Shown one piece after another: positions 1-64,000 of a stretch of DNA of 64,000 nt. Where the stretch lies: contig NC_058045.1 of NCBI RefSeq assembly GCF_020085105.1, positions 9,751,833-9,815,832 on the forward strand, written 5' to 3'. Made by a program: the position numbers and the translations under genes. Below the pieces are notes generated by a model, which saw nothing but the letters and a program-made list of their open reading frames with translations, was not told the origin of the DNA and did not search any database. Every line of letters starts with the position of its first letter. Positions within the stretch are counted from its first letter, which is position 1. The DNA is from Siniperca chuatsi. Lineage: Eukaryota; Chordata; Actinopteri; Centrarchiformes; Sinipercidae.

Positions 1-456
1 ATCTAATGCTTGAAATTTATGACTATTGCCAAACATACAAGCATGTCAGTTTATCTGCTAAGAATAGTCGTGTGACAAACACACTATGGTACCAAGGCAG
101 TTACATTTGTATATGGACTTGGATGTTAGTATTTTTCTCCCAACATTTGGTAGTGTACATTTAGTCTTTTATATGTATATTCTTATGTTACCTTTTTATA
201 ATCTTCTTTAATTTAATTTCTGTATAATGAGCTCTCGGCCACGTCTATATACACATGTTATTTTTGGTCCAGTTCTGTACAGTACATACATATAAAACCT
301 AGAATGAATGACAAAAAGATTGTATCCATACACCTGGGATGGCTGTGTTGATATTTACTGTGATTCTCTAAGGATATGCATTTCATTAAGTTTCATAAGG
401 CTTGTATTTTCTTTGTTTTTGCTGATAACAGCAGTTCCTCTGTTCTTTTCACACAG
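1..456 (+). other. adam10: adam10 intron 1 (3' part)
   Basis: AT-rich sequence ending in a pyrimidine-rich acceptor with AG at 455-456. The first adam10 exon, which encodes the start codon and signal peptide, lies upstream of the window. No other feature is seen here. Confidence 0.8.
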
Positions 457-3400
457 GCCACTATAGAAATCCCCTGAACAAGTACATCCGTCACTATGAA
501 GGCCTGTCCTACGAAACAGAGCTTGTGCACAGCAAGCATGAGAGGGCCAAGAGGGCGCTCTCTCATGAAGACAAGTTCCTTCATTTAGACTTTCATGCCC
601 ATGGAAGGTTTGTCAGTTTTTCCAGATATTAACCTGAAGGGAAATTCTGTTTGGATCTCTGTCTATTTTTTTTTTTTGTCTTCTCATTTATCTCTTTGTC
701 TTTGTCTGTTTTATACGTTTTCAAAGGTCATCCCATATGCCTACATTGTTTATGATTAAAGGTGGAGGTCAGCTGTAGCACAGATTTGCAGTGTGATTGA
801 AAGTGGTTTACATTTAATCCTGTTTTATGAAATCAAAGACCTGGTCAGGGGCATCACATTGGCTGCGTGGTGAGGACAGATTTTAAATCTCAGCCATGGT
901 TCTTTCTGTATAGTTTCTATGGTCTCCATTAGAGCTAAAACGCTCAATCGATTGATTGACAGGAAATTAACTAGCAAGTATTTTGATAATGGATTAATTG
1001 TTCAAGCTATTTTTCAAAAAAAAATATCAGACATTTCCTAGTTACAGCTTCTCAGTTGTGAGGATTTTCTGCGTTTCTTTGTCTTATGTGATAGTAAACT
1101 GATCATTTTTGGGCTTGGGACATTTGGTTGGCCAAAACAAGCTATTTGAATACATGAATTTGGACTTAAGATAATTGTAAATTAATCGTCAGATTAATGG
1201 ATAATAAAAATGACTGGTAGTTGCAGCCCTAGTGTAGGTTTGTTTTGATTTCCTGCCACAGTCTAAATACTAGCACGTCAGGTGAAGTAGAAACCGTTTA
1301 TGTGTTTGTGTGTATGTTAGTCAGCCCTGTGATGGATCAGCTGTTTCCAGGGTGTTTCTGTTCACTTGATATCTGGGTGGGAACCCCCTCAAGGTATAGA
1401 AGATGGTTGGATGGATACGTATAGTCCTTGTCATGGTTCATCCAGCATTTTGAAGAGGTGGTGTTGTTTGATAGATACGCTCTCCATGACAAAGTCAAGA
1501 CCATCTGGCTGGGAGCTTGGCAAAGACTGTTTATCGTCCTGTCTGTAGCAGGCCTGCTGTTCCCAGACTCTGATGCTCCTTAATAGGGAAGTGGACGATA
1601 AGAGCTGTGCAAACACAAACACACGGAAGGAAGATGTCTGTTTCTTTGAAAAGCAGGAATGTGTCCGTTTCTTTTCATTTGAATTCATGAAAAAGCTAGA
1701 GACACAATTCAAATTCTTACATTTAATTTGCAGCACCCCATCCGCCTTCCACTTGCTGGTTTTGTGTATGAACGGCTTACATTTGTCCCCTGAGATTAAG
1801 TCATAACAGAAAACAACTGTGGTTCAATAGGTTCTGTACACATACAGGGCCAGATTAGTGTGCCATCATGTCAAATTTGACCATATTTTTCTGATTCTCT
1901 AAATTTTACTGCATTTCTTGCAGTTAATTTAACTGCTGTGCCTAGCCTACATAACCGTAACTTATACACAATACGAGCATACAATTAAGAGCACTGTGTA
2001 GGTGTTACATGAAACCCAAGGTTTACTGTAACATCTTGGTTTCTCTGCCATATGTTGATGATTTAAAAAAAAAAACAGCATTGTTTCAAGATGTCCTAAT
2101 TTGCTATTCCCTCTCTTGTAAGAGACTGCAGTTCTCCTTCTGCAAGAGAAAACAGCTTAGATGTTTTCTCTCTGCCAATTCATGCCCTTCCTTTCACCCT
2201 TTTTTCTCCTTTCATTTGCATTTTCCTTTTTCTCAAAGGCTGGGTGAATATTGCTTACCTCCCAAAGTGAGGCCAAATTCAGATCCACTCCCAAATCCAG
2301 CAGAGAGTTTTGGGACATCACAGAGACAAACTTCTCACAATATAGCGAACACTGTTGTCCCATGTTGTAACCTGTGTCATCATATTCAATTGTCTTTTGT
2401 TTTTCTATTGTCTATAGTTTAATTTCTTTGTTTTCAGGCATTTTAATTTACGTATGAAGAGGGATACCACCTTGTTTGCCCAAGATTTGAAGGTGGAAGT
2501 TTCAGGAGAAGAGATTCCATTTGATACCTCTCATATCTACACTGGAGAAATCTACGGTAAGACTCTCACTCTCATTTGAATATACTTGTTTTAATGTATC
2601 ACTGCAGTAATGCGGCCCAAGACAGTTGTTTTATGTTTTTCTGAAACATGAATACCTGATCTTGTGTGAATCCTCTGATACCTGCTGTACCTCTGTAATT
2701 TGGATTCCCAGGTGAGAAAGGTACACTGACTCATGGCTCCATTGTGGATGGTAAGTTTGAAGGCTTCATTCAGAGCTACCACGGCACCTACTACGTGGAG
2801 CCTGCTGAGAGATACCTGGGGGCCAAAGACGTGCACTTCCACTCAGTCATCTATCACGAAGACGACATACGTGAGTCCCCAGCAACTTCAGCTACGCAAA
2901 TACTTTGACCGGCCGTTTTCTTATAATCATCGTGTATGTGTAATTGGATGCATGCATATGTAAATGTATGATCGGGAAAGTGCAAGGTTAGGGCAGCTGA
3001 GCTGATGGAAGCAGACTGGTGCGATCGCCCTCCAGGGAGGAGAGATACCCAGGGTGCTCATTAGCTGAGTAACATGATCTTTCTCTCAGGCTACTGGCTC
3101 ATTTTAGCAGTCTTTACGATGTTGGTACTTATAGTGAACATCAAGCTTACTTCACTACACTGGCACCCCCTAATTTGAAATCATCTGTGTACATATAGTA
3201 TGTGGCTGAGGGGCAAATTAAACAGAAATGTGAGAGGAATCGCTAATGAGAACGACAGGAAAGTAACAGCTCACATAGCAAAGCTAGGCTCAAGTGGTGT
3301 GTAAGTACATCCATTAGCTGATCATGAATAGTGCCAGAAATAGAGTGACTCAGGGGGTTAAGTAGCTAACATTGTCTCCCATAATCCTAACAGTGTTGTG

Positions 3401-4056
3401 TCTGCCTATCTCACTCAGACTATCCGCACAAGTACGGCCCAGAGGGAGGCTGTGCTGATAGCTCAGTGTTTGAAAGGATGAAGAGGTACCAAGCCTCTGC
3501 CGTAGAGAAGCCACCCAAGGTGAACTTCACCGCACACCATAGTAACACTATAGTAAACCCTTACAGTATCTAATTAAAGGGATAGTAATTAACATTTTTC
3601 CTACTTAGTCAGGGTCAGATGGATGCCTTTTTTAAGTCTCTGTATGCAGTTAGAAGTTATATTAACTTGTGAGAATAGCCTCTTTCAGCTCAATTCATGG
3701 ATGTCTACACAATTAATTAGTAGCTCATCTCAATGGCAGGAAAAAAGTTGTTCTTTGCTGAAAGTTGTATACTTCATTTTAAATTAGGGTTGTATGCAGC
3801 AATGCCTGGTTTCCTGTTTGAAATTTAAAGAGTAACTTAACACCAGGCTAGAAAGAAGTGTTTTGCTACCCTTGCTGGTTGAAGGTTTCAGGCCTGTTTC
3901 ACCTGTGACGCTGGGTGTCCACACCCAACCGTGATGCCACTGGGTCTTGAAGTACACCTGTTAGGTTTGCAACGAGATTTTCACAGTACGATAATTACGA
4001 TTAAAAAAATAAAATATAATATAAAATACGACTAAAAAGGACAATTGTTGTTGTTG

Positions 4057-4117
<61 letters not shown>

Positions 4118-7100
4118 CATCATCATCAGTTACAATGACCCTTAAAAGAATGAAAACAGAAGGGTTTCTTTGGTTGAACAAACGCTTTATTTTAATTTAA
4201 CAAAATAAAAACAAAACGTGGTATAAACTTGAAATATATATTTTTTAATAACACTAATGCGGTAGAATTCAGTACCATTGATAAGGAAATGTACATGGTA
4301 TGATATGTCGATTTTCATACTGCTGCAACCCTAACACCTGTACATCATTGCAGCAAAGTAATCAGAATCAGAAATACTTTATTGATCCCCGAGGGGAAAC
4401 TCTTTTGTTACAGCAGCTCACCATCACGTCAGTGCACACAGGAATAGAAGTACTAAGCAAAAAATATAATACACTATCATACAGGTCAGATAATAAATTA
4501 AGTACCAAGTGGGTATAAGTATAAAATTAAGTGTGAAGTACAAAGTGGGTTTACCGGTTGATGATAATAATACGGTATAAAGTAATAGTGCATGAACTGT
4601 CAAGTTAAGTGTAGCTTATTAAGATTATAATGAGTTGGAGGATATTGCACAGCAGTAATAGAAGTATGAATAAATATCAATAAATAGGGAATTTTAAACT
4701 GAAACAGAATATATTGCACTGGAGTATTAACACAGAATATTGCACAATTATGTCAAGTTTTGCAGAGATGTTAATGATCAATGTCCAGTTTAATGACTTA
4801 GGGTCATATAGACTAACACTTAAGAAGTTAAACCACTGGGGGTCAGGGGAAAAAAAGATGTTCAGGGGCTGTTAAGTTACTCTTTTAAATGCAAAGCCTG
4901 GAAATATACAACAAATAGCAGCAAATATTCTTTATTCATTATTTGGATCCCCATTAGCTGCCACTAAGGTAGCAGCTACTCTCAAATAGCAAATGTCCAT
5001 GAAAGTATTATTCCCATGGAAATATTGTATGTTAAAACTCTATGAAAAAAGTGACATTACTACTCCTCAACACACAATATTAAACAAGTAAACTTGAATT
5101 CTGCATTGTTGACTAGTCAAACATAGTTAACCCTGATACAAAAGATTTTTTTTTTCTCAAGTTGTGCCTATTTTTTCTAACACAAACAAAGATGGTAGCC
5201 AGAAATGACATGTCCTTGTTGAATTTGTACCATGTGAACCTTTGTTCCTATTATTTCTTCCTTTTCCCTAATATATGTGACATATACAGTACATGTTCCT
5301 CAGCAGAGTTGCAGTTCATGAACATACTGCAGCTGAAAAACCACAGCCTAAAAATACCGGACATTATTTATTTAGTCACTGTTTGGTTGAAAATGCTTTA
5401 TATATGTTTTATTTAACTGTCTATTTCCTACTCTCCATCTCCTGTGCTGCTCACACCAGGAGCTCCACACTGAGGCGGGCTCTAATGACCCTGTGTTGCT
5501 GAGGAAGAAGAGGATGGCCCAGGCTGAGAAAAACACCTGCCAGCTTTTCATTCAGACTGACCACCTCTTCTACAAGTACTACAAGACCAGAGAGGCCGTC
5601 ATTGCTCAGGTAATACGCAATCACTGTCACTCACTTGACACATGCTACTGTGGTGCTGTTAGAATTCGATTTACACAGTCTGTCGGGTTTGTGTCTGATG
5701 TTGGTGGAGAGGCACATTTTTAACCAACAGTAACATTAAAGAGTATAAAGGCTAATTAGTATTGGAATAATTACACTTCTTATTTAGTGCAAGGGGTGAG
5801 TCATAACACTTACAACAGAGCAGAGACTAGAGCATAGAACAAAAAACAAAAAAAAACAAAACCCTCTAAATTAGGGTTGTACGGAGTAATGTCTGGTTTC
5901 CTGTTTGGAATTTAAAACTCAGAGCCTGGAAGTACACAACAAATGGCAACAAATAGACAGTGTCCATGAAATAGACTTTTTTTTCTTTTTTGCAGAGAGT
6001 TAGATGAGAAGATCGATACCACACTGTCAACACGATATAACATGTTCATTAGTGAGCTTTAGAGGTGCTGGTAGGCATATTTTGTAACCTTTGGACAGAG
6101 CCAGGCTAGCTGTTTCCCCATGTTTCCAGTCTTTATGCTAAGCTAAGCTAACTGCCTGCAGGCATTTACTATACAGACATCAGCAAGAAAGCACATAAGC
6201 ATATTTCTCATGTCGAACTATTCCTTTAAATTTCTACAAAAAAGTGACATTATTACTCCTCAAATACAATATGAAACAAGTAAACCTGTCTACTTTTCGA
6301 TGCTGTATTATTAACTAGTTGAACATTAGGTAACCCACTGACTGTGCACACCATACAGAGACACTAACAAAATCACAGTTGTTTCGAACAATCTGACAAC
6401 GTACTCTGTACTATGCAGAAAAATGAGACCGATATTTACCTCTTTACATGTATACTGTCAGTGTTTTGTACATTATGGTTACACACAGTATGGATTGAAT
6501 CTGGCAGTGAGAGCCAACAGGCAGTTAAAATTGTGCCTAGACACTCGTGGTTGAAGCTTTTTTGTTATGTCTTACTCTTTCAGATCTCCAGTCATGTCAA
6601 GGCCATCGATGCCATCTATCAGGGCACAGACTTCATGGGCATTCGCAACATCAGCTTCATGGTGAAAAGAATCAGAGTAAGTCTTGTGTTTATTTTATGT
6701 TTACATTTTAGATTTGGTCACTTCTTCCCTCTGAACTCATCATCATCCTCTTGTGTAGATAAACACCACTAATGATGAGAGGGACAGGTCCAACCCGTTC
6801 CGCTTTGCCAACATCGGGGTGGAGAAGTTCCTGGAGCTGAACTCGGAGCAGAACCATGACGACTACTGCTTGGCTTATGTTTTCACCGACAGAGACTTTG
6901 ATGACGGGGTGTTGGGTTTGGCCTGGGTGGGAGCCCCTTCAGGTACTGAAAGACAGTCGGTGTGTCATGTGTGATCAGCAACTGCAAAAAATCTATCCAA
7001 TTTTTAAAGCAAGATATTAATACATCCATAACATTTTTAAATCATTATACAACACATCATATTATTTGTACTGGGTTGTAGGCACATTAACATTAGGGAC

Positions 7101-10100
7101 ACCCAATCTTGGTTGAATATGAGATTATTCAAGGAAAGTATCCGTAATTTACAGTATAAGTTAATTGTACTTATCTGCATTGTACATTGCAGCTACAACA
7201 AGAAAAAGTGTCAGTGGTATTTCGGATTGCAAATACTGATTGATTCAGACTGTTATGAGAACCAACTGCAGCTTCAAATATCAACTCAGACAATATGCAG
7301 ATGTGATGATTCCCAAAGGTTTGGTTGCACTCTGTTACTGATGTGGTAAAGTGAAATAGCAACTTAGATGTGTTCTGTGCTACATTCTTAATTTAATGGA
7401 AAATATTGCACTGTTGAAATCTTTGATTTACTGTGGGAGGTTATGTGTCTTCTTCCTGGCGATGACAAACAAAATTTTTATTTAACATGTACTGTAAACA
7501 CATTGATCTGTCAGCCTCATTATGTTTTGAAGTAAGGCATTATGTCATGTGGACATTAATTGAAACATTGTCATGACATTAATCAGACTCTCCCTTTTTA
7601 ATGAGCAAAATCCTTCATTTTTTGTAGCTGTGGTTTGGAAGAAGGTTTGTTCCAACTCGTGTTTTTCATTCTCAGGGAGCTCCGGGGGCATCTGTGAAAA
7701 AAGCAAGCTATACTCAGACGGCAAAAAGAAGTCTCTCAACACTGGTATAATCACTGTACAGAACTATGCCTCCCATGTACCTCCAAAAGTCTCTCATATC
7801 ACTTTTGCACATGAAGTAGGACACAACTTTGGCTCCCCGGTGAGTGACTTAACGTGCCACATTTATGCACGGTGAGAATGAATTTATTAGGCTCGTATAC
7901 TTTGTCCCTTCTTCTTTTAACCTGTGATTGTTTTATTTTTTCTTTCTCGCTCTCAGCACGACTCTGGATCTGAGTGCACCCCAGGAGAATCCAAGAGCCA
8001 AGACAAGAAGGAGAAGGGCAATTATATCATGTATGCAAGAGCTACATCAGGAGACAAGCTCAACAACAATAAGTTCTCAATCTGTAGCGTGCGCAACATC
8101 AGCCAGGTGCTGGAGAAAAAGAGAAGCAACTGTTTTGTCGGTATGTTTCACTGTTTTTAACTTCATTTATCTGTCCAACTTGAAGTTTTGTAAATTTAAA
8201 CCACATTATTTTTATTCTGCTTTCCCTGTCGTGAAGAGTGTGGGAGATTTTTAACCCTATTGCCCTAATTAGTGAATTAATTCGAGTTGGAGTTCGAACT
8301 GGAGATGCACCAACATTTTGGCTGGGATTAGTTTTGAAAAGCAATTTTGGCATTAGTCCAGTGTTATTTTTACTGACAGTATTTGGCATATCGTGGAATT
8401 TTGCTTTGTGATCTTTTTCTTTTTGCAAGTGTCAAACTTAATACAAATGTCAAATCAGTGGCATAACAAAAACAATTTTTAAAGTCACTCAGTTACTTAA
8501 CCATATGATTGGCATGCCTAAAAATCTCTTTTGCACATGCTGTTGTTCGAAGTCTCACGCATATCCGTCTTAGCTGATATGACTGGGAAAATATTACATA
8601 TTTGTTTAGGCTTCCAAAAACTGTCTTGGTCCACCCTACCGCTTTACATTTTTGCCTTTCCTCAAACAAACTGACGAGGAGTGTCTGTTTGAGTTTAATG
8701 TTGCATTGGGCTCTCTCGTCTGTCTCTTTGAGAACACTGATTTTGTTTCCCTGTTGATTGCAGCAACTCATTCTCTTCAGAACAATATTTGTTTGGTTTG
8801 GTTTTGTAATGACAGTTTTCATAGTAAATGTCTGACTTCTTGTACTGAGGGCTAAAAGTGTATGAGAAGTCAAAGTATGAAACAACATGTTCCAGTTTTT
8901 GGGGACCAGACTCAATGTTTATTTTTCCTTCCCCAAACAGAGTCTGGCCAGCCCATCTGTGGTAATGGCCTGGTGGAGCCAGGAGAGGAGTGTGACTGCG
9001 GCTACAGTGATCAGTGCAGGGACCAGTGCTGCTATGACGCCAACCAGGCTGACAACAAGAAGTGCAAATTAAAACCCAACAAAGTCTGCAGGTAGATGTG
9101 GATGCTGTTTTTACATTTTTGTTTGCCTGACCATTTTGATGTTTCATAAGGAAGCTCTTCCAGCTCATTTGTGATAATTCATGACCAAACACTTCTTTCC
9201 TCACCAGTCCCAGCCAGGGTCCTTGTTGTACTGCTGAGTGCTCTTACAAGGGTCGTAATGAGAAGTGCAGAGAGGAGTCAGAGTGCGCTCACCAGGGCAT
9301 GTGTAACGGAGTCAGTGCCCAGTGCCCCACATCTGAGCCCAAGGCCAACTTCACCGCCTGCCATGGAGAGACTCAAGTCTGCCTCAACGGGGTAAGTGGC
9401 TGAAGACTTAACACCTGGAAGAACTGGTTGTTATAGTAACTTTATATTCATACCAGTCAGTGTCTGATCTCGCCTGTCCTCACGCTCCTCCCCCACAGGG
9501 CTGCTCTGGCTCCATCTGTGAGAAGTATGGGCTTGAGGCATGCACCTGTGCCAGCCAGGATGGCAAGGATGAAACTGAGCTATGCCACGTGTGCTGCATG
9601 GAGAAGAGTGAGTCATTTACCATTTTTTCCACACCTTGATAACTAAGGTTTTTTTAAATAAAATATTTTTATTAAATCTGCTTGAGATCTTGTCTTTTTC
9701 ATTTGAATTGTGTTGACTGTCTGTGATTCATCTCCACAGTGAATCCCAACACGTGCAGCAGCACAGGATCAGAGCGTCTGGCTCGTTTCTTCAATAAGAA
9801 AGTGACCACGCTGCCAGCCGGCTCGCCTTGCAACGACTTCAAGGGCTACTGCGACGTGTTCATGAAGTGCCGTCTGGTGGATGCAGACGGACCGCTGGCC
9901 AGGCTGAAGAAGGCCATCTTCAACCCAGAGCTCTATGAGAACATTGCAGAGTGGATTGTGGTATGTATCAGCTTCTTGATTCTGATTGGATGATTAGTTA
10001 TTATTATGAGGTGTTTTTGTATTGATTGTACGTGATTTGTGCTTCATTCTCTTCTCTAGGCCCATTGGTGGGCAGTGTTATTGATGGGTATTGCCCTCAT

Positions 10101-12053
10101 CATGCTCATGGCTGGCTTCATTAAGATCTGTAGTGTGCACACACCAAGCAGTAACCCCAAACTTCCCCCTCCCAAACCACTTCCAGGTGAGTCCACAGAT
10201 TTACAAAGAAAGTTATTCATACCATTGATTAATTTAACTTTTATATATATTTATGTAGAAATACAAACCATGTGTTTGAAGTTGTGTGTGAACAGTTAAC
10301 CTGTTTACATGGATTTCTTTATAATTGATGTACCGCCTGCCACTCCACAGCACTGAAATATGTTGTTTGTTTGTAGTTGCAGGGTTGTTGTTTCGAAGGT
10401 GTTTGTGATATTGTGTCCATCCCTTGAAAATAAAATGTCTTTGTTGTTGCATCTATTAAGCCACATGCATTGTTTGAAAAAAGAAAAAAAAAAATACAAA
10501 AGATATGTTTAAGATGTTTACATGTCTCAATAAATAGAAACATTAGGCAGGATTCTAGTTATATTAACCAGGTCTTACACCAGATACTGAAATGATAGTA
10601 GCTGGTGTTTTGCCTTAATATGTTTATGATCAAATTCTTAATAAATATGATGATACTTGCAGTGGAATAAGCTCAAATCCTTACATTTTCAATTACAAGC
10701 GATCTTTAGTAAGGATTACCACAGTCACAGTGTTTGTGAAACTCTTTCCTGAAAGCAGTTATAGGCTTTAACTCACAGCATTGAACTTAATCTTTTAAAT
10801 CTTTGCACAGGCTGGAAGGCAGTTTTGCGACCAAAATGAAGTGTCTCTTATCGCCTCACTGTGTGCTTTGTTAACCCTATAGCTATACACCAATGCCTAT
10901 GAATGTGAACAATGTCACATGATTGATTTTTTTCTTTTTTTTGTATTTAGTTATTTTATTTTCTCTTACTGGATATTTTCATATTGCAACTCAAATTCTT
11001 TAGTTTGGTATGAATGCCATTAAATGAACAGACCTTGAGTCTCAGGAGTTTGGGAGTTCAGTAACATCTTCTTTATTGCCTTACTGGTTAAGGTCCCTAT
11101 GCTCTGTGTGATTTTGGGCTGTCCCAGAGGAAAGATGACAAGTGTGAGAGCAACCTGTTGAAATCTTTGCTCATCAAACAAAAAAAGTAGTCCTGGCTCA
11201 CACTGTGAGGCAAGTCTACCAGCCAATTAAGAGCTTCAGCAACCAAAAAAAGGCTGCATCAAAATTCTTTCAGTGTCAGAAATTTAGGACCACAATGTGA
11301 CTGCCGCTATGACTTACGTTTACAAACCAACCATATGGAATATGATATGTGATGCAGAATACATGATAGCTTAACACTACTGTTAAAAACACATTTTCTT
11401 CAAACTCCCAGCGCAGAATAATATTTCTCTTCCTCCTCTTTTGAGGTTATTTGATGCATAGAAGTGCCAGCGCCACAGCCATAGCTTAGTTTTGCTACAT
11501 TTTCAAAGCTTAAGAGCGCTGCAGAAAGATGATGCAAATTGATGCCGTGTATCTGTTTGAAACTGTTTCATTTTTTTTTCTGTTCACGTTGTAGTGCTAT
11601 GATTCACCACGCTTTCATCATATCATCTGACATGCCTCTAAATTGAAGTCGTACAGTGCGACCAGGATTTTATTAGACTCATCTCTCACTGTGTGACACG
11701 CAATGAACAAGACGGTTGTCATCGCAGTGTAGACACTAGTAGCAGAGTGTCACTAGGTGCAAGTTAGTTTGGAGTAAACCAGTCTGCAGTCTGTCTTTCA
11801 ACAAGCTCAATTAACTCCCTTTCTCCTAACAGGCACTTTGAAGAGGCGGCGAGCACAGCAGCAAGCTAACTCCCAGGTGCAGCACCAGTCTCAGCACCCG
11901 CATGCCCACCAGCACGGACACGGTGGACACGGCGGGCACGGCGGGCATGGCGGCCAGCGGCAACCCCAGAGGCAGCCTCAGCGGCAGGCACAGCCCCAGA
12001 GGCACCACCGTCAGCCTAGAGAGAACTATCAGATGGGCCAGATGAGACGCTGA
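457..12053 (+). CDS. adam10: ADAM10 (alpha-secretase metalloprotease), missing only its first exon
   Basis: Type I membrane zinc protease that sheds ectodomains such as Notch, APP and cadherins. Fifteen exons with matching phases: 457-607, 2438-2556, 2712-2870, 3419-3519, 5460-5609, 6584-6676, 6759-6942, 7676-7839, 7957-8140, 8941-9091, 9208-9391, 9499-9607, 9740-9960, 10060-10186, 11833-12053. They encode about 771 residues; the human protein totals 748. In order: prodomain with the GGCADS cysteine (codon 3451-3453), RKKR convertase site (5502-5513), metalloprotease with [11 protein letters not shown] and the Met-turn YIMYAR (Met 8029-8031), disintegrin domain from 8941, cysteine-rich domain to about 9960, one membrane helix (10060-10135), and a cytoplasmic tail with a PLPG proline-rich stretch and LKRRR. 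Sixteen exons in total agrees with the known vertebrate gene structure. The reading frame is intact throughout. The tail is longer than usual (separate entry). Teleosts often carry two adam10 copies; which one this is cannot be decided here. Confidence 0.98.
930..1235. repeat. Dispersed repeat R2 (TTGCAGCCCT end), copy 1
   Basis: Blocks TTGTGAGGATTTTCTG, GGTTGGCCAAAACAAGC and TAATAAAAATGACTGGTAGT ending TTGCAGCCCTA. The same layout recurs at 41395-41778, 52553-52903, 57598-57906 and 58163-58445. Non-coding; widespread in teleosts. Confidence 0.75.
4045..4130. repeat. Compound trinucleotide microsatellite (TTG)n(TTA)n(TCA)n
   Basis: TTG units run into more than 20 TTA units and then a few TCA units. 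Confidence 0.95.
4360..4800. repeat. Fish dispersed repeat starting with a CAGAATCAGAAATAC box
   Basis: The box at about 4361-4400 (AATCAGAATCAGAAATAC followed by TTTATTGATCCC and a GAGGGGAAA motif) is a very common teleost repeat end. The following AT-rich sequence with repeated TATTGCAC motifs fits the body of such elements. Confidence 0.55.
5871..6345. repeat. Dispersed repeat copy B in adam10 intron, interrupted by a MITE
   Basis: Second copy of the repeat at 3785-5130. It keeps the TTTAAA site intact, but is itself split by the MITE at about 5990-6230. Confidence 0.75.
5990..6230. mobile_element. MITE family M1, copy 1 (partial)
   Basis: Contains the family blocks GAGAGTTAGATGAGAAGAT, TTAGAGGTGCTGGTAGGCA and TTATGCTAAGCTAAGCTAAC, and ends in TCGAACTATTCCTTTAAA. 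The left end is missing. Confidence 0.75.
7810..7959 (+). other. adam10: ADAM10 zinc-binding site split by an intron
   Basis: The first two zinc-ligand histidines (codons 7810-7812 and 7822-7824) and the catalytic Glu (7813-7815) end one exon. The third histidine is the first codon of the next exon (7957-7959). The 117-base intron between them has phase 0 and a GT donor at 7840. All catalytic residues of the HExxHxxGxxH motif are present, so an active protease is expected. Confidence 0.95.
11833..12053 (+). CDS. adam10: adam10 last coding exon: expanded cytoplasmic tail
   Basis: Begins GTLKRRR as in mammals and ends [10 protein letters not shown], close to the mammalian end. Between them lie a block with nine histidines (11883-11957), including a GGH triplet array (11922-11954), and then a Gln/Arg/Pro block with three PQRQ-like units (about 11958-12020). 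From memory of the human tail, about 40 residues are extra. The repeat is GC-rich and codon-regular, which suggests growth by replication slippage. The frame is open to the TGA at 12051-12053. Confidence 0.95.
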
Positions 12054-14765
12054 GACCTTGCACCCCTCCCCTCCCCCAATGCCTTGGCTCCTCCTTGTGC
12101 CTACAGTGGGAAACAAAAGCGTCACTCCATCCAAAGAAAAGCCTGACATGGTTGTTAGTCATCATCATATCCTCCATCTACAGACAAAACAGACACGTGA
12201 AAAAGAGAAAACACTATCTAGCAACTCGGTTGGCTCTTTGTGGAGTGGACTCCACCATCAGCCATTTCCAATGCAGTGCGATCTAGCATCTTTTTCCACC
12301 CTTTATTTTTCTTTTTGTAAGGAGTGCCAAGGAGTTAAGGAATCATGTGTAGTTTTAGTACATTCTGTGATGTGTTTTTTGTTCTATTGCAACGTCTTCT
12401 TGAGTGACACGCCCGTGGCTGCTGGTGAATTGTTTCGTGCTTTTCTTTTCGCCATTCTAGCCTGGATTGAGAGACACTCAGTGGGGATGTGCGGCACTTT
12501 TGTGATTTACACATGTCAAACGGCAAAAGACACAGGCTCCGGTCTCTCGTGCAGACAGTCTTCTGCATGTGACTGTACATATTTAGTGTATCATAAGTGA
12601 AAACAAACTATTTCTTCTACTGTAAATGTGTAATTCTTCACTTTTTTTCTTTTATTTTTCGGTTAGTGCTCTCAGGACTCTTAACACATAATTGAAGGAA
12701 TGATGGTTGTGATGAGTTCCTTGGACGTTGCTGTTGAGGATTTGACGCCATCAAGTTCTCTTCGCAGTCGTCCAATCAGGTGGATCTCTTTCACTTTCAT
12801 TAGATTGCTAGATTTCGAATTTTGAACAAGAAGGTCACCATATCCCATTTTTCAGGCCTTCTTTGTTCAAGGTCCCCTTTTTCATCTTTTTTTTTAAATT
12901 TGTCTTGCTAAAATCATGTTTTGCTCATGTTGTGTAACAAGCTAGATGAGGTAAACAGTCATGGGAACAGAAAGGGAAGATCTCCTCGTTTGGTACACCT
13001 TTTTATTGTCTTTACCGATTTTTGTTTTTGATAATGAAGAATAAATAACCACTAACTGAAGCTGATGATGATTCTACCTGTTCAGATATGAAGAGGAGGG
13101 CAAGTGAAGGATGCTGTGGCTTAGTTAAGAAGTGAGAGTGTATCATGTTACAGTTAGTTTACATGAGTGTGGAAATAAATTTAAAAATGACTCCAGTGTG
13201 GATGTACAAAAAAAAGAAGATTAAATCATTCTATTATTCTTCCGATAGCAAATCTAAGAACTTTTCAATGTGGGCATGCAGACACATTTATTAAATGTGA
13301 CTATTAATTGACCAAGGTCTGTAATATTTGTATGTCACTCAACACTATTTACTTTGACAGCTATTAATGTCTTAAAACAAGTGCACGGAGTAGTGTAACG
13401 CACTTGCAGTTTGTCCTGGTCAGATTTCATCATGGACTGAATCCCCTTAAGAGCTCATGAGTGCAGGCCTCAGTGTGAGTTTACATCAGCGTGCCATAAA
13501 ACTTTATACAGCTGATCTTTGTGCACAGGTTTTATAAAATACAGGAAGCACCTGTAACATTTCTGGAGCCACTTTAAATGGAAGAAATGAAGGAGTTGTG
13601 ATCTCAGGTGTTTTCTTCCTCCCCTCGCTGCAGCATAGCATGAGGGGCATTTTGGAAAATGATAGCATGATAATATTAACTGAGAGGATATGATAATCTG
13701 GTCAAGATATGTTGTGCAAAATCCCAGGAATTATTTACCGTGCAAACATTTCACCCACCAATAGTATTTGGCAAGTGGGGGAAAAGTTTGCCACAGACAA
13801 AAAAAACTTTGGGCATTTTGCATCATATATTTGGCAAGGGACGTTTTTTTGTGCTCTGACTTAATTTTATCCTGGCATTTTTATTTTTAAATGCATGCAA
13901 TACTAATCACAACTAATATCTCACAACACTGTCATTATGGTTGTAATAATCACACATGTGCTCTGGAGGGGACATTAAAAATAATGTGTCTCACAGTTTA
14001 TTTCATGCGACAGATGAATTAGGCAGGTCGGTGGTTGCTATAACTTCTCATGTCTGTACAAAATGGAGGTCTTTTTAAATTTCATCTTCTAGGCTGGATC
14101 TCGTCTCTTAAGCCTAGAGAATTTACATGTAAACTTGTACAATACTTCGAAAATTTGCATTTCATTTGAAAATGAAAACTACATTTTGATACATCCGTTT
14201 CATTTTTTGTATTCTAATTCCAGAGTAAGTTGTTCAAAGATGTTCATATGTGACAAACTTTCCTTTCTTCTAAGTTATTTATGTTCTTATATGTGCTAGT
14301 TGAAATGGAGTTTGTTTATGATACTTTTCTCCACCATCATCAATGGTAAAAACAATTCAGGGTGATGGAGTAAACGTTACATTTTAATTTTTGTCTTCGT
14401 TATCCTGTGGCATGGTTTGGGTAGAAGAGCAGAAGAATAATGCCTGTAAATTTACTTTCTTTTTAATTTCGTAGTCTTGGTAAAAAGTTTTTAGATAAAC
14501 GTGCACTGAAAATGTCCAAATTGAGTTGAAATGTTGTAGGTGATGTAGGCCGAAAGAACACAAGATTAAAAAGTAATACTACTGTCTGATTTTAATGTTC
14601 ACTGTGTTTTATACAGTATCGGAAATTTTTGTTCACTTTGAACATTTTTACTAAAAAAAAAAAAAGATTTCAAATTGTATTGTGCAAAGAGATGTAATTT
14701 TTGGAGTACTTGAAATGCATTAATTAAAAGATTCGTTCAAAATAAAATAGACCCCTGTTTACTGT
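12054..14765 (+). other. adam10: adam10 3' untranslated region
   Basis: AT-rich non-coding sequence following the stop. It holds three AATAAA signals, at 13040-13045, 13174-13179 and 14741-14746. The last is followed by a GT-rich stretch (about 14768-14785) typical of a cleavage site, so the longest 3' UTR would be about 2.7 kb. A 180-codon open frame at 12058-12600 has no recognisable protein and is treated as chance. Confidence 0.7.
14741..14746 (+). terminator. adam10: adam10 distal polyadenylation signal
   Basis: AATAAA followed about 25 bases later by TG-rich sequence. It is the last such signal before a dispersed repeat begins at about 14848. Confidence 0.65.
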
Positions 14766-17700
14766 CTGTAATGTGTGCTCTCTTTGGCTTTTTCTATTCT
14801 TTTGCTGCAGTTTTAGTTGTATATACAGATGTTTAATGTACAAGGAGTACCCCTCTGCCTGTGAAAACAGTTGTATAATGTCCTCTGGGGATCTGGAAGA
14901 GAAAATAACCCTGATGATGTCATCATTGTTTCAGATTGGCCTTAAAACTTAAAAATGTACAAAACAACGCCTGTGTTCCAAACTTTTGTTGTGGAGTTTG
15001 AAAGATATAGGCATTTAACAGTCAGGAAGGGTCTAAGAAAAGATACTATTGAGTTGCATTATGGGAAGTACAAGTTTCAGTGTGTTTGGACCTTGATCCA
15101 TATTAGGGACTAAAAGTTAAGATATCTGAACCTCATTAATTTTGAGCATTTTACAGTTTCTCCATAAAGCTCCCTGCTCACCAAATAAAGGCTTGTTGGA
15201 GCTGCTGAATCTCAGACTTAGTAAAACAAAATATATAGGAAAAACATCTACACTCCAATCTGCAGTATATATTTATTGAGGCAAGATTTCAGTCAGAGAT
15301 CTTCAAGCATCAACAGGAAAAAAGTGAGCATAGTATCTAGATAATGACGATGCTGATGCTCGAAGGTCTCTGACCTAAATTTAACTGTGATAAGTCCATA
15401 TTGCAGAGATCAAAGTGTGCAGATGCATTTCTTAATTTTTTTTTTAACTTATAATCTGTTTAAGTTGTATCCTGAATTTAGACTTTACTGTGGTACATTC
15501 CTAAATATTGTTAAGTTCCTGTAAAGTTGTTCACTCATTTGAATGTAGTAGTGGGGCGCCCACAACAGAGGGAGTAGCTGCTGCTGTCTGTGACGTGTTG
15601 GGACCGGGGGTTTTGGAGCTGCCTGCGAGTCACCAACATCAGCACCACAAAGCCACATGCAGTTCCTCATCCCCTCTGTTTCCATCGAACGGTACTTCAG
15701 CCGTTATTGACAACTTCAGCCTCGGAACTCCAAATAGTGTGTGGGCTCAGTAATGCTCTATTTATTTGAGTGAAATTGGCAGAGGGAAATGCAGCCCCTC
15801 AGACACTTTTATTTTCCTTAGTCACATGGCCGCTTGCTGTAATGTCCTGCCCAAGTAAGCAGTTTATTCCCAGTATAATCCATGTGTTTGATACACACTC
15901 TATTATTCATTGCCTATACCTATTGATTACTTTTTCCTCATGAGTGTGTTTGATGATGTAACAACCACTGGAAAGTGTATGTCAGATCCTGGAAGCACCC
16001 ATTTGCACATGCAATGGAATGTGGCCTGCAATTGATTTTCAATGCGGATCCTCAGCTGCAGCCGCTGGTTGTGACATGAACGAGCACAGTCACCCACAAC
16101 AAGAGTTTAGTTTCAATATTTTCTAGATAATGCAGGCGAGGTGAGTTGTATTCCAGGAAGTTTATATTGTTGTTTTTACTGATGCTGCAGTCCATTTTCT
16201 CACAGTTATCTTCAAGCTGATGTCACTCTGTGCCTAAAACAATGTCCTAGCAGAGGGGGCAATGTTACTAACACTGGTCAGTATGCTACATTTGGAGTTT
16301 CAGCTCTGAGCAAGGAGCTGACGTCACAGCCGATAAGCAGCACCCTTTGTCTCCGCGTGCACGGACAAAGCGTGATTGTAAAAGTGGCACCGGCCTGCTG
16401 AGTGGCACCCAGACTGAACTGAGTGGCAGCTAACACTCGCACCAATGAGCAGCTGACCCTGAAGTGCAATACAAAGAATGGAAACAGTGGCAGCAAAGAA
16501 TATAACTCCCAGTTCATTGTTCAGTATCAGATAATGCCCACTAGATTATCAATTATCTGACTCTGTGCAGTCAGTCTGCATAGATTTAGTCAGATTTAGT
16601 TAGTATGTTTCATGAAAACATTAGCTGCTGCAAGAAATAAAGTGACTAGTCATTACAATATGCTGCCAGTTGAAGGAATCCCCACCTGTTATTATCAAAT
16701 CAAGTCTTTCCTTTAATTCAAACAACCTACAGACATCCTAATATTAATACATATCAGTTTAATTAAAGGTAACAGCTGCTTTGAAGTAACAGCCTCATAT
16801 TGAACGTATTTGGTGTGTCCATGTGATTTCACAGAGACAAGGAGACTTTTACAGAGCCAGTTCTCAGAATACTGTTTCTTTTTTTTATGTTGAGAAGCCC
16901 GTCACTAACATCGTCCCACATCATTCAAAGCCTGGCCTGTAGGTGAGAGATCACTTGCACCTACACATTAAGTCCAAATAAAACATTTGACTTATTGTTG
17001 CTTCGTTTAGATGTTTGACTTTAACTGTGCAGAATGATGAAATGTGCAGCGTTTGACACTAGATGGATGTTTTCAAATTCTTCTATCTATGGGAAAAAGT
17101 TTCTCTGTTTTAAGGTGTGCACATGGAAGCCAATCATGGTTCAATATGCAACTTATACAGGTGTGATGTGGAAATTTAAAACCTTGAATCTTTTCAGTGT
17201 CCAGCAGTTGAACATTTGAAATGAATAATATTCGCATGTTCATAGTTTCTGGATTTTTTAGTGAGGGAGGAGTAGATTTTAGTAACTTTTCTGTGGAGTC
17301 TGGAGGGGATCATCAAGTAAACTTTTGAATTCAGTGGAGTCACCGCCTGAGGTTCCTGGTAGAGTTCAAATCGGACATCCCTGTGAATCAGATCATCTTT
17401 GATCTGCAAATGGGTAATAATTAGAGTAATCAGCTCATGCAGGAAATATTTTACAGCATAATGCTCTGAGCTGACACTGTAAGGTGATAATCATCCTCTG
17501 CAATCCTAACAACTAAACACAAATGATCCATCGCTTGTGTCGGTGAAGGTGTTCAATTTTAGACTAATAAATGTACTTCATACATTCATGTCTGCTTTTA
17601 CTGTCCTCTTTCACTTTATCACATAGACAATTAAAGCCTACACAACAATTTAAGGGATGTATGAGGATATACTCGGTAATGGTGTAAATGCTGAGAGGAA

Positions 17701-18224
17701 CATTACATCAACAAACTCAGTTGGCTTAACTGCAGTTTTCAGTGATAAATGCAAAAGATGATGGAGTATCCGATATGACTCCCTGAAGTGAAATATCTCT
17801 TATGAAATCGATATTTGTAGAAACTTTAATGTAGACAAAACAACACTGAGTAAAATACAAATATTAATAGTCAACAGGAGGTTTGCAATAGAAGAAAAGA
17901 ATTATAAGTTAAAACAAAAAAAACAAAAAAGTTTTAAGTGAATATACAGATAATATCATCACAACCACTGAAGAAAATGGGAGCAAACCTAAAATGAGAC
18001 TGGCAGGCGTGTAAAACTATTAGTCCAGTACCAATTGTTTCCAAGTGAATAGAGCCAAAGGGTATTTTGCGTCTAATATCTATAATACAGTATTTACAAC
18101 ATGAAAAGTCATAACAATGTGAAGCACACATGACTGAGAATGTGTTTATGAAACATGAAACATAAAAAGTTAAATCGCAGATCGCTTATTTATCTGCAGT
18201 TTTTCTATCTAAAACGTTTCCTAA
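14766..18224. other. Intergenic region, adam10 to aqp9 (convergent 3' ends)
   Basis: No gene recognised. About 14848-15170 is a dispersed repeat (see repeat entry). A GC-richer patch at 15540-15760 is open on both strands but matches nothing I know. A perfect palindromic CRE-type motif TGACGTCA lies at 16319-16326 within a second GC-richer patch. The rest is AT-rich. In human, LIPC lies between these two genes; no lipase exon was seen here. Confidence 0.6.
14848..15170. repeat. Dispersed repeat R3, copy 1, just past adam10
   Basis: Shares AGTTGTATAATG, TATTGAGTTG.ATTATGGGAA and ACTAAAAGT blocks, in the same order, with 28670-28972. Confidence 0.7.
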
Positions 18225-18475
18225 TTTATTTTACTTTGTGTTTTGACACAATGTTGTCAATGTGAATGTTCTAATGTTGTCAACACTGAGCTGAAAAGCT
18301 TGTCTCTGCAGAGCATAAAGTCAAGCAGAAGAGTAACTACAGCCTATCCTGCTATTAACGGATTTGCCAAAGAGAGCTCACTGACAGAGGAAGCCTTGTG
18401 TGGTGTTCCACTTCACCTGACTGACAGTAAAACAGCTGATTCTAACCAGTTAGTCCTGGAGGTTAATATCCTTTT
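18225..18475 (-). other. aqp9: aqp9 3' untranslated region
   Basis: Short sequence after the stop codon, ending at a minus-strand AATAAA (18225-18230). The exact cleavage point is not determined. Confidence 0.5.
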
Positions 18476-21400
18476 TTAGCTCATGGTGATCATCTCATAT
18501 TTATCCTTCAGACTGATGTCCTCGTCCTCCTCATCTTCCTCGTCCTCCTCCTCCTCTTCGTGGGGCTTCTCCGGCTCATCACGGTGGTGGTGCAGCTCAA
18601 TGAACAGGTAGTAGATGACGGCCGCGACTACGCCCCCCACCATGGGCCCCACCACAGGGATCCACCACCAGTAGTCTGCAGTGCTAAAAGGAAGCATAAA
18701 AAGAAAGAAAAGGAAAGAGTTAAATACGTCTCTGGCAGTCTCACAAGCAGCTGACAGGGAGGCCACTGTAGGTCACTGATGCTTCACAAGCATCGACTGC
18801 ATCTGTCAAGTGCATGTGACATTATATAAGTAGCTCAGGTCTGTTTACTTCAATACAAAAATTTGATTAAGAAATCTAATAAAAGGATCCAATTTGGAGG
18901 ATTTGAAAGTCAGGCATATATATATATATAGATATATATATATATATTTGTGCGTGTGTGTGTGTGTGTATACTGTATATATCATAATTTATCAGCTGTC
19001 TAGTTATCCCTTTATTTATTATTGGATTGAATTCATTTAAAAAAAGATAGGATGTAATTCTTTAAATAACCAAAATCACTTTTCACAATGACATAAAATA
19101 ACCTACATAAAGTTAGACAAACAAACATAACATCCAATTGCTGAAAATTAAGCAGTAACATTTATTTTTGTTCTTTTTGTTCATTCTGCCATTATGGACT
19201 CATAATGTAGCTGGATTACAATTCATTAGTCCACATCTAACATTTTATGCATACAATCCAAAGTCTAACAAGAATAATACTATATAAGTTAATAAAATTA
19301 TATGTGTTCCCTTCAGATGTAACATATTTATTCCATATTTTTTTATGGTTAAAATGTTTCCTGTTTTTTTTTTAATAACATTTTGTCATATGACATTGTA
19401 CTAAATAATAACTCTATCCAGTTTTTAAATGATGGTGTATTTGGACTCCATTCTCCAAGGACCAACCTGATCATTGCAACAAGACCCACACATAACATAA
19501 TAGCCTGCATCTGATTTACATGCGAGAAATCGCACAAAAGACTTAACATGAAAAAAATTGAGAAAAAATCTGGATCTTTCTTCCTCTGCTGTACATTTAC
19601 CTGAAGACCTCCATCCCCCATCCTGCTACAGCTGTGAACAGTCGGGGTCCCAGGTCTCTGGCAGGGTTCAGGGGGTAGCCACAGTTCAGCCCCATGGACA
19701 CACCAATGGCCATGATGATCAGACCAATAGCCAGCGGCTCCACGCCTTTGGGAGCTCCAATGTTTCCACCATCAATGATAGCCAGGATGCACAAGACCAG
19801 CATACCTGTCCCCACCACCTGCAGGAGCAGATCGTCATTTGTTTAATAAACTGCAGAGTTTAGGCAGGTTACAGGATCAACAGTACTTTTAAAAACATTG
19901 GTAACCTCACAATTACAGCGGCGATTAATTTTCTTTTCCCTCATTATTTTTATTTCATGTAATTCTGTTTCTGTTTCTTCTGATCAACAGAGGTCTTTGT
20001 ATAAGCTCTTGGCTTCCTACCTCTCCCGGACAAGCTTTTGTTTACTTTAAATTCATGTATATCTGAGTATATGTAGGTAAAAGTGTGTATGTATATACAG
20101 TATATGAATGTCTTTGTGTAGATATCATATTTTTTATAATAATGTTTTTTTTAATAAATAAAATATGTAGAATTAACCTGTATAGTAGTCAGGCTGTATG
20201 GGTACATTAAAATCACATTTGCAACAATCTGGATATGTATCACTAAAACAAGTAAATCTAATCTTAATTGTTCAAATCTAGGTTTTAACTGCTATTTATT
20301 ATTTAAACAAAAAGTATTTAGGGACTGCAACCTGTACAGCACCACTGTTACACAGATATTCAAAAGGAAATATTAACATAAGCACAGTCACACTGTTTAG
20401 ACTTATCTCAGTGGTTCACCTGATGTGGTTTTCAACAGTTTTAAGCTGGTAGACGTGTTATTTTTGGATCACTGCGCAGACTAAAAAGACGGAAAATGGT
20501 GTTAAGTATAGATTTGACCTACCAGTGAATGCCAGGAAATGGGTCATTAGACCCAAAACTAAGCAAAAGACAGGGTGTTCACAGACTAAATGGGACAATC
20601 AATTTTGCATTAGCTACATTTGCCAGACTTCGCAGTATTTAGAGCCTGAATGGGAACGGCGATGCACAAGAGGGGTCATTGGGTCACAGCAACCAGAGCA
20701 CACCTGATCGATGAAGCCGCCGAGGGCTGACAGGTGTCTCGCAGGGTAGGAAGCAAAGATGTGACCTGTTGCATTGATTCCCGTCACTGACAGAATCCCA
20801 CTGGTGAAGTCCATGAAAGCATCTGTGAGGAGGACAAATCGATGGTTGTAACTGTGCACAGGGATCCATTAGTATCTTACATTGATGAACATGCAGCTGA
20901 AGTATTTTCACTGTGACAGCAGAATGATGACACTTCCCGTTTTAAGAGTGTTGGCTCTTTTTCAAGTTTGGGAGAAACTAAGCTTTTGGAGATCATTACC
21001 AACTGTTATGGTTTAATATGCATGTGTAAAGGAATAAAGCTCAGGTGTATTCACCGTGGTATAACCCAAAGACTGCAGCAGCTCCAGCAAAAGCACCAAG
21101 AAACTGAGCGATGACATAGAAGGGAAACTTCCAGATCTTCAGTTTGCCCAGAATCACCATGGCCAGAGACACAGCAGGGTTCACATGGCCCCCTGGGACG
21201 GAGGACAAAGCAGAGAGTGAGAGAGGCGCCGTGGGTGGGGGTGGCTGGCCGGCATGATATTCTCTCCATCATTAGCGATGCTGTCACATTTACGAGGGGC
21301 AGCAGAAGGGAAGTGGCCCCCGGGGCGGTGCAGGGTTTTGTTATGTATGTTCACAAGCAAAGAGGCAGAATGATGGTCACATATTAGACATTCAACCTAT

Positions 21401-22749
21401 AAGTCAAAAAAACAAAAGGGAGCATTATTCTGGTCCTATTTTTAATCAAGCTGTGCTCACATACTGCAAGTTTTTAATTTTTAAAAACATATTAAAAATC
21501 TGTGAGCAATCTGTCTTCTGTTATAGAATCTATTTGGTCCTTGCTCAGATAAGCAATCTCGTTTGGGACCGAGTCTGGTCTCTGTCAGAGACAGATGAAC
21601 ATAGCCTATGATCAATGGAGTTTGCAGGACATTCAGTGCCCAGGGTTATGTATGACCTCAGAGAGGCTGTGCACTAGCACTAACCAATCAATGGTCAGTC
21701 CACATTTATTGAATCTGGACAGAGAGCTGGCACGTTCCTGCTGACACTGGAGCCGTGGAGGTGGCACATGGCTGGACAGGAAGCCATAAAGTTACTGTAG
21801 ATTATTACAAGATGCAAGCCTCCTGAGTAACAATGTTTTCATTACAACAGATACAAGCAAGCTGTCAGACTGTATATGTTCTGGCACAGGTTGTTTGTAT
21901 TAATTATGAATTATTTCAATGCATCATAGAGTCTGTAGTGCTAAACAGTAGATCAAATAGAAGAAGCTGAATATGCAAACAACAAACTGTTAACAACTAT
22001 ATTATTAAAACTGATGATGTTTTTCTGTTGATTTGACAGGATGTTAATACCAAGTAGAGTAGGAAATTGATCTCAACAACATCCATTGGCAATTATTCAT
22101 TAAATTGTATTGCACGTGCATTAAATTCACAGTACCATATCAAAGACTGCTAGTGGAGTGTGCTGGCTCATGTGAGACAAGTTCTACTTGAGTGGAAATA
22201 AACAATTAGTTGCAGAAGTTCATTAAATCACATTTACCTGACACTCCACCAGCAACATACGCTGCCATCATCAGTCCTACAGAGAATCCGATGTGGATGG
22301 TGAGAGGCTCACCCAGGGTGTTTCGACTGAGGACGGTCTGAGCGACTGAGCCACATCCAAACAACTGACAAACAGAGAGGAAGAGAACATCAGCTTTTCA
22401 CTGACAATCTGTTAAATTGACTTACATCACTTTTCAAAGATAACATCATGAAATGCAGATATGGAACAAGAACATTTCTGAGCATAGGTTTGAGCAGTCT
22501 GGAGCACAACACTTAACTGAAATTAGCATATAAACAAGATCTCAGACTTCACACAACAACTTCTAAAGCAAACATATTGTGTAAAGTGAAAAGTTTATAT
22601 AATACAAAGTACAGTAATACAGTTTTATAATACTAAATGCTACTTACAACCAAAACAAATGTTCCCAGGAATTCTGCCAGGAATTCCTTGAGTATTCCAT
22701 GTTTGAGAGCGCAGTGTTGCCTCATGCTTCTCTTGTGTTGTGTTTCCAT
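18476..22749 (-). CDS. aqp9: Aquaporin-9 (aquaglyceroporin)
   Basis: Membrane channel for water, glycerol, urea and other small neutral solutes. Six exons on the minus strand: 22749-22648, 22364-22238, 21192-21055, 20822-20704, 19818-19601, 18683-18476. Internal exon sizes of 127, 138, 119 and 218 bases are those I know for aquaglyceroporin genes. The product is 303 residues from the first ATG, or 295 from a second in-frame ATG at 22725-22723; human AQP9 has 295. The two pore motifs are NPA at 81-83 and NPARD at 213-217; the Asp after the second motif marks aquaglyceroporins. Loop C carries the sequon NAT. An in-frame TGA lies just upstream of the first ATG. The C-terminus holds a run of 14 acidic residues (about 18518-18559). 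Similarity to AQP9 is strongest around FATYP/FASYP, NPAR and WWW(V/I)PVVGP. Other aquaglyceroporins (AQP3, 7, 10) fit less well, and the neighbours support aqp9. Confidence 0.95.
18915..18970. repeat. (TA)n/(TG)n microsatellite in aqp9 intron 5
   Basis: An interrupted TA run is followed directly by a TG run, so it is a compound dinucleotide repeat. Confidence 0.9.
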
Positions 22750-23860
22750 GTATCACTGTGCCAACTGCTGTTAAAACTACCAGATGTCCAGCAGTGTGAA
22801 CCTCTGGAGTTGATCAGAGCTCTCATGTCAAATCTCCACCTCTGCCCGACTGCAGCCTTTCAGCACAGACCATTGATCCATTTGTACAACCATCACACTC
22901 CTCTTGTACGCCTTGTGTTAACACACAACAGAGTTTCACAGCAGAGGACAGGCAGAGTGATTGACAGGTGTGATTTGTATTGTATCTCAATTAAACACAA
23001 ATTCAAATCAGATTTTCTTTATTTGTGTGTGTAGTCACCAGTACAGTACACATTCAAGGTACTTGTACTTTACATTTGTGTGTTTCCATTTTAATGCAAC
23101 TTTATACTTCTACTCCACTACATTTGTCTGACAACTTTAGTTACTAGTTACTTTTCAGATCACAATGTATCATACCTTTCCTGTCCAGTGAAAACCATGT
23201 ATCTCCAAATTTTCCGATTTAGAATAAAAACATTTCTGATAAACTGAAGGATTAAGCATTTCCTTTATGGGTTACGATCTCCTACTTCTTAAGATAAATA
23301 AACAATTTAAAGCCCCCTTGGTTTAGCTGGAAAATGCATCGTCACAAAGCTGAAAACAGGGCTGTTTTTCTGAGCTCATGAAAAGTTGACGTTTTAGAGA
23401 TACGTGGTTCTCACAGGACAGCGACAATACAAACATATGATCGTATAGAATATGATGCATTGCTGTAGATTAAACAGTATATAAAGTAGTTAAAATCAGC
23501 CATAAACATCTACAGCTGTAAAATGCAACACACACATCAATGCAGCAGTAATATTAATCCAACAACATCATATACAATAGGAAAACACTGACAGGGTCCA
23601 TTTTTCTGCATAATGAGTACTTTCACTTTTGATACTTTAAGTAAACTTTGCTGCTAATACTTAAGTAAAGTTTTGAATGCAGGACTTTTACTTGTAGTGG
23701 AGTATTTTCAGTGTTGTATTGCTACTTTTAGTAAAGTAAAGGATCTGAAGACTTCTACCACCACTGGTAGTCACAGACAAACATCATACAGATGGATTTA
23801 TTTCAAGAGTTTCTGGAGGTGTATAAACATGAGGGAATGTTGGAAACGCATTGCAATACA
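22750..23860. other. Region between aqp9 start and cgnl1 end
   Basis: aqp9 upstream sequence, then a dispersed repeat covering about 23034-23767. The aqp9 promoter must lie in 22750 to about 23030; no TATA box or CpG island is obvious. Human ALDH1A2 and the MYZAP/POLR2M group sit in the matching interval and are absent here. Confidence 0.6.
23034..23767. repeat. Dispersed teleost repeat, family with CAGTGGTGG terminus (copy 1)
   Basis: Starts in sequence about adding up tacttgtactttac-type motifs and ends TACCACCACTG at 23765. That end is the inverted form of the start of the copy at 26471. It shares internal blocks with the copies at 26471 and 37370. No coding potential, so a non-autonomous DNA element is likely. 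Confidence 0.7.
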
Positions 23861-24199
23861 TTTATTCATTATTTTAAGATTTGAATTAACTCACACCGCA
23901 AAAGGAATAACTTAGGGAACAAATCAATCAATGTGAGTAAAGGTAAATAAGCGAGTTTCTCTGTTGCATTGTAAAACATCAGTTTGTCAGATATTGTAGT
24001 TATACATGTTGCCACAAGAAGTCAGCCTTGGCAAGGTGACATGCTATTCACAACTGGAAACATTATGAAAACGCACCTGAGTTGTTAATGGAATTATGTT
24101 GAATTATGATATCAAGGATTCCTCACAGTTAAGTCCAACGTCACTTAATAAAGTCCAGAAATGACTGTTGGACAGCATTTTGTTTTTATCACACGTCAG
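23861..24199 (-). other. cgnl1: cgnl1 3' untranslated region (probable)
   Basis: Follows the cgnl1 stop codon. A minus-strand AATAAA lies at 23861-23866. Other weaker signals are nearby, so the 3' end is approximate. Confidence 0.45.
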
Positions 24200-27100
24200 T
24201 CAATCAGATCCAAAGTCATCAACGTTGTTCACGTCGTCCTCCACAACCTTAATCAGAGGAGGTGATTTCTTACGCCTGTTAATGCAAAAAAAGTTAAATT
24301 ACTAGAGTTAATGAACAACGTGATTTACACGTGATGTACATGAAACACAGAAACTCAGTGGCAGAAGGTGAGTGGTCACCTCATCTCGTTCCGCAGTGTG
24401 CTCAATTGGCCATGAAACTGCTCGTTGGCCTCAATCTGCTCGTCCAGTTCTCTCTGCAGCTTCTTTTTAGCATGTTCCAGACGCTCGATCTCCTCCTCCG
24501 CCTCGTCCATCTGCCTCTTCGCCGTCTTCAGTCTCTGAGTCAGCTGCAGAGTTCACAAAAGTGAGATATTGAATCATGAGTCAAGTTTGCTGCTCCCGAC
24601 TACTTGATAACTTTGGGGTTAAATACATGTCTACCTGGTCTCTCTGGCTCTGCAGGTTGATGTGTTCCTCGTCGGCCTGCATCTTCATCTCCTTCACCTT
24701 GCGCTCCAGCTTGCGGTTCGCTTGTTGCAGGTTGTTGTTGTCTCTGAAGACAAAAGCACCAAGAGATCACATCGCTGCTGCAGCTTCCTGTAACTCAACA
24801 CCTTCCTACTGTGTTCGGACAGATACTCTCACTCTTACAACCACAGGGAAAGTGATATGAGTGGGTTCACTGCTCTACTGCTACAGTCAAGTATCTGAAA
24901 GGACCATTATCCAAAGTGTCCTCTAAGTGTTATCCTGGTAAATACAAACTCGTATACATTTATGTCTGTAAATGTTTTTTGTTAAGATCTATAAGGTCAT
25001 TATTTAATGTGCAGGTGCTCACCTCTCTTCTCCTTGCAGCCTTTCCTCAAGTTCCTGGATGCGGCTGTTAAGCTTGGAGACAAGTGAATCCTGGTTGGTC
25101 TTCTGTGATCCTTCCAGATGAGTCACTCTGGTCCTCAGGTCTTTATTCTGACAGAGGAAATGAAACAGAAGAATGTCATAAATTAGGCAAAATTTAAAGG
25201 TACTCTGCAGGAGTGTTTGACCAGTGGTAGCGCTATGGAGCAATGTTTTTCTGAGTGGGTCCTAGTTTTGCTTGTTCTCGTACAAGAACATGAGGACACG
25301 CATGCAGGCAGGTGGTGCGATACACAGTCCAGATCTGACTGATCTAAAAGAAATACAGCATTGTGCCAGAAAAGGCAGGGAAGAAGAAAACTGCTAGCAA
25401 GTAAATGTATGTAAACAATGCAGGTTTGCAGGAACTTTGTTTGTTTACAAGAAAAGCCCACAGGGCACCTTTAAGTGACATTTAGATGTGAGCAGAGAGT
25501 AATGAAGCAGGATTGTCTGTGCTGTTGAATGTCCTGCACATCTAATGCCAGATAGGTAGGGTTTGCTGAGTTACACATGGGGTTGGTATGGCAGATAATA
25601 ACAGTAATAATAATAAGAAACTTTATTTATACAGCACTTTTCAAAGTGCTTAACATGGTTGAACCACGATGTAAACATTTCAGGACTGCACTGAGGCAAA
25701 TAAAATAAAATATAAGATAAAAACAAAAAGTTGGTATCAGTCATCACAAAATGCATTTAGAAGTCAATTTAGTTTTCTTTTCAATAACTGATTAACTTAC
25801 CTGATTTTATGTATATATTTCCAACCCCCTAAATAAAAGCTTGAAGTTTCATTAACAACAAAAAATTCTTGACAAAAATTCTTCATTTTCAATAAAACTT
25901 TCAATACGTGCAGTTAAATGTGGGGATGGCCTTCTCTAGAGGACGCGCTACAAGGCTAATGTGTAATCTTGATAATAAGAATAAGATTAGAAAAGATAAA
26001 TATTAAGGATACAACACATACAAAGATAAAACATTATAAATATATGTAATATATTTAAAATGTTAAAGTGCATATTGTCAGTATAGGAAAACGTACAGAT
26101 GTCAAATCTGTAGGCAGAATATATAATAAAAGATCATGTGACCTGTGGAATTTCAGTCACATGATAAGAGATGGTCGGATATGATTTGGAGAGCATAACC
26201 CACATCTCTGATTGAAGATGCTTCTGTTGTTAGTAAGTGGACTTTGTCAAAAAAAGATTTAACTCGTTTAACGACCCACTACTTTAACATCCTGATTTAT
26301 TATCCAGGCATTGTGCGGGGTAAGGGGCCAGTACCTGTCTCTCCAGGCTTATCTTGTCACACTCCAGGTCCTGCCTGACTGCTCTCTCCTGCATCAACTC
26401 ATTCCTCATTTGATCCATCTGTCACACACAGCCAGAGAGAGAGGAGAGGGAAACAGTTTTTAGCATTCAGCAGTGGTGGAAAGTAACGAAGTACATTTAC
26501 TCAAGTACTGTACTTAAGTCCAAGATTGAGATAGTTGTACTTTACTTGAGTATTTACATTTCATGCTACTTCCAGTTTTACTCTACTGCATTTATCTCAC
26601 AGTTACTAGTTACTGTACAGATAAAGATTTTACATAAAGAAAAATTAATTCAACATATTGTTAAATATTAAATCAGTGTTTCCCAACCTTTTTGTCTTTT
26701 GACCTCTTATAAAAAAGTAGCGTCTAGTTGGAGCCTCTTGTCATGTTTTGGATGAGTTGTTAGCAGTTCCACCAAAGAGACATTTCCCCTCTAAACTTCT
26801 CAGATGGTTTCATTTAAATAACTGTTCAAGGCTCAAAGAGGTCAAATGATGTATGAGAACTTTGTTTTTTCTTCTTTTACCGCCCCATTTATCTTACGAC
26901 CCCTCAGATTTATCTTGTGATCCTTTGGAGAGGCCCGACCCCTAGATTGGGAACCACTGAATTAAACAACTTAACTGTACATATACGTATATAAAGTAGC
27001 TAAAACTGCCTTCCATATTGACTGAAAACATGGCTGCACCTTATTAAAAAGGGCACGGCCTATTGACAATCACTTTCAGGTTAAATGAAAACTTTTCAGA

Positions 27101-30100
27101 TTAATGTCTAGAGTCAGAGGAAATGCTGTCTGGTATGAGCAGCCACATCAGATCTAAATCCTCTCTAATAACATCCAGAGGCCCATTGAAGGGAGTGTGA
27201 ATAGCTGCTCACAATAGTTTGCTGTTTTTTGTCTTTGCACTGCACCCAAAACAGTGTTTTGTGTCAATTAGTCTGCATCACTTTGCTCCCATGAATGGTG
27301 GCCTACTTTACAGGCACACTGAGGATGTGAGGCTCAGAGCTGAAGAAACATATATGAAGTCAGTGGGGTTCAGTCATGATTCGGGGCAAAGTGAACGTTA
27401 AGAGACAAAAAACTAAACTTGTTTCACAGCCAGGCTGGAAACACCAATCAGCAGCTTTCAGTGTCTGAGCGGAAATCTGAGTACTCAGTCCTAAATCTGT
27501 TTATGATAAAAACAGATGTGAGCAAATACAAAATGAGAGCAAAAAGAAAAGCAAAGACAGTGAGGGAATAAACCTGCCTGCTCTTTGGTTTTGTCTAATC
27601 GTTCCATCAGGCGGTCAGCACTGCTGCGCTCATCATTAAGATCTTCTTCTAGTTGACTGACACGTCCCTGAGAAGAGAGGGAACACATGAAAAATGTGTC
27701 AAATCACCATCAAGTTAATATATATTGCTGCCATGTTTACAAATACTGAGGACATGATGAATCTATTCCTTGAGGCTGTGGTTAGAAAACTGACTCAGAA
27801 TTTTAAAAAGGGTATTAGGTAATAATATATGAAGAAAACTGTGGAAAAAATGCAGTAAGACAAAGATTATATTTGAAAAACCTGTGATAAGTAAAGATTT
27901 TGTACAGTTGTTCACTGCTGAATGGATGTGATTGTTTGACACTGGAAAGGGAGGGAAGAGTGAAGGAAGATTCCTGAGAACACCCAGACAGGTCTGATAA
28001 CTTTGTACAGTAAACATGAGCTTCCTCGGTCGATACGCAGTGTCAACACACTGGTATCGCTGTGTAATGTTTTGTCATCAGCAACACAAACAGTGCTGAG
28101 CTGTGAGACGTTGTTGCCATGGCTCTTTTCAGCACCCTTATAGTTCACAAGAACATGTGAGTGTAAATACTGGCACCTGAATAGATAAACACTTCAAAAC
28201 CTGTGATAAACTGTTTGACTATGAGCTCTAATAAGAGTGAGTACAGTTTCTAAGTGAAAGCTCCAAATGATCATTAGCTTAGATTTAGCAAACATACAGT
28301 ATATACAGTATGTTATCATGCCAGCGAACATTGCTGTTGTCATCTAAACACCTTGTAACTCCACTTTGGGATGATTTTTATGTTTAAACTGCGACTAAAG
28401 GACAAGTTTTTTCAGGAGTCGCATCATAAATTCATAAATTCTTTGCAGGTGCTGAGTAACAATAATCTTAGGAAGACAATTTGTGGTGAGAATATTGTCA
28501 TGCCCATGTCCAATCAAAGAAATATTGGGAATGAGAAAGCAGTGTGTGGGGATTTTTTGTTCTTTTTGTTTCAACAACAACAATTTATTAATATTCATTT
28601 ATTTTCTACATACTGCACTGAGAAGTATAAGTATTATTTGGATGCATGCTTATCTTCTGACAGCATCTTAAAGGGGCACTCCACTGATTTTACACATGAA
28701 GTTCAGTTTACTAGTCATAGTTAGTACAACTCAGCTGTGAAAATAGTTGTATAATGACTTCTGTGGCTCTGGAGAGAGGTTTCCAAAGTCTGAGAAGTCA
28801 GCTTGGGCTTAGAGGCCACAAACCTATAACAGAAATCCTGGATTGCAAACTGGACATGGCTTGTCAGAGAAGGACTACTGAAAGATGATATTGAGTTGTA
28901 TTATGGGAAATTTAGGATCAAGTGTTTTTGGACTTTGACCCATACTAGAGACTAAAAGTCAGGATATCCCCCAACATTATGGAAGTGCAATACTTGGTTG
29001 CTGAGACGTTTACCTCCATGAGTTTGACCTGCCGCTCTCGCTCTCCCACCGTGGCTGCGTTCCTCTCCTCCAGCTCCTCCACCCTCTGCTCCAGCTGCTG
29101 GCCCCTGAGCTGGGCCTCCTGCTGCTCCCTGCGACACCGCCGCAGATCTTCCTCCAGAGGAAGCAGCTGAACACATAACAGACCACAGAACAAACACACA
29201 CTGTAAGATAAGGTAATATGCAACGTCTGCTATTAGGCAATGGTTAATCAGTCAGACTTTATTTAACAAATACAGAATTATTCATATTTGGCAACATATA
29301 CAGGGACATAACTCCTTTCCATACTGGTGTCGACTTTTTATTTGATTTTATTTTTCGATATCAAGACAGTTGAACCCACATGTTGATGAATCAGAGAGAC
29401 AATGAGAACCACACCTCTTCCTGCAGTTTTTTGGCTGCCTGTCGGGATTTCTCCAGCTCTGCTCCCTTTTCCTGCAGCTGTCTCCTCAGCTCATCCAACT
29501 CCCTCTGACTCTTCTCTCTGGCCTCATCGACCTGGTTCTGAAGTACATCTGTAGAGGCCTCGCACTCCTCCATGATGCTATTCATCTGAACACAGAGATA
29601 AACAATGAGCTTCTACGATGAGATAAGTGGATCTCTTTAGGTATAAAGAAATAGGGCATAATGCATCTAATCCAAGCATAAGAAATATGAGCTGTTTCTG
29701 CTGATCACATGTGGCTTCGGGGTTAAGATAACAGATTTTCAGGTTTCATTTGGCTCCAGAAAAAAAAGGTGGATTTTCCCATAGGGCCCAACAAATAGTG
29801 CAGGTCAACCTCTCACCTTCCTCTGCAGTTGCTCCACAGCCCTGTCCTGCAGCCTCCTCTCATCCTCCAGTTCAGTTTTTGTCTTCCACAGCTCCTCTAT
29901 TTGCTTCCTCTCCTCCTTGAGCTTCTCCTTCAGGTCCTTGTGCTCATGATTTAGCTTGGTCAACTTGCCCTAGGGGGGAAAAACAAAGGCAAGTGGGAGA
30001 CTGTGAGCTTCCAAGCATGGGGATATAAAATGGCTCATGTCATGATATCAGTCATGGGCTTAATGCCATTCAAACAGTTTCTCTTTTTTAAAGATTTTTG

Positions 30101-33100
30101 AGGGTATTCTTGATTTTATTTGACAGTTCACAGTGTAGAGACGCAAGAAACGTGGGAAGAGAGAGGGGATGACATCCAACAAAGGATGTTGCTGTTACAT
30201 GGTATGCATCTTAGACCACCGCAAGGCCACCAACCTGTTTCTCTAAAACTAACAGCAACCTCGCTTTACCTGCACGTCCTCCAAGCGAGTGAGCAGCAAC
30301 TGGTTAGACTGACACATCTCTTCCTCTTTCCTCCTCACATCTTTCAGTGCTTCCTCAACCTGCTGCTTTTCCCTCTGGAGAACAAGGGAAAAATAGGGTT
30401 ATACATAGAAAATGGCGGAATAGATTTTGATAAAAAACATCAAGAAACAAACTAAAGTAAATCAGATATTTTGCTCATGTTTCCATAACGTGTCCCACCT
30501 CCAGCTGCTTTGCTCTCTGCTCCAGCAGTCTCTCTGTGATTTTATACTCCTGGATTGCCTTACTCAGCTGATCCACCTTGTTGTTCTGCTCCTGCACCTT
30601 TCCTCTCAGCTGATCTCTCTCCTGGCTCAGCTCCTTCAACTGCACCTTAGCTGCACCTCTCTCCTCCTCTGCTTCCACCTTCTCTTGACCCAGCAGAGCA
30701 TTGCTCTGGGAGACAGGATGGAATAACAAATGATGAACATGAGAGGCAAAACAAACCACATTTTAGCTTTTGGAAATAAAGAGAAATAATAGAAATGCTT
30801 GTTTTCCCTGTTACCTCTTTAGCCAGTTCTAAATCCCTGAGCAGCTTTTCCAGCTCATTTTCATATTCATCCTTCAGAGCGGCCATGTAGTTATCATGAG
30901 TCTCCACCTCCTCTTTGAGCGCCCCCTTCAGGGCACTGAGCTCCCTCTCCCTGCGGTGCAGAACCTCTTCCTGCTCCTCCTTCACTTGTAGCATCTCCTG
31001 ACATTCCACACGCAGCTGCGCCATATCCTGATAGACATCCAACAAAATACAACGTCACTACCTCAAGTCCGGTGACAGAGCTTTACAGCTGCTGTTGATT
31101 TGTGAAGTGTATCTTATCCATGTGGTTTCATTTACCTTCAGAAGGACTTCTTTCTCTGTGTTTATCACCTCTACCTTCTTGGCTTGGTCCAGTTCATCGT
31201 GCATCTCAGAGAGCTGCTGCTGAAGGTCTTTCATCTCCGTCTTAGATCTCCCTCTCTCTGCCTTCATCTGAGTCAGCCTGACAACATACAAAAATATGCA
31301 GGAAAGACAGGTATATTTTAGTTCCATATTTTATAGCCAGGAAAGAAGCCTGCTTGCCCTGCTTTAAAGTTTTCGAAAGGTACTTGATAGGACTAGATAA
31401 CAAAAAAGGAATATCTGCACACTTAATCCAAATGGTATTTGAATCTGCTTTCAGTCAAATGATCCTCATCAGATCATACATCACAGTTCACTTGAATGAC
31501 CTTAGAGTATGAGCAGAGGCTTAGTTAAAGAAAGTGAAGCATAGCACTGAGCTAAAGCACATGGGTATTCTGTTTAGTTCTGCATTTCAAAACTGTTTCA
31601 TTTGCTATCCATGGAAAACATATAACTTTATTTGATACACTTTGTTTTGCAACATAGACACCTATAGGAATTATTTAAAGGTATAGTTCGACATTTTGGT
31701 ACGCTTATTTGCTTTCTTATTTACGATAAATATGAAGCTACAGCCAGCCTCCGGCTAACTTAGCATAAAGGCTGGAAACAGGGAGAAACAACTAGCCTGA
31801 CTCTGTCCAAATCCACCTACCAGCACCTCTAAAGCTCACTCATTTACACGTTATATCTCATTTGTTTAATCCATACAAAAAACATGTGCTGGACTATTTC
31901 TTGGCTGGGAGCAGTGACTTCCAGAAGCTAAGAAATAGCTAGCCAATAGTAGGCTAGCTGTTTCCACCTGTTTCCAGTCTTTGTGCTAAGCAATGCTAAT
32001 CAACTGCTTGGTCCAGCTTCACATTTACTGTACAGACGTAAGAGTGGTATCAATCTTATCATCTAACTCTTGGCAAGAAAGCGAATAAGCGCATTTCTTG
32101 ACAAACCACGACCATTACAACCATTTCTACCCACCCAGCCGGTCTTCACCTAAAGGGCCGACAAGAAACAAATACTACAAATTTTGCCAAAGAGAGCCCA
32201 GCTCAACAGTTTTCTTGACAGCGAACTTACGTGTTACTTAAAAGACGTTAGTGTTTTGCTTTTAAGCGTCAATCAGACACTACTTGATTTCAAGGGTTTA
32301 AAATAAGACACTTTTCTCTATGGCAGCCCTCTTTTAGCTGATAAGATTTGCACATTTTTACATAGCACAGTTTTCACTGTAAACTTGTTGAATGGCTAGG
32401 AGGTCAGATCCTTACTCCTGTTTGGTAGACTGAAGTTCAGCCTCAATGTCAGTCAGTTTGTCCCTGAGTTCGCAGAGCTCTTCCTGATTTTTGGCCAACT
32501 CTTCCTGAAGTTTCTTCTTCTCTGTTCTGGCCTTTTCACAAGCCTTGGCTAGAGTCTTTTCATTCTGCACAACACAACAACAGAAAGAAACATCATCAGT
32601 CACAGGAATAGGAAGCGAGAGTTTTGGAGGTGAATCAGCAGGATGGGACTGCACTACACCTTAATCTTGGTTTCCAGTTTTTGCTTTAATTCAGACACTT
32701 CTTCTTCCAGTGCTTCCTGTTTCTCCTGCAAAAGCTTCACCTCAGCTGCATAATCCTACATATGTGAAAAATGAGACGTCCAACAACACAGTATCATTGT
32801 TAGTTTCAGACAAAGACATTAAATCATGCTGAACAGTGATCAACATCTCATCCCAACACACACTTTCTCCTCCTCCACATTCTCAGCAGTCTTCCACTTG
32901 ACCCTTTCAAGCAGCAGCGTGACTTTCCTCTCGGTGGTGGAGTCATCATCAGTCGCCCTGAGAAGCAGGAAAAATTTTTCACAAACACAATCACAGTGCT
33001 GACAGAGTGTAATGATAAAATTAAATTTAGTCAGTTGCTGAACAAAGATATGGCAGTTCAAATTTGTGGTCTTAAAGGGACACGTGTAACTCTTTTCACT

Positions 33101-35069
33101 CAACCTGCTTTAGGTACACAGCATATTTTTTACAACTTCAGCACATATTTCTTAAAAACCCACTGATGGATCTTAAAAGCTTTCCATGTGAAGAAGTTAT
33201 TTTATCAGCTGAAAACAAGTTCATGCTCTGCATTCCTGACTTCTGCGTGAGCTCACACAGCTGGAGCCGCACCCCCTTATCTGACTACACTACATGATCA
33301 CAACCACAAGCTAATCACCAAAAGGTGGCTGTAGGGTAAAAAAAAAAGAAAAAAGAAAATTACTTTTTATTGGAACTTCAGTTGAAAGTGCAAATGCAAA
33401 CTTATTTATTAAGCCGTTTTAAAGGAATAGTTCAACATTTTGGCAAATACGCTATTCGCTCTTCTGGCCGAGAGTTACATGAGAAGATCTAATATCTGTA
33501 ACTTGGTTTCCCTAGTGAGCTTAAGAGGCGCTGGTAAGTGGATTTTGTAATAATTTGGACAAAGTCATGCTAGCTGTTTCCCCCTGTTTAGTCTAGTTTT
33601 TTTAAAATCTAATTTTATTATATTTTAGCTCATTTTACTTAGCTTTTTATTGTGTTGTTAAATATTGTAATAATGCATTGCTTCATCTTATGTTAAGCAC
33701 TTTGAATTGCCTCTTGTGTTTAAAAGGTGCAATACAAATAAAGATGCCTTGCTTTTACGCTAAGCTAAGCTAGCTGCTGGCTGTAGCTTCATATTTTACT
33801 GTAGATACAGACATGAGAGTGGTATCAATCTTCTCATCTAACTCTCAGCAAGAAACCATACTTCCCAAAATGTCGAACTATTACATTAACTAAAAGTACT
33901 CAGGGCTGAGGGGTACTTACCCATCCTTGAGGTAAGTGAACAGTATTTGTTTTGCTGTGTCTTCAGTTGGGTCTACTTCTTGCTGTCCTTTCAGAAGATC
34001 AGGAGTGACCTGGTTAGGGCATATACAGCAAATAAATACACCCTTTTAAATTACAACTGTACCATAGCACAAATCTCTTTACCTGTGTATCTCTTTCATC
34101 AGAGTCATCAGTCTGGTCACTGCACGATCTGGAGATAGATGGTTTCTCTGCTCTATGAGGTAATTTTGCAGCCTGTGGAGATATCGTCTCTTTTCCATTA
34201 TGTCCTTTAAGCAGTGTGCTGGGCTTGTTCTCCTCCCTCCTGCTTGCCAAAGAGGTTTCTCCGCTGAGGAGTTGAGCCCTGGCTGACCCAGGAGGATATA
34301 TCCCACCTGGGCTCTCGCCTCTGATGCCCTTCAGAGACGAGGCTCTGCTGGAGGAAGAGGAGGAGGACGAGCAGTCTGAGGTTCGGCCGCTGTCCACGCT
34401 GCGTGACCGTCGACACTGCTCTGGGTCCAACCTGTTCCTTGGGCCTCCCCTTCCCCTGCGCTGGCTACTGTTAAACTGGCTTATTAGCTTCCCTACAGAT
34501 AAGATGGAGTCGGTCTCCACAGAGTTTGGGGACCTTGAAGGGAGTTGTCGACCTGAGGGAGGTGCCTTTTTCTGGGTCACCTCACTCTGGTCTTCCCCTG
34601 GGCCCTCAGCGGGCAGAGGGATCCTGGGTTTGTTCACATTAACAATCTGGGTTGTCTCAGGAAGAAAGCCGGTGTTTAGCTGTCCGGGTCGAGTGACTGA
34701 AGCTGTTGAAGGAATGACTAAGTTCAGGTTATTACTTTCAGGGTCGTAAGGTCTAAGAATCTCTGGGTGTTTCTGATAATGAAACACGGAGGAGGCTGTA
34801 GTCCTCTGTGACTCTGATGGAGAGTGTCTTTCATCCACCGACCTCCTCACCATGCCTGGATTGTACCCTGCCTGGTGAGTGATGACAGAGATGTCCCGGT
34901 GGCTCTCCTGGCCAGAACTGTTCAGAACCACACAGGGCTGACCTTTAATCCCTTGGATTTGCACCCTAACTCCAAACAAGTTGTCCTGGCTGCCTCTGGG
35001 ACTGTGTTTCTGCTTGTGGCTCCTCTGTATCCTGATGTCTGGAGAGCCGTTCAGTCTGTGAGATTCCAT
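24200..35069 (-). CDS. cgnl1: Cingulin-like 1 (paracingulin), junction scaffold
   Basis: Coiled-coil protein of tight and adherens junctions that binds ZO-1 and Rho/Rac regulators. Eighteen coding exons, all in phase: 35069-34083, 34009-33921, 32957-32864, 32755-32660, 32564-32416, 31277-31136, 31027-30815, 30705-30499, 30374-30270, 29969-29817, 29585-29415, 29166-29014, 27667-27578, 26418-26335, 25147-25023, 24743-24635, 24543-24380, 24275-24200. Product 1068 residues; human CGNL1 has about 1302, and the difference lies mainly in the head. Head: cingulin-family motif [14 protein letters not shown] (residues 32-45), the paracingulin-type [12 protein letters not shown], and a run of eight serines. 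Rod: heptad-rich coiled coil from about residue 390 to 1040. Acidic tail ends VDDFGSD. The ATG has A at -3 and G at +4, with an in-frame TAA four codons upstream. Cingulin itself is the alternative, but PYDPE and the tcf12/adam10 neighbours favour cgnl1. Confidence 0.94.
25195..25474. mobile_element. Short inverted-repeat element in a cgnl1 intron
   Basis: Starts TTTAAAGGTACTCTGCAG and ends with the imperfect inverse (CACAGGGCACCTTTAA). No open frame of note. It lies between the cgnl1 exons at 25147 and 26335. Confidence 0.55.
25594..25757. repeat. Fish SINE-like repeat tail
   Basis: AATAATAATAAGAAACTTTA followed by TTTATACAGCACTTTTCAAA, a widespread teleost repeat motif. Confidence 0.55.
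26471..27010. repeat. Dispersed repeat, CAGTGGTGG family (copy 2)
   Basis: Begins CAGTGGTGGAAAGTAACGAA and continues with ACTCAAGTACTGTACTTAAG, then GGGAACCACTG and TATAAAGTAGCTAAAACT. It shares the later blocks with 37370-37745. Confidence 0.75.
28670..28972. repeat. Dispersed repeat R3, copy 2
   Basis: Starts AAAGGGGCACTCCACTGATT, a common teleost repeat start, and shares ordered blocks with 14848-15170. It lies in a cgnl1 intron. Confidence 0.7.
31675..32108. mobile_element. MITE family M1, copy 2
   Basis: TTTAAAGGTATAGTTCGACA at the left end, CTTAGCATAAAGGCTGGAAA inside, and the inverse blocks towards the right end. It lies in a cgnl1 intron. Confidence 0.75.
33417..33888. mobile_element. 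MITE family M1, copy 3, split by a SINE-like insert
   Basis: Left end TTTTAAAGGAATAGTTCAAC, right end TGTCGAACTATTACATTAA. The MITE body is cut between its CCTGTTT and GCTAAGCTAAGC blocks by about 165 unrelated bases (33591-33757). Confidence 0.75.
33591..33757. mobile_element. SINE/LINE-tail insertion inside the MITE
   Basis: Contains GTTAAGCACTTTGAATTGCC and GGTGCAATACAAATAAA, the familiar conserved 3' tail of teleost LINE/SINE elements. Its position inside MITE copy 3 shows that it inserted later. Confidence 0.65.
34083..35069 (-). CDS. cgnl1: cgnl1 large head-domain exon
   Basis: One exon (transcribed part 35098-34083) encodes the first 329 residues, which are basic and serine-rich and predicted unstructured. 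As in human, the long head exon holds the start codon. A 141-codon frame on the opposite strand (34324-34749) is the antisense of Ser-rich coding sequence and is not a gene. Confidence 0.93.
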
Positions 35070-35584
35070 CGTTACTCTTTAACAGATTAACAGATGAACT
35101 GGTGAAAAAACAAAACCGGTATGTTAAAAATGACAGTGAAGGAGACTGACCCTGCATGGGAATTAAAGAGTGATGCATCAGGTTGGTCAAGCTGAGGTTG
35201 GTGTTTACACAACATTGGAGCAGGGTCGGAGCCACACTGGGACACAATGACAGACATCCAAGCAGCTCCTCACACAGCTGCACTCAGCCAACTTAAAGAC
35301 AGAATAAATGGACACTGACAAGAGCCTGATATTGCTGTGCAATGAAAACAGCTCCATCTGTGTGCTCACGACAGTGTACTATTGTACAGCCAAAGCTGAG
35401 CCAACTGCATGACGACTACGACTGACCGAGGTCTCCGAGGTGTCGTCACCCACTTCATGGTGTAACACTTGAGGAAAATGTTTGTCAACAAATATGTTAC
35501 TGTGAGGCTGAAACACAAGAACACAAGAGGTGTTGTGCAGCAGACAAAATGGTATCTTCTTAAGAGCACCATCCTGAACGAAGT

Positions 35585-35939
35585 CACTTTAATAACACAA
35601 CAGATTGTAGCTCATTTATTATAATGAGTAAGTGCACATAAGGCAGCTATTGTAAAGGGTTTTATAATGGCTTTATTAATGTTTAATAAATAATGTACTA
35701 ATGCTTTATAGATCAGTTAGAAGCCATTAACGAGAACAACTTTTGGGTTGCCAGGTTGTGGAAAATCCTCCTCCAGCATTATACTTGCTTTGCTCTTGTA
35801 GCAAGGAGGATTTTATACAACCTGGCAACCTGAATGATGTACTTATTAATAGCTTATAACTGTTCTATGAAACATTAGTAAATGATTAATTAACCATTAA
35901 AACACCACTAATTACAGCTTATAAACCCTGTTTAAAGTG
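35585..35939. mobile_element. Foldback element in cgnl1 intron 1
   Basis: Long imperfect palindrome. The inner arms GGGTTGCCAGGTTGT (35747) and ACAACCTGGCAACC (35817-35830) pair, as do GAAAATCCTCC and GGAGGATTTT. The outer ends CACTTTAA and TTAAAGTG also pair. It has no coding potential and would fold into a hairpin of about 355 bases. Confidence 0.7.
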
Positions 35940-36385
35940 TGATAAATTAAAAATCAAGTTCCTAGGCATTTAGCCAATTAATTTTTCTTTTCTTTCTAAA
36001 ATTCAGGTTTCACAGTTTATCGGTGAATCTCATACAGCCAGGGTATGAACATGTAACTGCTGCGGATCTGCGTTTATCCGGTTTAAGGCTTGAGGAACTT
36101 CACTTCGCCTAACTTTAAACAAATAGGTTACAGTTAGGAAAACATATACAGGTACATTAAATGAAGGCACATAAACGCAAAATATGACAGAAAACGGAAA
36201 GTCCTATTGAAGTAGTATAGGAGGAACATACTGACAGATAAAGTGAAGGTGGGAAAAAAGTAGCCTACATTAAGATCCCTAAAGTTACTACTGAGTGAGC
36301 GCCGCACTGCAAGTCGCTACAGAAGCACTATCGTGTTTCTTATTTGAAGGAAATTTTGGTTATAAAGACATCGATCTGAGCTAAA

Positions 36386-36520
36386 ACTTACCCGCTGTGT
36401 TCCCAGTCTGAGTGTTGAACAGAGTCCTCCTCCTCCTCCTCCGTCAGCTCAGACTGTCCTGCCTCCGCCCGGACACGATCACACTGTCCCGCTCAGAGAG
36501 GCGTTCACTGCCTGCTCTGT
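36386..36520 (-). promoter_or_regulatory. cgnl1: cgnl1 5' UTR exon 1 and promoter region
   Basis: A GTAAGT donor on the minus strand at 36391-36386 follows a GC-richer stretch (36392 to about 36500) with several CpGs, unlike the AT-rich flanks. The first coding exon begins at an acceptor at 35099, in the 5' UTR, so an upstream non-coding exon is required; this is the best candidate. The start site itself cannot be read. Confidence 0.6.
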
Positions 36521-37866
36521 GTCAGATATTCAAACCATATGACTACAGCTGCTAAGTGCTTAATATGATGAAATATATGAATTTATAGGAAACTAATAAT
36601 GATTAGAACAACAGGACCATTTATCACACTGTAATATTCTGATAATGAAGTCCTGGACATGTGTGTAGTGGGAAATATGATAAGACTGTTAGAGGGATGA
36701 AGGAGGTTAAAAGTTCACTTGAAAGTTTAAGGACACCTGGAGAGTGTCCTTTATATGTCTTTACTGAACATCCCTTTAGGGAAAAAGGCTAAACATATCC
36801 TGTGACATATTTAGGGTTTCTGATCTCTCTGTGTAGAACCATGTTTATGTGGGGAAATAACTTATCCAATGTTTGTTTCCATCATTCAGGTGCTACCTGT
36901 GCCAAGTTCCATCTTTGCATGATGAACCCTTGAATAAATGTGGTTTCTGAATGGAAGGCCTGCTGGAGCCTAAATAGACCATAACGTATGTGAAGGTAAT
37001 TTTTGGGGCACCTTATGACTTTATTGGAGAGTTGACAGGAATGACAGGAGAGATGACAGGCAACAAAGGTCTCCAGACTCAAACCTGTTACATGGTCAGC
37101 ACCTTAAACCTCTACGCTACCAGGGCAACCTCGATTCTGGGCAATATTTTTGATATTGTAAATCTGTAGCGTTCAACATCAAGTTTGTGAAAACTGTTCT
37201 TTTTTTTCTGATGTAGTTCGTAATGTTTGGTCTTATCTGTCATACAGCTTAGGTTTTACAAAATGCGTTAACTCTACATTGTGTAATTTTCTGTTTTTGT
37301 GATGAGTAACTACCAACTATTTGGTCTCTTTTGGAACTTTGTTAATTCACACTGATTACTTTGATAACTACTCAGAAGTTTGACCTATTTTTTTTCTTTA
37401 CTACCCTCATTGATCATCTCACAACTCCCCACATTTAGACCCCTACGTTGGGAATCACTGGGTTAAACTACAGAACTGTACATAAAGTAGCTCAAACTAG
37501 CTGCACCTGGACTAGCTACAACACTAACGATCGAACAATAACTATGACCATCTAAATAATGTAATATATGATCATTTATCTGTTATACGGGCCAAGTACT
37601 TTCATTTTTGATACTTTAAGTACATTTTTGCAGATGATATTTATGGAATTTTCCTTCAGCGCACTTTAAGATGCAAGACTTTTACTTGTAATGGAGTAGT
37701 TATTAACATTATTGTGTTGGTACTTTTACTGGAGGTTAGGGTTAAAGGTTTTGAGTACTTATTCCATCTATATTGTACTATATTGTATATACAATAAGTG
37801 TGTGTGCATGTGTGCTTTACACTCACTTTATATAACATACAGACTCAAACTATTTGAAAAAAGACA
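36520..37866. other. Intergenic region, cgnl1 promoter to tcf12 3' end
   Basis: No gene seen. About 37370-37745 is a partial dispersed repeat of the CAGTGGTGG family. The rest is AT-rich. Confidence 0.6.
37370..37745. repeat. Dispersed repeat, CAGTGGTGG family (copy 3, partial)
   Basis: Shares TTGGGAATCACTGGGTTAAA, TACATAAAGTAGCTCAAACT and GCAAGACTTTTACTTGTAAT blocks with copies 1 and 2. Confidence 0.65.
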
Positions 37867-38420
37867 TTTATTGCTACATTATCATTTTGACACATGCCTG
37901 TAGGCTACTTCAAACTGTACACATACTGTACATGTTATGATAGGAGTATTTCAGATTATCTTTGATTATTATTTAGTATTTGTTCAGCAGTGTGATAAGC
38001 AAACAAGACATCAATTATTCTGTAATACTGTATTGCTCAATGCATGAAATGTGGCTACGTCTAGTAAAACTGCACAAAAAGGGTTTTCTTGTGTAAAATC
38101 AGAGTGACAAAAGGAAATAGAGACATTATGAAATTCACAATATTTGTATAAAAGATAAGTTACATAACTTAGAAAAAAGCTGACATCTTCTATTAAAAAC
38201 TCAAACATGCAAAGAGCTTCAGCTACATCTGAAGAGCAGTAATTACACTGAAAAGAAGTGTGATTCTGTCCACCAGTGTATCATTACATGTAATCTTGTT
38301 AACAGTGCTATAACACAAATCTGTAACAAATATACAAATAACAGATGATGCCCACGTGTTAAAGAACATTCTCGGAGATCTGTTCATTCACAGAATGGTC
38401 AAACTCCTGCAATACTCACA

Positions 38421-38478
<58 letters not shown>

Positions 38479-39246
38479 AGAGGACAAATGAAATCCGTTG
38501 TCTGAACACACAAATGTGGGAATGTCAATCCTCTGAGCTCGGTGGAAATCTCGAGTGTACGTGGTAAATAGTGATACACTCTAAAAGTCATTCAGAAAGT
38601 TATCTGGCTCTGCCAAAATCAAACTGCAGATGACACCTCATCACTACTCAGTTTCATCCTTTCAGATATATTCAAACAGACAGATAATCAATAAATATAC
38701 AAAATATGTACAAAACATCTGCGGCTTACAATGCATTTGTCTGTTACAAGTAAAGTTTAGGCACAAAGTTAGAAGTCCGTTTGGGAGGTGAGGAGATGAT
38801 TGTTCAACTGCATCACACTTTACGAACAGAGAGGTCGACCTCTCCGCTCTGGTCCGAATTCAGAAGAAACGCTGGACGTCAAAAAACAGCTGAATGCTCC
38901 TGGGATGCTCTTCACTCAACATCTGGACATCAAAGACACAGTGGCGTCAGAGATAATGAGAAAATGAGACCTTTTATATAAATATCATTAATTAATTTTT
39001 GAAGAGTTCTTTCTAAATATGCTTTATATCCAAATAGAAATATCCACCAGTTTACTGTTCAATATCGCTAAAAATAGAAACATCATGGTTTGGTAGCATT
39101 TTGTCAACAGCTTTTCAACACGTATTTTCTGTTTGCTGAAAATCATATAATTTATCATTTCGGAAAATTATTCAAGTTTATCACTAATATAAAACTGTTA
39201 ATGTTACATACTTGATGCTGGATTTGATGTAGTTATTATCAGATGC
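37867..39246 (-). other. tcf12: tcf12 3' untranslated region (probable)
   Basis: Follows the tcf12 stop. A minus-strand AATAAA lies at 37867-37872. If used, the 3' UTR is about 1.4 kb and includes the long CA/GT repeat at 38425-38478. Confidence 0.5.
38425..38478. repeat. (CA)n microsatellite, about 27 units
   Basis: Nearly uninterrupted CA dinucleotides. On the tcf12 transcript this would be a (GU)n tract in the 3' UTR. Confidence 0.97.
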
Positions 39247-42200
39247 TCAGATGTGGCCCATGGGGTTTGCTGGGTCTGTCAGACTGGGATGGAAAGAAAG
39301 ATGCATGGACTGTGGCTCTGTCATGACCACAGACGCCTTCTCTTCCTCTCTCCTCCGCAGACAGGCTGCCTTCGGGTTCAGATTCCTCTCTGTGGGATTC
39401 AACAAACAATGGGTTAGCGTTTGGCTAAATAAAGAAACTGAAGATGTGTGGTAGTACATGGATATTATTCATTTCTATCCTGTATGATGCAGATTCAGGT
39501 ATTTTAGTGCTGCAGAATCTGTTGGAAAATACCTCATGAATTCTGCTTTGAGTGTTAATTTTAGTGTATCATCAATTACTGTTACTGTGTCAAATTAAGC
39601 TGTCAGCCACAGTGTCTTTTTTAATACACAGACAAGAAGTCAGAAATGTCCAAATTCTGCTCATAGGGGCTTTAAAGCTGCTTTAATCAATATTTTTATA
39701 TTAACAATTTATAAAATGACTTCATGTAATGTAATGTAATGAACCCACCGGCAATTTTTTACCACACTCTCCAATTCCTCTCAGCTCTGTTTTAGCAACT
39801 TGTTGTTTTGATTTTAACTCAAATGATTTGGTTCACTCTCTCTGCTCTCATCAGTGTAGTTTTCAGCCGTAGCAACCAGCTGTTTTCGATGAAAAGGCTC
39901 TAAAAACCCACTGTACACGACCTGGCCAGCACCAAACAAATAAAGTTAGCAACTAGCTAGTGAACATAGTGGAGCATTTAGCAGCTAATAATATTTCCCT
40001 CAGGAGCTGGTGGACACTGAAACAGAGCTAAAAAGAGAGTGGACACAAATACGACGACAAATAAATGATAATGTTGCTCCAAGTGGTAAAAAAATTAATT
40101 AATGCAGGTTCAACTTCAGCAAAAAAATTAAAAATATATAAAATAAAAATGTAGGTAGGTAGATATGGTGTGAGATATTTTACTCTGGATAAACTGTGGC
40201 TAAAAACATGTTTAGAGTCTGTAACCAACTGGTGACTCCCAACCCCTAGTTGTAGGTTTCTTATTTTCACATTCTGCCTTTTATTTTCAGTATCTACTTA
40301 TTTGACTTAACAGAGATACAAGGCTCCATCTTTGCATCTCCCTCTGAGGTGGGACCATCAGAGAGGAGGACATACAGCCTGCAGCAGCGATGCACTGACC
40401 TCTGACTTGTTGTTCCAGGCTGAGGATCACTGCAACGGCCTGGTGCAGCACCAGCAGCTTGGTCTGCGGCTTCTCACTCTTCAGGTGCAGCTGACACATG
40501 TGACCCAGCTCCTTAAAGGCCTCGTTGATGTCCCGCACACGCAGACGTTCACGGGCGTTGTTGGCCATTCTCCTCTCACGCTCACGTTCGGCCTTCTGCT
40601 CCGGGCTCAGGTCCTCATCCTCATGGATACTACAACATCAACAAGGTATGAGAAAACGCTGGTAAGGATACAATTTATTGTGTGAATCTTTCAAAATGAC
40701 AGATTTATGCTTTTAAAACTGATATTCAAGCTTAAGTGGATCTAAGTGAAGGCTTCAGTGGCTAAGAGGACTGTGTTGAGTTATATTGTGGATTTCTCTG
40801 CCCTCTGCTGGTCACTGAGCTGACATGTTATTGAGTCTTCTGAGTTCATCTGATATACCCTCATTTGTTCTGTGAAAGGGGCTTACATAGTACATTGACA
40901 ACAAGCTCATGTGATCAGGCGCACATTTATAAATAATTCATCCATGAGAGCATTTATTTTAGAAAATCCCTACTCAGTCAATAACCACTGATAGTTAAGA
41001 GACGCACTTTCAGTCACATTTCAACAATTGTTTTCTTTTCAATTACTGTCTCATTCAGTTTTAATAAGAAACCAAAACAAAAAAAAGTCCAGTAGAAAAA
41101 TTGCCGCTGGAGGGTCATCCATATATATCAACATCGATATCCTTCAACTAGATTATAGATCTAAATAAAAAGAAACCACGCACTCAGGCAGCAGAGCTGA
41201 TGTCATGAAGAGGTTTGTCCTGAAGTGACCTCAGAAATTAGAGACACCAGGACAGACACTCAAGATGTACAGTCTGGTTTTAAATCACAGTCAGACACTG
41301 ACTTTATAAATCCACATTTTTCCAGTGGCTCATTTAATGCCAAAACCATGTTAATGAACCTAAAATACCACCCTTCATCATAAATGGTCAAGTCTGTTGT
41401 CAAAAAGCTGAAACAATTTGTTGGTTAACTGATAGTTAATCAACAGAAACTTAATCAGCAACTATTAAATGATAAATGATAATGATAAATGGCTAATCAT
41501 TTAATTAATTTATTGAGCAAAAAATGCCAAACACTCCTTATTTCCAGCTTCTAACATGTGACAATTCGCTGCTTTTCTCAGTTTCATATTTTTATAATTT
41601 GAATGTCTTTGGGTTTTGGACTGTTGGTCAGACAAAACAAGCAATATGTTGATATCACTCTGGCCTCTGGGAACTTGTAACAGGCATTTTTCTCTATTTT
41701 ATAGACTAAATGATGAATTGAGAAAAATAATCAGCAGATGAACTGATAATGAAAATAACTGTTTATTGCAGTCCTACAATAGTTACAATTTATACAAATG
41801 CAAACCTAGCCTAGCCTGTACTGTTGGCCCCCGTCACACCTTTCTATCATTGATGTCTTCACCATTTACTGTATGTCCTGGCAGCTCCTCTTTTTTCCTC
41901 ATTTAATTCACTGCAACCTAAGCCAACATGAAGAAGAAAAATGAGGAGGAGCTAAATAGGCTTGCCTGGACACAGCTGCCCTTCACAGCAGGGGGTCTGA
42001 CAGTAGTTTAAATTGGCAAGAAGGCTCTAATACTTGCCTGTGAGTGAGGAACTTTTATTTTGAAATCTGCTGTACTACTTTACAGTCACAAAATACATTA
42101 TGTTTCATCTCAATTAATTTTTTCCATTGCAGATTATTAATCATGCACACCACAAACATTTCAGCACAATGAGTCAGGAGTTTTTCTTCACTCAGCATCT

Positions 42201-45200
42201 GATTTTACACACCAAACTAGTTTTCTCTGACCAGGTGAATGATGTTTTATTTGTTTTTTACTCAGAGGAAAGCAGGAAAGTGGAACTGTTTACCTGTTTT
42301 CTCCTTGGGTTTTGTGTTCACTCTCCTCATCTGATCTCTGGCTGTCAGAGCTGTGGCTGTGATTGGTGTGCATCATCTCTTCCCTTTCCCCGCTTTCCAT
42401 CTTCATCTCCAGATTACCCTGAACTCCCAGACCGCCTGTGGAGATCACACATAATGAAAAAAAAAACATTTAAAACTGTGACAACTCTTAAGTCCTAACA
42501 GTTCAAAGGTTCAAAAGTGCAGATAAAGGAGGCGACATATATTAATGCAGCGGCGGATAAATGAGAGAAAGGACTCGCCTCTGCCTCCACCTTGCAAGGG
42601 CTGAAGCGTGGCCCTCTGTCTGGCTGAGTATGGGTGGCCATTTTGTGTGCGGCTCTGGAAGGCTGATTGGTTGTTGTTCATATTTACAGCTTCAGCCTTT
42701 ATGACACAAAAAGAATGGGATGAGATAAGGGCAATATTCATGTGTTCATAAGACAGTCAGGCTGGCTCAGCCGCATACAGGATACAACTCTTAGATCCAG
42801 CCAATGACAAGTAAGTCACAAACCCAACATCTGCCCCCTCATTTCCGGTATAACACTGGGTAGATTTCTCGCTCTACAGAATTAATTTAATCTCCGACAA
42901 TCTTAATCCTTCCCTTAAAACTACTATATATTCCCTAAACATACCACTAATTCTCTTCAGGAATGATTCACTTCAAACCAACACATCATTTGGAAAAAGT
43001 GAGAGAATTTAATACTCCCCTCCCCCAAAGGATTAGACTAAAAAACCCTGTCCCCTGCATATACTTCCACTCCAGCTGGGCCAAAATCCCCTGGTCTGCT
43101 GAAAGGGAAACATGCTGGTATGGGAGGGCACGATCAGGCCCCCATCACCCCATAGTGGAATTAGAGTCCGCACATACTGTACGCTCTCCATACAAGGGCG
43201 ACGTGTCACAGCGCTCTCGCATTGTGCTCAGTTTCCTATTTCAAGGACAACAACCTTTACATGAGGAAAATATGCAGACACAGCGGGTGGAAAATTCCTG
43301 AAACTGAATCCCAGCATACACACATACTGTACACACACAAGATGGAATTTCCATACACACTGCCCTGTCCTTCCTTAAATACTTCAAAGTAGTGGTTGTT
43401 AACCATGGCTGGAGTGTGACAGGTAAGCAGTAAAGTGCTGGCAGATCCCAGGTGGCCATGGTGGTTCTGGTTCAGCAGGCCGTGGATGTCGGTGGGCAGA
43501 CTGGCTGTGGGGCCCACAGCGTGGTTCCTCAGGACGTGGATCACATCGTCCAGTCTGTCCAGTCTGTCCTCCACCTGAGACTGCAAACACCAAGAGACAA
43601 AAAGTTAAAATTGTTAGTTAATTGTTAAAAGTTTTTTTTGTGGCATTTGGCAATCAGGACACTGTTTTTAATGTCATGAAAGTTAAATAAAGATGGGACA
43701 TTTTGTTTTAGATATTGCAAAACCAGCAGTTGTTTGTGTTCAGTTTTGACAAAAACAGCCACAATTCACAAAGTAACAAAAAAGGTCACAGTTTTTACTT
43801 GAAACCTTAAATGAATAGTTTGATACTTTGGGAAATAGGCTTATTCACTTTCTTGCTGAGAGTTAGCTGAAAAGTCTGACGTCTGTGCATTAAACATGAC
43901 GCTACAGCCAGCAGCCGGTTATCTTAACTTAGCAAAAAGACAGGAAACAGAGGGAAACAGCTAGCCTGGCTTCTTGGCAGGGTGCAGTGGCTTCCTGTTG
44001 TCTTGACATGATCTCGAGGCTGCCAGGTAACCAGTCTGGCACATAAATCCTGTAAAACTGCAACTTGTCATTTTTACACTTCCGTTTTTTGTACAGATTA
44101 AGCATGATATAGCATGTTAATTAGTGAGTTTTAGAGGTGCTGGTAGGCAGATTTTACATTTGGACAGAGCCAAGCTAGCTGTTTTCGCCCTGTTTCCAGT
44201 ATTTATGCTAAGCTAAGCTAACTGGCTGCTGGCTGTAGCTGTTTATTTACTGGACAGATGTCGGAATGATATCAGTCTTCTGAGCTAACTCTCGGCAAGA
44301 CAGCAAATAAGCATATTACCCAAAATATCAAACTATTCATTTAAGGTTCCTTCCAGTAAAAATCAGTCCACACACTTTATATACAGTGCAAGCTGTAAGT
44401 ATACGGTTTGCTTTTTTTCAGTTTTCCCTCATTTGTAGGCATTTGCAGTCTCTTCTGGATGTTTGTTGCAAAGCTACTCTGTTTGTTACCACTTCCTAAT
44501 CTATTTGTCTTTTTTAATATATTACGTTTTCTTCTTTATTATATTTGCTGCAATGCTCTCATGAGTTTCATCTATGATTTATTTATATAACCATCCATTC
44601 ATTAGCTCTATATGACACAATAAATAACCTAAACTTCAGGCATGTGATAACAAATGAGGTGTTTACCAATGATATAAGGGAAGACTCATAGTGTGGCGAG
44701 GTTGGTGCCTGGACTGAACTCCGGGGCCACACGTTGGTACCTGAGAAAACGAAAACAACCAAATTAGACCATGAAGGGGTTGGGAAAATATAAATAATAT
44801 TTCACTCTGGGCAGCACGTGTCACTCCAGTTTACCTGCAGGTTCAGCTGCGTTCGGCAGCGGGGATGGAGACCTCACCGGTGTGGATGAACTGGAGGGGA
44901 AGCTGCTGCTGGTGTGATCGGGGGAATAAATCTGGCAGCAGACAGGGAGGGGGGAGGAGGGCATGGATCATTTTAAAGGCACAACTTGTCATTTCTGCGT
45001 AAGGTTTTACAGCTGCTGCCACAGCCTTTGGAGCAGGCTCGTAACCTGGACTAAACTCATCAATTCTGGTCATTTTACTAGTCAGCAGCCAATAAAAAGT
45101 CCTGCAGCATGAGAGTAGCTCTTTGTTAATATGCACTAGTCTGTTACTGGCAGGGACCAACAACTATTTTCCTTTTGCATTATACCGCTGGGGCTCTCAG

Positions 45201-47838
45201 GGCTTGGTTTTATGCTCTGGTCTGACTGTTTGAACATAACAGGGCATAGATGAGCCGGTCTAATGGGATTAAGGTGGTGCATACTTACAGAGGCCAGAGC
45301 TTTGCCCAAGGTATCGCCTGTCTGTGACCCTCCTGATATGTTTCTCTGGCTTCCTGAGACTGGAAAAAAGAAAACATTGTAAAATATTACAATAAAGAGC
45401 AGACAAACCTGAGATGAAATACGCAGTTTAGATTATTTTGTCCATTTCCTGACCTATCGAATTCTCTGAGGTGTTGATTGATGGAGTGCGGGATGCTGTA
45501 TTGTTGCGGTGAAAAGTGGACATTGGTGGGAGACCCCTGTTCATATCAGCAGCCATCACTGAATGTGGAGAGTAGTCCTGAAAAGTAAGCAAACACACAT
45601 TTAATCCACAGGGGTTAAAAAGTGCTGTGTTGTCAACAACCAAGCTCCTGGAGGTAAATCTCACCAGGTGGTTGTGTGGTGGTTGCAGGTTGCTGTAGCT
45701 CCCCGGCTGTGTTTGGTGGGTTGGGGCTGCTCCCAGTGCACCTTCATAGCCCTGCTGGTTCAGACCATTTACAGCATTCCAGATGTCGGGCGAATTGGTC
45801 GTCCCCTCTAAAATGGATAACGATATGTTATAGCCTGCACTGGAGCAGCATCTCAAGCAGCCAGTAAAGTCATGAAGCTCTACAGCGGTCTATCTGGAAA
45901 CAATGAAGCCCTATCAATCAATCAAAGGCTGAACGATGTTAATTTGTATAACCAATGTGACTATCTTTATCTAAGCTTTGAGAATCATAGGAAATGCCCA
46001 GTTTTTAAAGGCTCTTAAAATTAGAGTAAACTCTAATTTCAATGTACTCTTAATTCTTTTTTTATGCCATTGTTTGAATAGTTCTTTCATCCCCAAGACT
46101 GAAATATCGCAACAAATATTGGATGGACTGCCATGACGTTTTGTACAGACATTCATAGTCAAGAACTATGAATGGAGGGATTGCAATGAAATTTGGTGCG
46201 CACATGCATGTCCCCCTAAGGATGAATTTTAATCACTTTGGTGATCCTCTGACTTTTTATCTATCATCAGGTCAAAATTTTAATTACTTTGGTTTATCAC
46301 CAAATACCTGCAAAACTAATGACATTCCCATCATCTGCAGCAGCATGCCAACACGCTAAACTAAGATGGTTCACATGGTAAACGTTATGCCTGCTACCAT
46401 CAGCATGTTAACATTGTCATTGTGAGTATGTTAACATGCTGATTTTAGCATTTTGATCAGAGCACCGCTGTGCCTAAATACATCCTCACAGAGCTGTTAG
46501 CATGGCTGTAGACTCTCAGTTTGTTTAATAGTATTTATTGTGGAATAAAGTTTTTGGTTGTTTTTATATATTGTTTTATTTTATGGGGATCTGTTTCTTC
46601 TGCTCTGCATTCAGCGTTGTTTGATTAGGATGGCAGCACTGCAATTCCCATGCTTTTATGGATGAATAAATTGAACCTTGAACATTCACTTAGAGAAGGC
46701 CAACACAGCTGACCTGAGTTCAGAACATTTTACTGTTGCCCATTTAGAAATCTAAGCATGCAAAGCAGATCATTGTTGTGCTCATGTAAGTAAGTTAGTT
46801 TGATTAAGCTTGAACTTTATGGCTGTTTTGGTGTCCCTGAAAACTCAGAGCATTTGTATGTGTCCTTACATGTAGGTGCCACCATATTAAAGGGATGACA
46901 GGTTTGAGTGAACACTGAACCAAAGCAAAATGTTCTTATTACAGTGACTGGCGATGAATAATTCATTTTGGATTGTTTGAGCTCACCAAAGAAGGTGCTT
47001 GCAAACACATTGCTGGGGGCCTTGGTGGATGGACGTAAAGATGGGTTGTGGTTGATGTCGTCATTAGTGGGAGACTGCCCATAAACCTAAAGAGAGGAGC
47101 TTGTTTAAGGCATTGTCGGAAAACAACTTTGAACCATAACATAATGTACACAAACAATGATTTTCAATGTGTCTGTATCACTCAAAACAATCTTACTGAC
47201 ACAAACATTTGAATACTGTGAGTGCGAGCTGAAGCAACAGTATTACGAAAACAAAGCAGAGAGCTGATGCACACTTAGAGCTATTGCGATAATCCATAAG
47301 CTGCAGATCCATGCACCTCCTCATCCGGATTTAGGGACCATTCACCATGAGAAATCCCTGCCCTAATCATGATCAGGTTGGGCTGGCTTCAGAAGACTGG
47401 GATACAATTCCCTTCCAAATAAAATTGAATTAGAGGCCTTCTCATACTTTTGTCCTCAAAAAGAAACCAAACACAGAACTGAGTCTCACTCTAATGTTCC
47501 CCTTCTGTAGGAAACAAAATACTGTAAATAGAAAACAGATCTAAGAATTAAACTAAAAATACCTTTGGCTAATGATTTTTTTTCTTTTAATTGTAAAGCA
47601 CAAGGCTAGAAACTGCACATATGCACACAAAACACACCAACACATGCTCACTCACTCAAACACACCAAGAGGTCTGGGCTGCACCTGCACCTCCCTCGAT
47701 TGCTTTGATGTGCCCCAGGAAATGAAAATAAACCTCCCTGCGCAGCATCAATGGGGTGTCAGTTACCCGGACGACAAGTTCTGTAAAGCAGGCTATTAAA
47801 GACTCTCTTGAGTATGCTCGTGCAGGCACACTCACAGG

Positions 47839-47879
<41 letters not shown>

Positions 47880-49556
47880 CCGTGACCCTGGCTGGCATGA
47901 GTCCCATGGTGATTGTGGGCTAGGCCAAACAGAGGAGCCCCTGCCGACACTGGGCCCGTCTGAGCCGCCATGGGCAGCATATGGCAGAGGATAAAGCCAA
48001 TTGTCCTCCTTACCATCAGCATAGCAGGCGACCCGTTAATAATGGTCACACCCCCACCCCAGCACGCCCTCTCTGGCCCCCACTGGAGAGGGGCCGTCAC
48101 CATGGCATCCTCTTTTAGCATAGCATTGATTTAGGAACCATCAATCATGGTATCACAAATGATACAGGACTTTTTTCAGCAAATAAAGACTACAGCTAAG
48201 AGAGAATTGAAATACTATAAAACCTTCATATTTGCTTGAAATAATCATTTTGAACACATGTCCTTTTTGGCAATCTATTAGTTGCATCTAAAGTTATTTT
48301 AAGCTGAAAATACATATAAACTTGTAAAAAAAAAACAAAAAAAAAACAGCTACACATGTTTTCCATTGTAAATACACATAGCATTATCATGCTAGATGAG
48401 TGAAATATCAACTTGCTATTCAGGGCCTATGCTGTGCTCCACCATGGCCAACTCCAGCCACATGCAACCAATTTTCTGCCTCTGTGATCCACGATGTCTG
48501 GATATGGTTAGTCTCACAGAGATCAAAGCTGCCTTTGATAATGGCTGCAGTGGTGGAGGGACTGCTCCAACATAGCAGGGTTAAATCAAATAGAAATAGC
48601 AGCAATCTGCTTCATGTCAAGATGTTTTCTGCTGCTAGGCTTGACTACATGGTGCTTGGCTAACAGGAAGCAAGAGTCTCACTGGTGCATTTTAACATGA
48701 GTTTGTCAAAATGAAACCACAAGTGAGTGAGGTGTTATAATGTTAGCTAACTGAATGCTGGCATTATTTTAGGGGCTGTGCATGCAGAGTTGTTATAAGT
48801 TGTGTGATTTGTGGGTAATCTTGATTTTTACTGTCAGAAAATTACATTTTCATGTGAACTTGGTTTAAATGCTGTTAATGGGGAACCAAATAGCCAAGTG
48901 ACAAATGGGGAACTCACTGAGATTTTTACCTTAAAATGTTATACAAACTCTTAGTTCTTGCATTAACTCAAGTTGCAAGTTGCAACTACTGAGGTTTAAA
49001 CAAGAATAAGCTTCATACCATGTACACAACTCTTCAAGGAAGTGACAATGACACATTCAGCATAAACTATAGACATGACCTTTCCAAAATACACATGCAA
49101 ACCAGCCAGATGAAACAACCTTATATTCCAACAAATGTTCTGTGCAGAGTAGGAAACATCCCCACCAACCCACAAAATGCCTCATAAAAGGTACATCCAA
49201 ATGACAAAATGTTAAATTACAACAGTCTTGTAACATTTATACAGGGTTGCACATGTGAATGCATTTCTTACTGATGCACAATTTTGGATAATGTCAATTA
49301 GAGAACACACTGTTCAACCACTGTTAACAGAAAACGCTGGAAGTGTTTCATTGTGTAAGTCAACAAACAAACAGAACATCTGAGAAGACAATTAAAGAGT
49401 ACAACAGCATCATCACCAAACACACTGACAGTGTCATGTATCGTCTGGAAAATAAAATAGATATATATATATAAGAAATATACTCACTGGTTTCATGTTG
49501 TAGCAATACATCAATGAGTTGTTGCCTGTGCCAGAGACAGGATGAGCACAGTACAT
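39247..49556 (-). CDS. tcf12: Transcription factor 12 (HEB), class I bHLH, short isoform
   Basis: E-protein that dimerises through its HLH and binds E-boxes (CANNTG), usually with tissue-specific bHLH partners. Twelve exons in phase: 49556-49488, 47086-46987, 45807-45665, 45577-45454, 45359-45289, 44931-44835, 44740-44667, 43580-43383, 42696-42591, 42435-42294, 40629-40400, 39389-39247. Product 498 residues; the human short isoform has about 512. The N-terminus [17 protein letters not shown] is the alternative-promoter type shared by TCF12 and TCF4 short isoforms. Then come FASTFFEGT, the second activation domain ([18 protein letters not shown]), [24 protein letters not shown], the bHLH (about 394-447) and the E-protein C-terminus [11 protein letters not shown]...[21 protein letters not shown] and the C-terminus identify TCF12 rather than TCF3 or TCF4. 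No exon for the long-isoform N-terminus, with activation domain 1, was recognised upstream. Confidence 0.95.
39665..40030. repeat. Dispersed fish repeat in the last tcf12 intron
   Basis: GGCTTTAAAGCTGCTTTAAT, then TTATAAAATGACTTCATGTA and GAACCCACCGGCAATTTTTT, blocks recognised from teleost dispersed repeats. Confidence 0.5.
40400..40629 (-). CDS. tcf12: tcf12 bHLH exon
   Basis: Encodes [20 protein letters not shown] (basic region and helix 1), the loop and helix 2. Basic-region residues that contact E-box DNA are intact. Residue 418 is His (codon 40502-40500) where mammalian E-proteins have Arg in ELGRM. The exon ends in phase 1 and joins the last exon to give VRERNLN. Confidence 0.95.
41395..41778. 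repeat. Dispersed repeat R2, copy 2
   Basis: Same ordered blocks as 930-1235, ending TTATTGCAGTCCT. It lies in a tcf12 intron. Confidence 0.7.
43804..44347. mobile_element. MITE family M1, copy 4, full length
   Basis: The best-preserved copy. Terminal inverted repeats of about 28 bases (left ACCTTAAATGAATAGTTTGA, right its inverse) differ at about one position. It is 544 bases long and carries an extra internal stretch (about 43970-44080) not in the other copies. It lies in a tcf12 intron. Confidence 0.85.
46080..46535. repeat. Dispersed fish repeat in a tcf12 intron
   Basis: Contains AACACGCTAAACTAAGATGG, CATCAGCATGTTAACATTGT and ACCGCTGTGCCTAAATACAT, blocks of a very abundant teleost repeat. 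Confidence 0.6.
47839..47878. repeat. (CA)n microsatellite
   Basis: About 19 CA units in the intron before the tcf12 alternative first exon. Confidence 0.95.
49488..49556 (-). CDS. tcf12: tcf12 alternative first coding exon
   Basis: Twenty-three codons, from ATG at 49556-49554 to a GTGAGT donor at 49487. They match the N-terminus of the known short HEB/TCF4-A-type isoforms (MYCA.P..G.GNNSLMY). An in-frame TGA seven codons upstream shows that translation must start here. The exon joins in phase 0 to VYGQSP at 47086. Confidence 0.9.
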
Positions 49557-49760
49557 AACTCTGTCTGCTTCAGTTCAAGACTCCAGGCTCACAATACAGT
49601 CCACACACAGCTCTTCTGTCCGTGTCACTACTCATGTGTATGTAGTCCACATGCACTCCTTCCCCTAACCTACCCCTGCTGGTCATGCAGCTACCCACAG
49701 ACAACTTATGCAAATAAGGGCTGGACCATTCCAGGAGGCAGAGAGGGGTGGCCAAGAGTT
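49557..49760 (-). promoter_or_regulatory. tcf12: Candidate tcf12 internal promoter with octamer site
   Basis: GC-richer sequence immediately upstream of the alternative first exon. It contains a perfect octamer (ATTTGCAT on the transcribed orientation, 49715-49708), about 150 bases before the ATG, and a TEAD-like GGAATG about 30 bases further up. Transcription start is inferred, not seen. Confidence 0.4.
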
Positions 49761-52552
49761 GATGCTATTACTGTAGTACAAGCCTGTTTTTTTTTTTTTA
49801 TTAGATAATATTCAGTTATAGAATAAACAGGCTGTAGGGTTTAGTGTTTTGTGTGTGCTGACTATTAAGGAGCCTGTTTATGTAAAATGGCATAATGAAA
49901 ATGACTGAAACTTGTAATAATCAGGGAATTCCCCACCCACGCATTGGCCAAACACCTTGACCACACCAGAGCAAAGAGAAGGGGGGAAAACGCCATCACC
50001 AGTGTGGGTTATAAACTTCGTTGTTCAGCTGTCATCGTATTCCTATGTCATCCTATGTTAGTGTAAAATCATATGCACGCAAGCTCAGAAATCCCTCCTT
50101 AGGACCAGCAAGGAGTGATGAGGCCATGAAGATTATCTCCTGTTAGACAGGTAGAGTTTTCCAGTAAACAGAGAATACCACACCCCTGTCTGACCCACAT
50201 TTACAAATAGAACAAAGTCTTAGTTTGTAGGCACGTGTGGCATGGCAAGCTCCTCCAGAGGCTGGGTTAAAGGTTATTTATACAGTAGTCTGTCTGGGTG
50301 ATCTGCTAAAAGTAAAACACCTAAACATTCAGACTTCCTGTGTGAGGTAAACTCCACTGTCTGCTGCCCTGGTGCTGAAATTGACAGTGACTTTCTGCAT
50401 GTGCAAATAAACTATTCAATAACAACAACAGTACAAGGAGCTGATCTGCTGTATTTTGTGCAGTATTCTCTGTATGTTACATAAATATGATTCACCAGAA
50501 AGGAAAAAACACTGCAGTTGGCGTGATGCTCAGACCTGCAGTGAGCCACACTGCCCTGGCATGGCATTTTGACCTAGAGAGACATCACGCGAATCCAATC
50601 AAATAATTCCCACTGAGACAGCAGCAAAGTCTTTAACTTAAACACATTGTCTTACTAACCCTCCAGTGTTTACATTGAAGCCAAAGGGGACTGTGTGTAA
50701 TGTGGCCAAACTAACAACACTTTGGTATCTTTCCGAAGTCTTTAACAAAGTGTATGCTGTGGTTTCCCTATTTTTGATTTTAAATGTACAGTTAGTGTAT
50801 TTTAAAAATAGTCAACGTATATTTGTAAAAAATATTTTTGAAAGTTTTTTGTATTTCAAGAAGCGATAGTGTTAAACAAGCTATCCATCCCTAAAAAAAA
50901 AGTTTGTTAAGCAACAGGACCGTAATACTGTGGGAAGAAACTGAACAAACTGATCGGAGAGCAGAAAAACAAAGTATTGTCCGCTGGTTTCAATCCGTCT
51001 GAAGGTGAGCTGTGTAGTCCGTGCAGCTTCTAATCCTGACTATTCACGCTAGTGTTAACTGGGTTAGGAGGTCAGTCGTTTTTCTTTAGGAATAGTGTCT
51101 GTCCTAAGATTACTTTTCTCTTTAAGTTATGATACAAGTTATAAAGAGGAAATGTTCTCAATGCAGGTGTCTTAAGCCAAAAATTAATAACTAAATTCAG
51201 GATTTTTACAAATAATCCAGGAACACCAGTGGCTACTGAATGACCTTTTCCTCTGACAGAGATCAGTTCTCCCATCTGACACACTAGGCATGAATAAAAC
51301 ACATACACACACACATCTTGGGTAAATGATCCAAGAGCAAATATATACAGTCCCCTAACCCTGAACTTTGCATCAATCTTAGTTAATTGCAGTCTTGTCA
51401 GGAGTGCGATTATTCAAACAGGTAATGCAAATGTTAATGAGTTCAAATTTGCATATCTTTATTTTCCCATGGTTGAAATGTCATTGGTTATGACGCTCTA
51501 CAATGAAGAATGTCACTCCTGATGGCCCCCTGATACGTTGTTGGCCATTAAGAGGCCAAAAAAAAAAAAGAGCAACTGAAGGGGATGGAGGAGAAATAAA
51601 TAAGGTGCCGTGCTCCAAATAATAGAAAGGAAATGAAGACTTTTATATTCAAACATAAAAACACACTCACGCCATCATTGCAGCCCTGTTATCAAATTCA
51701 ATTTTGGCAGAATATATTAGTAATGGACACAAAATCTGATTATATTCAGTAAAGGAAAAAAATTATATTGATGTATCCAACCAATAAGAACTAAAAAGAA
51801 AAACAAATACCCCTTTGTAGTTTGAAGTCATGGTTGTCCTTTTACTGTAAGATATGCTGTTGTGCATACTATGCCTGCAACACACATTTCAAGTGTTGTT
51901 GGCATATTGCTCATCGTCATGCGCCTGATTTGACATGGCTTAAATAACTATCTTCCTGCCAGTGATTGGCATTCACACAAGAAGGGGTGAGTGGGACTGG
52001 GGAGCAGATGGTGACATTCCACATGACCAAACTGATCAATCAGCATGCTGGGACGCAGGTGCAGCACAGGCGGGCAGCACCACACCATCTATTTCACCAT
52101 CTACGGGGCGCAAACACATGGGCACCAATCGTGGCACCCTGAGGGTCTGCATGCTCCTCTGTCCCGCTGTGCCAAGGTTGATGACATCAGAATTTCCCAT
52201 CCGCTCTTCCACAGGACGCCAAGAAAAAGGAGGAAAAAAAACACTGCATAAAATCTGCAATAACAGCCCGGCCTGGGATAGGTTGTGTAAGTGACGTCAA
52301 AGCCAGGGACTCCCATATTTCACCCTGGTACTAAACTGATAAACCAAAAGAAAAAGTGGACAAAAGTACCATCACATTTGGGCTTTAACAGTGTTATTTT
52401 TGGGATCTGCTAACAGTATTTGAGTAGTAAAATGACTAAAATGTCTTCCTTAGTGCAGGCACACCGTGGATACTTTTGCCTCTCACAGTGTCACAGGACA
52501 CCATTCTAATATTTAGCTTTTACAGAAACATGACAAAATGTTTGGTTACTTT

Positions 52553-52903
52553 TAGGGCTATAACTAACGATTATTTTTATTATTAATTTAAATTCGTTTT
52601 CAATTAATCAATTCATTGTTTTGTCCATAAAATATCAGGAAAAACTAAAAATGCCTATTATCATTTACCATAACCCAAGGTTATGTATTCAAATAGATTT
52701 TTTTGCCCAAAAAAACAACAAAAAATCCATCCAAAACACAAAGCTATTCAGTTTTCTATCATATATAATAAATACGCAGTCAATCCTCACAATTTAACAG
52801 CTGGAACCATCAAATGTTTAATTAATCTATTATCAAAATAGTTGCCAATTAATTTTCTGTTAATGAACTAATCAACTTATTGACTAATTGTTTTAGCTCT
52901 AGT
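52553..52903. repeat. Dispersed repeat R2, copy 3
   Basis: TTTAGGGCTATAACTAACGA at the left end and TAATTGTTTTAGCTCTAGTT at the right, the family's inverted ends. Confidence 0.7.
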
Positions 52904-54649
52904 TACTTTCCTAGCAATTTAAAATAATAATTTCTTGGATGTGCTCTTGAGTACTTAAATTAAAAGTAGTGCTGATTGAACTGACCAACCAATCCTGGTT
53001 TACCAATATTGTAAAAAAAAAAAAAAAAAAATGCTTAGCATTTTGTATTTTGTTTATGCCAATTCAGTTTATGCAGCAAATATCTGTAAATAATTTCCTT
53101 TAGAGGACATGTCAGTGAATGCATCTTAAAAGCAAACAGGCCTACTATACGCATACAGAGGTAAGCAGGTTGGCTGTGGTGTTTGATACCTGCTGGCGTG
53201 ACTCTGTACTGAGGATCTACTGTATCTGCGGGATAAGACCTGACAGCAGCAAGCTGATCTTACAGTCTGGCCTGGAAGAAGTGGGGGTTGTAAGAGGATT
53301 GGAGCAGCCATGGCTGCATGGTGCACGTGAGAGCCAGACTCACCGACCTCTCCACCACGATGACCTCGCTGTCCCACATTCACCATAACATGCAAGGAGA
53401 AGACGGGTGGCTTTAGGTCACAGCCAGTCTAATGTGTGACCTGCTCGATTTCCTGGGAATATGTCATGAAATCAAAACTCTGCAACAAACAAAATAAGTG
53501 GTGTTTGAGGGCAAGAAGTGCGTTTAAGTGTACCAAATGTACTATATATTTTAAGCTACAATATACAGCAAAAGGTACAGAATATTAGCTTTAATGGTTT
53601 TCTCTTGAAATAAAATGATCTGAAAAAATAAAACATTGTTGGGCTCTTCCTGATCATCCAGAGTGGATGGTCCTTGTCAACTTTGTCTTTATATATTTCT
53701 CATTATATTGATACATGTCTCCATATTTTAAGTATATTAAGTATTAGGGAGTGTTTTCCTTCAAATTAACCTGCATGTGTTTGGTAAATACTGCATGGCA
53801 TAATATGAAATATTTCCTCTAAAAAGTAATATTTTGTGTAGAATTTTAATAATCAAGCAATGTAAGCCCACACGTGACTCAGAACTAAGTAGGCTACATT
53901 GAGGAGGTATTGTAAATTGTTGCCATGGATTATATATGGCCACAAAAATGGCATCAACTTTGGGAGGAGTGTTGTGTACATTTTAACATTCGGAGGAATG
54001 AGCAAGGGCAAAGACTGCTGACATGAGATCTTCCAACCCAAATCAGAAGTGACAGGAGAGTGACAGTGAAATAAATCAGTCCAGAATAGCCAGCAACCGA
54101 AGGCCAAAAACAGAGTGAGAAAACAATGACTAACAAGGAAACAACATTTTCTTGAGATTTAGATGAAGTGTCACTGTTCCACACCTCCGGTGTTGTTAAC
54201 AAGCCAGCGAATGACAAGGTTTGATGGATGTGTGTGATACGTTATAGAAAGAAAGAGAAAGTGTCAAGAATATCTAAATGTTGAAGCAAAGATCTATTTC
54301 ATCAAATTACACCAGCAATAAACATGAGACATTTTGGCCACCTGATCATAATTAAAGCATTTGTCTGTTAAGTAAATGAGAAAATGTTTTACAACTTCAG
54401 AGACTGTTCCCAAAACAGTCAATAACATTGCAGTGTTTCACACACCACAACTAAATTAACAATATAATCCTACAGCTTTAGATCGTAGCTCTTCTGTTTT
54501 ACTCCAATTTATAGTTTTAATGTTTAAAAAAATAAAACAAAAGTTAAACAGGCCTAAGTAAATATTTACATTTCTACAAGTTCAGGGTAATTTTTATTGG
54601 GCTTTAGTATGATAAATTAATGTTTTATTTGAATGTCATACACCAGAGG

Positions 54650-55950
54650 GTGCGAAGCTCACCTACAAGACCCACAGAAGCACAGAAGCAAAAAAGGCAG
54701 AATAGAATATCAATCATATCATAGATAAGATATATGTAATATTTACGACCTGCTCTAATGCTGCTCCATGCCAACTTTATGCCTCACGTCGCATGGCTCC
54801 CTCCCTCATATGTCCACAAACTATGAGACTATTTTGTGTATTGTGCTCTCTAGGAAACAGCTCATAGCTCTGTTCTGCACGTCTCTCCTTATTTGCTTAC
54901 AATCCGCCCAAACCACTACAGCTTAGTCTATGATCAAACACAAGATTTATACAGTTGCTTATAGGTATCATAGCCGAAATTTTACATAATTTAACCTTTC
55001 GCAAAAAGGCAACCATTGATGTTCCAGGATCATTTTTCATACAATTTCTGGAAACAAAAAAGTAGTTTCAAATATTCAAAGCATTCAGTGTATGTTAAAG
55101 GTATTAAAACAAATATCAAATCAAATATGTTTCTTGTCATACACTTTCTTCTAAAACGTGTGACTGTTAGGAGTACGTTTATGACCACAATATTTAACAT
55201 ACTCCTCAGGTCTTTTCATGGCTCAGCTACAAGAACAATATCATCAGCATAGTGAGGAATAAATACCAACTGTGAGATTAGGGGTTCAAATTCTGTAAGC
55301 AACCATCAAATTTTCATCAGTGTATTTAAAATTTTACTTCATTTTAAGCACTCCCCCCTGAGTCACTCTAAAGGGCAATGTAGACAAACCTGTTCTATGA
55401 TCATTAACCTGTGGGCCTACACACACAACCTTTTCTTGATAAGGCAAAATGTTTTATATTCATACCAAACTGAAATCGTCTGAGAATGTCTTCATTCACG
55501 CTGTTAGAAGCTTTCTATAGATGCCATATCAGTTATCTACTAACAGGCCAGATGTTTACAAATAATGGGAAAGTCTATAGGAGCACATTTTATACACACC
55601 GCTTAAAAGACTCATTCCTTGAACTACACTCATAATAAATATGATGCAGATTGCATGTGATTAGAAAAAAACATGGTCACATAAGTAGCTTCACTAGTCA
55701 GGCTGTTCTTAACCTAGTGGCATTACCTTCCATATTAATGTGTCCTTAATTGAACACTTATCGCCAGAAAAGAAAGTACTTAAATCATATTCCAATTTTA
55801 GCAAATACAATAGACCCATTTTCCAACACAATTTTCAAGGAAATAATTAATTATTGGGGGACCCAATATATTTACCTCATTCCAAAATAAAGTTAATCTG
55901 CAAATGATTTGGATTACAAGCATTTTTTAAAAATATTTCTTGTGTCCACT
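54650..55950 (-). pseudogene. Decayed non-LTR retrotransposon (reverse transcriptase relic)
   Basis: On the minus strand, codons at about 55251-55222 read YADDIVLVAE, the reverse transcriptase catalytic motif (the D-D pair binds the metal ions), preceded by LVFIPH. Downstream reading (RSMLNIVV, then a FEYLK-like piece) resembles the region after the motif in LINE polymerases, but stops and frame breaks occur throughout. The clade cannot be told. The ends of the element are uncertain. Confidence 0.6.
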
Positions 55951-56743
55951 TATTTATATCATTACATTGTGTAAGGTCAAATTACTGACAATGCTTTAAA
56001 AATGTAAGGCTTTACCATTCATCCACTCAGACTGTAGTGGTGATAAAGAGAAGTGTTTGCCATCATAATATGTCAGTGAAACGTTAATATTGGCCAAAAT
56101 CTATGCTTCACAAAAACTGACAGAGCTATACAAAATATAAAGGCGGTTACAATATTTAATAACATTTGTCACTGCAGAGACTCCCACACTCACACACACT
56201 TAACATTGAGATTAGGTAGTCAACCAGTAGTCAACTATTTTTTGTATTCCTTGTTGTCTGACTTGGGCCTCTGACACTTCAGATCATGTCAAAGACATTA
56301 TCAAATTCAGTGCGCTGAAAAAAGGCTCAGTCACTGAACAAACTGAAAAGCAGTCACGTACTGTGCTAAGAGACACAAAATAAACACATGTACAAACAAA
56401 ACTGGAGCAGAGCAACGTCAAGTCCTGCAAACAAACAGAAACCAAGTAGCAACACTTTTATTATTCCCTCTTGTTCCTGTTATTCTTATCTTGAGAGGTA
56501 TAAAGTCATGCGAGTTACTGTATACTTGCACATACATGCCTTGCCCATGTGTGTCTGAGTCTATTGCTGTCTTGCATTATGTTTCATGACCATGGTGTCA
56601 GTGGAGCAGTGGAGTAACATTACCTGTTTCCATCAACAGATGGCAGCATAAAATAAGTCATGATGAAAGAATTTATTTAGGTCTTGTTTTTCTTGACTAG
56701 GTGGCTTTATTCCTTTTGAATTTTCACATTAATATTTTCATAA

Positions 56744-56746
<3 letters not shown>

Positions 56747-56779
<33 letters not shown>
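56747..56779. repeat. (AT)n microsatellite
   Basis: About 15 uninterrupted AT units. Confidence 0.95.
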
Positions 56780-56781
<2 letters not shown>

Positions 56782-57597
56782 ATTACGATTTTTTTGCAGG
56801 TTAAAAACAGTCATTAGAATCAAATTAACTGGACATGTGCTTAATACATGTCATTTTCAGCAGGTTTACTGATGTGACATAAGTGAACGTTATATTTATA
56901 TATTCTGGTACAGACAGTCTCGATACAGTTCATCCTCTCAGGTTATTTTTTTTCCGCCAGCTGTGTCTCAGATTTCAGCTGAAGGAAAAAATAGTAAACT
57001 GTGTGATGAGCAAAGACAAATCTTGGAACAATCTGTCTGTGAAGCCTTTTTGGTGTTTGGGCATTTCCTCAGCGAGAGTGTGATCAGATCAGATAAATCA
57101 TATACAGAAACATATTGGTAGATATCGAGATAAACACGCGCTGGTAAATGATCGGTTTACATGGTGAAGTGATATCATCCTGGCTGTTTACCCGTCATTG
57201 TCACTATCTGATCAAGCAGCTTCCTGCAGCAGCGCCCCTGCCGGCTGACAGCGGGGCTACAGCGCACAGGCCTGCGTCAAGTTCCGGGAGACACAATGAA
57301 ATCCCAGTCAGGATTTTAAAATTAAAACTCCGTTAAAATGACACGTACAAGTCTAGAAAAGAACAGGATAAGGATGTATTTATTTATCAACGAATTCTAA
57401 GTATTTGCCAGTTCATAGGAGTTGGGAATAAAGCAGGGTATGTTGGAGGAGAGTTGTGCAACATGTTTGACTCATTGTGTCTGCCCTCTCAGTTGTGGCA
57501 GGGAGAATCAAGTGGACCCTTGCCTTTTCATGTGTGACACCCCACCTTTGTGTCATTGCTCAGCGTACATGAAACGCAAGGAAACGCAAAATGAAAC

Positions 57598-57906
57598 GCA
57601 AGGATTTACTTTTTCAGTTAAGTGATTCATCCTTTTGTCTATAAAATGTCAGAAAATAGTAAAAAAAAAAAATGTGCATCATAGAGTCCAAGGTGACTTA
57701 TAAAAATGTTGTTTTGTCTAATCAACAGTCCAAAACCCAAAGGTATTCAGTTTACTAACACATATGACGAAGATAAGTTGAAACAAGATGAGATAAGATA
57801 ATTGCTTGAAAAAGTAACTGAATTAATTAATAGATTGACAAAATGCAAATTAATTAATTAATCAATCGACTAATCAACTACTCAACTAATTGTTTCAGCT
57901 CTACTT
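57598..57906. repeat. Dispersed repeat R2, copy 4
   Basis: TTTTGTCTATAAAATGTCAG and a right end CAACTAATTGTTTCAGCTCT. A short GAAACGCAAG tandem lies directly before it (57569-57602). Confidence 0.7.
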
Positions 57907-58162
57907 TGAAACAGTCATTGTTTGGGCATAATTTGAACATTTAGATTCTGAATTTAGTTCCTTATGGGCCTTAGTTCCTGGAACTATCTGGTTGAAAAGG
58001 GACAGTAGTCTGACGAGAGCATGAGGTTCGTGAAATAAACAGTGTTTGCTTGAAATGTCAACCAACAAAGCTAATGGAGCTAATCTCAAGTACTGTACAC
58101 ATTGAAATCTACAATAATCCATTATATTTCATAAATTTATTACATGTTTTGTATCAACTTAA

Positions 58163-58445
58163 GAGGGACTGCAACTAATGATTATTGTCATTGTCATTAA
58201 TCTATTATTAATTTTATTATTAATTAATTATTATTAATCGTTTAGTCTATAGAAAATAGTGAAAAATGTCCATGTTGTAGTTGCCTGTTTTATCTGACCA
58301 CCACTCAGTAACCCAAAGATTTTCAATTAAATATAATATCAGACAAAGAAAAGCTGCTTACAGTGGAGAAGATGGAGGGAGAGGAGATGGAATCAGTAAA
58401 TGATGATTGAAATTAAATAATTAATCAATTATCAAAATAGTTGCA
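58163..58445. repeat. Dispersed repeat R2, copy 5
   Basis: GGGACTGCAACTAATGATTA at the left end and ATCAAAATAGTTGCAG near the right end. Confidence 0.65.
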
Positions 58446-58484
58446 GATTGATTTAGTAACCAGTGTCTATATCTGTTAAACAAA

Positions 58485-58620
58485 ATGTAGGGGATAAAAA
58501 GTACATTTTCCTCCGAAATGTAGTCGAGGAGAAGAAAGTAGCATAAAATGGAAGAACTCAAGTAAAGTACAAGTACCTCAAAATTGTATATAAGTACATT
58601 GCTTGAGTAAAGCACTATAT
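58485..58620. repeat. Fragment of the CAGTGGTGG-family repeat
   Basis: ACTCAAGTAAAGTACAAGTA and TAAGTACATTGCTTGAGTAA blocks only. Confidence 0.5.
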
Positions 58621-59439
58621 ATATTACGTATATCAGGGGCACCAAACGCCCGGGTTCCCTGTGTGGCAATTAGTTTGAGGTAATTTGATTAATTTCAGAG
58701 TAAGAGTAGAAATTGAAATGTAGTATTCCAGCATAGAAAAACTTGCACAGAGTGGCAGGAATGGGGGGGGTCAGTAGGGAGCTCTTTTTTGCCACAGAGC
58801 CCCTAGGAGGTTTATCTGGACCTGGTGCACACCCTAAAACTGCAGTACTATGTACTATGTGTATTTCTTAAAGGTTAGATTCATAATTTTTCAGGTCTGT
58901 CTTACAATACTCACATGCCCATATGTACATGAAAACAGTTTTTGCTTTCTGTAATCCTTCCCCCTGTTCATACTGATCCTTGAAAGATCCCTTCCTGATG
59001 TGCTTCCACTGTACATTCTAGCGTTTATCTGAAGGTAATATGAGTCTTCTGTAGTCTGATTTAGACAAATCAAGTGGATATCTTCCAAAGTTAGTCTTTT
59101 TAGTACGAAATGCCCTCTTGTGTTAATTGTCCCCAAGGAAACACTGAGGGTATTCAAAAGGGTATTCTGCACTAAAAAGACACGCACTTGATTTGATTTA
59201 TTCAGACTCATTTAACTTCAGATAAACTTTGGAATATATTTTTGCACAGAACGAGGACTGTGCATTTGTCCCCCATTACTTCCACTGTAAGCATGTTAGG
59301 AAGGGATCTTTTAATGGCCAGTATGAACAGCAGAAATTACTACAGCAAGCAAAAACTCTTTGTATATACATCTGGGCATGTCAGTATTGTTTTAAGACAG
59401 ACTTGAAAAAAATATAAACCAATTCTCTAAACAAGTCAT

Positions 59440-59789
59440 ACTTTTATTTCGAAGGCGGACTCCCTCGCTACTTCCGGGCTCGTCTGCGCTACCTGCGTGT
59501 ACCTTGACGCAGGCAGCTCGTCTGTAGCTGCTGCTGGCTGCTGCAGGCGTGCTATTTGCGGCAGCGGAGAGAGATCCCTGCGAAATGCCTTTTGTATTCC
59601 CGGGTGGTTTTTTTGGTTTAATTTTGTGTTTTGCGAGGGTCAGATCACAGTGTTTGTAGCCATGCTCTGTGGTGGATTCAGCAGGCTGTCCTAGCTGACT
59701 GAGCCGCTCCAGCAGCGGTTGGTCCGGTGCAGTGCACAGCCGGGGATGAGGCCTACTTGTTAAAGCTCCCCCACCACCCCTCCATCGTG
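59440..59789 (+). promoter_or_regulatory. rfx7: rfx7 promoter and 5' UTR
   Basis: CpG-rich island in AT-rich surroundings, with an ETS-type site ACTTCCGG at 59470-59477 and no TATA box, a common arrangement for widely expressed genes. The transcription start must lie here because the first coding exon follows directly. The reading frame upstream of the ATG stays open for some distance but has no other in-frame ATG. Confidence 0.6.
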
Positions 59790-59917
59790 ATGGCTGATGA
59801 TCAACAACAACCTGGTCAGAAGCCTGCCTCGGGATTAGGCTCTCTTCCAGCGCTGGTGCCAGGACTCCAGGGGCCCGAGGCTAACGCGTTACAGTTCAAA
59901 ATAAAGAATTCAATTTG
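59790..59917 (+). CDS. rfx7: RFX7 first coding exon (partial gene)
   Basis: Winged-helix X-box-binding transcription factor; mammalian RFX7 acts in the p53 target network and in ciliogenesis. The exon encodes [10 protein letters not shown]...[23 protein letters not shown] and ends after two bases of a Cys codon at a GTAAGG donor (59918). This matches the RFX7 N-terminus as I know it: MA(E/D)(E/D)[12 protein letters not shown] and KIKNSIC. The ATG has G at -3 and +4. The DNA-binding domain exons are beyond the window. Position next to tcf12 agrees with human 15q21. Teleosts have rfx7 duplicates; the copy is not resolved. Confidence 0.88.
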
Positions 59918-60478
59918 GTAAGGATGGAAATGATCCTCAAGCAGCCACATTGTCCTTTTCGCTAGCCGTAGCCTCGTAATTAGCGTATCTAGCTTCTGGA
60001 GTGGCAGGTTGTCTGTGTGCTGCACAAAGCGGCAGAAAATAACACGAGTGCTCCCGAGCTAAGCGTACATGTTTGACCGAAACGCGACAGCAGCGAGGGA
60101 AGCGAGGCTGTCTGCTACCTGTTTGTGCGTTAATAACACGTTAACGTCGGGTTACTTCCAGCAGTAGTAGTTATAATCATTAGCATCGAGCCATAGGAGG
60201 CCATGTGATAGATGACACCAAATGCACCGGTGGTGCTGATGCTCAGGATGACAGGTGTCAAAGCTGCACAGAGACAGTCACACTGACTTAATGCTGTTAA
60301 TGGCAATAGAAGATAACGAGTTAGTTTTTACATGTGTAGTTTCTACTGTGGCTTTAGGATTTATTAATGTTCAATTATTTTAGTTTGATTTCCCATCACC
60401 AGGCAGTAAAATGTATTTAAAATCTAAATAATTTAAGATGTTATTATCGGTCTATCTCCTAACATGTGGCATACTGTA

Positions 60479-62245
60479 CAGTGGCTGTGGAAAGAATTCA
60501 GACACTTTAAAAGGTGTAATTTAAAAGTTATTACATTTGCTTTTTGCCATCAATCAATACACTAACCCACAATTTTTAGAGGTTTTTTTCAAACTTATTA
60601 AACATTTCAGAAAATTATAACAAGTATCCTTTGGTGCACCTGATTGTATTATCCTTGAGAAATCTCTAAGGCTGAAATCCCAATTAACCCCTATCAAATC
60701 AAATCAAATCAAATCAAGGAGTGCAGTATATTTACTGTCCACCATATGATGTGTGTCCAAATTCTGAATTTGAAATGTATGAACTATATAGTGCCCTAAA
60801 AATCCTGCAATAGGCTTATTTTACAGAGGACATTTCATTGTGTCACAGTAGGAAAAGCAGGTGTAAATAATACAATGAAAAATGGCTGAATTCCATTTAG
60901 CTGCTTCAGTTTCAGGGTCCTGGTATTGTGCCTATTGTCACACTGCCATGGCTTACTAGGACACTTGAATAGAACAGAGCCATCGTTAATGTTATTAGTG
61001 ACAACCGTGCTTTTCCTGCCATGACAAGTTAAAATGTGTGGTGGAATGGAACAAGGCCTGGACACTACTTCACCAATTCCCCAATGCAATTCACAGCATT
61101 TTACAGATGCAAAAATTACAATGGTGCGACACTACACCTGTCAGTGATGACACAAAATGATGGTAATTCATAAAGTGTCAAAAATCTCAATTTACTGCTC
61201 ACTCTACAGTAAACAATTGAGGATCCATTGTAAAGTGAGTAGTGAATGAGTGAACTAGGGCACAGCCTAGAGCTTAATTGTAGTTCTGGGCAAATTCAAA
61301 TGATTGGTATATAACCTGTGTATATAAGGTCTCACAATTCACAGGGGTTTTCAGACCAAAAACAAAGGCATGAAATCCAAGGACCTCTCCGTGGTCCTCC
61401 ACGATCAATTGGTGTCGAGGCATAGGTCTGGGCGAAGGTGTAAAACCATTTCTAAAGTTTTGAATGTTCCCAGGAGCGCAGTGGGCTCCATCATTGTGAA
61501 ATGGGAGAAGTACAGAACCACCAGGACTCTTCCTAGAGCTGTTCAGCCAAACTCTGTAACCAGGCAAGAGGAGGTCATGGTCAGGGAGGTGCCAAAGAAC
61601 GCAGTGGCCTTGGAGAACAGATACTGCTCATCACCTGGCCAGCACCATCTCTACAATAAGGCAGAGTGGTGGCAGCATCACACTGTGGAGGTGCTTCTCC
61701 GCAGCAGGGACGGGGAGAAATGAGAGAAGAACGAATGCAGTCAAATACAAAAAGGACCTTGAAGAAAACCTGTGCACACAACCACAGAGTGGGGGCGAAG
61801 GTGACGGTTTACCATTCAGCACGACGACAACCCAAAGCACACAGCCAAGACAACACTGGAGTGGCTTTGGGATAAGTCTCTGAATGCCCTTGAATGGCTC
61901 AGCTGAAACTTGGACTTGAAGCCAAAAAAACATGTTGAGAGATCTGAAGATGGCAGTTTACAGACGCTCCACATTCAACCTGAGTGAATTTTAGATCTTC
62001 CAGGAAGAAGACTTGTAATTTCTGCCAAAGTTGCTTCCACAAAGTACTGAATAAAGGGTCTGGATTCTTATGTAAATGAGAGGTTTCGATTTTTAATAAA
62101 TTTGCAAAAAATTCTAAAACCTGTTTTCGCTTTTGAAATATGGTTTATTGTGTGTATTGATGGCCTAAAAGTACATTCAGTCCATTTTGAATTAAATCCA
62201 AAACACAATAAAGTGAAGGAGTCTGAGTACTTTCCAAAGCCACTG
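60479..62245 (+). mobile_element. Degenerate Tc1/mariner transposon with nested insertion
   Basis: Terminal inverted repeats: left CAGTGGCTGTGGAAAG from 60479, right the inverse of CAGTGGCTTTGGAAAG ending 62245, each bordered by TA (60477-60478 and 62246-62247), the Tc1 target. Inside, 61370-61480 encodes a Tc1 transposase-like helix-turn-helix start (MKSKDLSVVLHDQLVSRHRSG, ISKVLNVPRSAVGSI). About 61815-61910 encodes the end of the DDE domain (DNPKHTAKTTLEWL). The middle is broken by frameshifts and deletion, so no active enzyme is possible. Confidence 0.88.
60765..61262. mobile_element. Probable small element nested in the Tc1 relic
   Basis: Sequence with no Tc1 resemblance sits between the left inverted repeat and the transposase start. 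Inverted motifs ATAGTGCCCTA (about 60788) and CTAGGGCAC (about 61255) suggest the ends of a short non-autonomous DNA element. An (AATCA)n run at 60693-60716 lies just outside. Boundaries are approximate. Confidence 0.4.
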
Positions 62246-64000
62246 TATAGCATGATATCTGAGTAGATAGAGGTAACAAAAATGTCACGTTGTCTTGATT
62301 TCAATCACATTTTACAGAATGGTGATGCGGTGCACTTTTCAGCACATACGATTGTCTATCATAATTAAGAATATTTTAAAAACCATAGTAAAATATTACA
62401 ATGGTAGATGGAAAAATTCTAAATATCAATACATTGCTGGTCCCCACTGTGGCCTGACCGACTGTTCATATAAAGACTTATTCTGGTAATAGTTTCTTAT
62501 CATACTACACACCATACAAAAAAAAAAGCAACAGGAATAGGAAATATAAACAAACTTTGTTGAACTAATAAGAAAATCCTGCATGTCTCAATGTTATTTC
62601 AATCTGAGTCATATTTATTCACATTTCTGGCTTTTATTCTCTTTGTCATTGTAGCAAATCTGTACAATCAAAAGTGGACAGCATATTGGTGAGTATCCAT
62701 TACAGACAGTTTCATGTCCAAACAACAAGTCTTTGTTAACTAACACTCTACCACACCCCCTTATTATCAGAAAGACACATATAACTGTTAATTGATGGAT
62801 CATAAGAACAGGTGTGCAGTTTAGCTTTTGTTAACAAAGAATATGTAAATGTATGTTTCATGCTTAGAGCCCGATGAAGTTAGGCTTAGTTGTCCTACTA
62901 TATATGAATTACTCAGCTGAAACCAAAAAAAAATAGCTTACCTAATATTTACATCACAGCAATAGATACAAAAGGATTTTATGATAATAACATTAAAATA
63001 TGTACAATATTGAAGTTTTTTTTATCATAGTAACAGTAGTGTACATTATATTGGCCTGTAAATACACGTAGATCCATTATTTTGAAATATACAAAAGAAC
63101 AACTTTTTTTGGCATGTTCAAAAAATGTGACATCTTTATCTCTGCCACACATGTATATGTAAAAGCTATCTATTTATGCACATTTTGTTGTGGCTTTATC
63201 TGAGCTGAATTGTCCCACACCTTGTATTCTGTCTGTATTTTAATTTCAACAAGATTGTCTGGTGTTTGGCAGATTTCAGCAGGCAGGTTTAGTCCCTATG
63301 TATTGCTTTATAAAATATCCACCTCTTAGCTTTATATGCTTACACATTGACACTGGTGCACACAGCACATCAGACTGGGGCAAATAAATGTCTAAAAGAC
63401 CTCCTTTACACCTGATAATAATATGTGTCTCGCATCTGTATTGTGTCTAAATATGTGTTGTGAGGTAAATATCAGGAGCACCTTACTGTACAATAGCATA
63501 TGCATAGAATGTAAAGGTGAGGAGACAAAATATGAGGAAATCTTACAGTAATAATGTTTAGGATTGGGTGAAATGGATACAATCTTCTATCACCATACTG
63601 TATATGTAATTTTCTATCAAGATGTCTATGTGAATAATGATAATGATAATACATTTTGGGGAAATGTTATTGAACATTGGTTCTGTTTTGGGCTTATTTA
63701 GTGAATTAAATACCTGAAAAAATCAAAATACTTAATCATTTTCATGCAAAAATCCATCCTGTAAATTCAATATTACCATAAGCAATAGTGGACTAATGCA
63801 ACTAAAGAAAGGGACAGCTAACACGGTATAACTGCATGGCAAAATCTCTTGACAAATTTCTATTGTCCAACAATATATAGTCACATTGCCCAAACGATTT
63901 GACTTGATCCTTCTTAATTAAAAAAATGCTGCATTTTTCCTGCATTTACGGATGCAATTTTCAAAAAGGAATAAATGTGGGGATCAAACAAGTGTAGGAA

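What the first reader, a model, noticed from the sequence alone, without database searches (positions are those of the whole stretch)
39247..59460. tcf12 seems to survive only as its short, alternative-promoter form
The first coding exon found is the internal MYCA-type exon, with an in-frame stop upstream. Only 9.9 kb separates it from the rfx7 promoter. I recognised none of the long-isoform exons (activation domain 1, the [11 protein letters not shown]-type motif, the PSYDSS region). If real, this copy has lost AD1 and acts only as the short HEB/TCF4-A-like protein, a possible split of isoforms between duplicated genes.
Basis: partly seen in the sequence, partly recalled or inferred. Interest (0 to 1): 0.7.

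Follow-up and report, generated by a model that had tools for sequence, protein, structure and literature searches.

The report
Fish tcf12 copy, short form only
In this fish one of at least two copies of the gene-control gene tcf12 has lost the front half of the gene and can, by its structure, only make the short, alternative-start protein, while another copy on a different chromosome still has the long form, so two forms that mammals make from one gene have come apart.

Summary
Confirmed and extended. The window (contig C4) holds a minus-strand tcf12 of 12 coding exons, 49556-39247: 491 aa, 11 GT-AG introns, matching phases, no internal stop. It starts with a 23-codon Alt (MYCA) exon, the start of mammalian HEBAlt. 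No long-form exon (AD1 to NLS) was found in 49557-59700 with recalled human E proteins, or in 49557-64000 with this fish's own long-form exons.

A second tcf12, on C1 beside a second cgnl1, has the long-form exons including AD1. Three conserved noncoding elements lie in the same order and orientation in both copies. Two belong to long-form intron 5, so exons 6-8 are missing from a fully read 1.8 kb interval: a secondary, bounded loss.

The short copy looks constrained (dN 0.32, dS 1.65 against C1) but evolves faster (91 to 37 unique sites). Its Alt domain has YCY, not the YYY switch. Whether C1 lost the Alt exon is open: none in the readable 70% of the intron. Expression was not testable.

The parts
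49488..49556 (-). coding exon 1: Alt (MYCA) exon, 23 codons, start codon at 49556
   Evidence: in-frame TGA upstream; donor gtgagt; 17/23 identical to a recalled Alt domain
46987..47086 (-). coding exon 2 (homologue of mammalian exon 9, VYAPS)
45665..45807 (-). coding exon 3
45454..45577 (-). coding exon 4
45289..45359 (-). coding exon 5, first part of AD2 ([12 protein letters not shown]2 limits recalled)
44835..44931 (-). coding exon 6, further part of AD2 ([15 protein letters not shown]2 limits recalled)
44667..44740 (-). coding exon 7
43404..43580 (-). coding exon 8 ([10 protein letters not shown])
   Evidence: the C1 copy has the same donor context, ATG then gt
42591..42696 (-). coding exon 9, weakly conserved; placed by open frame, phase and splice sites
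   Evidence: only 18.9 bits to recalled E proteins
42294..42435 (-). coding exon 10
   Evidence: 28.9 bits
40400..40629 (-). coding exon 11: bHLH
   Evidence: (Pfam HLH 39.3 bits)
39247..39389 (-). coding exon 12 with stop (NPMGHI*)
51946..52216 (.). conserved noncoding element A; its homologue lies in long-form intron 5 of the C1 copy
   Evidence: 156 bits, 71%; reversed control at most 35.4; no second copy in the sequence tested
51353..51643 (.). conserved noncoding element B, also of long-form intron 5
   Evidence: 116 bits, 67%; no second copy in the sequence tested
47882..48147 (.). conserved noncoding element C, between Alt exon and exon 2 here, between exon 8 and the VYA exon in C1
   Evidence: 81 bits, 64%; no second copy in the sequence tested
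49557..51352 (-). interval where long-form exons 6, 7 and 8 (NLS) should lie; none found
   Evidence: bounded by element B and the Alt exon
59790..59915 (+). first coding exon of rfx7, head to head with tcf12 (end given is the last base of the tblastn match)

Best explanation
This is one of at least two tcf12 (HEB) copies of a fish, most likely left by the teleost whole-genome duplication. In this copy the 5' half of the gene (exons 2-8: AD1, first half of AD3, bipartite NLS and the canonical start) has been lost, so the internal promoter that once made only the alternative form is now the only coding start. It is predicted to make a 491-aa HEBAlt-like E protein: a 23-aa Alt domain, AD2 and a bHLH. 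Expected behaviour, from work on mammalian TCF4-A and HEBAlt: it binds E-boxes as a dimer, activates weakly because it has AD2 without AD1, and, lacking the NLS, enters the nucleus with bHLH partners. The C1 copy keeps AD1 and the NLS and makes the canonical form. Shown: gene structure, no long-form exon found, their loss between conserved anchors, the second full-length copy, signs of constraint with faster evolution. Inferred: expression, dimer behaviour, kind and age of the duplication.
For: Intact 12-exon frame with 11 GT-AG introns and phases that fit throughout. Neutral drift of codons 1-366 without indels left 15 of 400 runs stop-free at 80% identity and 0 of 400 at 65% and below. No long-form exon by two probe sets. 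Copy with AD1 on C1 next to a second cgnl1 in the same order and orientation. Elements A, B, C collinear and co-oriented in both copies. C4 against C1 over 456 codons: dN 0.32, dS 1.65. Alt exon of 23 codons spliced to the exon-9 homologue, as described for HEBAlt in PMC9385190 (passages). TCF4 isoforms without AD1 activate less, and those without exons 8-9 lack the NLS (PMC3137626, passages).
Against: No RNA evidence that the Alt exon is transcribed or that the frame is spliced as modelled; coding exon 9 rests on frame and phase more than on similarity (18.9 bits). The Alt domain has diverged (YCY for YYY), and H411 of the bHLH replaces an R that the C1 copy and three recalled human E proteins share. 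The protein before the bHLH exon is only 52% identical to recalled human TCF12, less than human TCF12 is to TCF4 (64%): a decaying or newly specialised gene would also look so. dS is near saturation, so the duplication is not dated. C4's own share of the divergence is not known; at 80% identity some neutral runs still kept an open frame. The labels rfx7, adam10, aqp9 and cgnl1 rest on recalled sequences or recognition.
Confidence: 0.83

Rival explanations
1. A stronger version of the same reading: the C1 copy has lost the Alt exon, so the two copies are a dedicated HEBCan gene and a dedicated HEBAlt gene, the two halves of one ancestral gene.
For: No Alt exon in the readable 11769 of 16769 nt of the C1 intron: best 13.9 bits, while 40 Markov resamples average 17.4 and reach 21.6; best in all 80 kb of C1 then held 18.1 bits. 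The readable 3663 nt upstream of element C in C1 is 2.7 times the distance (1341 nt) at which the Alt exon sits in the window copy. An Alt exon planted in the readable stretch nearest the VYA exon was seen in 39 of 40 trials at 50% identity and 26 of 40 at 40%.
Against: About 5 kb of that intron reads N, and C1 introns are longer than those of the window copy, so the exon could be there.
Confidence: 0.55
2. One-sided loss: the C1 copy still makes both forms, and the window copy is a truncated, weaker duplicate kept for dosage or tissue-specific expression.
For: Faster evolution of the window copy on 91 against 37 lineage-unique sites, chi-square 22.8; part of the C1 intron is unread.
Against: No Alt exon in the readable part of C1.
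Confidence: 0.35
3. The window copy is a pseudogene in the making.
For: Lost exons; no match here to the ankyrin-like exon that C1 keeps; fast evolution; altered Alt motif and bHLH residue.
Against: No stop or frameshift in 491 codons, splice sites kept; neutral drift simulation; bHLH stretch 67/69 and AD2 helix 15/16 identical to recalled human TCF12; dN well below dS.
Confidence: 0.1
4. The long-form exons exist but lie outside the window or were lost in assembly.
For: By the exon lengths, C1 exon 4 ends in phase 0, so displaced exons 2-4 (with AD1) could in principle splice in frame to exon 2 here.
Against: The window has no N; elements A and B, which belong between exons 5 and 6, lie only 1.8 kb from the Alt exon with no exon 6-8 between. 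Exons 2-5 beyond rfx7 would need a rearrangement around rfx7; exon 5 ends in phase 1 by the same lengths and could not join exon 2 here in frame.
Confidence: 0.04

Closest known systems
HEBAlt, the alternative-promoter product of mammalian Tcf12 (PMC9385190: passages and one section read; PMC3346973: passages read)
   Same: Starts with a 23-aa Alt domain; lacks AD1 and the first half of AD3; keeps AD2 and the bHLH.
   Different: In mammals it comes from the same gene as the long form; here no long form can be seen to come from this gene. The YYY of the Alt domain, through which JAK activity raises HEBAlt activity in mammals, is YCY here (the last tyrosine, the one seen phosphorylated in E2-2Alt, is kept).
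TCF4-A / E2-2Alt (PMC3137626: passages read)
   Same: No AD1, no NLS of exons 8-9, AD2 and bHLH kept; MYCA start (recalled); localisation follows the dimer partner.
   Different: Paralogous gene; an isoform, not a separate gene.
Teleost mitf duplicates, isoforms split by degeneration of alternative exons (Altschmied et al. 2002; title seen in the reference list of PMC5306129; paper not held; content recalled)
   Same: Two fish copies, each degenerate in different alternative exons.
   Different: There both losses are established (recalled); here the loss is shown for one copy and open for the other.

Membership tests
TCF12 (HEB) class I bHLH gene | E-protein bHLH and C-terminus | tested here: met
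   67/69 over the bHLH and following residues to recalled human TCF12
TCF12 (HEB) class I bHLH gene | closer to TCF12 than to TCF4 | tested here: met
   before the bHLH exon 173/331 to TCF12, 143/327 to TCF4 (recalled human sequences)
TCF12 (HEB) class I bHLH gene | neighbourhood with CGNL1 and RFX7 | tested here: met
   rfx7 by tblastn of a recalled sequence; cgnl1 recognised from memory, a second copy found beside the C1 tcf12; human gene order recalled
HEBAlt-type product | 23-codon Alt exon spliced in phase to the exon-9 homologue | tested here: met
   gene model; definition from PMC9385190 passages; splicing itself not observed
HEBAlt-type product | no AD1, AD2 present | tested here: met
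   no AD1 found; AD2 helix 15/16
[quoted passage not shown]
   Y17-C18-Y19
HEBAlt-type product | transcription from a promoter at the Alt exon | not testable with these tools
   no RNA data
Isoform split between duplicates (subfunctionalisation by loss of alternative exons) | two copies from one block duplication | tested here: met
   C1 copy with cgnl1 beside it and three collinear conserved elements; that it was the teleost whole-genome duplication is inferred
Isoform split between duplicates (subfunctionalisation by loss of alternative exons) | copy 1 lost the long form | tested here: met
Isoform split between duplicates (subfunctionalisation by loss of alternative exons) | copy 2 lost the short form | tested here: inconclusive
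   none in the readable 11769 of 16769 nt
Isoform split between duplicates (subfunctionalisation by loss of alternative exons) | ancestor made both forms | not tested

The most novel reading that the evidence does not exclude
A complete division of labour: this fish has one gene that is only HEBCan and one that is only HEBAlt, and freedom from the shared reading frame has let the HEBAlt gene change its tyrosine switch (YYY to YCY) and its bHLH helix 1, so that it is becoming a separate E protein with its own enhancers kept from long-form intron 5.
Probability: 0.45. Interest if true: 0.65.

Novelty: new variant of a known kind. Interest (0 to 1): 0.5.

Why it matters
In mammals HEBAlt and HEBCan come from one locus, which makes their separate roles hard to test. 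A fish with one gene for the short form and another for the long form offers two clean knockouts. It is also a concrete case of isoform loss after duplication, with conserved noncoding anchors that show which exons went, and with intronic elements kept after the exons around them were lost.

Tried and rejected
Rejected: exons hidden by divergence. In planted-exon trials (20 per exon and identity level, approximate exon borders) the product of the miss rates over seven exons was 0.00029 at 45% identity and 0 at 55% or more. Rejected: dispersed repeats as the source of elements A-C. Other matches between the two copies (near 52553, 57633, 52730, 58169, 58297) were repeats or repeat-like and were set aside; elements A-C had no further copy in the sequence tested (about 245 kb by recount; the '252 kb' printed by the script and noted is a slip). 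Weaker matches of 44 bits and less (one is a CA repeat) were also set aside. Rejected: another gene between tcf12 and rfx7; 20 stop-to-stop frames of 73 aa or more gave no Pfam match above its cut-off (three weak ones below it). Rfam gave nothing at gathering level. Literature: in the listings no title or start of abstract names a short-form-only tcf12 or a second fish tcf12; apart from the papers named here only listings were seen, and most subscription papers are not held.

Not done: genome-wide AD1, Alt and element-A searches (not answered, see below), so the number of tcf12 genes is 'at least two' and tcf4 was not located. Of 131 HLH matches I fetched the surroundings of three places, chosen by match length and score (C1, C6, C13). 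Mended for this final text: odds of the 'outside the window' rival raised from 0.03 to 0.04, because exon 4 of C1 ends in phase 0; the drift simulation is now given with its weaker 80% row.
Full report
What was claimed.

The gene in the window. On the minus strand 12 coding exons can be joined from 49556 to 39247: 491 codons before the stop, 11 introns all GT-AG, phases all fitting. The first exon codes [23 protein letters not shown], 23 codons, with an in-frame TGA upstream. Pfam finds HLH; the best solved relative is full-length E2A, aligned from residue 30 to the end. Identity to recalled human TCF12 is 52% before the bHLH exon and 80% over the last two exons. The AD2 helix is 15/16 and the bHLH stretch 67/69 identical. 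Coding exon 9 is the weakest part (18.9 bits) and rests on frame, phase and splice sites.

The long form is absent. Recalled N-termini of TCF12, TCF4 and TCF3 (the typed AD1 matches PDB chains 8ubk and 2mh0 of E2A) reach 19.2 bits in 49557-59700; 30 shuffles average 19.9 and reach 25.4; the best in the whole window is 24.3 bits. Eleven of the 12 exons that are present exceed 25.4. In planting trials the product of miss rates over the seven exons was 0.00029 at 45% identity and 0 at 55% or more. Of the 500-base windows with GC above 0.45 and CpG ratio above 0.6, those nearest the gene are at rfx7, 59251-60250; around 56751-57500 the ratio is also raised, at lower GC.

A second tcf12. The genome search answered once: the window is C4:9751833-9815832 of a 718.8 Mb genome. 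Among the 131 HLH matches listed I chose three places to fetch by length and score. C1 holds a second tcf12 on the minus strand from 18291822 to 18209208. It has [48 protein letters not shown], the PSYESSR exon, exons 5 and 7 and the KKVRKVPPGLPSS exon, each with splice sites, and exon 6 by similarity only (27.3 bits, borders not placed); then the VYAPS exon, AD2, the ankyrin-like exon for which the window copy shows no match, and the bHLH. Downstream lies a second cgnl1 in the same order and orientation as in the window (name recalled). The fetched places on C6 and C13 are tcf3-type genes. tcf4 was not located, and further tcf12 copies cannot be excluded.

The loss is secondary and bounded. 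Aligning 47087-59700 with C1 gives three matches far above the reversed control (156, 116 and 81 bits against 35.4) that are not repeated in the other sequence tested. All three are in the same order and orientation in both copies. Elements A and B (51946-52216 and 51353-51643) correspond to C1 18262978-18262045, between exon 5 (18274137-18274035) and exon 6 (about 18255291). Element C (47882-48147) corresponds to a place between exon 8 and the VYA exon. Gaps of one, two and four bases in the alignment of A and B speak against coding. So the window copy once had long-form intron 5, and exons 6-8 that should follow it are gone from a fully read interval of 1.8 kb; in C1 the distance from element B to exon 8 is 10.3 kb. 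With C1's own exons as probes nothing in 49557-64000 exceeds 16.5 bits, against 16.2-18.9 in the reversed sequence. By the exon lengths, exon 5 of C1 ends in phase 1 and could not join exon 2 here in frame; exon 4 ends in phase 0 and could, so exons 2-4 beyond the window are excluded only by position and gene order.

Is it alive? Between the copies dN is 0.32 and dS 1.65 over 456 codons; dS is near saturation, as expected of an old duplication. In simulated neutral drift of the 366 codons before the bHLH exon, without indels, 15 of 400 runs stayed free of stops at 80% identity and 0 of 400 at 65% or less; how much of the divergence belongs to this copy is not known exactly. The window copy is faster: 91 changes unique to it against 37 unique to C1 with recalled TCF12 as outgroup (chi-square 22.8), 74 to 32 with TCF4, 54 to 25 with TCF3. 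So it looks constrained, but less so, or differently.

The Alt domain. In mammals the Alt domain carries a YYY motif; EEE raised reporter activity about ten-fold and FFF lowered it about two-fold, and the last tyrosine was seen phosphorylated in E2-2Alt (PMC9385190, passages and section 22). Here the motif is Y17-C18-Y19. The last tyrosine is kept; the response to JAK signalling may be reduced or changed. The six differences from my recalled Alt peptide should be read with care: one paper has the HEB and E2-2 Alt domains differ by two residues, another calls them 80% identical (PMC3346973, passages). H411 replaces an arginine that C1 and the recalled human E proteins share.

Expected function. 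TCF4 isoforms without full AD1 activate an E-box reporter less; those without exons 8-9 lack the NLS and are carried by their dimer partner (PMC3137626, passages). The same is inferred here. Expression is not shown.

The other half of the split. In the C1 intron between exon 8 and the VYA exon, 11769 of 16769 nt can be read and hold no Alt exon (best 13.9 bits; 40 resamples reach 21.6). The 3663 nt readable upstream of element C is 2.7 times the spacing in the window copy. The rest reads N. I hold the full reciprocal split at about even odds.

Known or new. HEBAlt is described; isoform splits after fish genome duplication are a known kind (mitf; title seen, content recalled). A tcf12 locus reduced to the Alt form was not named in the listings. 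I rate it a new variant of a known kind. It may be widespread among teleosts; no other fish genome could be searched.

Noticed in passing
G000:C6:20420720-20421238 (L016) and G000:C13:17577147-17579719 (L025): The two tcf3-type genes differ: C13 has two bHLH exons (one E12-like, one E47-like by eye against chain 2ypa), C6 shows only an E12-like one, followed after about 120 nt by the last exon. Possibly a second isoform loss between E-protein duplicates.
   Followed up: partly
51353-52216 and the C1 homologue: Element B keeps an octamer ATGCAAAT in both copies, and element A keeps E-boxes CACCTG and CATCTG: candidate enhancers.
   Followed up: no
1-38000: adam10 (+, 555-12050), aqp9 (-, 22731-18521) and cgnl1 (-, recognised) keep human order (recalled), but recalled ALDH1A2, which lies between AQP9 and CGNL1 in human, has no match in the window at E 0.05: a thinned duplicate block.
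   Followed up: partly
61328-61880: Sleeping Beauty/Tc1-type transposase remnant downstream of the first rfx7 exon (Pfam HTH_SB in 61328-61720).
   Followed up: no
58904-59011 and 59283-59390: Inverted repeat, 108-nt arms, 80% complementary, 271 nt apart, at the edge of the rfx7 CpG-rich stretch; perhaps a transposon.
   Followed up: no
G000:C1:18302731-18303249 (L030:7732-8250): THAP-domain reading frame upstream of the C1 tcf12, followed by frames that I recognise from memory as ZNF280D-like (no Pfam match).
   Followed up: no
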